IMG/VR virus record: IMGVR_UViG_3300044675_005783
Span: 1-43,830 of that record
Reading direction: 5' to 3' (one strand)
DNA: 43,830 nucleotides
DNA from: a virus
Below, one piece after another: positions 1-43,830 of this stretch (the first letter of the stretch is position 1; each line of letters starts with the position of its first letter). Below the pieces are notes generated by a model. That model had not been told where the DNA came from. It made no database searches and saw nothing but the letters and a program-made list of their open reading frames with translations. Made by a program: the position numbers and the translations under genes.

Positions 1-56
1 TCCTTACGAATTGTTGAATCTTTTGCACTGACGCTACACGCCGCAGAGAGGGACAG

Positions 57-329
57 ATGGACGCTCACGCACAGTATCGAATCGACGCCCTGCACAACCG
101 CATCCGCGAACTAGAGCGGTGGCAGGAGAAGGCCCGCGAGGACATCGCCCGCATGGAGCGGTGCATCGTTGCCCTCGCCGAGCCGCGATCCACGCCGAAC
201 GCCGACAAGGATAGGCCGCCGGTCGTTGCCCTGCCTGGGCAGCATTTCGCCAACGCGGCTTTCGCGGTTGGCGAGGAGGACCGATACAGCAACGAGATGG
301 CTCGGCGTTACGGCGGGGATGATTGGTAG
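57..329 (+). CDS. Small coiled-coil protein, unknown function
   Basis: A 90-residue protein whose first 45 residues are rich in Arg, Glu and Leu with heptad-like spacing (RIDALHNRIRELERWQEK), so a short coiled coil is likely. The remainder is polar and ends in acidic and aromatic residues. The start at 57 follows a purine-rich GAGAGGGA. It sits just before the tail completion gene, where the far end of the window has a different gene (43478-43696) in the same relative place, so the two may be alternative occupants of one locus. No family recognised. Confidence 0.55.
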   Translation: MDAHAQYRIDALHNRIRELERWQEKAREDIARMERCIVALAEPRSTPNADKDRPPVVALPGQHFANAAFAVGEEDRYSNEMARRYGGDDW

Positions 330-390
330 TGCGCTAGCGAGCGAAGGGACGGCCGGAACTGCGTAGGCTGGCCGGAACTGCGTAGTAAAG

Positions 391-497
391 TGCGCTATAG
401 CGGCGAGAGCGGGCCGGTGAATCTGGCATAATGGCAATATGCCAACCGCAGCCCCAACGCACGTCCAGCGGCTCGTCGCCAACGAACTAGCCGCCGC
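391..497. repeat. Left copy of 107-bp repeat shared with the window end
   Basis: These bases are identical to 43724-43830, the final bases of the window. The repeat covers the leader and first codons of the 439 gene. The base before each copy differs (g against t) and the upstream sequences are unrelated apart from a short resemblance (ggccggaactgcgtag against aaccggaaccgccgga). It is best explained as the overlap that closes a circular map. Confidence 0.9.
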
Positions 498-915
498 CCT
501 CACGGCCTACTCGTGGCCGGGCGACATCGCGACCATTTCCGCCACCGTCCGCCGGGTGCCGGACTACACGACCGAAGACTTGGGCACGCTCAAGGTGTCG
601 ATCGTGCCCGGCCCGGTGACATTGCGGACGGCCACGCGATCCGACGATATGTTTGAGGTTTCCGTCGGGGTGGTGCTCGCGAAGCTCGTCACGTCGGAGG
701 CCGAGATCTCCTCGCTCGAGGATCTCAATATGGCGATCATCAACGCGATCCGCTCCGAGCTTGTCGAGGTCGAAAGCCTGCCGAGCGGGGCCGATTGGAC
801 CGAGATCGCCCTGCCGGTGCCGTACGACCGGGAATCGCTCACCGAGCGAAACGTCTTTCTGTCACAGATCGAAGTGACGTTCCAAGTGCCGATCGAGAAA
901 ATCGCCGGAGGGTAG
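439..915 (+). CDS. Probable tail completion / tail terminator-type protein
   Basis: 158 residues, mixed alpha/beta, with no membrane segment. Size, composition and position are typical of tail completion (tail terminator) proteins of lambda-like siphoviruses, which cap the tail tube and join it to the head: it directly precedes an HK97 gp10-like neck protein and the tail tube genes. No single motif proves this, so the role rests on gene order. The next gene starts 3 bases after its stop, and that gene's ribosome site (GGAGGG) lies in the last codons here. The window ends inside a second copy of the first 19 codons of this gene. Confidence 0.55.
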   Translation: MPTAAPTHVQRLVANELAAALTAYSWPGDIATISATVRRVPDYTTEDLGTLKVSIVPGPVTLRTATRSDDMFEVSVGVVLAKLVTSEAEISSLEDLNMAIINAIRSELVEVESLPSGADWTEIALPVPYDRESLTERNVFLSQIEVTFQVPIEKIAGG

Positions 916-918
916 CCG

Positions 919-1656
919 ATGGGCGTTTTCCTTCCCCCGGGCGGCGGCCTAGCCAGCAGTCTCGGGCTCAACGGCCAAATCCCGTCGATCCCCGGCAGGA
1001 TCAACGTCAAATTCTTTTTCGACCGGCCGGCCGTCAAGAACTCGATGAGCCGTGCGAAATACTGGGCTCTCTACAAGGCCGGCAGCGTTGTGATGCAGAC
1101 CGCTCGCCGGTCGATCAAGCGAAAGGGGCTCGCCCGCCCCAAGCTGCAGATCATGAAGGACAACCCCGGCGTTGCCTTGATGCAGCTCGCGAGGATGCCG
1201 GGCGTCCGCGAATCCACCCGCCGGAAGCTCCGGCAGCGGATTTGGGAGATCAAGAACAAGCCGGCGTCGATGCCGGGCACGCCGCCGAATACCCACACGG
1301 GAGTATTTCGCAGAGACATCGTCTACGCATACGACCCGATCGCCGAGTCGGTCGTTGTCGGCCAGTTCATGCAGGGCGGAGCCTGGCTGGCGGCCCTCCA
1401 CGAATACGGCGGCGTGCAGCGGATGCAGGCCTACGGGTTTATTCCGAAATACGACGGCCGTTACACCGGCATCATCGGCTACTGGCGGGTGGGCAAGAAA
1501 CCGCGACTGCCGGGCCGCTGGCATCCGCTCAATATGTTCGAGAATCACATCTACCCAGAGCGGCCGTATATGCGGCCTGCGATTACCAACGCGGCCGCGA
1601 AGAACGAAGTCGTGGCGCAGTTCCGCGGGCAATTTCGCGCCGGCGGCGGAGCGTAG
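919..1656 (+). CDS. HK97 gp10-like neck/minor tail protein
   Basis: 245 residues. The C-terminal half carries the family hallmark of an aromatic-rich patch followed by a P-[ED]-R-P-[YF]-[ML]-R-P-A motif: LHEYGG near residue 155 and YPERPYMRPAI near residue 215. HK97 gp10/virion morphogenesis proteins form the neck or head-tail joining ring. The basic segment at residues 55-110 (RRSIKRKGL, RRKLRQRIWEI) is an insert compared with the shortest family members. Translation is coupled to the upstream gene by an SD in that gene's last codons. Two copies of the overrepresented AGTATTTCG word lie inside (1055-1063 and 1312-1320). Confidence 0.7.
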   Translation: MGVFLPPGGGLASSLGLNGQIPSIPGRINVKFFFDRPAVKNSMSRAKYWALYKAGSVVMQTARRSIKRKGLARPKLQIMKDNPGVALMQLARMPGVRESTRRKLRQRIWEIKNKPASMPGTPPNTHTGVFRRDIVYAYDPIAESVVVGQFMQGGAWLAALHEYGGVQRMQAYGFIPKYDGRYTGIIGYWRVGKKPRLPGRWHPLNMFENHIYPERPYMRPAITNAAAKNEVVAQFRGQFRAGGGA

Positions 1657-1662
1657 GGCCGT

Positions 1663-1675
1663 GGTATACTGACGT
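1663..1675 (+). promoter_or_regulatory. Promoter-like motif GGTATACTGACGT, copy 1
   Basis: This 13-base sequence is repeated exactly at 10826-10838. TATACT (1665-1670) fits a -10 box and here is preceded by TG one base away (TGG-TATACT), an extended -10. No good -35 is visible. It lies 55 bases upstream of the first tail-tube-like gene. A related GTGGTACACT occurs at 35197-35206 before the connector and portal genes. Confidence 0.4.
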
Positions 1676-1729
1676 TCAGGAGCGGCGCCACGCCGCCAAC
1701 GTCGGCAAAACCACTGGCGAAAAGGCATT

Positions 1730-2098
1730 ATGGCCACCTACACGCTCGGCAAGGATTACACGGTTTCGGGGCTGACGGGCGTCAGCGAGCTCACCTACAC
1801 GCGAACCGGCGAACGGCTCGACGTGACCACCCGCCAGGGTGCCAAGCCGTACAAGAAGACGGTGGCCGGGTTCGGCGACGAGACGCTCGAGTGCAGTGTG
1901 TACGAGCCGACGGGCGCGGGCGCGAACTTCACCGGCTTCAAGATCGGCGAGCAGAAGACCGTCGTCATCAACGGCACTTCAATCCAGGCGGTCATCATGA
2001 GCGCCAATCGCTCGGAGCCGCAAGACGGCGTGGTCGTCTACCAGCTCACGCTGCGGCCGGGCGAAGCGCTGGAAAACGACAAGCAGGCTCCGATCTAA
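1730..2098 (+). CDS. Tail tube-like protein, paralogue 1
   Basis: 122 residues, almost entirely predicted beta strand and loop, starting MATYTLGKDYTVSGLTGVSE. It shares a pattern with the next two genes: an N-terminal xxxxLGxD/A, a central LDVTTR (DVTxF in the others), and a C-terminal strand pair GVVVYQLTLRPG. Small all-beta proteins directly upstream of the tail chaperone and tape measure are typically tail tube subunits or related ring proteins. Which of the three is the main tube protein cannot be told from sequence. It is preceded by the TATACTGACGT motif and a weak SD (AAAAGG). Confidence 0.55.
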   Translation: MATYTLGKDYTVSGLTGVSELTYTRTGERLDVTTRQGAKPYKKTVAGFGDETLECSVYEPTGAGANFTGFKIGEQKTVVINGTSIQAVIMSANRSEPQDGVVVYQLTLRPGEALENDKQAPI

Positions 2099-2122
2099 AC
2101 CCTTCCGCGAGGATTTCAGCAG

Positions 2123-2470
2123 ATGCCGAAATACAAGTTGGGCCGCGCCTGCGTGGCCACACTGCCGGGCGTCGAGAACGACGACATCAAGGACGTGACC
2201 ATCAACGCGTCAGCGACGGAGCTCGACGTGACGACGTTCCCGGCCACTGGTTCGCTTACGAAGGCCGAGTATATGCCCGGCCTCGTCGACGTGACGATCG
2301 ACGTGACGTGCACTGACACGACCGCGACCGTTGGCATGGTTGGCGACCAAGACGTCGCGAACATTGACACGGCGCTCGAGGCGGTTGTGCTCGACGTGAA
2401 GGAGAGCGTCAGCCCAAAGGGTGTCGTCGAATACACCGTGACGTACGGCCTGCAGATGCCCGAAGACTGA
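2123..2470 (+). CDS. Tail tube-like protein, paralogue 2
   Basis: 115 residues, beta-rich. It starts MPKYKLGRACVATLPGVEND, and has the central ELDVTTF and the C-terminal PKGVVEYTVTYGL matching the other two members of this trio. The acidic, Asp/Thr-rich composition suits an exposed virion protein. It lies 24 bases after paralogue 1 and 10 bases before paralogue 3, so the three are surely co-transcribed. Confidence 0.55.
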   Translation: MPKYKLGRACVATLPGVENDDIKDVTINASATELDVTTFPATGSLTKAEYMPGLVDVTIDVTCTDTTATVGMVGDQDVANIDTALEAVVLDVKESVSPKGVVEYTVTYGLQMPED

Positions 2471-2480
2471 ATGGTGCTGA

Positions 2481-2840
2481 ATGGCGAAGGTCAGGCTGGG
2501 CCGCGATCAAACGCTGACGCTTGACGGCACGCCGCTCGAGGGCGTTCGCGAGGTTGATATTCAGGTCGATATGCAGGGTCAAGACGTTACTGCGTTCGAC
2601 CACAGCACGACCTCGACGCTGCCGATTCGCCAGGACGTGACGCTCCGCACGCTCATCTACCACAAAGACGATTACGACCGCATCCGCCCAAGCTTCAGCC
2701 TCACGACGCCGAGGCCCGTCACGCTGGCGATCAGCAACGTCGCGTCGGCCCAGTTTGTGCCGGTGGCCGTGAAGATCGCCCAGCCGGTCGATGGTGTCAT
2801 GGCTTGGGACGTGACTTGGAAAACCTGGAACTATTCATGA
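2481..2840 (+). CDS. Tail tube-like protein, paralogue 3
   Basis: 119 residues, beta-rich. It starts MAKVRLGRDQTLTLDGTPLEGVREVDI with a clear beta-hairpin-like DGTPLEGVREV, then QDVTAFDHST, the equivalent of DVTTF in the others, and ends in aromatic strands (MAWDVTWKTWNYS). This is the most conventional of the three as a virion tube or ring subunit. Its stop overlaps the start of the tail chaperone gene (ATGA at 2837-2840), implying coupled translation. Confidence 0.55.
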   Translation: MAKVRLGRDQTLTLDGTPLEGVREVDIQVDMQGQDVTAFDHSTTSTLPIRQDVTLRTLIYHKDDYDRIRPSFSLTTPRPVTLAISNVASAQFVPVAVKIAQPVDGVMAWDVTWKTWNYS

Positions 2841-3310
2841 AGACGTTTCGCACGACCGACGGATTGGAGTGGCAGATTGCCGTCAACGTGGCGACGGTCA
2901 AGCGCGTCCGCGACCTCGCCGGCGTGGATCTGCTGGCCGTGGTCGACGACGCCGGCCCGCTGCAGGCGATCTTCGGGGATCACGTCAAGTTTTCGGAAGT
3001 GCTCTGTGCGGCCGTTCGCCCGCAGTTGGCCGACCGCGACGTGGGCGACGACGAGTTTTTCGCGACGATCGACGGTGCGGTGATCGAATCCGCTGCGGAG
3101 GCGCTGATCGGCGAAATCGTCGATTTTTTCCAAGAGCCCCGAAAGGGGCTGCTCAAGAAGGCGCTGGCCAAGTATCAGGAGGCGCTGGCGAAGGTCAACA
3201 GCCGGACGACGCAGACCGCCGAGGCGGCCCTCGACCAGATCGACTTCGAGCAAATGATCCTGGCGATGCCTACGAGCTTTGCTGGCGCCTCGCCGGGATC
3301 TGCGGGGTAG
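2837..3310 (+). CDS. Tail assembly chaperone, short form (G-type)
   Basis: 157 residues, mostly helical, from the ATG in the ATGA overlap with the previous gene. It lies between the tube-like genes and the tape measure, where siphophages encode the G/GT pair of tail assembly chaperones that coat the tape measure during tail building. The longer in-frame start at 2804 is inside the previous gene and lacks support. A slippery T-TTT-TTC is exactly in frame at 3124-3130, followed by a stable hairpin, and a conserved second reading frame continues to 3585 without its own start codon. Confidence 0.75.
   Translation: MKTFRTTDGLEWQIAVNVATVKRVRDLAGVDLLAVVDDAGPLQAIFGDHVKFSEVLCAAVRPQLADRDVGDDEFFATIDGAVIESAAEALIGEIVDFFQEPRKGLLKKALAKYQEALAKVNSRTTQTAEAALDQIDFEQMILAMPTSFAGASPGSAG
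3124..3150 (+). promoter_or_regulatory. Probable programmed -1 ribosomal frameshift signal
   Basis: T-TTT-TTC (3124-3130) is a canonical slippery heptamer in the zero frame of the chaperone (codons GAT TTT TTC). Four bases later AGCCCC (3135-3140) and GGGGCT (3145-3150) form a perfect 6-bp stem closed by a GAAA tetraloop. The hairpin also holds a second in-frame heptamer, A-AAG-GGG (3142-3148). A -1 shift leads into the frame that stays open to 3585. Confidence 0.7.
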
Positions 3311-3585
3311 AGCCGTGGGGCTACACGCTCCGCGAGTTGGATTGGATGGCCGTTGGCCGACAACACGACACTTGGAACCACACCAGCAACCTCATGGCCC
3401 TGCTCGCGACCATCCACAGCGACCCCAGCAAGGGCAGCAGCTACACGCCGTCCGACTTCCACCCGTTCGTGGAATCGCCGGGGCTGCCGGAGGCCACGCC
3501 AGAGCTGCTTGAGTCGCTCGGATTCAAGCGGGCCGCCAAGCCGGAGGCGGCCGCCCAGCCGGAGGGGGTGAGCGATGGCCGCTAG
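3130..3585 (+). CDS. Tail assembly chaperone frameshift extension (T domain)
   Basis: This frame has no usable start codon before its conserved part, which begins near 3271 (AYELCWRLAGICGVEPWGYT) and continues LRELDWMAVGRQHDTWNHTS and YTPSDFHPF. Those motifs are typical of the T part of tail chaperones. A -1 shift at 3124-3130 would join residues 1-98 of the short form to 151 residues from this frame, about 249 residues in all. The stretch 3130-3267 is low-complexity Gly/Pro/Arg/Gln and would act as a linker, or, if the shift happens later, is merely a shadow. The first ATG in frame (3346) would cut the conserved part, so independent translation is unlikely. The stop overlaps the tape measure start. 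Confidence 0.65.
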   Translation, partial: PRAPKGAAQEGAGQVSGGAGEGQQPDDADRRGGPRPDRLRANDPGDAYELCWRLAGICGVEPWGYTLRELDWMAVGRQHDTWNHTSNLMALLATIHSDPSKGSSYTPSDFHPFVESPGLPEATPELLESLGFKRAAKPEAAAQPEGVSDGR

Positions 3586-5719
3586 TGCTGGTGCCGTGAA
3601 GATGGGCGGCGCCTACGTCGAGATCTTCGCGAAGGACGGCGCGTTCATGCAGGCCATGACGCGAGTCCAGAATAGGATCAAGTCGGTAGCGTCTGCCATG
3701 CAGACCGCCGGCCGCAACATGGCTTTCGGCGGCACGGCGATCGGTGCCCCAATGCTGCTGGCGATCAAGCAGGCGGCCACGTTCGAGGATGCCCTGCTTG
3801 GGATGCGGTCCGCGGCCGGGCTGACCGAGAAGCAAGTGGGCTCGCTCCGTCAGCAAGCCCTCGCTCTGGGCCAGGCGATGAACGCGAGTCCCACCAAGGT
3901 TGCCGGCGCGTTCCTCGAGCTCACCAAGGCTGGCATGAGCGTCGACGAGGTGCTCAAGGGGGCCGGGCAGTCGTCGATTGAGTTTGCCCGCGTGAGCGGC
4001 GTGGAGATGGCCGACGCGGCCGTCTTCATGAAGGTCGCCATGCAGTCGTTTGGCGTCTCGGCCCAAGAGGCCGTCGACACGCTCTCGGCCGCCGCCGACT
4101 CGAGCGAAACGAGCATCGCCAGCATGGTCGAGTCGTTCGGGCTCGTCGGCTCCGCCGGTGCTCTGTTCAACCAGAGCCTATTCGACCTCGCTCAAGGCAT
4201 GGCCGCCCTCGCCCGGTTTTCGATCATCGGCGAGGAGGCCGGCACGGGCATCAAGAGCATCCTCAATAGCCTCGTGGCCCCGTCGGGCGTGGCCCAGGAT
4301 GCCTTGGAAAGCCTCGGCCTCACCGTTGACAACTTCCGCGGCGCCGACAAGAAGATGCTGCCGCTGGTGCAGATCGTGGGCGTCTTTGAGAAGGCGCTCA
4401 AGAACATCGACCCGAAAACCGGCGACCGTGCTCTCGCCCAAATCTTCGGCGACCGCGGCATCAAGGTCATGGGCGCCTTCTTGAACCTGGGCACTAAGGG
4501 GTTCGAGGGCATTTCGGCGGCGATGAAAGACAGCCTGCCGGTGAGCGAGAAGTACCAGATCGTGATGAGCGGCGTGACCGGCTCGCTCGAGGGGCTGCGA
4601 AATTCGACTGAGCAGGTGTCGATCGCGTTCACGGAATCCGTCGGCCCGGCGTTCGCCCAGGCCACTCAGTCGGCCAGCGGATACCTTGGGTCGCTGGCGT
4701 CGATCATTTCGCAGAATCCAGAGGCGACTACTGCCGTCGCCGCGCTGACTGTCGGCGTCACGGGGCTTGGTGCCGCTCTCGCGTTGACGGGCTTGGCCGC
4801 CAAGGGGCTCATGGGATCGCTCGCCCTGCTTGCGCCGCTCCTTTCCCTGCCTGCGTTGGCTGGCGCTGCGGCTCTGGCCGGCGGCGCCGCGGTCGGCTAC
4901 TACGGCGGCAAGGCTGCTGGCTGGGCCTTGGGGCTGAAAGACCCGGGGGCTGAAAACGCCCCGGGCGAGCTCGCCGGCAACTTCATGGCCGCGAGGGCTC
5001 TGCAACGCCAGGGCGTCGACGGCAAGGCCGCGATCAAGCCGTCGGTGAAGATGAACGACGCCGAGCTCGCCAAGCTCGAGCAGCGTGCCCAGGCGGTCCG
5101 CGACGCGGAGGCTGCCCAGAAGGCCGCCCTTGACGCCGCCGAGGAGGCCCGCAAGGAGTTGGAGCGAGAGGATGAAGACTTCGACCGCTCGCAGGCCCAA
5201 GCCATTGCGGGGCTGCAGGAGTTGTCCAATGCGGTCGTCGAGGAATCGCTCAAACTCGGCGACGAGGCCCAGAAGGCGGCGATCGCCTTCCAAGAGAAGA
5301 TCGCCGGCAGCAAAGATCGGCTTGGCCTGCTTGACCAGATTCGCCGCGGCCAATTGAACGCGGCCGCTGCCGAAAACATTGGCCAAGCCGAAAAGGCCAA
5401 GATCGACGAGCGGTTTCAGCAGATCCGCGACGCCCAAAACCCGAAGCCCTTTTCGATTGGCCCGACGGCCGGCACGTTCGGTAGCGCCTCGCAGCTCGGC
5501 ATTGCCCCGGCACTCAATACGGCGTTCCGGCAGGCCGCCGACGCGGCAAAGGCTGGGCAGCGGGCCGCCCAAGTCAACGCCGCGGCCGCCAACAAGGTCG
5601 CCGCCGGCGTCAACGGCATGGCCGATCAATTCAAGAAGGTGGTCGAGGCCCACAAGCGGGGCAACGAAATACTCGGCCGCATCGAAAACAAGCTGGGCAT
5701 TGGGGGCGTTTTCGTATGA
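3575..5719 (+). CDS. Tail tape measure protein (TP901-like)
   Basis: 714 residues. Residues 1-330 match the TP901-type tape measure core: an Ala-rich amphipathic helix (RIKSVASAMQTAGRNMAFGG), AATFEDALLGMRSAAGLTEK, LTKAGMSVDEVLKGAG and the SLFDLAQGMAALA region. Residues about 385-445 are strongly hydrophobic (LTVGVTGLGAALALTGLAAK, then GSLALLAPLLSLPALAGAAA), the membrane-seeking segment common in these proteins. Residues about 485-590 are charged helical coiled coil. The protein sets tail length, and at about 1.5 angstrom per residue it predicts a tail near 105 nm (inference). Its start lies inside the end of the frameshift extension. One copy of CGAAATACT is at 5665-5673, spelled with the rare Ile codon ATA. 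Confidence 0.9.
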   Translation: MAASAGAVKMGGAYVEIFAKDGAFMQAMTRVQNRIKSVASAMQTAGRNMAFGGTAIGAPMLLAIKQAATFEDALLGMRSAAGLTEKQVGSLRQQALALGQAMNASPTKVAGAFLELTKAGMSVDEVLKGAGQSSIEFARVSGVEMADAAVFMKVAMQSFGVSAQEAVDTLSAAADSSETSIASMVESFGLVGSAGALFNQSLFDLAQGMAALARFSIIGEEAGTGIKSILNSLVAPSGVAQDALESLGLTVDNFRGADKKMLPLVQIVGVFEKALKNIDPKTGDRALAQIFGDRGIKVMGAFLNLGTKGFEGISAAMKDSLPVSEKYQIVMSGVTGSLEGLRNSTEQVSIAFTESVGPAFAQATQSASGYLGSLASIISQNPEATTAVAALTVGVTGLGAALALTGLAAKGLMGSLALLAPLLSLPALAGAAALAGGAAVGYYGGKAAGWALGLKDPGAENAPGELAGNFMAARALQRQGVDGKAAIKPSVKMNDAELAKLEQRAQAVRDAEAAQKAALDAAEEARKELEREDEDFDRSQAQAIAGLQELSNAVVEESLKLGDEAQKAAIAFQEKIAGSKDRLGLLDQIRRGQLNAAAAENIGQAEKAKIDERFQQIRDAQNPKPFSIGPTAGTFGSASQLGIAPALNTAFRQAADAAKAGQRAAQVNAAAANKVAAGVNGMADQFKKVVEAHKRGNEILGRIENKLGIGGVFV

Positions 5720-6672
5720 CCGTCGTCTGTTACGAAATGTCCGATTCGATGTCGGGCAGCATCACGCACGATCTCGAGCAGGGCGAAATCCGCGAGGTGA
5801 AGCGGCGATACGTCATCGGGCAGTGCGTGGGATTCAACGACGCCGTGACGCAGATCGCAGCCTATGCCCCTCCTTATGTCGCTGGCGACGGGGCCGGCGT
5901 CTTCTGGCGGCGGGCGAGGCTCGACGTGGTCGGCATTGGAAACAAGTATTTCGATTGCACGGCCACCTACTCGACGATGATGTTCCGCCAAGACGAGAAC
6001 GGCGGCGGTGGTGGGGGCGGCGGTGGCGGGGGTGGCGCGTCGTTTCAGCCGGGCTCTATCGCTTGGGACACCACCGGCAATACGGAGCACATTACGCAAG
6101 GCTTGGTCGCAGAGCAGCGGATGCCGGCCAATGCTGCCGACTTTAAGGGGGCGATCAACGTCAATGGCGACGGCGTCGACGGGCTCGACGTTGTTCGCCC
6201 GGCCATGCGGTACTCGGAAACGTGGATCCTGCCGGTGTCGGTGGCGGTCAGTGACAACTACGTTCGGGCAGTGTTCAACCTGACCGGGACGGTGAATCAA
6301 AGTCATTTCCGGGCATTTGGCCCCGAGAACGTCCTGTTTCTGGGCGCCCGCGCACAGTGGCAGGGCGATCTGCCATACGTTGCCGTGACCTACGACTTTG
6401 AGGCGAGGAAGGGGTACGGCGACGGCACTCCGCAATACACGGTTCCCGGCATTGCTGGCGCAATGGACAAAAAAGGTTGGGAGCACATTTGGATCGCCTA
6501 CGAGCCGGAAGGCAATAACCAAAAACTCGTCCGCAAGCCGGTCGCGTTCTACAAAAACAAGGTTTATGAAGCGGCTGATTGGTCGGGGCTGCAGTTGGGC
6601 GGGGTCATCGGCACGGCCCCGGCCGTCATAAACGCACAACTCCCCGGCGCCCCCGGACAGGGCTTCCTCTGA
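5716..6672 (+). CDS. Tail tip/distal tail-type protein with polyglycine hinge
   Basis: 318 residues starting in an ATGA overlap with the tape measure stop. The first gene after the tape measure normally encodes a distal tail or baseplate component, and that is the most I can say. Residues 1-95 are a compact mixed domain. An uninterrupted run of 12 glycines (about residues 97-108, coded at 6000-6036) then links to a C-terminal beta-rich domain of about 200 residues with many aromatics (WEHIWIAYEPEG, YVAVTYDFEA). The polyglycine run is a flexible hinge and also a slippage-prone DNA tract. Confidence 0.55.
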   Translation: MTVVCYEMSDSMSGSITHDLEQGEIREVKRRYVIGQCVGFNDAVTQIAAYAPPYVAGDGAGVFWRRARLDVVGIGNKYFDCTATYSTMMFRQDENGGGGGGGGGGGGASFQPGSIAWDTTGNTEHITQGLVAEQRMPANAADFKGAINVNGDGVDGLDVVRPAMRYSETWILPVSVAVSDNYVRAVFNLTGTVNQSHFRAFGPENVLFLGARAQWQGDLPYVAVTYDFEARKGYGDGTPQYTVPGIAGAMDKKGWEHIWIAYEPEGNNQKLVRKPVAFYKNKVYEAADWSGLQLGGVIGTAPAVINAQLPGAPGQGFL

Positions 6673-7208
6673 TGCCAGATCCACGCCAATACGTCCGGCC
6701 TGGACAGCGGCTGCAGATCGCCGCCAGCCAGATCAACGCGCTCAATGACATGATGCGCGTCAAGACGGGGTTTCGCGGCGGGCCGCAAACGGCACCAGAG
6801 CCGGCGCAAAACATCGTCCTCATCAAGAACAACAGCGGCGCCGACGTTCCCTGGCTGGGCGTGCTCGGCATCAGCGGCGTCGAAATTTCTCCAGTGGGCG
6901 GCAGCCTCACGGGCAACACGGACGAAGACAGGAAGGCGCGGGAGTTTGCGTCGCGGCCTGTCCTCACTGGCGTCGCGCCACTGTCTTCCGCTCATGGATG
7001 GAGCATTGTGATTGCGATGGAACCCATAGCCTCCGGCAGCATGGGCCGTGCAGCCGTTGGCGGTGTTTTCGCGTGCCGGGTTTTTGCAGGAAGCGCAGGC
7101 CGCTACGCGACCATCAAGGACGGCGATGTAACGCAACTGGCTCGATCGCACTGTGGGCCTGTGCTTTTGCTGTGGCAGCAAGGCGAGTGGGCCGTGGGCG
7201 TCATGTGA
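6672..7208 (+). CDS. Unknown tail-region protein
   Basis: 178 residues from the ATG in a TGATG overlap (6670-6674) with the previous stop. The N-terminus (MPDPRQYVRPGQRLQIAASQ, then INALNDMMR) is helical, and the rest is beta-rich with a barrel-like pattern of alternating hydrophobics (ENIVLIKNNSG-type start, PWLGVLGISGVEI, HGWSIVIAMEPI, GPVLLLWQQGEW). That pattern and the position between the tail tip and the long fibre suggest a small virion adaptor, but I do not recognise the family. Confidence 0.5.
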   Translation: MPDPRQYVRPGQRLQIAASQINALNDMMRVKTGFRGGPQTAPEPAQNIVLIKNNSGADVPWLGVLGISGVEISPVGGSLTGNTDEDRKAREFASRPVLTGVAPLSSAHGWSIVIAMEPIASGSMGRAAVGGVFACRVFAGSAGRYATIKDGDVTQLARSHCGPVLLLWQQGEWAVGVM

Positions 7209-7209
7209 T

Positions 7210-10200
7210 ATGCCGCGCAAGCAAGCAATCTCATCCTGCAACTGCTGTTATTACTCGCCGCTTCCGTCGTGGAAGACGCCGCGAGCGGATGAAGATAACG
7301 AGCGTCTTTTGCGTTACGACGCGGATGCTCGCGGATTCTCAGTGAGCTCATCGCTGGTGCGGCAGGATCCATACCCGCAGGGGCAAGACCCGGCGGGCGA
7401 CGACCTGGCCCAATCCATCGCAGCGGCAATCTTGGACGGGCAGATTTCGGCGGAGCTTTTCGTTGATGTGCTGCCGTTCGTGTATGGCAAAAAAGTGGAC
7501 AAACTGGGCTTTGCGCCGCTTTTTGTTGCGCCCTATGCGGAGGGATACACATACCGAACCGTAACGGCAATGAGCCCGGTGTTTGTTGAATTGTCGCCGC
7601 CGACGTTTATTCCATCTGGAACTGCCAAATATTGCGAATACAGACTAGGCTACGAAGGTTTTCTACCTGGGGAAGACAGCCATCTTTGCTGGGATCGGCC
7701 TCTCTACTATTACGTCCCGTTTGGAATCACGGCGGAAGCGCCAATCCAGGGTTACGCAGAAGGCCCAGCCCAGGCGCGGAGGCCTGTCTGGAATCCAGGC
7801 AGCCACTCATTTTTCAATATCGAATCCGAGCCAAACACTGCGTCCGCCATTTTCTCAAACCGGTTCTGGTCTCTGGGCGGCAACGTCCGATATTCGCGGT
7901 GCAATAGTTGTCGCGACTTTTGGGTCTGCCGATTTCGGTTGACACTGGGCGACCAAGAACGGCTGTGGATGCCGAGTGGTTCATACGCGTCGGGAACAGA
8001 AGGATTTTCAGTTTCAGGGGTGGGGCCAAGCCAAACGATTCCGCTAACAGTCGCATCAGTGTCAGCCCTTGTTATGACAACCAGCTCGCAAGTCGCATCG
8101 CCATCGGCCGTGATGCCTCTTGTGAAGGTGGTGGCATCGAAGACGGACACGCCCGACACTGTTTTGGCGACGGCCTATGCGCGAGCGACGCCAGACAACG
8201 ACGGCGACCGCTCTCCGCAGCCCGGGGAAGGCGATCTTGGGCCGCTCGGCCTGCTTTACAAGCCGGGCCGCAGTTCGTCGGCTTCGCCGGGCTATTCGCA
8301 AGACCCGGTTGCTGGCGTGTCATACAGCCCGTCCATCGGCGGCCTAGATGTCTACCGTAACGGCGAGCTCGTCGCCAAGATTCCAAACACTGCAAGAACG
8401 ATGGAGTTTCGCAGTGCTGCGATTGAAGCGGCGACGACCGATGAGGGGTCGTACCTGCTCGTCGGCGACAACACTGCGGACGATTGCAGCGGCCCGATGT
8501 TTGTGCTTGGCAGCTTGGTCGTTGACAGGACGCCGCCGATCGGTGTCGTCAGGCAGATGGGCGACATTTATGTCGGAGACGCTAGTGGCGTTCTGCCGCC
8601 AGATAAGGAGCGTTTCGACACAAATGGGAATAGTGACGGCTGGGTTACTTACGCGACGGAGTGTCTTGAAGAATCAGAGCCGTGCAGTGGAAATCGCAAT
8701 TGGACTCAAGTGCCAGGCGGCGGCGGTCTTTCAAGCCTGAAATTCCTCCCAGTCGGCCAGTACGTCTTTCGGCAGGCTGGGCCGGTATTTGATCGTGCCG
8801 GAAACAACGTCCCGCACTTGCCGGAACTGCGATTCAATGTGCGTGCGCTGCCGCCATCGGGATCGCAATACGGGGCCGTGGCAACGCTGGCCCTGCGGGA
8901 CACGGGGCGCGGGACGTTTTTTGCCACCAGCGGCGCGTGCTGTAACGCGCTTTTGTATGCAGAGCCGATCGAATCTGTTGTCGTTCGGTTTAGCAACTCC
9001 GTCAGCAACTTACAGGTTTCGCACTTCAAGCTAGAGCGCCGCAGCGCGTTTGGCGGCTGGGCTGCCGAGGATTTGGAGCTCAGCGGAGAGCGTCCGAGAC
9101 GAATCGACGTTCCTGAAATGAGCGACCAAGACTACGCGGTGCTGACCGGCAACGTGCTTCTTACGCAAACGAGCCCGCGCGAATACACGCTGACGTTTCG
9201 GCAGGGGCCAAGAGTCCACAGTCCGATCGTGCAGCCGCTACACTCCGTTTTCTATCTCACGCTCGACCCGGAGTTTGATGGATCGGAGCCGATCGCTCCA
9301 GCCGACTCGGAAGGGGAGCCGGATGAGCAGCAGCGGTGTAGGCTCGCCGCCCGCGTGATGTGGGGCATCATGCCCGAGGCCGGAAAAAACCGCGACCGGA
9401 TCAACACCCAGGCTTTTTCCGGCATAATAGGCGGCGTTTCAAGCGTGACAAAAGCAATCGCCCTCATGGAGACCGACCCGCCGCGCGTGCGGCCGAATCA
9501 AATTTCAGTCCGCACGACAAGTGACATTGAGCCACTCGAAAAACGGATCACAGAAGTGGAGCCTTGCGACGGCAACTACGTCCCGGCCGTTCCGGCCCAT
9601 TCATTCTTGGCTGCGGCTGGCGACGCCAACTATTCATATTTTGGTCTTGGCACAAGCATCTACCCGTCGCCGCCTGCGACAGTGCCGGCTTGCGCTGCCC
9701 CTCGCGTGGCGCAAAAGCACTCGTCCGCTGTTTGCAGTTCCGGCACGATTGTTGGCTGGAACGCGAGCTTTTTCACTACCACTGGATTTGACCAAAGCTC
9801 GATTACTGCGATTCAAAATCACATCGACAACGCATTCCCAGAAAACGCAATCAGCGTGCAGGGGCTCATCAGCTACTACGCCGGAGCGGTTGCCCCGTAC
9901 ACAAGCAACCCTCTGTATTATCAATGGCTCGGCATATCCCCAGGGCGCATCCCGTGGGTCACGCCTGGGCCTCTCGGGACATTCCCCGACTCTGGCACTT
10001 ACATTGCGCCAGGCATCGCAAACATAGGCGCTCAGCTCTTAAAAACGCCGGTTCCGTCCAGCTTGTCATTTGGCACTACCCTGAATGGGCATGCGTGCCA
10101 GCAAAACGTCTGGGCGATCGACAGCGGCGGGCTGTATCAAGGCTGGCTAACAGCCTCGCGTGCCGTGCAGTCGTACCCTGCGTTGCAGACATCATTCCTT

Positions 10201-10629
10201 GGAAGACTCTCGCTTGGCGTAAGCGGCTTCTACGCGGCGACATATCAGATACCAGGAGTGGAACTAAACGACGAAGTTGTCGGCGCACCAGAGTTCGGAG
10301 GCTGGGCAGGAGGAACATACCTGAGCGTGAAGACCCAGACGGATTACAACTGGGTGCCATTCTGGGTTGGCCCATATCAGTTGACGCCTTCGCAAGAGGC
10401 TGGCTTAGCCAATGGAGGAAACGCGGAATTCGTTGTTAGAAGCACGTCATTTCCCAAGAACTTTTGGGGAGCAATCAACCGCGCCAATTTGGCTGCACCG
10501 CAATTTGTCAGCGTTTTCATGGAATTCCCGCCAGGCCCGAGCGATGACAAAAGCGCTCACCAGTACGTCATGGACAACCTGACCTATGTCGAGCGACTCA
10601 TCGTCCGCTTCACCCCAATCTTCGCCTAA
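7210..10629 (+). CDS. Large cysteine-rich tail fibre / receptor-binding candidate
   Basis: 1139 residues from the ATG at 7210, two bases after the previous stop (an earlier in-frame ATG at 7153 lies inside the upstream gene). It is the largest gene here and is clearly more A+T-rich than its neighbours. There are unusual cysteine clusters: SCNCC at residues 8-12, RCNSC..VC near residue 235, CC near residue 577. Residues about 375-560 resemble an Ig/Big-type bacterial surface domain (DVYRNGELVAKIP, TTDEGSYLLVGDN, DRTPPIGV). No membrane segment is seen. It probably reads host surfaces and turns over fast, and disulfides or metal sites may stabilise it. Assignment is by size, place and composition. 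Confidence 0.6.
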   Translation: MPRKQAISSCNCCYYSPLPSWKTPRADEDNERLLRYDADARGFSVSSSLVRQDPYPQGQDPAGDDLAQSIAAAILDGQISAELFVDVLPFVYGKKVDKLGFAPLFVAPYAEGYTYRTVTAMSPVFVELSPPTFIPSGTAKYCEYRLGYEGFLPGEDSHLCWDRPLYYYVPFGITAEAPIQGYAEGPAQARRPVWNPGSHSFFNIESEPNTASAIFSNRFWSLGGNVRYSRCNSCRDFWVCRFRLTLGDQERLWMPSGSYASGTEGFSVSGVGPSQTIPLTVASVSALVMTTSSQVASPSAVMPLVKVVASKTDTPDTVLATAYARATPDNDGDRSPQPGEGDLGPLGLLYKPGRSSSASPGYSQDPVAGVSYSPSIGGLDVYRNGELVAKIPNTARTMEFRSAAIEAATTDEGSYLLVGDNTADDCSGPMFVLGSLVVDRTPPIGVVRQMGDIYVGDASGVLPPDKERFDTNGNSDGWVTYATECLEESEPCSGNRNWTQVPGGGGLSSLKFLPVGQYVFRQAGPVFDRAGNNVPHLPELRFNVRALPPSGSQYGAVATLALRDTGRGTFFATSGACCNALLYAEPIESVVVRFSNSVSNLQVSHFKLERRSAFGGWAAEDLELSGERPRRIDVPEMSDQDYAVLTGNVLLTQTSPREYTLTFRQGPRVHSPIVQPLHSVFYLTLDPEFDGSEPIAPADSEGEPDEQQRCRLAARVMWGIMPEAGKNRDRINTQAFSGIIGGVSSVTKAIALMETDPPRVRPNQISVRTTSDIEPLEKRITEVEPCDGNYVPAVPAHSFLAAAGDANYSYFGLGTSIYPSPPATVPACAAPRVAQKHSSAVCSSGTIVGWNASFFTTTGFDQSSITAIQNHIDNAFPENAISVQGLISYYAGAVAPYTSNPLYYQWLGISPGRIPWVTPGPLGTFPDSGTYIAPGIANIGAQLLKTPVPSSLSFGTTLNGHACQQNVWAIDSGGLYQGWLTASRAVQSYPALQTSFLGRLSLGVSGFYAATYQIPGVELNDEVVGAPEFGGWAGGTYLSVKTQTDYNWVPFWVGPYQLTPSQEAGLANGGNAEFVVRSTSFPKNFWGAINRANLAAPQFVSVFMEFPPGPSDDKSAHQYVMDNLTYVERLIVRFTPIFA

Positions 10630-10825
10630 CGGCCTCGGCGACATCGTCGCCGCCGCCTTCGCCAGCGTGGGCATCACGAAGGACCGCGCGCAGGCCGTCG
10701 CCAATGCGATCGGGGTCGAGGACTGCGGGTGCGCGAAGCGGCAGCAGCGGCTCAATGAGCTGGGGCGCATGGTCGGTATCGGCGGGCCACCCCCTGCGGC
10801 GCCGGACGATCAAGGCAGCGGCTAG
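10586..10825 (+). CDS. Small protein with DCGCAKRQ motif, unknown
   Basis: 79 residues, overlapping the end of the long fibre gene by 44 bases. A Ser-rich start leads to a helical segment (GLGDIVAAAFASVGITKDRA) and then DCGCAKRQQRLNELG, a Cys-x-Cys-x2-Arg-Gln pattern that recurs in small phage proteins near tail or baseplate genes. Function is unknown. The tail (PPPAAPDDQGSG) is probably disordered. Confidence 0.5.
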   Translation: MSSDSSSASPQSSPNGLGDIVAAAFASVGITKDRAQAVANAIGVEDCGCAKRQQRLNELGRMVGIGGPPPAAPDDQGSG

Positions 10826-10838
10826 GGTATACTGACGT
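10826..10838 (+). promoter_or_regulatory. Promoter-like motif GGTATACTGACGT, copy 2
   Basis: Exact repeat of 1663-1675, starting at the end of the previous gene. If TATACT (10828-10833) is a -10 box, transcription would begin only a few bases before the ATG at 10844, which has no Shine-Dalgarno, so the transcript would be nearly leaderless. Otherwise the motif may serve another purpose. Confidence 0.35.
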
Positions 10839-10843
10839 ATATC

Positions 10844-11176
10844 ATGGCGACTTGGTCCCAACTGCCTGCGACCCTAGATTTGGCGCTCATAAAGGGCGAC
10901 GAAGTCAATTTTGCCGTCGACTTCGACGTGAATCTCACGGGCTACACGCTCGAGGTCGCGATCTACAACTCCGGCACGCCGGCCGCGACGGTGGTCGCCA
11001 CGCCCACGATCACGACCACAAGCCTCGCGAACGGCCAGCTCGGCATCGGCCTCACCGAAACGCAGACGGCGGCCCTCGCCGCCGGCGGTCGCTTCCGCTG
11101 GTATTTCCGCTGGGTGACGCCCGGCGGCGTCACGCGGACCGTGCTCTCCGGCAACGTCTCCATCGCTAACCCCTGA
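10844..11176 (+). CDS. Baseplate/tail-tip Ig-like protein (BppU N-terminal-like)
   Basis: 110 residues, all beta. It has KGDEVNFAVDFDVNLTGYT early on and then alternating strands through GQLGIGLTETQTAAL and GRFRWYFRWVTPGG. The pattern (Gly-Asp then a strand, Leu-Thr-Gly-Tyr, then aromatic strands and a final VLSGNVSI) resembles the N-terminal domain of baseplate upper proteins that anchors receptor-binding parts. There is no clear ribosome site before the ATG. The next gene starts 8 bases downstream. Confidence 0.5.
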   Translation: MATWSQLPATLDLALIKGDEVNFAVDFDVNLTGYTLEVAIYNSGTPAATVVATPTITTTSLANGQLGIGLTETQTAALAAGGRFRWYFRWVTPGGVTRTVLSGNVSIANP

Positions 11177-11183
11177 GAGACGC

Positions 11184-11702
11184 ATGGCAGGCGGCAACGA
11201 GGTCAGCGTTTCGGTTGGCGCCGGCAACACGATCACCGTGGCCGTCGCGGGGTCGACCGGCACGACGCCGACAATCACGAATGGCGGGACGGCCACCGTC
11301 ACGGTGACGAGCGTCGGCGATCGCGGGCCGAAGGGCGACGTTGGGCCAGCGGGCCAGAATGGAAGCAGCGGAGCCAACGGAACATTCGCAGACGCCCAGG
11401 TGGTCAACGATAGGACTGCGAGCTACACGCTTGCCATCTCTGACGCCGGGAAGCTCATTACGGCGAGCCACGCCAGCACAGCCATTACCATCACCGTACC
11501 GGCAGGCTCGGCAGTTGCGTTTCCTGTTGGCACACACGTCGACATCGCAAGGCTTGGCGTTGCGCAAGTCACTGTCGTTGGTGCATCTGGCGTGACAGTG
11601 AACGGGACGCCTGGCCTCAAACTGCGGGCGCAATACTCGGCTGCAACGCTGATAGAGGTTGCCGCCGATTCGTGGCTCCTCGTTGGCGACCTATCCGCAT
11701 GA
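11184..11702 (+). CDS. Short collagen-like tail fibre protein
   Basis: 172 residues. Thr/Val-rich beta repeats (residues 1-48) are followed by a short collagen-like stretch, GDRGPKGDVGPAGQNGSSGA, and then a beta-rich C-terminal domain with TITVPAGSAVAFPVGT, a pattern common at the tips of phage fibres. Gly-X-Y stretches form trimeric stalks in such proteins. It sits between the Ig-like protein and a lectin-like protein, so these three probably make one adhesion device. The stop overlaps the next start (ATGA). Confidence 0.65.
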   Translation: MAGGNEVSVSVGAGNTITVAVAGSTGTTPTITNGGTATVTVTSVGDRGPKGDVGPAGQNGSSGANGTFADAQVVNDRTASYTLAISDAGKLITASHASTAITITVPAGSAVAFPVGTHVDIARLGVAQVTVVGASGVTVNGTPGLKLRAQYSAATLIEVAADSWLLVGDLSA

Positions 11703-12406
11703 GATGCAAAGCCGGCCTTTTTTCGCGCCGCATAATCGCAGCAGCCACGCCACCAGACCCCGCATTTTCTTCGGTGGTGGCCTTGCTGCACTTCGAGGGC
11801 TCTGAAGGCGATACATCAACAAATGATTCGTCTTCGTATTCAAAGAGCATTGGGTTTACAAATTCGCCGTCCATATCTACGGCGCAGTATCGATTTGGAT
11901 CTTCGAGCCTAGCGCTTTCTGGCACAACCAACCAACGCATCACCGTCAACTCTAGCGCTGTAATTGGCGCAAATGATTTCACGATTGAGTTTTTTGTGCG
12001 TTTCGCAGCAGTGCCAACTACAACAATAAACTTCGCCCGTTGGGCAAGTGGCTTTGAAGTGCGTCTATCTGATTCGCTCTACGTTGCTCGCGTGTCGACA
12101 ACGCCGTTTTCTTTAAGCACATACAGCGAGTCCGCCCCGTGGTCTCCGTCGACAAACGTCTGGTATCACGTTGCTGTCTGTCGCACCGCTAACAACATGA
12201 GGCTTTTTGTTGACGGCGAGCAACTGGGAAACACGGTAGACCTGGGATCCGCATTTTCTTTTCCCAGCGGAAACCAACAATTCGGGTCAACAAGTGGCCT
12301 GCAAAATCATTCGGGCCACATTGACGAAATCCGCGTAAGTTTGTCCGACGTTTATTCTGCCTATGCGCCGTTTACCCCACCGACTGCGCCGTTCCCCAAC
12401 GCCTGA
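11699..12406 (+). CDS. LamG/concanavalin A-like lectin domain protein
   Basis: 235 residues from the ATG that overlaps the previous stop. Residues 25-230 match the LamG-3 jelly-roll pattern: VALLHFEGSEGDTSTNDSS, then SSLALSGTTNQRITV, FTIEFFVRF, WYHVAVCRTANNMRLFVDGE and GHIDEIRVSLSDVYSAY. Such domains bind sugars, here probably host envelope glycans. Codon use is A+T-richer than the neighbours, a sign of recent exchange. It ends the tail cluster and is followed by 111 non-coding bases. Confidence 0.8.
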   Translation: MRCKAGLFSRRIIAAATPPDPAFSSVVALLHFEGSEGDTSTNDSSSYSKSIGFTNSPSISTAQYRFGSSSLALSGTTNQRITVNSSAVIGANDFTIEFFVRFAAVPTTTINFARWASGFEVRLSDSLYVARVSTTPFSLSTYSESAPWSPSTNVWYHVAVCRTANNMRLFVDGEQLGNTVDLGSAFSFPSGNQQFGSTSGLQNHSGHIDEIRVSLSDVYSAYAPFTPPTAPFPNA

Positions 12407-12470
12407 CGCCCTGCCCGCACGTTGACCCTCGCTCTGCCCGCTAGCGTCGCTATCACCAAAAACCCAGGTT

Positions 12471-12500
12471 GACGGTTATGCCCCCTATGGCAGTCTCGTA
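12471..12500 (+). promoter_or_regulatory. Promoter-like motif shared with 34599-34628, copy 1
   Basis: TTGACG, two bases, TATGC, four bases, T, one base, TGGCAGTCT is shared between this gap and the gap upstream of the 34662 gene, with the same spacing. TTGACG is a good -35, and TATGGC-type sequence at the expected distance could be a poor -10. Both copies stand in intergenic DNA before genes with strong SDs. Confidence 0.4.
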
Positions 12501-12517
12501 GCAGCAAGGAGGCAGCG

Positions 12518-12814
12518 ATGGCGGGCAGGCACGTCACGAAAAGCCGCAGGGTCTACGTCGGCGATCGCCGGTGGACGATCCAGCACGTCCGCTACCCGCG
12601 GGATCGCGACGGCGATTGTGATTGGGACCGCCGGGTTATCCGCATCGCCGCGAACCTCTCCGGCATCCAGTTCCTCGATGCCCTGCTGCACGAATTGCTC
12701 CATGCCCGGTTTCCCGATCTTGCGGAGGAGGTTGTCGAGGAGTTTGCCAGCACGGCCGCCGCGATCGCCCACCATGAGGGCTTCCGCCAGGCCGACGACC
12801 ACGAGGAGGAGTGA
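12518..12814 (+). CDS. Small HELLH zincin-like protein
   Basis: 98 residues behind a strong SD (AAGGAGG). It carries HELLH at residues 58-62 followed by Glu70/Glu71 (HARFPDLAEEVVEEF), the layout of a minimal zinc metallopeptidase active site. The upstream part resembles a small beta sheet (RRVYVGDRRWTIQHV) as in SprT- or ImmA-like minimal zincins. The substrate is unknown; virion or host protein processing are both possible. It begins a cluster of enzymes between the tail and lysis regions, and its stop abuts the next start. Confidence 0.55.
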   Translation: MAGRHVTKSRRVYVGDRRWTIQHVRYPRDRDGDCDWDRRVIRIAANLSGIQFLDALLHELLHARFPDLAEEVVEEFASTAAAIAHHEGFRQADDHEEE

Positions 12815-13090
12815 ATGGCGAAAGCCAAGAGCGGACTGTTGGCGTCACTGAAGGAGCGGGCCGTCGCGTCCGGCAATCGCCGCTTCGAGACTTGGTTCGA
12901 CAAACTGCCGGCCGACGTGCAGGCCGAGCTCAACCAGGCGAAGCTCAGCTTCCTCCGCGGGGAGATCGTCGACGCTCACGGGCGGATGCCCACGAGCCGA
13001 TTCGCCGAAATGATGTCGGCCGAACTGGCCGAACGTGAGATTGCCACCGTCGGCCGCCAGGGGATCGAAAATTGGCTAAAGCGAAAATAG
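12815..13090 (+). CDS. Small protein, unknown
   Basis: 91 residues, starting immediately after the previous stop. It is basic at both ends (MAKAKSGLL, ENWLKRK) and helical throughout, with RRFETWFDKLPADVQAELNQ and a segment (TSRFAEMMSAELAEREIATV) that could be a helix-turn-helix. It may bind DNA or a partner protein, but no family is recognised. It overlaps the phosphoesterase start by 19 bases. Confidence 0.5.
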   Translation: MAKAKSGLLASLKERAVASGNRRFETWFDKLPADVQAELNQAKLSFLRGEIVDAHGRMPTSRFAEMMSAELAEREIATVGRQGIENWLKRK

Positions 13091-14295
13091 CCCAGGCGAT
13101 CGCCGAGAAAGCCGCACTGGCTGCCGGCCGCCCGCCCGAGAAGTCTGAGCAGGTCACGCAGTCTCGCGATGGCGACACGCTCGAGGCCCGCAGCGTGTCG
13201 GCCCGCATCCGCACGGTTGAGGATCTCCTCCGCCACATCGAGGCCGACCTCGAGCGATACGAAGTCAGTGCGAGTGAAGCAACCAAATGGGAGGTCGCCA
13301 CGTCGGACGCAGACGGCACGGCGACCGTGACGGAATTGCATCGCGTTTGGGTTCGACTCAAGCCGCGGCCCGGCCCGGGGGTTGTCGAGTGCGTCGCGGC
13401 CATGATCCAAGCCGCGGCCAAAGAGATTCGCCGCCCCGCGATCAAGCCGCACAAGCGCCGCGACCCCGGCCCGTGGCAGGTTGTCGTGATCGCGGATACC
13501 CATTTCGGAAAATACTGCTGGCGGGCTGGCACCGGCGACGCGGACTACGACCTCTCGATCGCCGAGAAGGTGGTGGGCGACGCCGGCCGCGATCTGCTCG
13601 ACAAGGGCGACGCCGTCTACAAGCCGAGCCGGCGGTCGATCCTGCTCGTGGGCGATCTCTTCCATTACGACACGATCAGCGGCACGACGACCGGCGGCAC
13701 GCCGATGGCCGGCAGCCTCGACGGCCGGCTGCAGAAGATGATTGGAGTCGGCTCCGATTGCCTGCTGGGATTGATCGAGCGGTCCGCGGCCACCTGCCCG
13801 ACCGACGTGTCGATCGTCCACGGCAACCACGACGAAACGCTGACGTTTGCGTTTCAGCGGATCTTGCTCGAGCGGTTCCGCCGCGACCGCCGCACGAGTA
13901 TTTCGGAACGGCTCACCGGCCGGCAGTATCTCCACCACGGCAACAATCTGATTGGCATTGCCCACGGCCACCGGGCGAAGCGTCGGCTCCCGCAGCTGAT
14001 GGCCCTTGAGGCTGCCGACGTTTGGGGGCGGACGACCTACCGCGAGATCCACACCGGGCACTTCCACAGCCAGGCCGCCGAGTGGTCGCTGCCGATCGAG
14101 ACGGTTGATTCGGTGCTCGTGCGGGTGGCCCCGTCGTTGGGGCCGGCAGACGACTACCACGCGAGCAATGGATGGATCGGGGCACGCCGGGCGATGGAAT
14201 CGTATTTCTACGACCCCGCCGGCGGGGTCGTCGGAATGTTTTGTAGCGGTCCCCGGCCCGAGCGGCGGGGAATAGTGAACACCCAGGCACGGTAG
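13072..14295 (+). CDS. Calcineurin-like metallophosphoesterase
   Basis: 407 residues from a TTG start at 13072 with AGGGG just upstream. Metallophosphoesterase motifs are complete: ADTHFGK (Asp142, His144), VGDLFHYD (Asp195), GNHDE (Asn252, His253, Asp254), then GIAHGHR and TGHFHS. The order and spacing match phage DNA-repair-exonuclease-type (SbcD/Mre11-like) phosphoesterases rather than protein phosphatases. The N-terminal 130 residues are Ala-rich helical and may bind DNA or the preceding small protein. A nuclease or phosphatase acting on phage or host nucleic acid is likely; the exact substrate is unknown. Confidence 0.8.
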   Translation: MAKAKIAQAIAEKAALAAGRPPEKSEQVTQSRDGDTLEARSVSARIRTVEDLLRHIEADLERYEVSASEATKWEVATSDADGTATVTELHRVWVRLKPRPGPGVVECVAAMIQAAAKEIRRPAIKPHKRRDPGPWQVVVIADTHFGKYCWRAGTGDADYDLSIAEKVVGDAGRDLLDKGDAVYKPSRRSILLVGDLFHYDTISGTTTGGTPMAGSLDGRLQKMIGVGSDCLLGLIERSAATCPTDVSIVHGNHDETLTFAFQRILLERFRRDRRTSISERLTGRQYLHHGNNLIGIAHGHRAKRRLPQLMALEAADVWGRTTYREIHTGHFHSQAAEWSLPIETVDSVLVRVAPSLGPADDYHASNGWIGARRAMESYFYDPAGGVVGMFCSGPRPERRGIVNTQAR

Positions 14296-14300
14296 AGCGA

Positions 14301-15098
14301 ATGGCAAACTCAGGCGACATTCTCACGGAGGAGTATCTACGCGAGGCGGAGCAGCGCGCTAGAAGGTTTAGCGGCGCTTTTACGGGCACATCTGGCTCTC
14401 TTGCCGCAGACGTGCTCCGCATCCTGAAACACCTGCGACACGTCACCAAGGAGGATCGAGCGATGGGACTGCAAGAGGCAATCGACACGGCGTTTAGCGG
14501 GCTGCCCGAAGACTTCGTAAAGGCGAACGACCGCTACACGCTCACGCCCGCCGAGCCGCAGCCACCGCTCGAGGTCGAGCCGCAGCGGGTGGGGGCATCA
14601 ATGACGCCAGAGCAGCTCGAGGCCGCCTGGGCGGCAGTCAACGCACGACGCGAGCAAGTGATCGAGCGGATTCAATCGGGCGAAGTGCCGGAGCCCGTGC
14701 CCGAGGTTGTGGCGACCACGCCGCCGGCGGCTGACAAGATTGTCGACGGCGACCGCACGCGGTTTGCCACCGGGGCCGTCCGCTCGAGCGACGCCGAAGC
14801 GACCCGCTACGACCTGATCTCGCCGATCGGCCTCGAGGCGGTCGCGAGAACGTGTGCCGAAGGGGCTGCGAAATACTCGGCGCACAACTGGGAGCGGGGC
14901 ATGGACGTGCCCGACCTTTTGAATCACGCGCTCCGCCACATCTTTCAATTCTTGGCCGGCGACCGCTCCGAGCCGCACCTGCCGCACGCGGCCTGGGGGC
15001 TTCTCGCCGCGATCCATTCGGACACGCTCTGGCCGCACTTGAACAAGGACAAGCTCCGCGGCCCGGGGTGCACGCCGCCCTACGAGCCCCCTATCTGA
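14301..15098 (+). CDS. dATP/dGTP diphosphohydrolase-domain protein
   Basis: 265 residues. The C-terminal part (from about residue 150) matches the small helical phage domain annotated as dATP/dGTP diphosphohydrolase N-terminal/DUF5664: DGDRTRFATGAVRS, RYDLISPIGLEAVARTCAEG, AAKYSAHNWERGMDVPDLLN, HALRHIFQFLAGD and AAWGLLAAIHSD. In phages with 2-aminoadenine DNA this family removes competing purine nucleotides. No PurZ-like synthetase is visible here, so the role may simply be nucleotide pool control. Residues 1-150 are a Pro/Glu-rich helical extension of unknown function. One AGTATTTCG word (reverse) lies at 14869-14877. Confidence 0.65.
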   Translation: MANSGDILTEEYLREAEQRARRFSGAFTGTSGSLAADVLRILKHLRHVTKEDRAMGLQEAIDTAFSGLPEDFVKANDRYTLTPAEPQPPLEVEPQRVGASMTPEQLEAAWAAVNARREQVIERIQSGEVPEPVPEVVATTPPAADKIVDGDRTRFATGAVRSSDAEATRYDLISPIGLEAVARTCAEGAAKYSAHNWERGMDVPDLLNHALRHIFQFLAGDRSEPHLPHAAWGLLAAIHSDTLWPHLNKDKLRGPGCTPPYEPPI

Positions 15099-15132
15099 AC
15101 AACCGTACAATAGGGGTATAGGAGCCCGCCCT

Positions 15133-15417
15133 TTGATTCGCCGCCAGCGACCAGACGAGACGCAGTTTCGCCACGGCGCCGGCGGCCGGGAGCCGCTGTC
15201 GCCGCCGGGGCAGGCTGGCGATCACGTCCACTACACGCCGATGAAGCGGGCCGGGTTGGGTGTCATCACGAGCCGAGACAAGAAGCCCACGTCGGCCCTG
15301 TCGTTTTTCGAGGTGCTCGCCTGGGAGTTGTCCGGCGCGGGCGACGCCTCCAAGGCGATCGTGCCCGGCTGCACCGTCCGCCAAGCCAAACAACTTTTCG
15401 ACGAGGGGCTCATCTAG
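15133..15417 (+). CDS. Small protein, unknown
   Basis: 94 residues from TTG at 15133, with AGGAG 9 bases upstream, in a gap containing TACAATAGGGGTATA. The N-terminus is basic and Pro/Gly-rich and probably disordered. The C-terminal half is a folded segment (YTPMKRAGLGVITSRDKKPT, then SFFEVLAWELSGAGDASKAI). It precedes the putative lysis genes, and its stop overlaps the next start (TAGTG). No family recognised. Confidence 0.5.
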   Translation: MIRRQRPDETQFRHGAGGREPLSPPGQAGDHVHYTPMKRAGLGVITSRDKKPTSALSFFEVLAWELSGAGDASKAIVPGCTVRQAKQLFDEGLI

Positions 15418-15776
15418 TGAGAGAAGTCATGCCAGAGCTTGAGCGTGAGATCGTCACGACCGAAATCGCCGCGTTCCTCGAGCGGGCAAAGTATCTCGCC
15501 GCCGGCGGGCTGACCGTCGCCGAGTTTGGGCGGCTGGCCGTCGAGCTCATGCGGCTCGTTATCGGCCTGGTCGACAAGATCGCCGCGCCGGGGGCCGACA
15601 AGAAAGCCGTCGTGCTCGCGTCCGTCGGCGATCTGTTCGACGCGGTCGCCGATAAGGCCGTGCCGCTCGCGGCCTATCCGCTGTTTGTGCTGCTCCGCCC
15701 GGCCCTGCGTGCGTTGTGTCTGGCCGTGGCCGCCGGGGCTGTCGAGAGCCTGCTTCCGCTCGTGAGGGCTATCTGA
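15417..15776 (+). CDS. Holin-like or phage membrane protein
   Basis: 119 residues from GTG at 15417 (overlapping the previous stop) or 115 from ATG at 15429. A charged N-terminal helix is followed by hydrophobic helices LAVELMRLVIGLVDKI and AYPLFVLLRPALRALCLAVA, separated by a polar loop. Size, two membrane-prone helices and place just ahead of the cysteine peptidase are compatible with a holin, but helix two is interrupted by arginines, so this is a weak call. Confidence 0.45.
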   Translation: MREVMPELEREIVTTEIAAFLERAKYLAAGGLTVAEFGRLAVELMRLVIGLVDKIAAPGADKKAVVLASVGDLFDAVADKAVPLAAYPLFVLLRPALRALCLAVAAGAVESLLPLVRAI

Positions 15777-16030
15777 TGATTCTGGCAACTGCTCTGGCCG
15801 TGGCGGCTCTGCTCACCGCCTGCCCGTGGATCGTCGGCTGGGCCTCGTCGGCCGTTGGTGGCGGCCTCGCGATGCCGGCCCGCCGGCCCGCCGGCCCGAC
15901 CTACCAGGGGGCGATCGCCGACTTGGCGGTTGTCCGGCTGCGACTGCTCGAGACGCAGCAGCTCACCGAGCAGGCCCGGGCCGCGATCGACACGCTGACG
16001 CTGGCACTCGTGGCAGGGAGCGACCAATGA
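15776..16030 (+). CDS. Small membrane-anchored coiled-coil protein (spanin-like)
   Basis: 84 residues from the ATG in a TGATG overlap. Residues 1-27 are a hydrophobic segment (MILATALAVAALLTACPWIV) holding LTAC, which fits a lipobox, but no basic n-region precedes it, so lipidation is doubtful. After a Pro-rich linker comes a helical coiled-coil-like tail (LRLLETQQLTEQARAAIDTL). One membrane anchor plus a periplasmic helix in the lysis region resembles an inner-membrane spanin. It overlaps the next gene by four bases. Confidence 0.45.
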   Translation: MILATALAVAALLTACPWIVGWASSAVGGGLAMPARRPAGPTYQGAIADLAVVRLRLLETQQLTEQARAAIDTLTLALVAGSDQ

Positions 16031-16494
16031 GCGAGCGATCTCGATACCTTCTGGCCGGTGCCCTGGTTGTCGGTGCCCTGTTCGCCTGGGTTGTCGACCG
16101 CCCGGCAACGCCGCCGAGCCCCGAGCCGTTCCCGCCGGAGCCGCTGCCGGTGATGCTCCGCGGCAAGTTCACCGGGCCGACGGGGGCGGAGGATGCGGCC
16201 ACTATCTCGGCGCTCTGTGCGGAGCTCGCCGACGAGATCGCCTGGGATGGCCGGCAGGCTGAGCCCTTCCTGAAAAACGCCGTCCAGTTTGACGCCTTGC
16301 GGACGCGGTCGCGTGAGCTCCGCTGCCGGGGCGTGAGCATTGGCGAGCGGCAGCCGGCGGCCCGCGACGCGATCCATACCTACCTCGATACGGCAGTCGG
16401 CACGGCCGGCGGTCCGGTGAGTGACAAGCAACGCGCGGCCTGGGTTGACGCGTACCGCAATCTCGCGAGGGCCGCCGCTGATGCGACGCGTTGA
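16027..16494 (+). CDS. Membrane-anchored protein of the lysis region
   Basis: 155 residues from the ATGA at 16027. A single N-terminal membrane segment (RYLLAGALVVGALFAWVV) is followed by a Pro-rich linker (RPATPPSPEPFPPEPLPV) and a helical domain facing out of the cytoplasm (N-in, C-out by the positive-inside rule). Two cysteines (near residues 66 and 103) could form a disulfide. It overlaps the peptidase gene by 14 bases and is presumably its partner. Alternatives are an outer spanin analogue or an inhibitor/chaperone of the peptidase. Family not recognised. Confidence 0.45.
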   Translation: MSERSRYLLAGALVVGALFAWVVDRPATPPSPEPFPPEPLPVMLRGKFTGPTGAEDAATISALCAELADEIAWDGRQAEPFLKNAVQFDALRTRSRELRCRGVSIGERQPAARDAIHTYLDTAVGTAGGPVSDKQRAAWVDAYRNLARAAADATR

Positions 16495-17614
16495 CGACAC
16501 TGCACGGTTCCGCCTCGCGGTTGCCGGACTCCTGCTTGGCCTGGCCGTGCTCGTGGCCATTCGGGCAGGCCTGCTCCTCGAGGGCACGGTCGGGTTGGGT
16601 GGTCGTTTCGGGTACACACCCAATCCCGAGGGCACGCGGCAGTTTCTCCAAGAGCTCGACGAGCCGCGGTTTTCGCAGGCGGCCCCTGAGTGCATGGCGA
16701 AGGCCCGGAGCGTCGACACGTTCCTCTATCGGGCCGCCGACAAGGCGCACAGGGCACGCTACGGCACGCCGTTCAAGGTGTGGAGGCAATCGATCGGCGA
16801 CTGTGTGGCATTCGGGTGGGGGCTGGGCATCTTCGTTTCGGAGAGCGTCGATTGGCAGAACGGCCAACTTCAGGAGCCGCCGCTGCTCCCCTGCACGGAA
16901 TCCATCTATGGCGGGTCGCGTGTCGAGGCCCGCAACAAGCCCGAGGGGTCGGGCGGGTGGAGCGATGGGTCATACGGCGGCGCCGCGGCCCGCTGGGCTC
17001 GCGATTGGGGGGTGGTGTATCGCGAGGTCGTCGCCGGGCACGACCTCCGCATCTACTCCGGTGATCGCTCGAAGCAATGGGGAAACCACGGCAACGGTGG
17101 CCAAGGTGATAAGGGCCGGCTCGACGCGATCGCGAAAAAGCATCCATGCAAATACGTCAGCCTCACTAAGACCTGGGACGAAGCGGCCGCAGCCGTGGAG
17201 GCGGGGTTTGCGATCCCGGTTTGCAGCCTTCAAGGATTTTCTTCTGTTCGCACCGAGGGCGGATGGGCTGCACCGTCCGGCACCTGGGCTCACTGTCTTT
17301 GCATCATTGGGGTCCGCTACCAAAAGAACGGCAGCCCACGCGACGGGATGCTCATAGCAAATAGCTGGTCTGAGTCGTGGATCTCCGGTCCGCGGTGGCC
17401 GGAGGATATGCCCGAAGGTTGTTTCTGGGCGGACAGGAAGACGATCGAGCGGATGCTCGCCGGCGAAGATTCGTTTGCGGTGGGTTCGGTGGCGGGTTGG
17501 GGCTGGCGTGAGATCCACAACGGCGAATGGATGCAACCCATGCCGGTGGAAACCATCGGCCGCCGGCCGTCGACCGCCCGGCTTGTGGCCGACGTATTCA
17601 AGTTGTCGTTTTAG
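16481..17614 (+). CDS. Membrane-anchored papain-like (C1-type) cysteine peptidase
   Basis: 377 residues. Residues 10-33 form a signal anchor (LAVAGLLLGLAVLVAIRAGL). The catalytic domain shows the papain order: Gln103 and Cys108 in RQSIGDCVAFGWG, His271 in GTWAHCLCIIGVRY, and Asn294 in MLIANSWSESW, followed by GCFWADRKTIERML as in C1 peptidases. It would act outside the cytoplasmic membrane. It stands among small membrane proteins where the endolysin gene is expected, and no lysozyme, amidase or transglycosylase was seen elsewhere. It may therefore be the lysis enzyme, or process envelope or virion proteins. A C-terminal stretch of about 70 residues follows the catalytic domain. Confidence 0.7.
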   Translation: MRRVDDTARFRLAVAGLLLGLAVLVAIRAGLLLEGTVGLGGRFGYTPNPEGTRQFLQELDEPRFSQAAPECMAKARSVDTFLYRAADKAHRARYGTPFKVWRQSIGDCVAFGWGLGIFVSESVDWQNGQLQEPPLLPCTESIYGGSRVEARNKPEGSGGWSDGSYGGAAARWARDWGVVYREVVAGHDLRIYSGDRSKQWGNHGNGGQGDKGRLDAIAKKHPCKYVSLTKTWDEAAAAVEAGFAIPVCSLQGFSSVRTEGGWAAPSGTWAHCLCIIGVRYQKNGSPRDGMLIANSWSESWISGPRWPEDMPEGCFWADRKTIERMLAGEDSFAVGSVAGWGWREIHNGEWMQPMPVETIGRRPSTARLVADVFKLSF

Positions 17615-17619
17615 GGGGC

Positions 17620-17889
17620 ATGATGAAACTCGATCGAAATACTCTCCTGCTCTTGGCTGCTGGCGTACTCGTCTGGTGGTTTTCCGGCTCCCCTGCCCCG
17701 CAGCCGCAGCCATTCGCCCCGCCGCAGGATCGCCCCGTGCTCCGCTGGATCGCCAAGGCCGCAAAGACCGCCCTTTGGATCATGATCTTCGCCGAAGGCC
17801 CGCCGGCCCAGGATCGCCCGCTCGTCCACGCTCACGGCGACGTTGGCGAAGACGGCTACGCCACGATTCAACACGGCAGGGGGTGGTAG
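17620..17889 (+). CDS. Small membrane protein, lysis region
   Basis: 89 residues from ATG 17620 (or 88 from ATG 17623) behind AGGGGG. One clear membrane segment (NTLLLLAAGVLVWWFSG), a Pro/Gln-rich linker, then RPVLRWIAKAAKTALWIMIF, a second amphipathic or membrane helix with basic residues, and an acidic tail. Holin or antiholin are possible. CGAAATACT at 17635-17643 spans codons for Arg-Asn-Thr, in a different reading phase from its copies elsewhere. Confidence 0.5.
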   Translation: MMKLDRNTLLLLAAGVLVWWFSGSPAPQPQPFAPPQDRPVLRWIAKAAKTALWIMIFAEGPPAQDRPLVHAHGDVGEDGYATIQHGRGW

Positions 17890-17890
17890 C

Positions 17891-18187
17891 GTGACGCTTT
17901 ACGAATGGCTCGTCGCCTGGCTCGTGTCGTTGTCGGCCGGCCCGGGGGCCGTCGACGCGGAGGCGCCACGGGCGGCCGCCGCAGTCGCCGCCGCTCGAGC
18001 GAGCATGATCGCCGACGGCCCGGCGCCCCCGGCCCCGGCCCCTGCTGAGTGCGTCTGCGGCCGGACGTGCGTCAACGGGATCTGGAAGCCCGACGGGCGG
18101 ATCGAGCAGCGGTGCACCTGCACCTGCGAGCGATGCAAGCGGAAGCCCGCCCTCCCCTGCCCCGATGGCAAGTGCCCGCCACGGTGA
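17891..18187 (+). CDS. Membrane-anchored cysteine-rich small protein
   Basis: 98 residues from GTG 17891, one base after the previous stop. A hydrophobic N-terminus (LYEWLVAWLVSLSAG) and an Ala/Pro-rich linker lead to a basic, cysteine-rich C-terminus (CVCGRTC, then CTCTCERCKRKPALPCPDGKC), ten cysteines in about 40 residues. This could be a zinc-ribbon-like or disulfide knot domain. Function unknown; position suggests envelope action. Confidence 0.5.
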   Translation: MTLYEWLVAWLVSLSAGPGAVDAEAPRAAAAVAAARASMIADGPAPPAPAPAECVCGRTCVNGIWKPDGRIEQRCTCTCERCKRKPALPCPDGKCPPR

Positions 18188-18190
18188 AGC

Positions 18191-18577
18191 ATGGAAGCCC
18201 TAGAGCGTCTCGTCGTCCACGTCTCGGAACAATGCGGCCAGCGTGCCCGCATGGCCGGCCGTGCCCGCGTGCACGAGCTCACGCGGCTGGTTGTCCGGCA
18301 CTGGCCGCACAATCACGTCGAGGCAATTGAGCGGCACGGCGGCAAGAACAACGCCGCGGCCGCTCACGCGATGCTGCTCGTGCGTGCCCAGGTTCGGGAG
18401 CAATACGAGGCCCGGCACGATGTCGGCCCGCTCTGGGATCTCTTTCTCGGCGGCCTCGTGGCGTCGATCTGTAGCTGCGTGCTCGATCTCTGGCTGGCCG
18501 ATCGGGCGTGGCGGGTGATGCTCCGCGGGTTGTCCCGCCAGATCGCCGCCGAGCGGTCAGCGGATCGCCCCGAGTAG
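18191..18577 (+). CDS. Membrane-associated protein, unknown
   Basis: 128 residues. Residues 1-85 are a His/Arg-rich helical domain (RLVVRHWPHNHVEAIERHGG, then AAAHAMLLVRAQVREQYEAR). Residues 86-108 are hydrophobic (LWDLFLGGLVASICSCVLDLWL). It is the last rightward late gene before the convergent leftward block, whose last gene overlaps it by 21 bases, so there is no room for a terminator between the two opposed transcripts. Confidence 0.5.
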   Translation: MEALERLVVHVSEQCGQRARMAGRARVHELTRLVVRHWPHNHVEAIERHGGKNNAAAAHAMLLVRAQVREQYEARHDVGPLWDLFLGGLVASICSCVLDLWLADRAWRVMLRGLSRQIAAERSADRPE

Positions 18578-18721
18578 GGCGGCGATCGCGTCGTGCACGG
18601 CCCGGGCGAGCGGCGTCTCGGTGCCGAGCTCTTGGCCGAGCCGCACGAGCACGAGGGCACGCAGCCACTCGTCCCACGGTATCCGCGAGCGGCGGCGTGT
18701 TATCCGGCGTGTTGTCCGCAT
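18557..18721 (-). CDS. Small basic protein at the end of the leftward block
   Basis: 54 residues starting at the ATG whose first base is 18721, behind a strong SD (GGAGGAGCT directly before ATG). The start is MRTTRRITRRRSRIPWDEWL, very basic, followed by a helix (RALVLVRLGQELGTETPLAR) and a hydrophobic end. It overlaps the Prim-Pol gene by 22 bases. The strong SD makes it a likely real gene despite its size. Function unknown. Confidence 0.5.
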   Translation of the reverse strand: MRTTRRITRRRSRIPWDEWLRALVLVRLGQELGTETPLARAVHDAIAALLGAIR

Positions 18722-19200
18722 AGCTCCTCCATGAGCCTCAAGGGGAAGGCCGCGATCTCGACGGCGGCCGGGTGGGTTGTCCATTGGTAGGCCTGGCCGT
18801 CGGGGTGAAGCGACGGCGGGAGCACCGATTGAGCGGCCCGGCCGCCGATGCGGACCTCGAGGCCGTCGACCCTGGCCACGGCCACCGGCGGCAGGTTGTC
18901 CGTCCAGCGGAAAAGCCGGTGCTCGCCGCGAGCCGATCGCCACGTTGGGGTGGCCACGTCGGCAAGGCCGAGCCGCTCGAGCGTCGCCCGGCCGTCGTCG
19001 TCGTCGAATTCCACGTCGACAACGCCGGAGGCCGGGCCGAGCAGAAGCCCCACATTCGAACTAGCGGCGAGCCATGCGGCCACGTCGCCCGTGCTGTCCG
19101 TCGATCTGGTTTGCCATGCGGCCCCGAGCGGGCGCTTCTCGCGTCGGGCGAGCCGGACAAACCGGCAGCCGGCGGCGGCCAATGCTTCGATGTCGTTCAT
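18700..19200 (-). CDS. Stand-alone Prim-Pol (archaeo-eukaryotic primase) domain
   Basis: 166 residues matching the N-terminal domain of bifunctional DNA primase/polymerase proteins: an N-terminal FVRLARREKRPLGAAW, NVGLLLGPASGVVDVEFDDD with the acidic motif I (Asp62, Glu64, Asp66), TPTWRSARGEHRLFRW with motif II His94, and VLPPSLHPDGQAYQW. The helicase half usually fused to it is missing, so it may prime with host helicase, or be a reduced, regulatory remnant. It ends the leftward block, with its start overlapping the previous stop (ATGA). Confidence 0.75.
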   Translation of the reverse strand: MNDIEALAAAGCRFVRLARREKRPLGAAWQTRSTDSTGDVAAWLAASSNVGLLLGPASGVVDVEFDDDDGRATLERLGLADVATPTWRSARGEHRLFRWTDNLPPVAVARVDGLEVRIGGRAAQSVLPPSLHPDGQAYQWTTHPAAVEIAAFPLRLMEELCGQHAG

Positions 19201-19460
19201 CGGTCGCTCCTCCTGTCGTCGAGCATGGTGTAGGTGGTGGGCATGGCGAGGCCCGCGGCGGCGAGAGCGTCGCGGACCTCTCGGCGGATACGCTCGCAGC
19301 GGTGGGCGCTCACGGGCTCGCCGATGTCGTGGTAGGTGTCGAGGATCAAGAACGCGTCCGGCAATTCCCGGCCGGCGGCGATGGCGTCGACGACGGGCCG
19401 CGTGAGCGGGTCGGCCTCGAGCACCTGGGCGAGATCGGTTTCAAAGTTGGCGGCGTGCAT
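19197..19460 (-). CDS. Small protein, unknown
   Basis: 87 residues starting at 19460 behind a leader with AACCCAGGAGCCCCC before the ATG, the leader type shared with the genes at 20844, 21163 and 22842. Acidic helical protein (DLAQVLEADPLTRPVVDAIA, ELPDAFLILDTYHDIG). It overlaps the Prim-Pol start by four bases. No family recognised. Confidence 0.5.
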   Translation of the reverse strand: MHAANFETDLAQVLEADPLTRPVVDAIAAGRELPDAFLILDTYHDIGEPVSAHRCERIRREVRDALAAAGLAMPTTYTMLDDRRSDR

Positions 19461-19488
19461 GGTGGGGGCTCCTGGGTTGGGGGTGGGT

Positions 19489-19707
19489 TCAGAACGTCGG
19501 CCGTGCGATTTCGCAAACGGCCGAGTAGTAGGACGACGAGCCGGGGAGCGTTTTCCAGAGCTCCATGATCGCGGCGTGTTCGGCGGGCGTGATGCCGTCG
19601 GGCTGGGTTCTCTTGGTCGGGCTGTCGCCTGGCCGGATGAAGGCCGTGCGGAGCTCTCCGCCGATTAGCTTGTTGTCGAGGACGTAGCGGGCGCGTTGCG
19701 GTGTCAT
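19489..19707 (-). CDS. Small protein, unknown
   Basis: 72 residues starting MTPQRARYVLDNKLIGGELR, with a leader containing ACAACCAAGGAAGCC upstream of the ATG. The body (DGITPAEHAAIMELWKTLPG) is helical and recurs in small phage early proteins of unknown role. It lies between other leftward genes separated by ACAACCC-rich gaps. Confidence 0.5.
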   Translation of the reverse strand: MTPQRARYVLDNKLIGGELRTAFIRPGDSPTKRTQPDGITPAEHAAIMELWKTLPGSSSYYSAVCEIARPTF

Positions 19708-19755
19708 GCTTAGGCTTCCTTGGTTGTCGTGGGTTGGGGTGGGTGGGTTGTGGTG

Positions 19756-20076
19756 CTAGTCGTTGATGCTCAGGAAACGCTCGCTGGCCGGGCAGGCCTC
19801 GAGCACGATCGCGTCGGGGTCATCGGCCACGATCGCCGCCGGCCGGTCGATGCAAACGGCAGAAGTCGCCCGGCGGTCGTTGGTGAACATGAAGCCGTCG
19901 GCCGAGATCGACACAACGCGGACGGACGAGCGGCCAATCGGATAGCAGGCCGCCACGGTGTAGCGTGCACCGTAGTTGTAAACGAGCACGTCGCCCGGCT
20001 TGATCTCGCCGTAGGTTGTTGACGGGTAACGGCCGACGCCTTGAAGGTGCTTTGTGTTGTTGCTGGTCGCGTTCAT
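19756..20076 (-). CDS. Small protein, unknown
   Basis: 106 residues, beta-rich, with GEIKPGDVLVYNYGARYTVA, a barrel-like start, then SVRVVSISADGFMFTNDRRA. The leader carries AACCCAACTAGGAGAAAAAG just before the ATG, nearly the same as the leader of the 22520 gene. It is the first gene after leftward promoter A (20128-20155). Confidence 0.5.
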   Translation of the reverse strand: MNATSNNTKHLQGVGRYPSTTYGEIKPGDVLVYNYGARYTVAACYPIGRSSVRVVSISADGFMFTNDRRATSAVCIDRPAAIVADDPDAIVLEACPASERFLSIND

Positions 20077-20127
20077 GGTCTTTTTCTCCTAGTTGGGTTC
20101 GGGCCGCTCGCTGCTGCCCATGTGTGT

Positions 20128-20155
20128 ATATTACCAATCGGCCATAAAGAGTCAA
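20128..20155 (-). promoter_or_regulatory. Leftward promoter A with UP-like element
   Basis: Reading leftward: TTGACT (20150-20155), 16-bp spacer CTTTATGGCCGATTGG, TAATAT (20128-20133). A/T tracts just upstream (20161-20175) resemble an UP element. The spacer sequence is conserved in promoter C (23510-23537) and in the related element B (22865-22892), suggesting a shared operator. It drives the 20076 gene and those below it. Confidence 0.65.
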
Positions 20156-20183
20156 GGACTAAAATCGAAAAAAATTTCTGGGG

Positions 20184-20411
20184 CTACTTCCCGGCCTTCT
20201 TGGGGGCGTCGGCTCGAGGCCGGCCACGGCCGACGGGGTCACGCTTGAAGGCTGCGGCCGACGACCGGAGGGCGAACCATTGGCCGTCAATCTCAACGCC
20301 GGCGATCGCGCCGCTCTCGACCTGCTTCCGCATCCACAAGCGGGAAACGCCCGCCAGCTTGGCCGCGGTGCCGATTCGGACGTAGAGCGATGGGTCGATT
20401 TTCGGTGGCAT
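20184..20411 (-). CDS. Excisionase/MerR-type helix-turn-helix protein
   Basis: 75 residues: VRIGTAAKLAGVSRLWMRKQ forms a winged-helix DNA-binding head, then ESGAIAGVEIDGQWFALRSS gives the wing, as in AlpA/excisionase-like and phage regulatory proteins. The basic tail (RGRPRADAPKKAGK) may also touch DNA. A candidate promoter (TTGACC, 18 bp, TAATCC at 20416-20445) lies so close that the mRNA would be leaderless. It could regulate the leftward block or assist excision. Confidence 0.65.
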   Translation of the reverse strand: MPPKIDPSLYVRIGTAAKLAGVSRLWMRKQVESGAIAGVEIDGQWFALRSSAAAFKRDPVGRGRPRADAPKKAGK

Positions 20412-20415
20412 GGCT

Positions 20416-20445
20416 GGATTATTGCCATTTGTTTTCTGTGGTCAA
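20416..20445 (-). promoter_or_regulatory. Candidate promoter for the HTH gene at 20411
   Basis: Leftward TTGACC (20440-20445), 18-bp spacer, TAATCC (20416-20421), only 5 bases upstream of the ATG. The spacer (ACAGAAAACAAATGGCAA) is A-rich and unlike those of promoters A and C. Confidence 0.4.
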
Positions 20446-20484
20446 GCGGCCCGGGTTGTCCCCGGGTTGTCCGTGGTGGGTTGT

Positions 20485-20844
20485 CTATCCCTGGTAGTCG
20501 GCCAGAAAAACGAGCTCGTCGGCCAGAGCCGAGCCCGGCAGCCCCTCGAGGGCGTCGAGCTCGTCATCGGAAAGCGGCTGGCCGGCGGTGGCGTGCACGT
20601 CGGCCACGATCGCCACGCCCGGCGAGCGGCGGCCGGCACGCTTCCCGCCGGCCTGGCGTCGCAGAATCTCGGCGTGGCAGTAGTGGATTTCGTCCATGTA
20701 ATAGCCGGCCTTCGGGCCGTCGGGAATGGCCGCGAGGGCGGAACGACAATCGGCGATAACGAATTCCAACTCCGCCAACGAGCGGCGGCGGCAGATCTGG
20801 GGGTAGGCGGCGTGGTCGATTTCTTTCTTGGCATATGCGGGCAT
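20485..20844 (-). CDS. Small protein, unknown
   Basis: 119 residues from the ATG beginning at 20844, chosen because AACCCAGGAGCCCC lies just upstream; longer starts would run through that leader. Helical, with SLAELEFVIADCRSALAAIP, an aromatic patch (GYYMDEIHYCHAEILRRQAG) and an acidic C-terminus (DDELDALEGLPGSALADELV). No family recognised. Confidence 0.5.
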   Translation of the reverse strand: MPAYAKKEIDHAAYPQICRRRSLAELEFVIADCRSALAAIPDGPKAGYYMDEIHYCHAEILRRQAGGKRAGRRSPGVAIVADVHATAGQPLSDDELDALEGLPGSALADELVFLADYQG

Positions 20845-20890
20845 TGGTTGGGGCTCCTGGGTTGTCCGTTGTGGGTTGTCCGTTGTGGGT
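20845..20890 (-). repeat. ACAACCC-rich leader repeat (example)
   Basis: Read leftward this gap holds two tandem ACAACGG/ACAACCC units and then AGGAGCCCC before the ATG at 20844. The same ACAACCC (GGGTTGT on the + strand) fills the other gaps of the block: about 19465-19490, 19710-19755, 20452-20484, 21171-21225, 22213-22260, 22495-22515, 22533-22590. Confidence 0.7.
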
Positions 20891-21163
20891 TCAGTTGGGC
20901 AGGCTACAGGCGTGGCAGTGGCGATCTGCTCCCTCCGCCCACTCGCTCGCGAGCCGGCGGGCCTCGCGGAGATCGGATTGGCTATGCAAAACTCGGTCCA
21001 GCCGGAAACCGTCCCCGTCAAAGCCATAGCAGTCGGCCGCCCATTTGCCGAAAAAGTTTTTGCGAAACTGAATCCGGCCGACCAATTGCCCGGCGGAGTG
21101 CAATTCGAAAAAGCCTGATTTAGAAAGCGTTACCGTAAGGCCGTTTTTGTAGGTCAATTTCAT
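20891..21163 (-). CDS. Small beta-rich protein, unknown
   Basis: 90 residues from ATG at 21163 behind AACCCAGGAGCCCCGACG. It starts with alternating strands (MKLTYKNGLTVTLSKSGFFE, HSAGQLVGRIQFRKNFFGKW), then a helix (SDLREARRLASEWAEGADRH) and a C-terminal CHAC. No family recognised. Confidence 0.5.
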   Translation of the reverse strand: MKLTYKNGLTVTLSKSGFFELHSAGQLVGRIQFRKNFFGKWAADCYGFDGDGFRLDRVLHSQSDLREARRLASEWAEGADRHCHACSLPN

Positions 21164-21283
21164 CGTCGGGGCTCCTGGGTTGTGCGGCCATCGGCCGCGG
21201 GTTGTGTGGGTTGTGGGCGACGTGCCCGGCAGCCCCCTAGCCGGCCGCGGGTTGCCCCGGGGCCGGCACGGGGGATGCCGCGG

Positions 21284-22210
21284 CTACTCGGCGGCGGCGG
21301 CGGGCTCGAGCTCCTCGGCGGCCGCTCCGCCGGGCTGCTTGGAGTGAAGGAACGCGGCGGCCCGGCTGGCGGCGGCGGAAGCGGTGAATATCGCCCGCTT
21401 GTCGGCCTTCATGATCTTCAGCCACGACGCCAGATATTCGGCGTGGTCTTCGCGGGGCTGGGGCTCAATGCCAAGATCGGCGGCCAAGAACGCGGCCCCT
21501 AGTTCGGCGATGAGCTCCTCGGCCGCGTATTTGTTATCGCCAAATCGCGACGAGAGATCGCGGGCCAAGCGTGAGCCGTGGCCCGTCCAGTGCACGAGCT
21601 CATGGGCAAGCGTCGCCGCGTGGTAGCCCGCATCCTCGAAAGCGGAGGCCTCCGGCATCTGGACATAGTCCGCGGACGGGTTGTAATAGGCGCGGCCGCC
21701 ACCCTCGCGAATATCGGCGCCGGTATGGCCGAAAAACTCCATGGCCGCGGCGATCGGTTGCACGTCGCCGGCCGGCCGCTCTACGGCCGCGGTGAAGTGC
21801 TCCGGCAACCCTTCACACTGTTCGGCATTGAATACCGCATAGCTTTTCAGGAACGGGATTTCACGCTCTTGGGTTGTCCCGTCGGCCCCTTGCTCCTCCT
21901 TCTTGAACACGCCAGCGTAGACGACGGGCGTGGACTTCTCGCCCTTCTTGACGTGGCCGCCGAGCTCGCGGGCCTGATTGAACGTCAGCCAGAACGGGCA
22001 CGAGTAGCCGCCGGCCTCCGCGGCCATCCAGAGCACGAGCACATTGACGCCGGAGTAGGGTTGCCCGTTGTGGCGGAGCGGCCGCGATGCTGCGCCGGTC
22101 TTCCACGGCTTGTGCCACGGGGCCACGTCGCCGGCCTCGAGGCGGGCCACGATTGCATTGGTAACGTCCGCGTAAACGTCGCGGCGGGTTGTGGTGCTAT
22201 TGGTCTTCAT
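21284..22210 (-). CDS. ArdC-like antirestriction protein (ssDNA-binding plus zincin)
   Basis: 308 residues. Residues 10-130 are the ArdC N-terminal ssDNA-binding domain (DVYADVTNAIVARLEAGDVA, PWHKPWK, YSGVNVLVLW, FNQARELGGHVKKGEKSTPV). Residues 150-245 are the zincin-like metallopeptidase with HELVHWTGH (His203, Glu204, His207) and a downstream AAEELIAELGAAFLA. ArdC proteins protect incoming DNA from host restriction and can bind DNA ends. The Ala/Glu-rich tail is disordered. Place in the leftward early block fits an early counter-defence role. Confidence 0.85.
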   Translation of the reverse strand: MKTNSTTTRRDVYADVTNAIVARLEAGDVAPWHKPWKTGAASRPLRHNGQPYSGVNVLVLWMAAEAGGYSCPFWLTFNQARELGGHVKKGEKSTPVVYAGVFKKEEQGADGTTQEREIPFLKSYAVFNAEQCEGLPEHFTAAVERPAGDVQPIAAAMEFFGHTGADIREGGGRAYYNPSADYVQMPEASAFEDAGYHAATLAHELVHWTGHGSRLARDLSSRFGDNKYAAEELIAELGAAFLAADLGIEPQPREDHAEYLASWLKIMKADKRAIFTASAAASRAAAFLHSKQPGGAAAEELEPAAAAE

Positions 22211-22325
22211 GTTTTCCGTTTCCTAGGTTGTGGCGGGTTGTCCGCCGGGTTGTGTGTCGGGCGACGTGCCCGGCCGCACGGTGCCCGGCCGCCACGAGCG
22301 GCGGCCGGTGGCCGTGGGGCCGCGG

Positions 22326-22520
22326 CTACTCGGCGGCCGCCCGCATCGCCTTGACGAGCTCGCGGGCCTCTTGCCGGTCGTCGCACGTCGCGACGTGATG
22401 CCGGGCACCGTCGGCGGCGATCGCTTCCACTTCAAACCATGCACAAGCCCCGCGGCTCCGCGGATCTGCAATGCGAACAATGCGATAGGCTCGCGGCGGG
22501 TTGTGGGTTGTGTTGTCCAT
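22326..22520 (-). CDS. Small protein, unknown
   Basis: 64 residues from the ATG at 22520, behind ACAACGGAGAAAAAGACG, the leader type also seen at 20076. The fold looks like a small beta-alpha domain (AYRIVRIADPRSRGACAWFE, VATCDDRQEARELVKAMRAA). Longer in-frame starts would cross the leader repeat. Confidence 0.5.
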   Translation of the reverse strand: MDNTTHNPPRAYRIVRIADPRSRGACAWFEVEAIAADGARHHVATCDDRQEARELVKAMRAAAE

Positions 22521-22590
22521 CGTCTTTTTCTCCGTTGTGGGTTGTCCGGCCATTGCCCGGGCCGGCGGCGGGTTGTGTTGTGGGTTGTGC

Positions 22591-22842
22591 TCAGTCGGCG
22601 AAAAGCGCCATGGTCCGCGGGGCTCGAGCGGCCGGAGCAAACTTGACCGGGGGCGTCGCCCCGTGGTCCGCCAGCGCCTTGACGAAAAACTCCGCGGCCC
22701 ACCAGCAATCGGAGCCCCGCCCGCCGGCGGCCGCCGCGGCCGCGTCTTCATCGCCCGCGGCGAGTAGTTCGACCACGCGGCGGGTTGTGGGCTCGAGCTC
22801 TTGGAGGCGATTGGACAGCCGGCAGAATTGATTGAACGTCAT
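22591..22842 (-). CDS. Small protein, unknown
   Basis: 83 residues from ATG at 22842 with AGGAGCCCC upstream. Helical N-terminus (FNQFCRLSNRLQELEPTTRR), an Ala-rich linker, then GSDCWWAAEFFVKALADHGA. It follows promoter-like element B closely. No family recognised. Confidence 0.5.
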   Translation of the reverse strand: MTFNQFCRLSNRLQELEPTTRRVVELLAAGDEDAAAAAAGGRGSDCWWAAEFFVKALADHGATPPVKFAPAARAPRTMALFAD

Positions 22843-22864
22843 TGAACGGGGCTCCTGTTAGGGG

Positions 22865-22892
22865 TATATCGTCAATCGGCAATAAAGACTTA
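22865..22892 (-). promoter_or_regulatory. Leftward promoter-like element B
   Basis: Aligned with promoters A and C, this copy keeps the spacer core (TCTTTATTGCCGATTG) but has weaker hexamers (TAAGTC and CGATAT). GATATA (22865-22870) may serve as -10. It sits upstream of the 22842 gene and may be a weaker or activator-dependent promoter. Confidence 0.45.
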
Positions 22893-23489
22893 GAACGGGG
22901 CGAATCGCGGCCGGCCCATAGTGGGGTGCCGGCGGAAACTTTCGGCGGCCGATCGCGGGACAAGCCACGAGCGGCCAATGCGTTGGCCGGGCACGCGGCC
23001 GGCCTTGACCAGTTGGCGGAGCCATTGCTCCGTCACGTCGGCCAGCATGGCCGCGGCCGGCAACGACAGGAGCTCGTCGGCCGTGGCCGGAGCGGCGGGG
23101 ACGATCTCCGCGGCGGCCCGGTCGATCGCCGCGGCCATAGTCTCGTCGGCCGTCGGGAGCACCGGCGCCGGAGCCGTCACGAGATCGTAGAGGGCGGCGG
23201 CGGGATCATCTTGGCCTAGTTCGGGAATGTCGGTATTGGCGAGCTCGCGGGCCACGTCGTCGAAAGCCCGCAGATTGGTCTGGTCGCCAATCGTGACGGC
23301 GTGCCGATTGGCCATCTTGAACGTGCCACCGTGGCGATGCCCGAGCGCAGCGTAGGCAATGCGGCGGGCTTCGAGCGTACGGGCAATGCCCATAGTTTCG
23401 AGCTCACGCATTTCGGAGTAGATCGCCCGCACGATCGACCAATCCAAGCCCATTTCCGCGGCGGTCTGCTTGTGTTGCTGAGTGTTCAT
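22890..23489 (-). CDS. Leftward regulator with C-terminal excisionase-like HTH
   Basis: 199 residues, the first gene of the leftward block, with SD GAGGAGAG before the ATG at 23489. The N-terminal 80 residues (WSIVRAIYSEMRELETMGIA, IAYAALGHRHGGTFKMANRH) are of unknown type. Residues 138-190 (LLSLPAAAMLADVTEQWLRQ, LVKAGRVPGQRIGRSWLVPR) are a helix-turn-helix with wing of the excisionase/MerR type, similar to the 20184 protein. It is a good candidate for control of the look-alike promoters A, B and C. Confidence 0.6.
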   Translation of the reverse strand: MNTQQHKQTAAEMGLDWSIVRAIYSEMRELETMGIARTLEARRIAYAALGHRHGGTFKMANRHAVTIGDQTNLRAFDDVARELANTDIPELGQDDPAAALYDLVTAPAPVLPTADETMAAAIDRAAAEIVPAAPATADELLSLPAAAMLADVTEQWLRQLVKAGRVPGQRIGRSWLVPRSAAESFRRHPTMGRPRFAPF

Positions 23490-23509
23490 CGCTTCTCTCC
23501 TCGCCAGTT

Positions 23510-23537
23510 ATATTACCATTCGGTCATATGAACGCAA
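23510..23537 (-). promoter_or_regulatory. Leftward promoter C with UP-like element
   Basis: Leftward TTGCGT (23532-23537), 16-bp spacer TCATATGACCGAATGG, TAATAT (23510-23515), with AAAAACTTTTTTTAGA just upstream. Same layout and spacer core as promoter A. It would transcribe the first regulator gene (23489) and the block behind it. Confidence 0.6.
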
Positions 23538-23869
23538 GGGCTGGAATCTAAAAAAAGTTTTTCGGGCAAATTTCTGGCCAGAATTCCGGCGGCCGCGAGT
23601 TTCGCCCGCGATATTTCCAACTGGACACTTTGGCGAAATCGAAAAACGCCATCGGCCATTCCCCCCGATAGCGGGGGCGTGCTCGTCCGTCGTGGCCGAT
23701 GGCCGCGGGATCGACCGCCGGGCCGGGCAGGATGGCCGACGGACGTGGCCACGAGCGGCGGCCGCGGCCACGAGCGGCGAGGGGCTCGAGCATCTGGCGA
23801 CGATGGACGGGCGACGACCTGCCCGGCCCGGCCGACGATGGCCGGCCATCCATCGGCGGCCATCGATGA

Positions 23870-23893
23870 GAGTATTTCGATTCCGAAATACTG
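23870..23893. repeat. Palindrome 1 built from the AGTATTTCG word
   Basis: AGTATTTCG (23871-23879), spacer ATTC, CGAAATACT (23884-23892): a 9-bp perfect inverted repeat. The next palindrome (23944-23967) shares 23 bases exactly with it. Confidence 0.85.
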
Positions 23894-23943
23894 GCCGGCC
23901 GTCGGGGCGCGGGGGGGTGGGTTGTCGGGCCGGCCGACGGCGC

Positions 23944-23967
23944 GAGTATTTCGATTCCGAAATACTC
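23944..23967. repeat. Palindrome 2 built from the AGTATTTCG word
   Basis: GAGTATTTCG (23944-23953), spacer ATTC, CGAAATACTC (23958-23967), extended by one C-G pair on each side. Same spacer as palindrome 1. The single half-site recurs 13 more times elsewhere, mostly inside genes. Confidence 0.85.
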
Positions 23968-23971
23968 GTTT

Positions 23972-24048
23972 CCCCCGCTGCGTGGGGGTGCGTTACCCCC
24001 GCTTGCAGGGGGTGACGCAAAACGCTACACCCCCCCCCGGCAGGGGGG
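23972..24048. repeat. Three consecutive C-run/G-run hairpins
   Basis: CCCCC (23972-23976) with GGGGG (23984-23988); CCCCC (23996-24000) with GGGGG (24008-24012); a run of nine C (24030-24038) with GGGGGG (24043-24048). The first two share similar loops (GCTGCGT, GCTTGCA). They could be terminators without U-tracts, or structured origin DNA. Confidence 0.6.
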
Positions 24049-24194
24049 TTCCTTCCGCCTCCTCCGCCGCCCTGCCCCCGGCTGCGAACTCCACTTTAGC
24101 GTCGAGTCCGTGCGCGCCCTGCCAAATTCTTCGACTGCTAGACCGAAAAACTTTTCACGCGTAGGATTCGACCCACCCAAACGAGGAGCGTGAA

Positions 24195-24626
24195 ATGATG
24201 CGAATTCTCGCGGTAATCGCCCTGCTTCTGCCGGCGATCTCGGCCGCCGACGAGCCGAAGCGGGCCGGAATGGTCGAAGCGAAAACCAAGGCCGTCGAGC
24301 CGAAGATCGACAAGGCCGTGGCGAGGATGCAGGCGGCAATCGCCCTGGTCGAAAACGACGAATGGCTCGCCGAAATCGCCCACGATGCCGCGACGACCGG
24401 CCGCTACAAGACCCCGAAGCTGCCGGACGGCGTGGTCGTGACCGTCATCATCCACGAATCGTCGGAAAAAAACCCTTTCGGCCGTATCCCGACGCCAAAA
24501 GCACTCGGAAACGGGGCCGAAATGATCCAAGTGGCGTACAAGGTGGCCGAGGGCAAGCGCGGCGCAAAGCGGGCGATCATGTGGGTGGACCGCCAAAAAA
24601 TCGACTACAAGCGACTCAGGCCGTAG
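24195..24626 (+). CDS. Secreted small protein, probable lysogenic conversion gene
   Basis: 143 residues behind SD GAGGAG, with ATG at 24195 or 24198. A Sec signal peptide is clear (MMRILAVIALLLPAISAADE, cleavage probably after SA or SAA). The mature part is basic and helical-then-beta (VEAKTKAVEPKIDKAVARMQ, PDGVVVTVIIHESSEKNPFG). It stands alone beside the integrase, facing it, the usual position of cargo genes expressed from a prophage. A role in envelope change or superinfection exclusion is a guess. Confidence 0.6.
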   Translation: MMRILAVIALLLPAISAADEPKRAGMVEAKTKAVEPKIDKAVARMQAAIALVENDEWLAEIAHDAATTGRYKTPKLPDGVVVTVIIHESSEKNPFGRIPTPKALGNGAEMIQVAYKVAEGKRGAKRAIMWVDRQKIDYKRLRP

Positions 24627-25518
24627 GGCGTCCTCTCGCCGGCGGCGGATCGACGCCTAGCGGCCGCGGAAACACGCGATTTCGGGCCACGATCGTGGGA
24701 TCAACGTAACTGTCGTAGGCGATGCGGCTGCCCGGGGCGTGGCCCAACTGGACGCTTGCGGCCCCCTGCTGCTGCAGTTCGCAGTCGGTCGAGCTCGAGC
24801 GGCGGAGCCACTTCCACGTCCCGGGCCGAATCCCGGCCTTGAGCACCAGGCGGTCGAGCTGGTCGAGGAACGTCTCCCGACTCGACGGCCACGGCGTCAC
24901 CAGCGGCCGTTGACATACGTCAAGCGATGCCCGAAGGGCCGCCATCGTGGCCTCCGAGAGCCGGAACGTGACGACGCGGCCCGTCTTGCTCTGCGTCCAC
25001 GAGGCGAACCCGTCCGGCCGGATCGCCGAGACGGGAATCGCGATCAGATCGCCCCACCGGACACCGGAATCCCAGGCGACGCGGACGGCGAGATCCCACC
25101 AGACGCTCCGGCGGAGCCCGCACTTGTGCCACCGCGGCAGCGTCCGGCAGGCCGCCAGCAACTTCTCGACCTCCTCGAGCGTCCAGCACTGGACGACCGG
25201 CCTCGCACAGCGGACGGAGCGAATCCGCCGCCCTGGCGGCTCGCAGAGCCCCTCGTCGGCCGCCGCCCGCCAGAGGGAGAGCACCTGGGCCTTCTTTGAC
25301 CGGACTGTGTACGGGCGTACAGTTGCCGCGTAATCGCGGAGCCACGCCGAGACGCTCTGCGTATCAAGTTCTTGGAGTGGGACAGGCCCACCCGCCCACC
25401 GCTCAAAAAGCTCCGCCGCCATGCGGTACTGGCGAAGCGTCTCGGGTCGGCAGTCGTGGAGCAGGCCGTAGTCGCGGGCGTAGTCGCCCAACGTGCGTGG
25501 GCCGGAGCGGCAATACAT
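24616..25518 (-). CDS. int: Integrase, tyrosine recombinase
   Basis: 300 residues. An N-terminal SAM-like DNA-binding domain (residues 10-95) and a catalytic domain with Arg154 in SGVRWGD, Lys178 in QSKTGR, KWLRR (Arg239, where the usual HxxR His is Lys), His260 in QLGHAPG and nucleophile Tyr271 in AYDSYVDP. It would join attP to a host tRNA gene. The attP candidate lies about 200 bases upstream of the start. No strong ribosome site is seen before 25518. It overlaps the end of the convergent 24195 gene by 11 bases. It resembles the second recombinase at 28239 in the LRRS motif and overall plan. Confidence 0.9.
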   Translation of the reverse strand: MYCRSGPRTLGDYARDYGLLHDCRPETLRQYRMAAELFERWAGGPVPLQELDTQSVSAWLRDYAATVRPYTVRSKKAQVLSLWRAAADEGLCEPPGRRIRSVRCARPVVQCWTLEEVEKLLAACRTLPRWHKCGLRRSVWWDLAVRVAWDSGVRWGDLIAIPVSAIRPDGFASWTQSKTGRVVTFRLSEATMAALRASLDVCQRPLVTPWPSSRETFLDQLDRLVLKAGIRPGTWKWLRRSSSTDCELQQQGAASVQLGHAPGSRIAYDSYVDPTIVARNRVFPRPLGVDPPPARGRPTA

Positions 25519-25841
25519 AGTCGTACGTCAAGGTTGTGCCCTCGCCTGGTCCGCCAGACCCGTCGAGGACTCCCCCACAGCGGCCATCCTGCCGCTGGGT
25601 GATATGGCCATCTTCCAGATGGTTTGCCTGCCGTCAAAACCCCCGCAAAACCCACAACGCCCCCCCCCCCCCCCCCGAGGGGGAGTTCGGTTCTGTAATG
25701 TTCTTTTTCAGGTCATGTAGCGCATCGGTCTACGGAACCGAAGGTAGCTGGTTCGAGCCCAGCGGGGTGTATTGCCGTCAGTGAACCCTACGGGTCGCGC
25801 GACGGCGAGGCAAATTGCGTAGAGTTCACGGAGGAATCCAA
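25519..25841. other. Non-coding gap holding attP and a poly-C run
   Basis: 323 bases between integrase and repressor. It contains a run of 17 C (25660-25676), an A/T-richer patch (25689-25710) and the tRNA fragment at 25718-25771, then the repressor leader with GGAGG at 25831-25835. Confidence 0.7.
25718..25771 (+). other. Probable attP core: 3' part of tRNA-Arg(ACG)
   Basis: The sequence folds as the 3' two thirds of a tRNA: anticodon stem TCGGT/ACCGA (25725-25729 and 25737-25741) around loop CTACGGA with anticodon ACG (25732-25734), T stem GCTGG/CCAGC (25747-25751 and 25759-25763) with loop TTCGAGC, then a 7-base acceptor strand GGGGTGT and discriminator A (25771). The matching 5' acceptor (ACACCCC) and the D-arm 5' side are absent, so it is not a working tRNA. 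A phage copy of a tRNA 3' end beside an integrase is the classic attP, which restores the host tRNA on insertion. Confidence 0.8.
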
Positions 25842-26075
25842 ATGGTCAGCAGGCACCCAGGCGGCAGGCCGCGGCAGATCAAGGTGTGCGAGCTCGGCAA
25901 GCGTATCGAGCAGATGGCGGCCACTCGCGGATGGAACCGCACCGACCTTGCTAGCCGTGCTGGCATCACGCCCGTCTCGATGTGGGCTCTGTGCGTCGGC
26001 AAGTCAAAGCCAAAGTTTGAAACGATCTGCAAGATTGCAGACGCTCTCGGCGTCCCAGTAACCAAGCTGCGGTAG
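25842..26075 (+). CDS. CI/Cro-type (XRE) HTH repressor, small
   Basis: 77 residues from ATG 25842, chosen for GGAGG seven bases upstream. After a basic arm (SRHPGGRPRQIKV) comes a standard XRE helix-turn-helix (LGKRIEQMAATRGWNRTDLA, SRAGITPVSMWALCVGKSKP, KFETICKIADALGVPVTKLR). There is no C-terminal peptidase or dimerisation domain, so it is Cro-like or a minimal repressor. It is next to a strong promoter with a candidate operator (26100-26144), which fits the genetic switch. Confidence 0.8.
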   Translation: MVSRHPGGRPRQIKVCELGKRIEQMAATRGWNRTDLASRAGITPVSMWALCVGKSKPKFETICKIADALGVPVTKLR

Positions 26076-26099
26076 ACGCTTTTTCAGAAAAATTATCTC

Positions 26100-26134
26100 C
26101 ACCTAAAAACTGCTGTTGACTGAGTTATTAGGTG
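26100..26134. promoter_or_regulatory. Candidate operator: CACCTAA / TTAGGTG
   Basis: Inverted repeat CACCTAA (26100-26106) and TTAGGTG (26128-26134), centred on the -35 box of the rightward promoter. Binding by the adjacent XRE protein would block that promoter. Confidence 0.5.
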
Positions 26135-26144
26135 TGCCTATGAT
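26116..26144 (+). promoter_or_regulatory. Rightward early promoter
   Basis: TTGACT (26116-26121), spacer of exactly 17 bp, TATGAT (26139-26144), in an A/T-rich patch that stands out from the surrounding DNA. It is the best sigma-70-type promoter in the window, placed just before the early rightward operon. Confidence 0.75.
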
Positions 26145-26255
26145 CCCCGCCATGCGATGCCGATGGGCGGCATCGCGACCACATGGCGAGGGACCGCCGG
26201 ATGGCACGCGACGCAGAGCAGCCGACGGCCGACCTCATTTCGCAAGGAGGCCGAA

Positions 26256-26471
26256 ATGGAAGCTGCAAGGATTGTCGGTCGACGGGGCGGGAAATACTCC
26301 GCTGCACCGGACCCCACGCTCGAGGAAATAGCCGAACGCTGCTTGGAAGTGCAGGCGGCCTGGAGCGAGAGGGAACGCCGGAACCGGGCCGGCATGACGG
26401 AATATCTGTGGCGGCCGCAGCGTATCGAATTCGATCTCGAGCGGCAGTGTGTGCTCGAGTCATTCAGTTAG
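26256..26471 (+). CDS. First early rightward protein, unknown
   Basis: 71 residues from ATG 26256 behind a strong SD (AAGGAGG); upstream in-frame ATGs lack one. Basic start (MEAARIVGRRGGKYSAAPDP), then a helical segment (TLEEIAERCLEVQAAWSERE) resembling a small DNA- or RNA-binding helix pair. No family recognised. Confidence 0.55.
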   Translation: MEAARIVGRRGGKYSAAPDPTLEEIAERCLEVQAAWSERERRNRAGMTEYLWRPQRIEFDLERQCVLESFS

Positions 26472-26815
26472 CCGAAAGCCTCGCCCGCCGCGCCCAGCTC
26501 TGCCAGGGGTGTGCCGCCAGTGCACCCCTGGCGAGTTGGGATTCGGCCCACCTTGATCTCGACCAGCGAATCTCGGCGGGCGACCCGGCCGCGATGTTCG
26601 ACGTGATCGTCGAGGCCATCTGGGAGTTGGGCGAAATCCGCGACGTGGTCGACCGCGACCTCGTCACCCCGTCGGGGCCGCTGGTGGGCGGCCGCGGAAC
26701 GCTGGCGAGGCTCGCGGAATTGCGGGAGCGGGCCGCGGGCGGTTTCGCCCTGTTCGCACAAGGAGACGGCGGGCTCGGAGGCCAGCCGGAGGGAGCCGCA
26801 GAGGAGCGGCGTTAG
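26447..26815 (+). CDS. Small protein, unknown; start uncertain
   Basis: 122 residues if it starts at GTG 26447, overlapping the previous gene by 25 bases. Helical, with LAESLARRAQLCQGCAASAP and MFDVIVEAIWELGEIRDVVD, and a Gly-rich tail. There is no good SD in front of the GTG, so translation is probably coupled to the upstream gene. Frame and composition look coding. Confidence 0.4.
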   Translation: MCARVIQLAESLARRAQLCQGCAASAPLASWDSAHLDLDQRISAGDPAAMFDVIVEAIWELGEIRDVVDRDLVTPSGPLVGGRGTLARLAELRERAAGGFALFAQGDGGLGGQPEGAAEERR

Positions 26816-26873
26816 CAGGATCGACAGCCGGCGAGCCAAGGCGGGCAAGCCGGCAGTTAGCAAGGAGGCGATT

Positions 26874-27101
26874 GTGCTGGTTCTGTCCAGAAAACCCGGC
26901 GAGTCGTTGGTGTTCCCCGACTTGGGCATCAGCGTGCTCGTCTGCGAAACGCGAGGCGACCGCGTTCGCCTGGGAATCATCGCCCCCGACGGCGTGATGG
27001 TCTTCCGCGATGAAGTCTTGCAGCGGATTCGTCTCGGCGAGCCGCTGCGTCAAAGGCCGTCCGATGGATCGGGCGGAAGGAGCGTGGCACCAAAGGAGTA
27101 G
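26874..27101 (+). CDS. csrA: CsrA, carbon storage regulator homologue
   Basis: 75 residues from GTG 26874 behind AAGGAGG. It begins (M)LVLSRKPGESLVF, has VRLGIIAPDGVMVFRDEVLQ and the other conserved CsrA positions, so both RNA-contacting strands (Leu-Ser-Arg-Lys at the start and Arg-Leu-Gly-Ile/Ala-Pro later) are present. The C-terminal tail of about 20 residues is basic and Gly/Ser-rich. CsrA dimers bind GGA motifs in mRNA leaders and block or stabilise messages. On a phage it may retune host metabolism or control phage leaders, many of which here carry AGGAG. Confidence 0.92.
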   Translation: MLVLSRKPGESLVFPDLGISVLVCETRGDRVRLGIIAPDGVMVFRDEVLQRIRLGEPLRQRPSDGSGGRSVAPKE

Positions 27102-27104
27102 GTC

Positions 27105-27332
27105 ATGGGCCAATGGGACTCTGAAATGCGGTCGGCGGTCGCCGTGAGGCTTCTCGCGAAGCACACGCGGACAACCGCGACGTTGATGGAGGTAATGCGG
27201 GCGGCGGAAAAGCTGGCAGCGGAAAGCCGGCCGATCGCCCGCGGGGTTTACGAGATCAAGCCGGAATCGCTCTTGAGCCTGCGGACATCGCTGGCGGCGG
27301 CCCGGCAACACATGGAAAGGATTTCACGATGA
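27105..27332 (+). CDS. Small helical protein, unknown
   Basis: 75 residues with SD AAAGGAG. Almost wholly helical (MRSAVAVRLLAKHTRTTATL, MEVMRAAEKLAAESRPIARG, LLSLRTSLAAARQHMERISR). Its stop overlaps the start of the RecA-like ATPase gene (ATGA), so it may be a partner of that ATPase. No family recognised. Confidence 0.55.
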   Translation: MGQWDSEMRSAVAVRLLAKHTRTTATLMEVMRAAEKLAAESRPIARGVYEIKPESLLSLRTSLAAARQHMERISR

Positions 27333-28246
27333 CAATTTCGATTCGCAAAGCGAAGCGGTCGGCAACCAAGCTGCGACTGCTCACCACCGGCCCCAGCGGC
27401 GCCGGGAAGACCTACGGCAGTTTGCTCGTCGCCAAGGGGCTCGGCTGCAAGAACATCGTCGTTATCGACACAGAGCAAGGCTCTAGCGATCTCTACGACA
27501 CGCTCGCCGATTTCAGTGTCATCGACCTCGCCCCGCCCTTCACGCCGGAGCGATATATCGAGGCGATCCAGACGGCGGAGCAGGCCGGGGCCGACTGCAT
27601 CGTCATCGACAGTATTTCGCACGAGTGGAACGGCAAGGGCGGCTGCCTCGAGCTCGTGGACGAGATCGCCAAGGCCAAGTTTCGCGGAAACACTTGGTCG
27701 GCCTACTCCGAGATCACGCCGCGGCACCGGGCATTCATCGACGCGATGCTGCGGTCGAGTGCCCATATCATCGCCACCGGGCGGGCGAAAACGGAAACCG
27801 CCCAAGTCGACGACGGGGGCCGCAAGAAGGTCGTCAAGTTGGGCATGAAGCTCGAAAGCCGCGACGGGGCGGAATACGAATTCACGCTCTGCCTCGACAT
27901 CGTCCACGACGGCCACTTCGCGGTGGCAAGCAAGGACCGGACGGGGCTTTTCGGCGGCGACCCGAAGCCGATCACGGAGGAAACCGGCCGACGGCTCGCG
28001 GCGTGGCTGGCCGGCGGCGAGTCTCGCCAGCCGGAGCCGGAGGCCAAGGGCGACGACGGTCTTTTCAAGAAGGCGGCCGACGCGATCGACGCGGCCGACT
28101 CCGTCAAGAAGATCGCCCCCATCTCGAAGCGGATCGACGCCCTGGTGGCCGACGGCACGCTCTCGAGCGAGCAGTGGTCGGCCCTCACCGACAAGGTCGA
28201 CGCCAAGCTCCGCGAGCTGACGGAAAGCGAGGCGTCGAATGTCTGA
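27329..28246 (+). CDS. RecA-like ATPase (AAA_24/Sak4-type recombination protein)
   Basis: 305 residues. Walker A GPSGAGKT at 21-28, an acidic VVIDTEQG at 44-51, Walker B CIVIDS with Asp94, and a DNA-contact region near residues 117-175 (NTWSAYSEITPRHRAFIDAM, IIATGRAKTETAQ). This matches short phage ATPases of the Sak4 kind, Rad51-like annealing proteins that work with an SSB, and an SSB-like gene lies 1.3 kb downstream. A C-terminal acidic helical extension follows residue 230. AGTATTTCG lies at 27611-27619. Translation is coupled on both sides. Confidence 0.85.
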   Translation: MTISIRKAKRSATKLRLLTTGPSGAGKTYGSLLVAKGLGCKNIVVIDTEQGSSDLYDTLADFSVIDLAPPFTPERYIEAIQTAEQAGADCIVIDSISHEWNGKGGCLELVDEIAKAKFRGNTWSAYSEITPRHRAFIDAMLRSSAHIIATGRAKTETAQVDDGGRKKVVKLGMKLESRDGAEYEFTLCLDIVHDGHFAVASKDRTGLFGGDPKPITEETGRRLAAWLAGGESRQPEPEAKGDDGLFKKAADAIDAADSVKKIAPISKRIDALVADGTLSSEQWSALTDKVDAKLRELTESEASNV

Positions 28247-29069
28247 GCACTACGAAAACTTCGTTGCCGTGGCCCGCGACTACCTTTCGCAGCGGAGCGT
28301 CTCGCGACACTACTCCGAGAACGTCACGCGGATCGCGACGCGGGCCGGGGCGATCTCAACGGAGCGGGTCAACGCGTTCCTCAAGGGGCGTCTCGAGCAG
28401 GTTTCCACCGTCACGGCCAAGGCCGAGCGGGTGGTTCTGCTCTCGCTCTGGCGGGCCGCCTACGAGGCCGGCAAGGTGAACGACCCGCCGCGAGGCGTGT
28501 TGCGGATCAAGGCGAAGCGGCCGCCCACGCGGGCGTGGACCGTCGAGGAAATGCGGCGGGCCATCGCCAAGACCGACGAGGTCCGCGGGCGAACCCTGCG
28601 GAACGGAGCCGATCTCGGTGCCTTCCTCAAGTGCTGGTTGCTGCTTGGCTACGAGAGCGGTGCCCGGCGGGGCGACATCTTCTCGTTCACGATCCAGCAC
28701 CTCGACGGCGACGTGCTCCGCTGGACGATGGCGAAGACGGGCGACCCGATGACGAAGCATCTGTCGCCGGCCTGCCTGCGGGCCTGCCAGGAAATGCTCG
28801 AGCAATCGCCCGATGGCAGCATCTTGGCCTGGGTCGTCCAGCGGCGTCGTGCGGCGATTCTGCTCAAGGAGCATCTGGACCGCTGCGGGATGGTGGGCTC
28901 AAGCAAGTTCCTGCGTCGCTCTGGGGCGACCCATATCGAGATTGAGTCGCCGGGCCTTGCCACCCGCCATCTGGGTCACAGGACGGCGGCGCTCGCCAGC
29001 CAGGCCTATCTCGATTGGGGCCAGATCCGCAAGTGCAGCCCGCAAACCCCCGTGCTGGTGGCGTCATGA
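28239..29069 (+). CDS. Second tyrosine recombinase
   Basis: 276 residues with N-terminal arm-binding helices (residues 1-75) and a catalytic domain: Arg143 in SGARRGD, Lys166 in AKTGDP, KFLRR (Arg226, with Lys in the place of the usual His), His247 in HLGHRTA and Tyr257 in QAYLDW. It sits inside the recombination operon between the RecA-like ATPase and SSB-like genes, overlapping the ATPase by eight bases, not beside an attachment site. It may resolve concatemers or dimers, assist excision, or be a domesticated copy of an integrase. Confidence 0.85.
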   Translation: MSEHYENFVAVARDYLSQRSVSRHYSENVTRIATRAGAISTERVNAFLKGRLEQVSTVTAKAERVVLLSLWRAAYEAGKVNDPPRGVLRIKAKRPPTRAWTVEEMRRAIAKTDEVRGRTLRNGADLGAFLKCWLLLGYESGARRGDIFSFTIQHLDGDVLRWTMAKTGDPMTKHLSPACLRACQEMLEQSPDGSILAWVVQRRRAAILLKEHLDRCGMVGSSKFLRRSGATHIEIESPGLATRHLGHRTAALASQAYLDWGQIRKCSPQTPVLVAS

Positions 29070-29413
29070 TGAACGACATCGAAAAGTCGCCTGCCAACAG
29101 GACGTTCCGCGAATTCATCGAATTCGAGGCGGCGCAGCACGACCCGCTCGACCGCGAGTTTGCGGTCAAGCGTATGTGCGGGCCGCGGGCCGTGAAGGGC
29201 TCGCCGCTGCCGCTGCCGGAGCTCACTGACGAGCAGATCGTCAAGTATGCGAAGTGGTTTTATCGCCACCTGCTCGATCTGCAGCAAACGATGGCCGACG
29301 ACGACAAGGGGACGTGGAAGCTCACGACCGTAAACGCGTGGCTCGGCGCCCGCACTGCGATCCAGTGGGCGGCAAGGATGAAACCAGAGGAGGAATCGGA
29401 TGCTGTGGCATGA
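29066..29413 (+). CDS. Small protein of the recombination operon, unknown
   Basis: 115 residues from the ATGATG at 29066, overlapping the previous stop. Helical and charged (FREFIEFEAAQHDPLDREFA, LTDEQIVKYAKWFYRHLLDL), with a C-terminal acidic tail (MKPEEESDAVA). No family recognised. Confidence 0.55.
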   Translation: MMNDIEKSPANRTFREFIEFEAAQHDPLDREFAVKRMCGPRAVKGSPLPLPELTDEQIVKYAKWFYRHLLDLQQTMADDDKGTWKLTTVNAWLGARTAIQWAARMKPEEESDAVA

Positions 29414-29606
29414 CCGATCGCGGTGGCAGGCCCGCCGCGAGGAGCAGGCGAAGAAGGTCGAGGCGATGACCGCGTTGATTGAGTCGTACAAGCGTGGCGA
29501 GCTCTCGTACACGCGGCTGGCAGACAAGATCGACGAGGTCGTGAACGGGGAAACCGACAGCATCGTGCGGGTCGGGGAAGCACACAAGTTGGAGATCAAA
29601 TCATGA
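29400..29606 (+). CDS. Small helical protein, unknown
   Basis: 68 residues, SD GGAGG. Basic helix at the start (RSRWQARREEQAKKVEAMTA), then ALIESYKRGELSYTRLADKI, ending DSIVRVGEAHKLEIKS. Overlaps its neighbours by 14 and 4 bases, so all of 27329-30109 is one translation unit. Confidence 0.5.
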   Translation: MLWHDRSRWQARREEQAKKVEAMTALIESYKRGELSYTRLADKIDEVVNGETDSIVRVGEAHKLEIKS

Positions 29607-30109
29607 GCATGGATTGGACGACGTTTTTTACTGACGAGGAACCCAAGCAAGGCCCGTCCGCGGCCGAAGCCGATCTGCCGATCCTGCCGGACGGCACGCA
29701 CACCGGCGAGATCAAGGTGGCGCTCATTCAGCAAAAGGAATGGGCCAAGAGTGAAATCAACCCGAATGGCGAGTGCCTCACGGTCAAGGTGGCCGTGACG
29801 AACTACAAGCCGATCTGGGAGTCGATCCCCTGCCACTACACCGGCAAGGTCGCCGCCCTCTGCCGGGCAGCGAGGATTGAGCCGCCGACGAAGACGAGCC
29901 CCAAGTTTGACGAGGGCTCGCTCGCCGGGCAGTTCGTCACGTTCAAGAGCACGCTCGCGATCTCCAAGAAGGGTAACGAGTTCGTGAAGGTCGAGCAGTG
30001 GCAGCCGAGCACGGCGCCGCTGCCGGCCGCGATCAAAAACGCCCCGTCGCGAAAGACGGCGGCGGCCAAGATTTCCGCCGAAACGCCGGGGGATGACATT
30101 CCATTCTGA
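29603..30109 (+). CDS. SSB-like single-strand DNA-binding protein
   Basis: 168 residues. A beta-rich OB-like core (GTHTGEIKVALIQQKEWAKS, CLTVKVAVTNYKPIWESIPC, LAGQFVTFKSTLAISKKGNE) leads to a flexible Ala/Lys-rich linker and the terminal DDIPF, matching the SSB acidic tip that recruits repair and replication partners. Some phages pair such an SSB with a Sak4-type ATPase as here. The core is divergent from bacterial SSB, so the fold assignment rests mainly on the tip, size and context. Confidence 0.75.
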   Translation: MSMDWTTFFTDEEPKQGPSAAEADLPILPDGTHTGEIKVALIQQKEWAKSEINPNGECLTVKVAVTNYKPIWESIPCHYTGKVAALCRAARIEPPTKTSPKFDEGSLAGQFVTFKSTLAISKKGNEFVKVEQWQPSTAPLPAAIKNAPSRKTAAAKISAETPGDDIPF

Positions 30110-30142
30110 GCCGCAAAGCCCCGCCGTGGGCACGCTGAAATC

Positions 30143-30406
30143 ATGCAGCGTAATCGGTCGCCTAGCCCTGTTGAGGCGTATATCGCGGGGCTGCCAGCAA
30201 GCGGTTTTTACCTTCCGCCGCGGTGCTGGCCGGATGCCGCACGTTACGCGGCCAATACACGGGAGAAGACCAATGCCGACGTTTGTGGAAGCCAATTGCG
30301 ATCTGCCGCTGTTCGCAGCGTGTCGCCGCAGCGATCCGCCGACGAGCCGCGTGGCCGCAAGCATGGCCGGCGGGCTGAGAGCGGACCATCAACGGAAAAT
30401 CCTTGA
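30143..30406 (+). CDS. Possible small gene overlapping the 30273 gene
   Basis: Up to 87 residues; the first 45 (RSPSPVEAYIAGLPASGFYL and following) look protein-like, but there is no clear ribosome site and the second half runs out of frame through the next gene. Either a short real gene with a poorly placed stop, or chance. Confidence 0.2.
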   Translation: MQRNRSPSPVEAYIAGLPASGFYLPPRCWPDAARYAANTREKTNADVCGSQLRSAAVRSVSPQRSADEPRGRKHGRRAESGPSTENP

Positions 30407-30581
30407 CAGTCTTGGTCAAGGTGCGGCCGGGGCGAGCGAGATCGCGGCCCGGTGCGGCCTGGACGCTCACCAAGTCGGCAAGCGTCTCGGCGAGCTGGGC
30501 CGGGCAGGGTTGATTCAGACGACCGGCCGCACCGTGCGGTCGGCGACCGGGCGGCCGGAGCGTGAATGGAGGATCGCATGA
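30273..30581 (+). CDS. Winged-helix DNA-binding protein
   Basis: 102 residues from ATG 30273 with GGGAGAAG upstream. The C-terminal two thirds form a winged helix of the MarR/DprA-tail type (HQRKILDSLGQGAAGASEIA, ARCGLDAHQVGKRLGELGRA, GLIQTTGRTVRSATGRPERE). The N-terminus (CDLPLFAACRRSDPPTSRVA) is a motif common in small phage replication-region proteins. Likely a regulator or replication accessory. Its stop overlaps the next start. Confidence 0.6.
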   Translation: MPTFVEANCDLPLFAACRRSDPPTSRVAASMAGGLRADHQRKILDSLGQGAAGASEIAARCGLDAHQVGKRLGELGRAGLIQTTGRTVRSATGRPEREWRIA

Positions 30582-30988
30582 GCCGCGAGGACGGTTCCAT
30601 TTACGAAATGCAGTTTGAGCACATTTGTCGCGCTCTCGGATACAGCGTTTCACGCCCTGCCGTCGGAAACCAACGAGCTTGGGACCGCATCGTCAATGGG
30701 CTAAAGGTGCAGATCAAGAAGCGTTCCGTTGATGCAACCAAGCCGAACAACATACGGCTCGTCACAAATCTTTCGTCGTCGCAGGTCGTTTACGAGACGA
30801 GCGAAGTTGATGTGTTCGCGGTCTTTTGGGCTGACGAATGGTACGTCATTCCGTCTTCGTCAATAGCGTCTGCGTGCGGAAGTATTGGGAACGGTGTTTA
30901 TATGCCGTCCGTGATGCACTTTCGCGGCAGGTGGGACGTTTTTGCAGGAAGCACGGTTAGGCACGAAATGCAGTCAATGCTTTTTTGA
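30578..30988 (+). CDS. PD-(D/E)xK-type endonuclease-like protein
   Basis: 136 residues from the ATGA at 30578 (an in-frame ATG at 30566 is also possible). The core SIYEMQFEHICRALGYSVSR, WDRIVNGLKVQIKKRS (Asp followed by Gln-x-Lys) and VVYETSEVDVFAVFWADEWY matches the minimal PD-(D/E)xK nuclease pattern, with Gln in place of Glu. Lower G+C and unlike codon use set it apart from neighbours, so recent acquisition is likely. Homing, resolvase or defence roles are all open. Confidence 0.6.
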   Translation: MSREDGSIYEMQFEHICRALGYSVSRPAVGNQRAWDRIVNGLKVQIKKRSVDATKPNNIRLVTNLSSSQVVYETSEVDVFAVFWADEWYVIPSSSIASACGSIGNGVYMPSVMHFRGRWDVFAGSTVRHEMQSMLF

Positions 30989-31003
30989 CAAAGGAGTGTC
31001 GCG

Positions 31004-31855
31004 ATGGCCGGTGAATGGATCGCAATGGACGTTGGCCTACCGGACAAGCCAGAGGTGCAGGAGCTCCTCGATCTGACAGGCGAGTCGGTGGAGACGGTCG
31101 TGTTCAGGCTCTACCGTCTTTGGGGATGGGCCGCCCTGCACTGCTCCGACGGTACGGCCCGCATGACCATCCCGAGGCTCGTGCGGACGTGCGGGGCCGA
31201 CGAGGCCTTCTGGCGTGCCGTCGCGGCCGTTGGCTGGCTGGAAATCGACGAGGACGGTGGCACGGTTGCCGTTCCCGGCTGGGACCGGCGTTTCAGCCAG
31301 GCCGCGAAGGCCAGAATCCAGCACCAAGACCGGGCAAAGGCCCAAAACGAGCGGGATCCAGACCGCCGGAAGCGTCCCGAGGCTGCCTGCGCTCAAGCGC
31401 AGGAGTCGCCTGCGCCGACGCGCAGTAGAGGAGATAGAGGAGATAGAGGAGAAGTTCCTCCTCCTCCGCGTGCGAGCTTCGCAGACTTGCGGAAAGCCTG
31501 GAATGACGGCCCCGGCCAGAAGTGGAAGCCCAACAAGCCGCCAGACGGTGCCGAAGACCGCCTGGACGACCCGGAGTGGTGGCCTATGGCCGTGGAAGCG
31601 ATCCAGCGGCTACGCACGGCCAAGTATTTCGATACCCCGCCGACGCTGATGCAGTTCGTGGCCGAGGGGTTCGTGGAGCGGACGCTGGGAGGCCAGTACG
31701 ACGCCGCCAAGACCTCGTCCCGGCCCCCAGGAGGCCGCGGCAGGCCGGACGATCGGCCGGAGGCCAAGCCGTTCGTAGGCAAGGACGCTGACGATTTCGA
31801 ATACACCCGCCGCCGCGAGCTCGAGCGGCTGGCCCAAGCGAAGGCGGTGAACTGA
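31004..31855 (+). CDS. Replication initiator-like protein
   Basis: 283 residues, SD AAAGGAG. The N-terminal 110 residues (MAGEWIAMDVGLPDKPEVQE, VVFRLYRLWGWAALHCSDGT, LVRTCGADEAFWRAVAAVGW) are a winged-helix domain typical of phage replication initiators of the O/DnaD kind. A charged Pro/Arg linker (residues 125-160, with a GAGATAGAG DNA repeat near 31430) leads to a C-terminal helical domain (WWPMAVEAIQRLRTAKYFDT, LMQFVAEGFVERTLGG). It probably loads host helicase at the origin. AGTATTTCG is at 31623-31631. Confidence 0.65.
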   Translation: MAGEWIAMDVGLPDKPEVQELLDLTGESVETVVFRLYRLWGWAALHCSDGTARMTIPRLVRTCGADEAFWRAVAAVGWLEIDEDGGTVAVPGWDRRFSQAAKARIQHQDRAKAQNERDPDRRKRPEAACAQAQESPAPTRSRGDRGDRGEVPPPPRASFADLRKAWNDGPGQKWKPNKPPDGAEDRLDDPEWWPMAVEAIQRLRTAKYFDTPPTLMQFVAEGFVERTLGGQYDAAKTSSRPPGGRGRPDDRPEAKPFVGKDADDFEYTRRRELERLAQAKAVN

Positions 31856-32106
31856 TGGGCGGCCTGCGAATTGAAAAGATGCCCAAGGGCGCCGACGGCC
31901 GCGTGGCACCGACGGCGAGGCAGCGCGAAATACTCGACGCTGGCATCCGCTTGGCGGCGGCGGGCTATCCGCCCACGCTCCGCGAGTTGGCCCAAGCCGT
32001 CGGGATTCGCTCGCTCAATGGGCTGCGAGTGCAGTTGGATGCTCTGCGCCGCAAGGGCTGGGTCGATTGGCGTGAGGGATGCGCTCGTACACTAAGATTC
32101 ATGTAG
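31855..32106 (+). CDS. LexA DNA-binding-domain protein without peptidase domain
   Basis: 83 residues matching the LexA N-terminal winged helix over its whole length: PTARQREILDAGIRLAAAGY, PPTLRELAQAVGIRSLNGLR, VQLDALRRKGWVDWREGCAR. The C-terminal self-cleaving protease domain of LexA is absent, so the protein could bind an operator without being removed by RecA. It could repress SOS genes, serve as a phage repressor, or act as the missing small terminase, given its place ahead of terminase. CGAAATACT occurs at 31926-31934 inside it. Confidence 0.75.
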   Translation: MGGLRIEKMPKGADGRVAPTARQREILDAGIRLAAAGYPPTLRELAQAVGIRSLNGLRVQLDALRRKGWVDWREGCARTLRFM

Positions 32107-32114
32107 AGGAAATC

Positions 32115-32483
32115 ATGGGACGTAGTTCGAGAGAAAAGGGAAAACGCGGCGAGCGCGAGTGCCGCGACGAGCTCCGCGAGGTGCTGGGCCTGCCCGACGG
32201 GGCGGCCCGGCGGGGCTGCCAGTTCCAAGGCGGGCCGGATTCGCCCGACGTGGTGCTCGACGGGGTGCCGATTCACGTCGAGGCCAAGCGGACTGAGCGG
32301 CTCTCCCTCTGGCCGGCGGTCGACCAGGCAGGCCGCGATGCAAAGGCCGGCTGCGTCCCGATCGTGTGGCACAAGTGCAATCGGCGTCGTTCGGTCGTGA
32401 TCGTCGAGACGGCGAGGCTTTACGACCTCGCGGTGGCCGTCGTTGAGGCCGCAAAAAACGGTACTCCTGCGGAGCCGACCTAG
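32115..32483 (+). CDS. Holliday-junction resolvase-like PD-(D/E)xK nuclease
   Basis: 122 residues from ATG 32115 with GAGGAAAT upstream. SREKGKRGERECRDELREVL, then ARRGCQFQGGPDSPDVVLDG (Asp) and IHVEAKRTERLSLW (Glu-x-Lys), then a beta strand with VPIVWHKCNRRRSVVIVE: the Hjc-like order of a phage resolvase/endonuclease. It could trim junctions before packaging, which fits its position just upstream of terminase (TAGTG overlap). Confidence 0.75.
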   Translation: MGRSSREKGKRGERECRDELREVLGLPDGAARRGCQFQGGPDSPDVVLDGVPIHVEAKRTERLSLWPAVDQAGRDAKAGCVPIVWHKCNRRRSVVIVETARLYDLAVAVVEAAKNGTPAEPT

Positions 32484-34591
32484 TGCCCGTCAAGAGCAAG
32501 GAGGCAATCGAAAACCGCCGCAAGGCGACGCTCGAGCGTGGCCGGGCGACGACGCGGCTGGGGGCCGACATCGGCGAGATCGCCAAGCCGGTCAACTTAG
32601 AGCGACGCGAAGCCTGCCGGCTCGACCTCGCCCGCTTTCTCGTCGAATACTTCCCGCAGTCGACCGGGCTTTCGCCCTTCTCCGAAGACCACAAGCGAGT
32701 CATCGGCCGCATCCAAGACTGCATCCTCCGCGGCGGGCGATTCATCAACGCCGTCTACCGTGGCTTTGCCAAGAGCACGATCTCCGAAAACTCTCTGCTC
32801 TGGGCGATGCTCTACGGCCACCGGCGATTCGGGGCGATCTTCGCGGCCGAGGCGGACCTCGCCACGAAGGCCATCACGAGCATCAAGCTCGAGCTCGCCG
32901 AGAACGACCTCCTGTTTGAAGACTTCCCCGAAGTGTGCATCCCCGTGCGGGCCTTGGAGGGCAAGCCGCAGCGGTGCAACAGCCAGACGTTCAACGGGAA
33001 GCACACGCATATCCGCTGGCAGGCCGATAGCGTTGTCCTGCCGTCGATCCCGGGCGGCGTGGCCAGCGGCTCGATCATCATGAGCCGCGGCCTCACCGGC
33101 TCGATCCTTGGCCTGCGTCACAAGGCGCCGGACGGCACGCAACTCCGGCCGGACTTCGTGATCGTCGACGACCCGCAGACGCGAGAGTCGGCGGCGAGCC
33201 CGATGCAGTGCCAGAAGCGTCTCGAAATACTCTCCAAGAGCGTGATGAAACTGGCCGGCCACACCAAGAGCATCGCCTGCGTGGTCAACGCGACCGTGAT
33301 CGCGACCGACGATATGGTCGACCAGCTCCTCGACCAGCGGAAATACCCGGCGTGGCAGGGCGAGCGGATTCCGATGGTGCGGAAGTGGGCCGACAAGCAC
33401 GAGGAGCTCTGGCTCGGAAAGTATCGCGAGATCCGCAACACGTTCGACAAGGATCGCGTCGGCGACCAAGCGAGAGCCCACCGCGAAGCGAATGAGTTTT
33501 ACGAAAAGAACCGCGAGGCGATGGATGCCGGCTGCCAAGTCTCGTGGGATTCATGCTTCGATCCCGATAACGAGCACTCGTCGATCCATCATGCGTACAA
33601 CGCTCTGATTGACGACGGCGAAGCGGTCTTCGCGAGCGAGTTCCAGCAGGTGCCTCTGGCCAACGAGGCCCAGGCGTCGGGGCTCACGCAGGACGACGTT
33701 CGCGGGCGGGCGATCGCGGTGCCGCGGTGGATCGTCCCGGCGGGCCTTGAGACTTTGACCGCGTTCGTGGACGTGCAGGAAAAACTCTTGTATTGGGCCG
33801 TGGTCGCCTGGGGCCAGCAACTCCGCGGGCATCTGGTGGCCTACGGCGTCTACCCAGAGCAAAACCGCACCTACTACACGCTCCGCGACGCTCGCAAGAC
33901 GCTGGTGAAGGCCGCGGGTGGTGTGAGCCTTGAGGCGGCGATCCACGCGGGGCTCGAGAAGGTGGCCAGCGAAATACTCGACCGCGAGTTTTCGCGGGAG
34001 TCTGACGATGCCGTGCTCCGCGTCTCTCAGGTTTTTGTTGACGCGAATTGGGCGCAGACGGCCGGCGTGGTCCGCGACTTTGCCCGGCGGTCGCAGTGGG
34101 GGCCGCGGATCATCCCCACCCACGGCCGATTCGTCGGGGCCAGCGGCTCGACGCTCTCCGACAAGAAGGCGGACAAGGGCGAGCGGGTGGGAGCCAACTG
34201 GCGGACGAGCACGATCAACCGCCAGCGGCACGTCTTGTACGACACGAATTCGTGGAAAACCTTTTTCGCGGCCCGCTGCAAGCTGCCCATCGGCGATCTG
34301 CAGGCCTTCACGGTCCACGAGGGCCGGCACGAAATGCTCTGCGAGCAGTTGGCGGCGGAGTATCCGACCCGCGTGGAGGCCAAGGGGCGCGTCGTGGACG
34401 AATGGCGATTGATCCCCGGCCGCGACAACCATTGGCTCGACTGCTGCGTGGGCTCGGCCGTGGCGGCGTCGTTCACGGGGATCTCGGCCGTGGGCGTTGA
34501 CGCCCGGCCGGGAGTGGTGGCCAGCCGGACCGTCTCCCGCGAGGAGGCCGCGAAACGTCGGGCGGAAATCATGGCCAAAATGCGGCGCTAA
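32483..34591 (+). CDS. terL: Terminase large subunit
   Basis: 702 residues from GTG 32483. ATPase domain: YRGFAKSTISENSLLWAMLY holds a Walker A-like GFAKST, and LRPDFVIVDDPQTRE is Walker B with a catalytic Asp pair. Nuclease domain: acidic FVDVQEK near residue 435, VFVDANWAQ near residue 520 and NHWLDCCVGSAVAAS at the end, as in the lambda gpA/GpA-like group. It translocates DNA into the prohead. No obvious small subunit gene is present. Two CGAAATACT copies (33223, 33970) are spelled with the rare ATA codon. Confidence 0.9.
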   Translation: MPVKSKEAIENRRKATLERGRATTRLGADIGEIAKPVNLERREACRLDLARFLVEYFPQSTGLSPFSEDHKRVIGRIQDCILRGGRFINAVYRGFAKSTISENSLLWAMLYGHRRFGAIFAAEADLATKAITSIKLELAENDLLFEDFPEVCIPVRALEGKPQRCNSQTFNGKHTHIRWQADSVVLPSIPGGVASGSIIMSRGLTGSILGLRHKAPDGTQLRPDFVIVDDPQTRESAASPMQCQKRLEILSKSVMKLAGHTKSIACVVNATVIATDDMVDQLLDQRKYPAWQGERIPMVRKWADKHEELWLGKYREIRNTFDKDRVGDQARAHREANEFYEKNREAMDAGCQVSWDSCFDPDNEHSSIHHAYNALIDDGEAVFASEFQQVPLANEAQASGLTQDDVRGRAIAVPRWIVPAGLETLTAFVDVQEKLLYWAVVAWGQQLRGHLVAYGVYPEQNRTYYTLRDARKTLVKAAGGVSLEAAIHAGLEKVASEILDREFSRESDDAVLRVSQVFVDANWAQTAGVVRDFARRSQWGPRIIPTHGRFVGASGSTLSDKKADKGERVGANWRTSTINRQRHVLYDTNSWKTFFAARCKLPIGDLQAFTVHEGRHEMLCEQLAAEYPTRVEAKGRVVDEWRLIPGRDNHWLDCCVGSAVAASFTGISAVGVDARPGVVASRTVSREEAAKRRAEIMAKMRR

Positions 34592-34598
34592 ATCTGGC

Positions 34599-34628
34599 GT
34601 TGACGCATATGCAGGGTGTGGCAGTCTG
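34599..34628 (+). promoter_or_regulatory. Promoter-like motif shared with 12471-12500, copy 2
   Basis: TTGACG, two bases, TATGC, four bases, T, one base, TGGCAGTCT, in the gap after terminase. Same spacing as the copy in the 12407-12517 gap. It precedes the secreted-protein gene at 34662 and the head genes. Confidence 0.4.
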
Positions 34629-34661
34629 CGGGTGGACAGTTTCCCCCAAAGGAGATCCACC

Positions 34662-34961
34662 ATGCGTTTCTTGATCGCGTTCGTTGCCCTGCTTGTCGCC
34701 TGCCCTGCCCTGGCTGAGACGTTCGTCACGACGACGACCATCACGATTACGACGGCCCAGACCGAGGCCGAAGGCATGGCCCGCACCGGCATCCTTCGCC
34801 ACTGCGGGCGTGCAGGCGGCCGTGCCGAGGGCATCGGCTTCTCGACCGTCAGCGCCGATCATGCGATCCGCAATTGTTGCTACTGGGGCCAGCGAAAGCC
34901 TCGAGAGATCGGCGTGGCCCGCGGCCCGCGGGGATGGTACGCCTGCGTGAGATACTACTAG
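34662..34961 (+). CDS. Secreted small protein in the head gene region
   Basis: 99 residues behind a strong SD (AAGGAGAT). Signal peptide MRFLIAFVALLVACPALAET with AxA-type cleavage. The mature protein is Thr-rich at first (TTTTITITTAQT), then Gly/Arg-rich with CYW and YACVRYY. Four cysteines remain after cleavage, so disulfides in the periplasm are likely. A secreted gene between terminase and portal is unusual: cargo, or an envelope factor made late. Confidence 0.6.
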   Translation: MRFLIAFVALLVACPALAETFVTTTTITITTAQTEAEGMARTGILRHCGRAGGRAEGIGFSTVSADHAIRNCCYWGQRKPREIGVARGPRGWYACVRYY

Positions 34962-35104
34962 TGAGCGGCCCGCTGATTGCACTCACTGGATTGATCTATG
35001 CCTGGATTGCCGTCGACCAGTTTTGGCGCGGCAATCCAGGCATGGGCATCGCCTACTTGGGCTATGCCGTTGCCAACATCGGGCTTTACCAGCTCGCTCG
35101 TTGA
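34961..35104 (+). CDS. Small two-helix membrane protein
   Basis: 47 residues from GTG 34961, overlapping the previous stop. Two hydrophobic helices (LIALTGLIYAWIAVDQF and MGIAYLGYAVANIGLYQLA) joined by RGNP make a hairpin in the membrane. Similar tiny proteins occur between terminase and portal in other phages; the role is unknown and holin-like action is possible. Confidence 0.55.
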   Translation: MSGPLIALTGLIYAWIAVDQFWRGNPGMGIAYLGYAVANIGLYQLAR

Positions 35105-35171
35105 GGACGACCTCGACTTCAACCCGTTCGATGAAGACGACGGAACGATCGGCCTAATCGTTTTTGCGTAG
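35064..35171 (+). CDS. Possible tiny acidic protein
   Basis: 35 residues overlapping the previous gene in another frame: MPLPTSGFTSSLVEDDLDFN, then PFDEDDGTIGLIVFA. The acidic stretch after the upstream stop reads like real protein rather than shadow, but the start lacks a ribosome site. Confidence 0.25.
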   Translation: MPLPTSGFTSSLVEDDLDFNPFDEDDGTIGLIVFA

Positions 35172-35253
35172 GCTTGGCCAGGATGCCGGGTGTACGGTGG
35201 TACACTTATGGGTAGGCGCGGAGGGACCGCGTCCACCTGCCGGAGACTGCCTC

Positions 35254-35463
35254 TTGGCCGACAACGACGACGTGATCGACGCGCTGGCGGCGAATCTCGC
35301 CCAGCCCCGTCGCGCCCGCACCGACGCCGGTGAAGTCGAGCAGCACGAGCTCGACCGCCAGGTGGAGGCCGCCAAATTCGTCATGCAGTCGCGGGCGGCA
35401 TCCGTGTCGCCCTTCAAGAGCCTGCGTATGGCCCGCATTGAGTACCCGGGGGCCACCGGCTAA
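35254..35463 (+). CDS. gpW-like head-tail connector
   Basis: 69 residues from TTG 35254 (GGAGA upstream; longer starts add an unlikely N-terminus). VIDALAANLAQPRRARTDAG, EVEQHELDRQVEAAKFVMQS and LRMARIEYPGATG follow the pattern of small lambda gpW-type connector proteins that precede portal genes. The stop TAA ends next to the portal ATG. GTGGTACACT at 35197-35206 upstream resembles the TATACT promoter-like motifs. Confidence 0.7.
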   Translation: MADNDDVIDALAANLAQPRRARTDAGEVEQHELDRQVEAAKFVMQSRAASVSPFKSLRMARIEYPGATG

Positions 35464-36932
35464 TGGGGCTGTTCTCCAAGTTCGTCGGGCCGTCGAAGCG
35501 GACGCTGCAGGCGACGATCGCCGCGCAGCAGGCCGCTATGTCGACGCTGGTGCGTGCCCGCTACGACGCCGCCCAGACGACCGACTTGAACCGCCGGCAC
35601 TGGTCGCAGGCCGACTACTACTCCGCCGACGCGGCTCTCAGCCACGAGGTTCGCCGCAAACTCCGCTCGCGGGCTCGCTACGAGATCGCAAACAACAGCT
35701 ACGCCGCCGGCATGGTGAGCACCTGGGCCAACGACCTCGTCGGCACCGGGCCGAAGATTCAACTCGACCTTGGCCCCGACGTTGACCCAGAGCTCGTCCG
35801 GCAGGTTGAACTCACCAATTTCGATTGGTCCGTCAACGTCGACCTCGCCAACAAACTCCGCATCTGCAAGCGGGCCAAGTTGGGCGACGGCGAAATCTTT
35901 GGCGTCATGACGACCAACGGCCGGCTCTCCCGCCGCCGCGATGCCGTCACGCTGGACTTCCGGCTCATCGAGGCCGACCAGATCGCCGACCCGGCCGCGT
36001 CGATCTGGACGAACGAGGCGGACGGCATCCGCTTCGACGAAGACGGCAACGTCGCGGAATACTACTTGCTCAAGCATCACCCCGGCACGGCCCTCGCTTC
36101 GGCGACGCTGGACGGCCGCTGGGTGGCTGCCGATCACGTCCTGCACTGGTTCCACGCCACCCGGCCGGGCCAGCACCGCGGCGTCGGCGAGATCGTGCCG
36201 GCCCTCGAGCTCTTTGCGATGCTCCGCCGCTACACGCTCGCGGTCGTGACGGCCGCGGAGACGGCGGCAGACTTCGCCGCGATCTTGAAGACGACGATGC
36301 CGGCCGACGGCCAGGGGGCCAACCGACTCGAGCTCTACGAAACCATGCCGATCACGCGTGGCATGGCCATCGCCGCCCCAGACGGGTGGGAGCCGGTGCA
36401 GATGAAGCCGGAGCAGCCGACTAGCACCTACGACTCGTTCGTGCGTCGTTTGCTCTGCGAAATAAGCCGCAGCGTGAATATGCCCTACATCGTGGCGTGC
36501 ATGGACAGCTCGCAGGCGAATTACTCGTCCATGCGGGGCGATTACCTCGTCTACCGCAAGCATCTGAGCACAGAGCGGAGCGACATCGAGCGCGTCATTC
36601 TCGACCCGCTCTTTGAGCGTTGGCTCGACGAGGCCGCCCTCGTGGACGGTGCAATCCCCGACGGCCTGCCGCCCCGCGACCAGTGGAATTGGCGTTGGGT
36701 CTGGGACGGCTTCGAGCACATCGACCCGATGAAGGAAGCCGCCGCCGACGTGGAGCTCGTCAACAACAACATGGCGAGCCTCGCGGACGTGTGTGCCAAG
36801 CGCGGCCTCGATTGGCGTGTCGTTCTGCGTCAGCGGGCGATTGAGCGCGGCGTCGAGGAGGAGTTTGGCATCCGCCCCGAGACGGCAACGCCAGCCCCGC
36901 AAAACAACCCCAGCCAGGAGCAAGACCAATGA
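35463..36932 (+). CDS. Portal protein (lambda family)
   Basis: 489 residues. It begins MGLFSKFVGPSKRTLQATIA, and has RRHWSQADYYSADAALSHEV, YEIANNSYAAGMVSTWANDL, ERGVEEEF-type ends and the lambda portal core with DRRH-like helices and the conserved SRSVNMPYIVACMDSSQANY, SSMRGDYLVYRKHLSTERSD region near residue 345. Twelve copies form the DNA gate at the capsid vertex. Its stop overlaps the protease/capsid start (CAATGA). Confidence 0.92.
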   Translation: MGLFSKFVGPSKRTLQATIAAQQAAMSTLVRARYDAAQTTDLNRRHWSQADYYSADAALSHEVRRKLRSRARYEIANNSYAAGMVSTWANDLVGTGPKIQLDLGPDVDPELVRQVELTNFDWSVNVDLANKLRICKRAKLGDGEIFGVMTTNGRLSRRRDAVTLDFRLIEADQIADPAASIWTNEADGIRFDEDGNVAEYYLLKHHPGTALASATLDGRWVAADHVLHWFHATRPGQHRGVGEIVPALELFAMLRRYTLAVVTAAETAADFAAILKTTMPADGQGANRLELYETMPITRGMAIAAPDGWEPVQMKPEQPTSTYDSFVRRLLCEISRSVNMPYIVACMDSSQANYSSMRGDYLVYRKHLSTERSDIERVILDPLFERWLDEAALVDGAIPDGLPPRDQWNWRWVWDGFEHIDPMKEAAADVELVNNNMASLADVCAKRGLDWRVVLRQRAIERGVEEEFGIRPETATPAPQNNPSQEQDQ

Positions 36933-38827
36933 GCGGTCGCCACCGTCGCGAGTCTGTTGCCGCCGAGAACGCCACCCGCCACGGGATCGTGGCCCAGGCG
37001 GACTTCAACGTCGTGCAGCCGGGCGTCACCGCCGACGGCCAAGGCGGCGGCCAGCCGCGGTTTGCACTCACGGCGTACACCGGCCGGGCGATCCGGCAGT
37101 CGTGGTCCCGCAACCCGATCGTGGTCGACCTCGCCGGCATGGACACGAAGACGAATGTCGTTTCGATCATGTACGGCCACCAGTACGACATTTCGGCCGC
37201 TCTCGGCCAAGCCGACTCTATCGACAATTCGATGGAAGACCTCGCCTTGGCCGGCAATCTGATCGGCGAGGGCGAAATCTACGACCGCGTCGTTAGCTAC
37301 GCGAAAAAGGGCTGGAAGTTCCAAGCCTCAATCGGTGCCGACGTGAACCGCATCGAAAACGTCGCCGCCGGCGAAACCGTCACCGTCAACGGCCGGGAGT
37401 TCACCGGGCCGATTTCCGTAGTTCGTAGTTCCATGCTCCGCGAAGTCAGCGTCGTAATGTTCGGGGCCGATGCCTCGACGACGGTGCAGATCGCAGCGGA
37501 GCACGATCAAGGAGAAGTTTCTATGGCTGACGAAGCCACCCAGAAGCCCGTCGAGGCTGTTGCCCCGACGGAAGCCCCGGCGAGCGTCGCCGTGGAAACG
37601 CCTGTGACCGCTGCCGCGGTCGTGTCCGAGGAGAACAAGTCGATGCAAGACCTCAAGACCGAGCTGCTCAAGGAAATCAAGGCCGAGCTGCTCGCCGAAG
37701 TGCGGGCCTCGCGCCCCGCCGCCCCCGCCGCGCCGGCGGTCCACGTCAAGGCTCCGACCGACGACCCGAAGACGGTCGTGGCGTCGCTCTGCCTTGCCGG
37801 TGGCCTGCACGGTGCGGAAAAGGCCTTCGACGAGCGGACGCTCGAGGCGGCTCACGCCCGGCGTGGCGAAGCGTCGCTGGCCCAGGTGGTGCTCGCCGCG
37901 GCCAAGGCCAACGGCTACACCGGCCCGGCTCGCATCAGCGAGGGCAACTGCCGCGAGGTGCTCAAGGCCGCGTTTGCGACCCACAGCATCTCGACGATCC
38001 TGTCGGCGACCTACGGCAAGTTCCTCCTCAACGGCTTCACTGCCGTCGAGAGCAACTGGGACCGCATCGCCTCCGTTCGCTCGGTCAGCGACTACAAGTC
38101 GGTGACGGGCGTGCGGGTGACGGGCGGCTTCGAGTTCGAGCAGGTCGGCCCCACGGGCGAGCTCAAGTCGGCTGACGCCGGCGAGGAGACGCGGTCGATC
38201 AAGGCGGACCTCTACGGCCGTCTGAGCTCGATCTCGATGGTCGACCTCGTGAACGACGATCTCGGTGCTCTGACCCAGGTCAGCGCCCGGCTCGGCCGCG
38301 GTGCCGCGCTGAAGCTCAACAAGGTGTTCTGGTCGGCCTTCGAGGCCAACAACGCCAGCTACTACGCGAAGGAGACGGCGGGCGCGGGCAACGCGTTCTC
38401 GCTCAACTCCCTCAAGGCGGCGGCCACGAGCTATCGCAAGCTCAAGGACGGCGACGGCAACGTGCTCGGCGTGACCCCGCGGATCCTGCTGGTTCCGTCG
38501 GACCTCGAGCTCACGGCCGCCGAGATCATGAGCAGCTCGCTCCTCATCACCGGCAGCGATACCGTCCGCGGCAACGCGAACGTGCTCGCCGGCCGGTATC
38601 AGGTCGTGGGCTCGAGCTACCTCTCGAGCGCGTCGACTTGGTGGCTGTGTGCCGACCCGATGGACCTGCCCGCGATGGAAGTCGCCTTCCTCGGCGGTCA
38701 GCGCCAGCCGGTCGTGGAGTCGGCCGAAGCCGACTTCAACCAGCTCGGCGTGCAGATCCGCGGCCACTTCTCCTTTGGCGTGGCCAAGGGCGAGAAGAAC
38801 GGTGCCTACCGGATGGCGACTGCTTGA
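36929..38827 (+). CDS. Prohead protease-major capsid fusion
   Basis: 632 residues. Residues 1-195 are an S78-type prohead protease: RNPIVVDLAGMDTKTNVVSI, catalytic His in MYGHQYDISAAL (near residue 93) and Ser in FQASIGAD (near residue 133), then LREVSVVMFGADAS. Residues 199-285 are a charged scaffold-like stretch with a coiled coil (LKTELLKEIKAELLAEVRAS). Residues about 285-632 are an HK97-fold capsid protein. An internal ATG at 37523 with its own SD could give scaffold plus capsid without the protease. The fusion lets one gene supply protease, scaffold and shell. Confidence 0.85.
   Translation: MSGRHRRESVAAENATRHGIVAQADFNVVQPGVTADGQGGGQPRFALTAYTGRAIRQSWSRNPIVVDLAGMDTKTNVVSIMYGHQYDISAALGQADSIDNSMEDLALAGNLIGEGEIYDRVVSYAKKGWKFQASIGADVNRIENVAAGETVTVNGREFTGPISVVRSSMLREVSVVMFGADASTTVQIAAEHDQGEVSMADEATQKPVEAVAPTEAPASVAVETPVTAAAVVSEENKSMQDLKTELLKEIKAELLAEVRASRPAAPAAPAVHVKAPTDDPKTVVASLCLAGGLHGAEKAFDERTLEAAHARRGEASLAQVVLAAAKANGYTGPARISEGNCREVLKAAFATHSISTILSATYGKFLLNGFTAVESNWDRIASVRSVSDYKSVTGVRVTGGFEFEQVGPTGELKSADAGEETRSIKADLYGRLSSISMVDLVNDDLGALTQVSARLGRGAALKLNKVFWSAFEANNASYYAKETAGAGNAFSLNSLKAAATSYRKLKDGDGNVLGVTPRILLVPSDLELTAAEIMSSSLLITGSDTVRGNANVLAGRYQVVGSSYLSSASTWWLCADPMDLPAMEVAFLGGQRQPVVESAEADFNQLGVQIRGHFSFGVAKGEKNGAYRMATA
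37509..38827 (+). CDS. Internal start: scaffold-capsid protein alone
   Basis: AAGGAG (37509-37514) lies eight bases before an in-frame ATG (37523) inside the protease-capsid gene. The product would be 434 residues beginning MADEATQKPVEAVAPTEAPA. The coding part is 37523-38827. This would make many capsid copies for few proteases, as assembly needs. Confidence 0.6.
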
Positions 38828-38844
38828 TCTCTGACGTGACTGTG

Positions 38845-38878
38845 CCCGGCCGGCGGGAGCCCAAGCCCGCCGGCCGGG
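38845..38878 (+). terminator. Stable 13-bp stem-loop after the capsid gene
   Basis: CCCGGCCGGCGGG (38845-38857), loop AGCCCAAG, CCCGCCGGCCGGG (38866-38878): a perfect stem. Only TCTT follows, so it is a weak terminator, or an mRNA-stabilising or attenuating hairpin between capsid and decoration genes. Confidence 0.6.
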
Positions 38879-38922
38879 TCTTCGATCAACCCTAACCCTG
38901 TTTCCAAGAAAGAGAGTTTCAA

Positions 38923-39249
38923 ATGGCTTCTATCGTTGGCGAGGGTGCTTCCCTCGACTACACCCCTGGCTCGGCCGTTGTGTCGGGTGACGTGGTGGTG
39001 CTCGGTTCCATCGGTGTCGGCATCGCCGATCACGACATCCCGGCGAACACGCTTGGGGCGGTCGTGGTCGACGGCCTGGTCGAGTTCCCCAAGGCCACCG
39101 GCGCGATCAACGCGTACGCCAAGGTCTACTGGGACAACACGGCCAAGAACGTGACGACGACGGCGACGAACAACACGCTCGCCGGCTATGCCGTCGCGGC
39201 CGCCGCCTCCGGCGACGCGACCGTCCGCGTCAAGCTGATGAAGGCCTAG
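38923..39249 (+). CDS. Capsid decoration protein (DUF2190-like)
   Basis: 108 residues, SD AGAAAGAGAG. All beta: EGASLDYTPGSAVVSGDVVV, IGVGIADHDIPANTLGAVVV, DGLVEFPKATGAINAYAKVY, ASGDATVRVKLMKA. The pattern matches DUF2190 proteins, which follow capsid genes and decorate the shell. The upstream stem-loop may set its expression. Confidence 0.85.
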   Translation: MASIVGEGASLDYTPGSAVVSGDVVVLGSIGVGIADHDIPANTLGAVVVDGLVEFPKATGAINAYAKVYWDNTAKNVTTTATNNTLAGYAVAAAASGDATVRVKLMKA

Positions 39250-39329
39250 TGGCGTGCTGACGGGTGCCCCGCGGCGGCGCTTTCAATAGCCGCCGCCGCG
39301 GGCGCAACCCGTTCCCGGGAGTATTTCGA

Positions 39330-40028
39330 ATGCAGGATATGTTGGCCAAGGCCGAGTCGTGGTTTGAGCAACAGCGCCGGGAGCATCTCGCCGTTGAAGT
39401 TCAATACCGACCGGCCGGCACGCTCCTGCCGCGAACCTGCCGGGCCACGCTGGTCGTTGGCCGCTGGGAGTCTGTCGATTCGGCCGGGCAATTGGTGCGG
39501 ATGGAGAGCTTGGATTTCTTCATCCACAAGGACGAACTGCCGGCCGACCCCAAGAAGGGCGACCGGATAGCCGTCACGGAGCAAGGCGTCGAGAAGTTGT
39601 ACGAGGTGGCGATCATCGGCGGGGCATCCCATCCGTGGTCGTGGGCCGATCGTTCGCAAAAAATCCGCAGGATACGAACTATGGCCGTTGCCGGCACCAC
39701 TGCCACCCCGAATGAGACGCTGCTCGTGCGGGCCGTCGGCTCCTCGACCGCGGCCGACATCACCGACGCCCAGATCAAGACGAGCCTCTCGCTCGATATG
39801 GCCCAATCGCGGGCCATCGAAAAGACGGTCGTCGCCGCGTCGGCCTACCTCTACGTCGTGCTGCCCGTGTCATTTGGCGAGCCCGTTCTCCGCGTCAACG
39901 GCTTTCTGACGACCGCCTGGGGGCTGACGCTGCGAAATATTGCCTTTGATGGGCAAGCCTCGCGGCCCTACCGCATTTACCGCTCGACCTACCCGATCAC
40001 CGGCACGGCCGTCGTGGAGATTTCGTAA
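39330..40028 (+). CDS. Two-domain head-tail connector/neck-region protein
   Basis: 232 residues from ATG 39330 (GGGAG upstream, sharing bases with an AGTATTTCG copy at 39320-39328); a GTG start at 39264 would add 22 basic residues. Domain one (1-115, [54 protein letters not shown]) is like head completion/neck proteins encoded after capsid genes. Domain two (117-232, [40 protein letters not shown]) is a beta domain seen in virion proteins. The ATG at 39680, just at the border, might start domain two alone. Confidence 0.55.
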
Positions 40029-41782
40029 TGCCGCAGATCAAGGGCACCAACGTCGTCGCCCCGGTCGTGCCGCTCGACACGGCCGACGTGCACCCATCGC
40101 ACGAGGCCCGCTATGGCAAGGGCGGCTATCGCACGGTCGCCACGCTGGCGGAGCGGGACGCGATCCCGGCCCCTCGACGAGAGGCCGGGATGCTGGTGTT
40201 CGTTCAGGCCGACGAAAGTATGTGGAGGCTGGCGAGCGATCTGACTCAGTGGGTTGCTGCATCCACAGTCGGGCCTCAAGGCCCGCCTGGGCCGGCCGGA
40301 GCTGCTGGCGCAACCGGCCCGATGCCCTACAACTATCGCGGTGAGTGGGATAACTTCACCAATTACAGTCTGTACGACGCGGTGACGTTTGACGGCGGCC
40401 TCTGGTGGCTGCCGGCGACCGGCGGGTGGACGATCGGCGGCGCTCCGCCGGGGTACAACTGGCAACTTTTGGTCGCAAAGGGTGCAACCGGCGACGCTGG
40501 CCCACAGGGGCCGCAAGGCGCGACGGGGCCACAAGGCGCAACCGGAGTAACTGGGGCGAAGGGCGACACCGGCAACACAGGCCCGCAAGGCCCAGCAGGC
40601 CCGGCAGGAACACAAGGCCCGCAAGGGCCGAAGGGCGATACGGGCGATGCTGGATCTCAAGGCCCGCAAGGCCCGGCAGGGGCAGCGGGAGCTGCTGGCG
40701 CGACCGGCCCACAAGGCCCAGCGGGTGTCGTCACGGCGACTGCTCCCGTGACCTACAACTCCGGAACGCAGACGGTCGCCCTGTCGATCGGCTCCGGCCT
40801 CACGACCTCGAGCGGCTCGCTTGCCCTGGCGGCCCACAAGGCGAGCCATTCGATCGGGGGATCGGACGCTCTCACGCCCGTCGACATCGGGGCCGCGACT
40901 CAATCTCATACGCATAGCGCAGTTGACGTTACGGCGGGCCAGTTCGACATCGCCCGAATCCCCAGCCTCCCGGCCTCGCAGATCGGAAGCGGTGTGCTGG
41001 ACGCGGCGAGGTTGCCGTTCGCCACGACGGCACAGGCGCTCGCAGGGACAAACGCTGCCACCGTGGTGACGCCTGCGGCGATGCACGTCGCAAGGCGAGG
41101 CAGCGGACGGGCGCGGTTCTGGGAAATCTTTACCGACTTCACGATGGATTTCAGCGGCAACGCCACAGGCTCGGACGGCTTCATATTTGGAAGTCAAGTC
41201 TCAGGCGCAGGCTCTGGACTAAACTTTTTTTCTAATACGTCAGACTCCTTCACGACCCCGACCGCCGGAATCATGACCGCTACGACGGGGACGACCAGCA
41301 CCGGCCGTGGTGGCTTCGATTCGTTCCAGAGCCGCCCACACCGCTCCGACACCGGAACCACGACCTTTGAGACGATGATCTATCTCCCGCTGCTGGCGTC
41401 CGCGACGGAGGATTATGTGCTGCGGATCGGTTATGTCAGAGGCAACGGAATCGACCAGCAGTGCGTCGCGTTTGAGTACGACCGGGCCGCGTCGGCAAAC
41501 TGGCGCTGCGTGACCGGGAATAACGCCGACTTCTCGCGCTCCACGACCAGCGTGGCCGTCACGGAAACGAAGTGGATAAAGCTCTCCGCAACGTGGACGA
41601 GTGCCTCTGCGGCGTTCTTTATCAATGACGTACAAGTCGCCACCAACACGCAATTCATTCGGCCCGGCGCGCAGTGGATCGGCGGCCACATCATCAAGAC
41701 CGCAGGCACGACGGCGCGGACGATGCTCGTGGATTACTTCTACGCTCGCCACGACTTCACGAACGAGAGGACGTTCACTTGA
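40028..41782 (+). CDS. Collagen-like fibre protein
   Basis: 584 residues. N-terminal attachment region (1-80), a short Gly-X-Y stretch ([20 protein letters not shown]), a chitin-binding/carbohydrate-like domain ([32 protein letters not shown]) at 103-150, a long Gly-X-Y stalk (about 152-235) and a beta-rich C-terminal half (330-584) with a LamG-like end ([40 protein letters not shown]). It probably makes a trimeric fibre. It lies in the head/neck region, far from the other fibre genes, so it may be a capsid or whisker fibre. The chaperone gene follows. Confidence 0.8.
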
Positions 41783-42090
41783 CGCACTACCTGTGCCATG
41801 TCGAAAAGGCGTCTGTTACGATCGCCCGCGACGTTCCGGCGGATTACGTTGCCCAATCGCCATGGGTGGTGCTGAGTGCCGACGAGTTGGCCGAGCGTGA
41901 GCGGCTCGCAATGCCGCACGTTCGCCGTGAGCGTGACGAGCGGCTGACGGCGAGCGATTGGACGCAGATGTCGGACTCCCCGCTTTCGGAGACGCAGCGG
42001 GCCGCGTGGGCCGCGTACCGACAGGCGCTCCGCGACCTGCCGAGCGTCTACTCAGGCGAAGGGCCAATTCCGTGGCCCGTCGCGCCGTAG
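41779..42090 (+). CDS. Tail fibre assembly chaperone-like protein
   Basis: 103 residues from TTG 41779 overlapping the fibre stop (TTGA). The C-terminal part [40 protein letters not shown] and IPWPVAP is the hallmark of phage fibre assembly/tail assembly chaperone proteins (DUF4376 / XkdW type), which aid folding of the fibre encoded just upstream. Confidence 0.8.
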
Positions 42091-42260
42091 TGCTGTCTTC
42101 CCACAACATACGGTCGCCCTGCGGTCTGCTGAACGGCCACGCCCCGCGTGGCTCTGGGCTTCATGCTCTTAGGCAGCGCGGGGCGACCTAGTGCGCTCTT
42201 CACCTTAGAGACGGCATTTCGGGGCATTTCAGAAGTGGACTCGGCGCGTAGTCTTGGGGC

Positions 42261-42587
42261 ATGGACCCAAAGCACGAGCCGACGCGAGTGGTCGAAGTCT
42301 TCATGGCGGGCGACATCGACCACGCCAAACGAGTGATCCGGCGTTTCTGCCGTGACGTTCCCTGCTGCGTCACCGTCACGCCGACCACCTACATCTACCA
42401 AGGCGGCGAGGAAGCCGGGTTTGTCGTTGGCTTCCGCAACTACCCGCGACTCCCGACGGACGGCTACACGCTGAGGGAAACGGCCCGCGACCTTGCCGAT
42501 CGGCTGCGTGAGGAACTGAGCCAGGATTCGTACATGACTGTGGACGCTGGCGGTATGACCACATGGAGCACCACCAGAGATGCCTGA
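42261..42587 (+). CDS. Small protein, unknown
   Basis: 108 residues, ATG 42261, after a 170-base gap with no clear promoter. The core (VTVTPTTYIYQGGEEAGFVV, FRNYPRLPTDGYTLRETARD, DLADRLREELSQDSYMTVD) is a beta-alpha fold seen in small phage hypothetical proteins. It overlaps the PP-loop gene by eight bases and may be its partner. Confidence 0.5.
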   Translation: MDPKHEPTRVVEVFMAGDIDHAKRVIRRFCRDVPCCVTVTPTTYIYQGGEEAGFVVGFRNYPRLPTDGYTLRETARDLADRLREELSQDSYMTVDAGGMTTWSTTRDA

Positions 42588-43326
42588 CGAACTGCGAACC
42601 GTTGTGTCGTTCGGTGGAGGCGTTAATTCGACGGCCTTGCTGATCGGGCTTCGCGATCGCCACCAGCGGCCCGATTTCGTCATCTTTGCCGACACGGGCG
42701 GCGAAAAGCCTGGAACATACTCGCACCTTCAGCGGATGAACGAATGGTGCCAGACCAACGGATTCCCCGAGATCGTGACGGTTCGCGAAAAGATCACGCT
42801 TGAGCAGGACTGCTTGGATCGCGAGACGCTGCCAGGAAAAGCGTTTGGCTTTGGCTCTTGCAGCGACAGGTTTAAGGTCCAGCCGCAGAAGAAGTGGCTC
42901 CGCGAGCAAGGCGTGAAAACGCCAATGTGGTTGGTGGGAATTCACCTGGGAGAACGCCACCGGGCAGAGCGGACACTGAACCAAAGGACCGACACGCGAT
43001 TCCCGCTCATTGAGTGGGGATGGGGGCAGGTAGAGTGCGAGGACGCTATCTCTCGCGAGGGGATGCCGCTGCCGTGCAAGTCAGCCTGTTTTTACTGCCC
43101 GGCCATGAAAAAGCGCGAGGTGTTCGAACTCAAGCGAACCGACCCGGACCTGTTCGATAGGGCCGTGCAGATGGAACGGGCCGCCAAGGAAGCTGGCACT
43201 TTGACTACGGTCAAAGGGCTGGGCCGCCATTGGTCGTGGGAGGACTTGGTGAAGGCCGACGAGGCTCAGATGAGACTTTTCGTGGATTGCCAAGCACCGA
43301 TCTGCGACACATGCGTGGACTGGTGA
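42580..43326 (+). CDS. PAPS reductase-like PP-loop (adenine nucleotide alpha-hydrolase) protein
   Basis: 248 residues. PP-loop SFGGGVNSTALLIG at 10-23, FADTGGEKPGTYSHLQRMNE, FGSCSDRFKVQPQKKWLREQ, cysteine pair in SACFYCPAMKK (near residue 168) and a C-terminal CDTCVDW. This is the phage version of the PAPS reductase/DndC-like family, which activates a substrate with ATP and may transfer sulfur. In phages it has been linked to DNA or tRNA modification or sulfur use; which applies here is unknown. The other Dnd genes are absent. A+T-richer codon use suggests cargo. Confidence 0.8.
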   Translation: MPDELRTVVSFGGGVNSTALLIGLRDRHQRPDFVIFADTGGEKPGTYSHLQRMNEWCQTNGFPEIVTVREKITLEQDCLDRETLPGKAFGFGSCSDRFKVQPQKKWLREQGVKTPMWLVGIHLGERHRAERTLNQRTDTRFPLIEWGWGQVECEDAISREGMPLPCKSACFYCPAMKKREVFELKRTDPDLFDRAVQMERAAKEAGTLTTVKGLGRHWSWEDLVKADEAQMRLFVDCQAPICDTCVDW

Positions 43327-43403
43327 CAGCCGAAGTGCGCTCTTGCACCAGAAGAGCGAAGGCAAGGTAGTTGCGAACAAGTACCTAGGTTTTGCTCCCG
43401 ACA

Positions 43404-43421
43404 CGTATCAAAAACGATACG
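43404..43421. promoter_or_regulatory. Inverted repeat CGTATC/GATACG before the 43478 gene
   Basis: CGTATC (43404-43409) and GATACG (43416-43421) with a six-base A-rich loop, upstream of TACAAT (a possible -10 near 43441). It could be an operator or a short hairpin. Confidence 0.35.
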
Positions 43422-43477
43422 CCTCACGAACGATTTCAGATACAATCTGGGCGTTCGCAATTCGCGAAAGGCGAAAC

Positions 43478-43696
43478 ATGGCACACGCACTCCTGAAATT
43501 CGACCTCTCGGAGCCCGATGACGAGCGGCTTCACCGCTACGCCCTCGCTGGCCGTGATGCGCTAATCGCACTGGAGGTGGTAGAAAACCGATGCCGTGCG
43601 ATTCTCAAGCACGGCGATCCAAGCGAGGAGACGCAGCGGATCGTGGAAGAAATACGGGCGCTGGTGCCTTACGAATTGACGAGCCTGCTCGTCTGA
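43478..43696 (+). CDS. Small phage protein, T4-type acidic helical family
   Basis: 72 residues from ATG 43478, chosen because AAGG stands before it. MAHALLKFDLSEPDDERLHR, ALAGRDALIALEVVENRCRA and LKHGDPSEETQRIVEEIRAL follow the pattern of a widespread small phage family (FDLPEE..., then a helix, then LKYG...). Function unknown. It lies between the PP-loop gene and the window end, in the place taken by the 57-329 gene at the other end. Confidence 0.6.
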   Translation: MAHALLKFDLSEPDDERLHRYALAGRDALIALEVVENRCRAILKHGDPSEETQRIVEEIRALVPYELTSLLV

Positions 43697-43723
43697 GCGA
43701 ACTAACCGGAACCGCCGGATAGT

Positions 43724-43830
43724 TGCGCTATAGCGGCGAGAGCGGGCCGGTGAATCTGGCATAATGGCAATATGCCAACCGCAGCCCCAACGCACGTCCA
43801 GCGGCTCGTCGCCAACGAACTAGCCGCCGC
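43724..43830. repeat. Right copy of the 107-bp end repeat; partial copy of the 439 gene
   Basis: Identical to 391-497. It contains the first bases of the tail completion gene (start at 43772), cut off by the window end after 59 bases. It joins the 43478 gene to the tail genes on a circular map. Confidence 0.9.

Follow-up and report, generated by a model that had tools for sequence, protein, structure and literature searches.

The stretch of viral DNA analysed here (43,830 nucleotides in full, hereafter the window) carries one 9-bp word over and over, and this raises the question of what reads the word and why so many copies are kept. We found 17 exact copies of AGTATTTCG on both strands of the window, as the preliminary description had reported. 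Sixteen of its start positions are correct and the second copy begins at 1302, not 1312; on recounting, 12 of the 17 copies rather than eleven carry the leading G that extends the word to GAGTATTTCG. The count is far above expectation, as had been claimed. Dinucleotide shuffles of the window expect 0.15 copies, with 2 as the largest number obtained, and an order-3 Markov model expects 0.30 and ranks the word at the top, as the most over-represented 9-mer of the window. The excess lies mainly in the exact word: exact copies number 17 against 0.45 simulated, copies with one mismatch only 16 against 6.4. With genes called by a simple codon-usage finder, the genic copies fall in all three reading phases, and synonymous-codon shuffles that keep every protein (n = 1000) expect 0.41 copies, with a maximum of 3, against 12 genic copies observed. 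Since the copies occupy several reading phases and both strands, it is the DNA word and not a peptide that is kept. No RNA families or tRNAs were detected in the window.

Two palindromes of the form AGTATTTCG-ATTC-CGAAATACT, with the identical ATTC spacer noted earlier, are present at 23871-23892 and 23945-23966. In extended form they make up a cos-distal dyad, GAGTATTTCG-ATTC-CGAAATACT (23870-23892, array site 2), and a cos-proximal dyad, GAGTATTTCG-ATTC-CGAAATACTC (23944-23967, array site 1), neither of which is assigned to a strand. What had been taken for a control region around them appears from contig ends to be the chromosome end, beside the cohesive-end site (cos). The contigs of relatives are metagenomic and often incomplete. 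Seven left-end contigs, each from a different phage with g38 (L169, L186, L191, L196, L211, L216 and L173), start 20-22 nt before a GGAAGGACC-type box, which reads GGAAGAACC in one of them, and in L215 an Illumina adapter, TCTTCCGATCT, is joined at the same left-end point. Right ends, located by an integrase scan of the contigs, stop on the integrase side at ..GGTGGA or the equivalent place (L524, L548, L499 and L559), and L555 runs into the adapter AGATCGGAAG at this stop point. A right-end search by cos pattern returned one contig (L431), which ends elsewhere. The segment GTTCGNAGCCGGG, 12-13 nt in length, is missing from left- and right-end contigs alike, which fits a 3' overhang because such an overhang is removed in library making. 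On this basis, the putative cos of the window lies at 24077-24089 (minus strand), with the core GTTCGCAGCCGGG as the likely 3' cohesive overhang. The conserved box, GGAAGGAACC here and GGAAGGACCC in relatives, is found at 24047-24056 (minus strand), 20-22 nt inside the left terminus.

The neighbourhood of the putative cos includes several further features. The tyrosine integrase gene g40 (24616-25518, minus strand) is on its right-end side. In a group of related phages, runs of G right after the integrase gene at contig ends (L495, L507, L517, L527, L503 and L510) may reflect either an artefact of sequencing or a genuine homopolymer. C/G-run hairpins, with no strand assigned, occupy 23975-24046 between the cos box and the array; many relatives have them too, with changing sequence, and contigs often break there. 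An ArdC-type antirestriction protein, g35 (21284-22210), is encoded by the operon beginning at the left chromosome end, as would be expected if this end is the first to enter the cell. The large terminase (TerL) is g56 (32483-34591, plus strand), with a lambda gpA-type nuclease domain (PF20454, E = 1.9e-25) and an ATPase part recognised by PHROG profiles only, and the portal belongs to the lambda family. The earlier proposal of a site for a DNA-binding protein is very probably right, and because the palindromes adjoin the putative cohesive-end site, which had escaped notice in the single sequence, packaging is the best-fitting of the functions suggested for them.

We then compared related phages. 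A palindrome pattern search gave two close phages, G001 with 16 copies of the word and G002 with 13, and a TerL search gave relatives graded from 99% to 33% identity. The word is enriched in relatives with TerL identity above approximately 70%, among which it drifts to [AG]GTATTTCGAT[AG], and is not enriched in G010 (TerL 37%). The core GTATTTCG is kept in at least 20 related uncultured phages, and in nearly all of these an array of two to five sites lies upstream of gene g38. In relatives the array consists mostly of direct repeats approximately 33 bp apart, and in the window of the two dyads; some divergent members have full dyads, for example GTATTTCG-CAAC-CGCGATAC, at the operon head. Most of the 54 loci with a g38 homologue have two or three sites upstream, mostly 29-47 bp apart. 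In some phages g38 is 2.3-3.9 kb from the array, which is still at the operon head. The distance from cos to array is approximately 75-130 bp. Of 30 loci measured from the first array site to the cos box, half give 52-54 bp and 27 give 38-92 bp. In the commonest arrangement the array starts approximately 75 bp inward of the left end; in the window it starts at approximately 110 bp, the distance from the far edge of the cos-proximal dyad to the inferred left terminus. Between array and g38 there are short tandem GC-rich repeats (such as CGCTGAC units) that are different in each phage, seen in G003 (oriented) at approximately -500 to -370 from the g38 start, in G005 at 27554-27610, and in L206 and L214.

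The first gene inside the left end, g38 (22890-23489, minus strand), encodes the candidate binder of the word. The C-terminus of this 199-aa protein contains an excisionase/MerR-type winged helix-turn-helix (HTH) at residues 140-181, and the N-terminus is a conserved 130-aa domain that is predicted to be helical and has no recognised relatives. The recognition helix of the HTH (TEQWLR) is almost invariant among homologues wherever the word is kept. The motif D[VI][TS]EQW[LM]R, with N for D in one case, occurs in 48 of 49 distinct homologues whose whole-protein identity ranges down to 42%, an invariance that is partly selected for because the homologues were found partly via peptide patterns overlapping with the HTH. 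One phage (L205/G408) is the sole exception; it has the helix GVSPVWMRRLV and one word in 25.9 kb, with 0.76 expected. Flank preferences are equal in array and dispersed sites, with G,A before and A,T after, which makes a single reader of both likely. On these grounds we infer that g38 reads the word.

Profile and fold comparisons place the g38 HTH close to excisionases. The excisionase profile phrog_1840 matches it in all 49 homologues, its closest folds are Pukovnik Xis (top), TraN, BldC and RacA, with weak E-values and high probability, and the named-phage matches are partial ones to excisionases of TM4-type mycobacteriophages. Searching PDB sequences with the g38 profile gave no match. The best terminase-small-subunit profile match among the g38 proteins scores 9e-4; for the protein of the window it covers the HTH alone. 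The gene does not adjoin that of TerL, which is approximately 9 kb away. No g38 homologues were found in 392 Planctomycetota genomes, by a search that had no positive control and shows little. Two other conserved HTH proteins were rejected as readers: the helices of g54, which has a LexA DNA-binding domain, and of g32, with 75 aa, differ from phage to phage, whereas the word does not change, and L045 lacks AGTATTTCG despite having a g54 homologue. The g38 protein (window 22890-22898) and its 49 homologues have Pro-Phe as their last two residues, as in the C-terminal tip of single-stranded DNA-binding proteins (SSB), and the SSB-like g50 of the same phage ends in DDIPF.

The remaining copies are dispersed single half-sites. 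They lie in g3 (1055-1063, minus strand; 1302-1310, plus), g9 (5665-5673, minus), g10 (5945-5953, plus; absent from G001 and G002), the exonuclease-like g17 (13897-13905, plus; conserved in G008), g18 (14869-14877, minus), g24 (17635-17643, minus; conserved in G008), the AAA_24 ATPase g46 (27611-27619, plus), the replication initiation protein g53 (31623-31631, plus; core conserved in G007), g54, whose only LexA-type part is the DNA-binding domain (31926-31934, minus), TerL (33223-33231, minus, conserved in G004 and G008; 33970-33978, minus, conserved in G003 and G008) and just before g63 (39320-39328, plus; one base changed in G002). No full second half-site was seen at the dispersed copies. 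Their layout was computed on 109 single sites from 10 phages. The sites are without orientation (49 of the 92 genic ones in gene direction, p = 0.60), fall within genes at the frequency expected from the share of coding DNA (92 of 109), with no avoidance of genes, and show the exponential spacing of random placement.

Positions of the dispersed sites turn over, while their number stays at 8-15 per genome in the more complete records. The preliminary description had asked about unbiased loss of sites in close relatives; relatives at 94-95% identity keep most of them (16 of 17 intact in G001, 12 of 17 in G002), and distant ones turn the sites over and retain the number. Third positions within sites are identical at 34 of 36 places in the close relatives versus 0.88-0.90 elsewhere, a difference that is only suggestive, and both changes fall in or close to the single site that was replaced. 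Third codon positions in sites are not conserved above background in phages whose TerL is 72-84% identical, and for this reason we regard the conserved property as the number of sites and not their place. One subclade (G412-G415) retains the array and g38 but has essentially no dispersed copies, and only a weak excess of the variant half-sites GTATCGCG and GTATTCCG. Since these phages keep only the array, it forms the shared core, and the dispersed copies are a lineage trait.

The word is most likely the landing site of the phage's own DNA-binding protein, used mainly beside the chromosome ends, from which packaging would begin. What the sequences provide is an enriched word, a conserved array, a link to g38 and an unoriented, random layout, and from these we infer binding by g38, a packaging role for it and a role for the dispersed sites. 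In the mechanism that we propose, AGTATTTCG would be the recognition half-site of the winged-HTH protein g38, whose primary target across the family would be the short array of two to five sites adjoining cos. The array would act as a cosB-type element at which g38, alone or with a partner, binds and marks the chromosome end, helping the gpA-type large terminase to begin packaging; by analogy with lambda, we hold with moderate confidence that the array works in this way. The dispersed half-sites would be lower-order landing sites, selected for number and not position, which probably let g38 hold, bridge or retain phage DNA. We give an even chance to this joint reading of a g38 half-site, a cosB-type array at cos and secondary landing sites elsewhere. 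Packaging by itself leaves the dispersed sites unexplained, and the closest folds of g38, which are Xis, BldC and RacA and no terminase subunit, argue against it. A possible but doubtful extension is that a packaging-end protein recruited its own half-site genome-wide, so that unoriented, position-free sites organise or mark the chromosome, nucleated at cos. No such dispersed packaging-end landing-site system is known to us among tailed phages.

Other readings account for parts of the same evidence. Were g38 an excisionase or recombination directionality factor, the array would be a set of direct-repeat sites near attP and the dispersed copies side effects or regulatory sites, as the phrog_1840 and Pukovnik Xis matches, the partial resemblance to TM4-type excisionases and the tyrosine integrase on the other side of cos would all suggest. 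We consider this unlikely given the size of g38 with its conserved N-terminal domain, the better fit of the 75-aa g32 to the size of an Xis, and the regular distance to the cos box; moreover, G005 retains the array with an integrase that shares only 25% identity with g40, and the dispersed sites are left unexplained. A role in DNA organisation or segregation, in which g38 would bridge half-sites and array and so condense or anchor the genome in the manner of RacA, MatP or dispersed parS, agrees with unoriented, randomly spaced sites whose number is maintained while positions turn over, and with the RacA-DNA structures among the fold matches. That this is the main function seems rather improbable: the RacA match concerns the HTH only, G412-G415 retain array and g38 without dispersed sites, and neither ParA-type partner ATPases nor ParB genes were recognised among the subset of proteins examined with Pfam and PHROGs.

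Alternatively, g38 might be a repressor, with the sites as operators and roadblocks that silence the prophage like the stoperators of cluster A mycobacteriophages. The number and phage-wide scatter of sites recall L5 with its more than 20 stoperators (PMC9283540), which are oriented and placed in short intergenic gaps (PMC9283540, PMC6550527). Stoperators of the L5 type are excluded because the dispersed sites are unoriented, ignore gene boundaries and are randomly spaced, and a simple operator is unlikely because the array and the likely g38 promoter downstream of it are too far apart (approximately 200-550 bp); we find a repressor role distinctly improbable. Least credible by a wide measure is a host genome word (Chi-like, uptake or chromosome-organising) borrowed by the phage, one of the options first suggested, for which an exact, short word on both strands and inside genes would speak. 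Across 392 Planctomycetota genomes, no single one has more than four copies of the extended form GAGTATTTCGATR. Nor is the word enriched in 80 loci from planctomycete contigs whose TerL is a distant relative (approximately 42%), and its presence tracks phage kinship and g38; the same host scans give no support to the uptake-like sequence also suggested. The word belongs to this phage group and not to a sampled host.

The proposed cosB-type array is most readily compared with lambda. Lambda cosB has three TerS sites, one of them inverted, and N15 a single critical site (PMC4669245). The order of putative cos, repeated sites and winged-HTH gene resembles that of cosN-cosB-Nu1 in lambda, where gpNu1 is TerS; site number is similar (one to three in lambda-like phages, two to several here), arrays can include inverted sites, and the gpA-type large terminase and lambda-type portal are shared. 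Unlike in lambda, the sites here are short (8-10 bp), half-sites are also dispersed over the genome, and the inferred overhang is 3' and 12-13 nt, where that of lambda is 5' and 12 nt. Described small terminases have the HTH at the N-terminus (PMC9611059), whereas that of g38 is C-terminal and its gene far from TerL. An N-terminal HTH and a gene adjoining that of TerL are both usual in small terminases and both absent here, so we do not file g38 as a small terminase; it is perhaps an analogue of one.

The other known systems each share part of the arrangement. Cluster A stoperators (L5, TipsytheTRex) likewise consist of asymmetric sites dispersed in the genome of a temperate phage and read by a phage HTH protein of approximately 190 aa, but here the sites are unoriented and not intergenic, the likely promoter is without an operator and the array is at cos. 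Excisionase sites of the Pukovnik/TM4 type and BldC repeats are similar in combining a MerR/Xis winged HTH with short asymmetric direct-repeat sites; they differ in that g38 is larger, with an extra N-terminal domain, and its putative sites are genome-wide, and the array is beside cos where those Xis sites are integrase-defined. RacA also pairs a MerR-type winged HTH with dispersed genomic sites, but its sequence relation to g38 is limited to the HTH fold, and any membrane anchoring or bridging by g38 would be hypothetical. From this analysis, g38 and GAGTATTTCG emerge as a predicted protein-DNA pair, together with a putative cos, for a large group of uncultured phages that have distant terminase relatives in Planctomycetota genomes. 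Should the dispersed half-sites prove to be bound, they would represent a new way for a tailed phage to handle its own chromosome, unlike repressor stoperators.

A second family of repeated words occurs just before the start codons of the leftward operon. In the window it reads GGACAACCC (20453-20886, 22235-22243 and 22539-22547), in G003 (31259-36141) GGAG-CCCGAACCC-ATG, and in the group of L174, L177, L341 and L342 CCCCGAACGTGGAAAC. This family resembles a leader element belonging to individual genes and varying from phage to phage. The phage also encodes a CsrA-like regulator, g44 (26874-27101).
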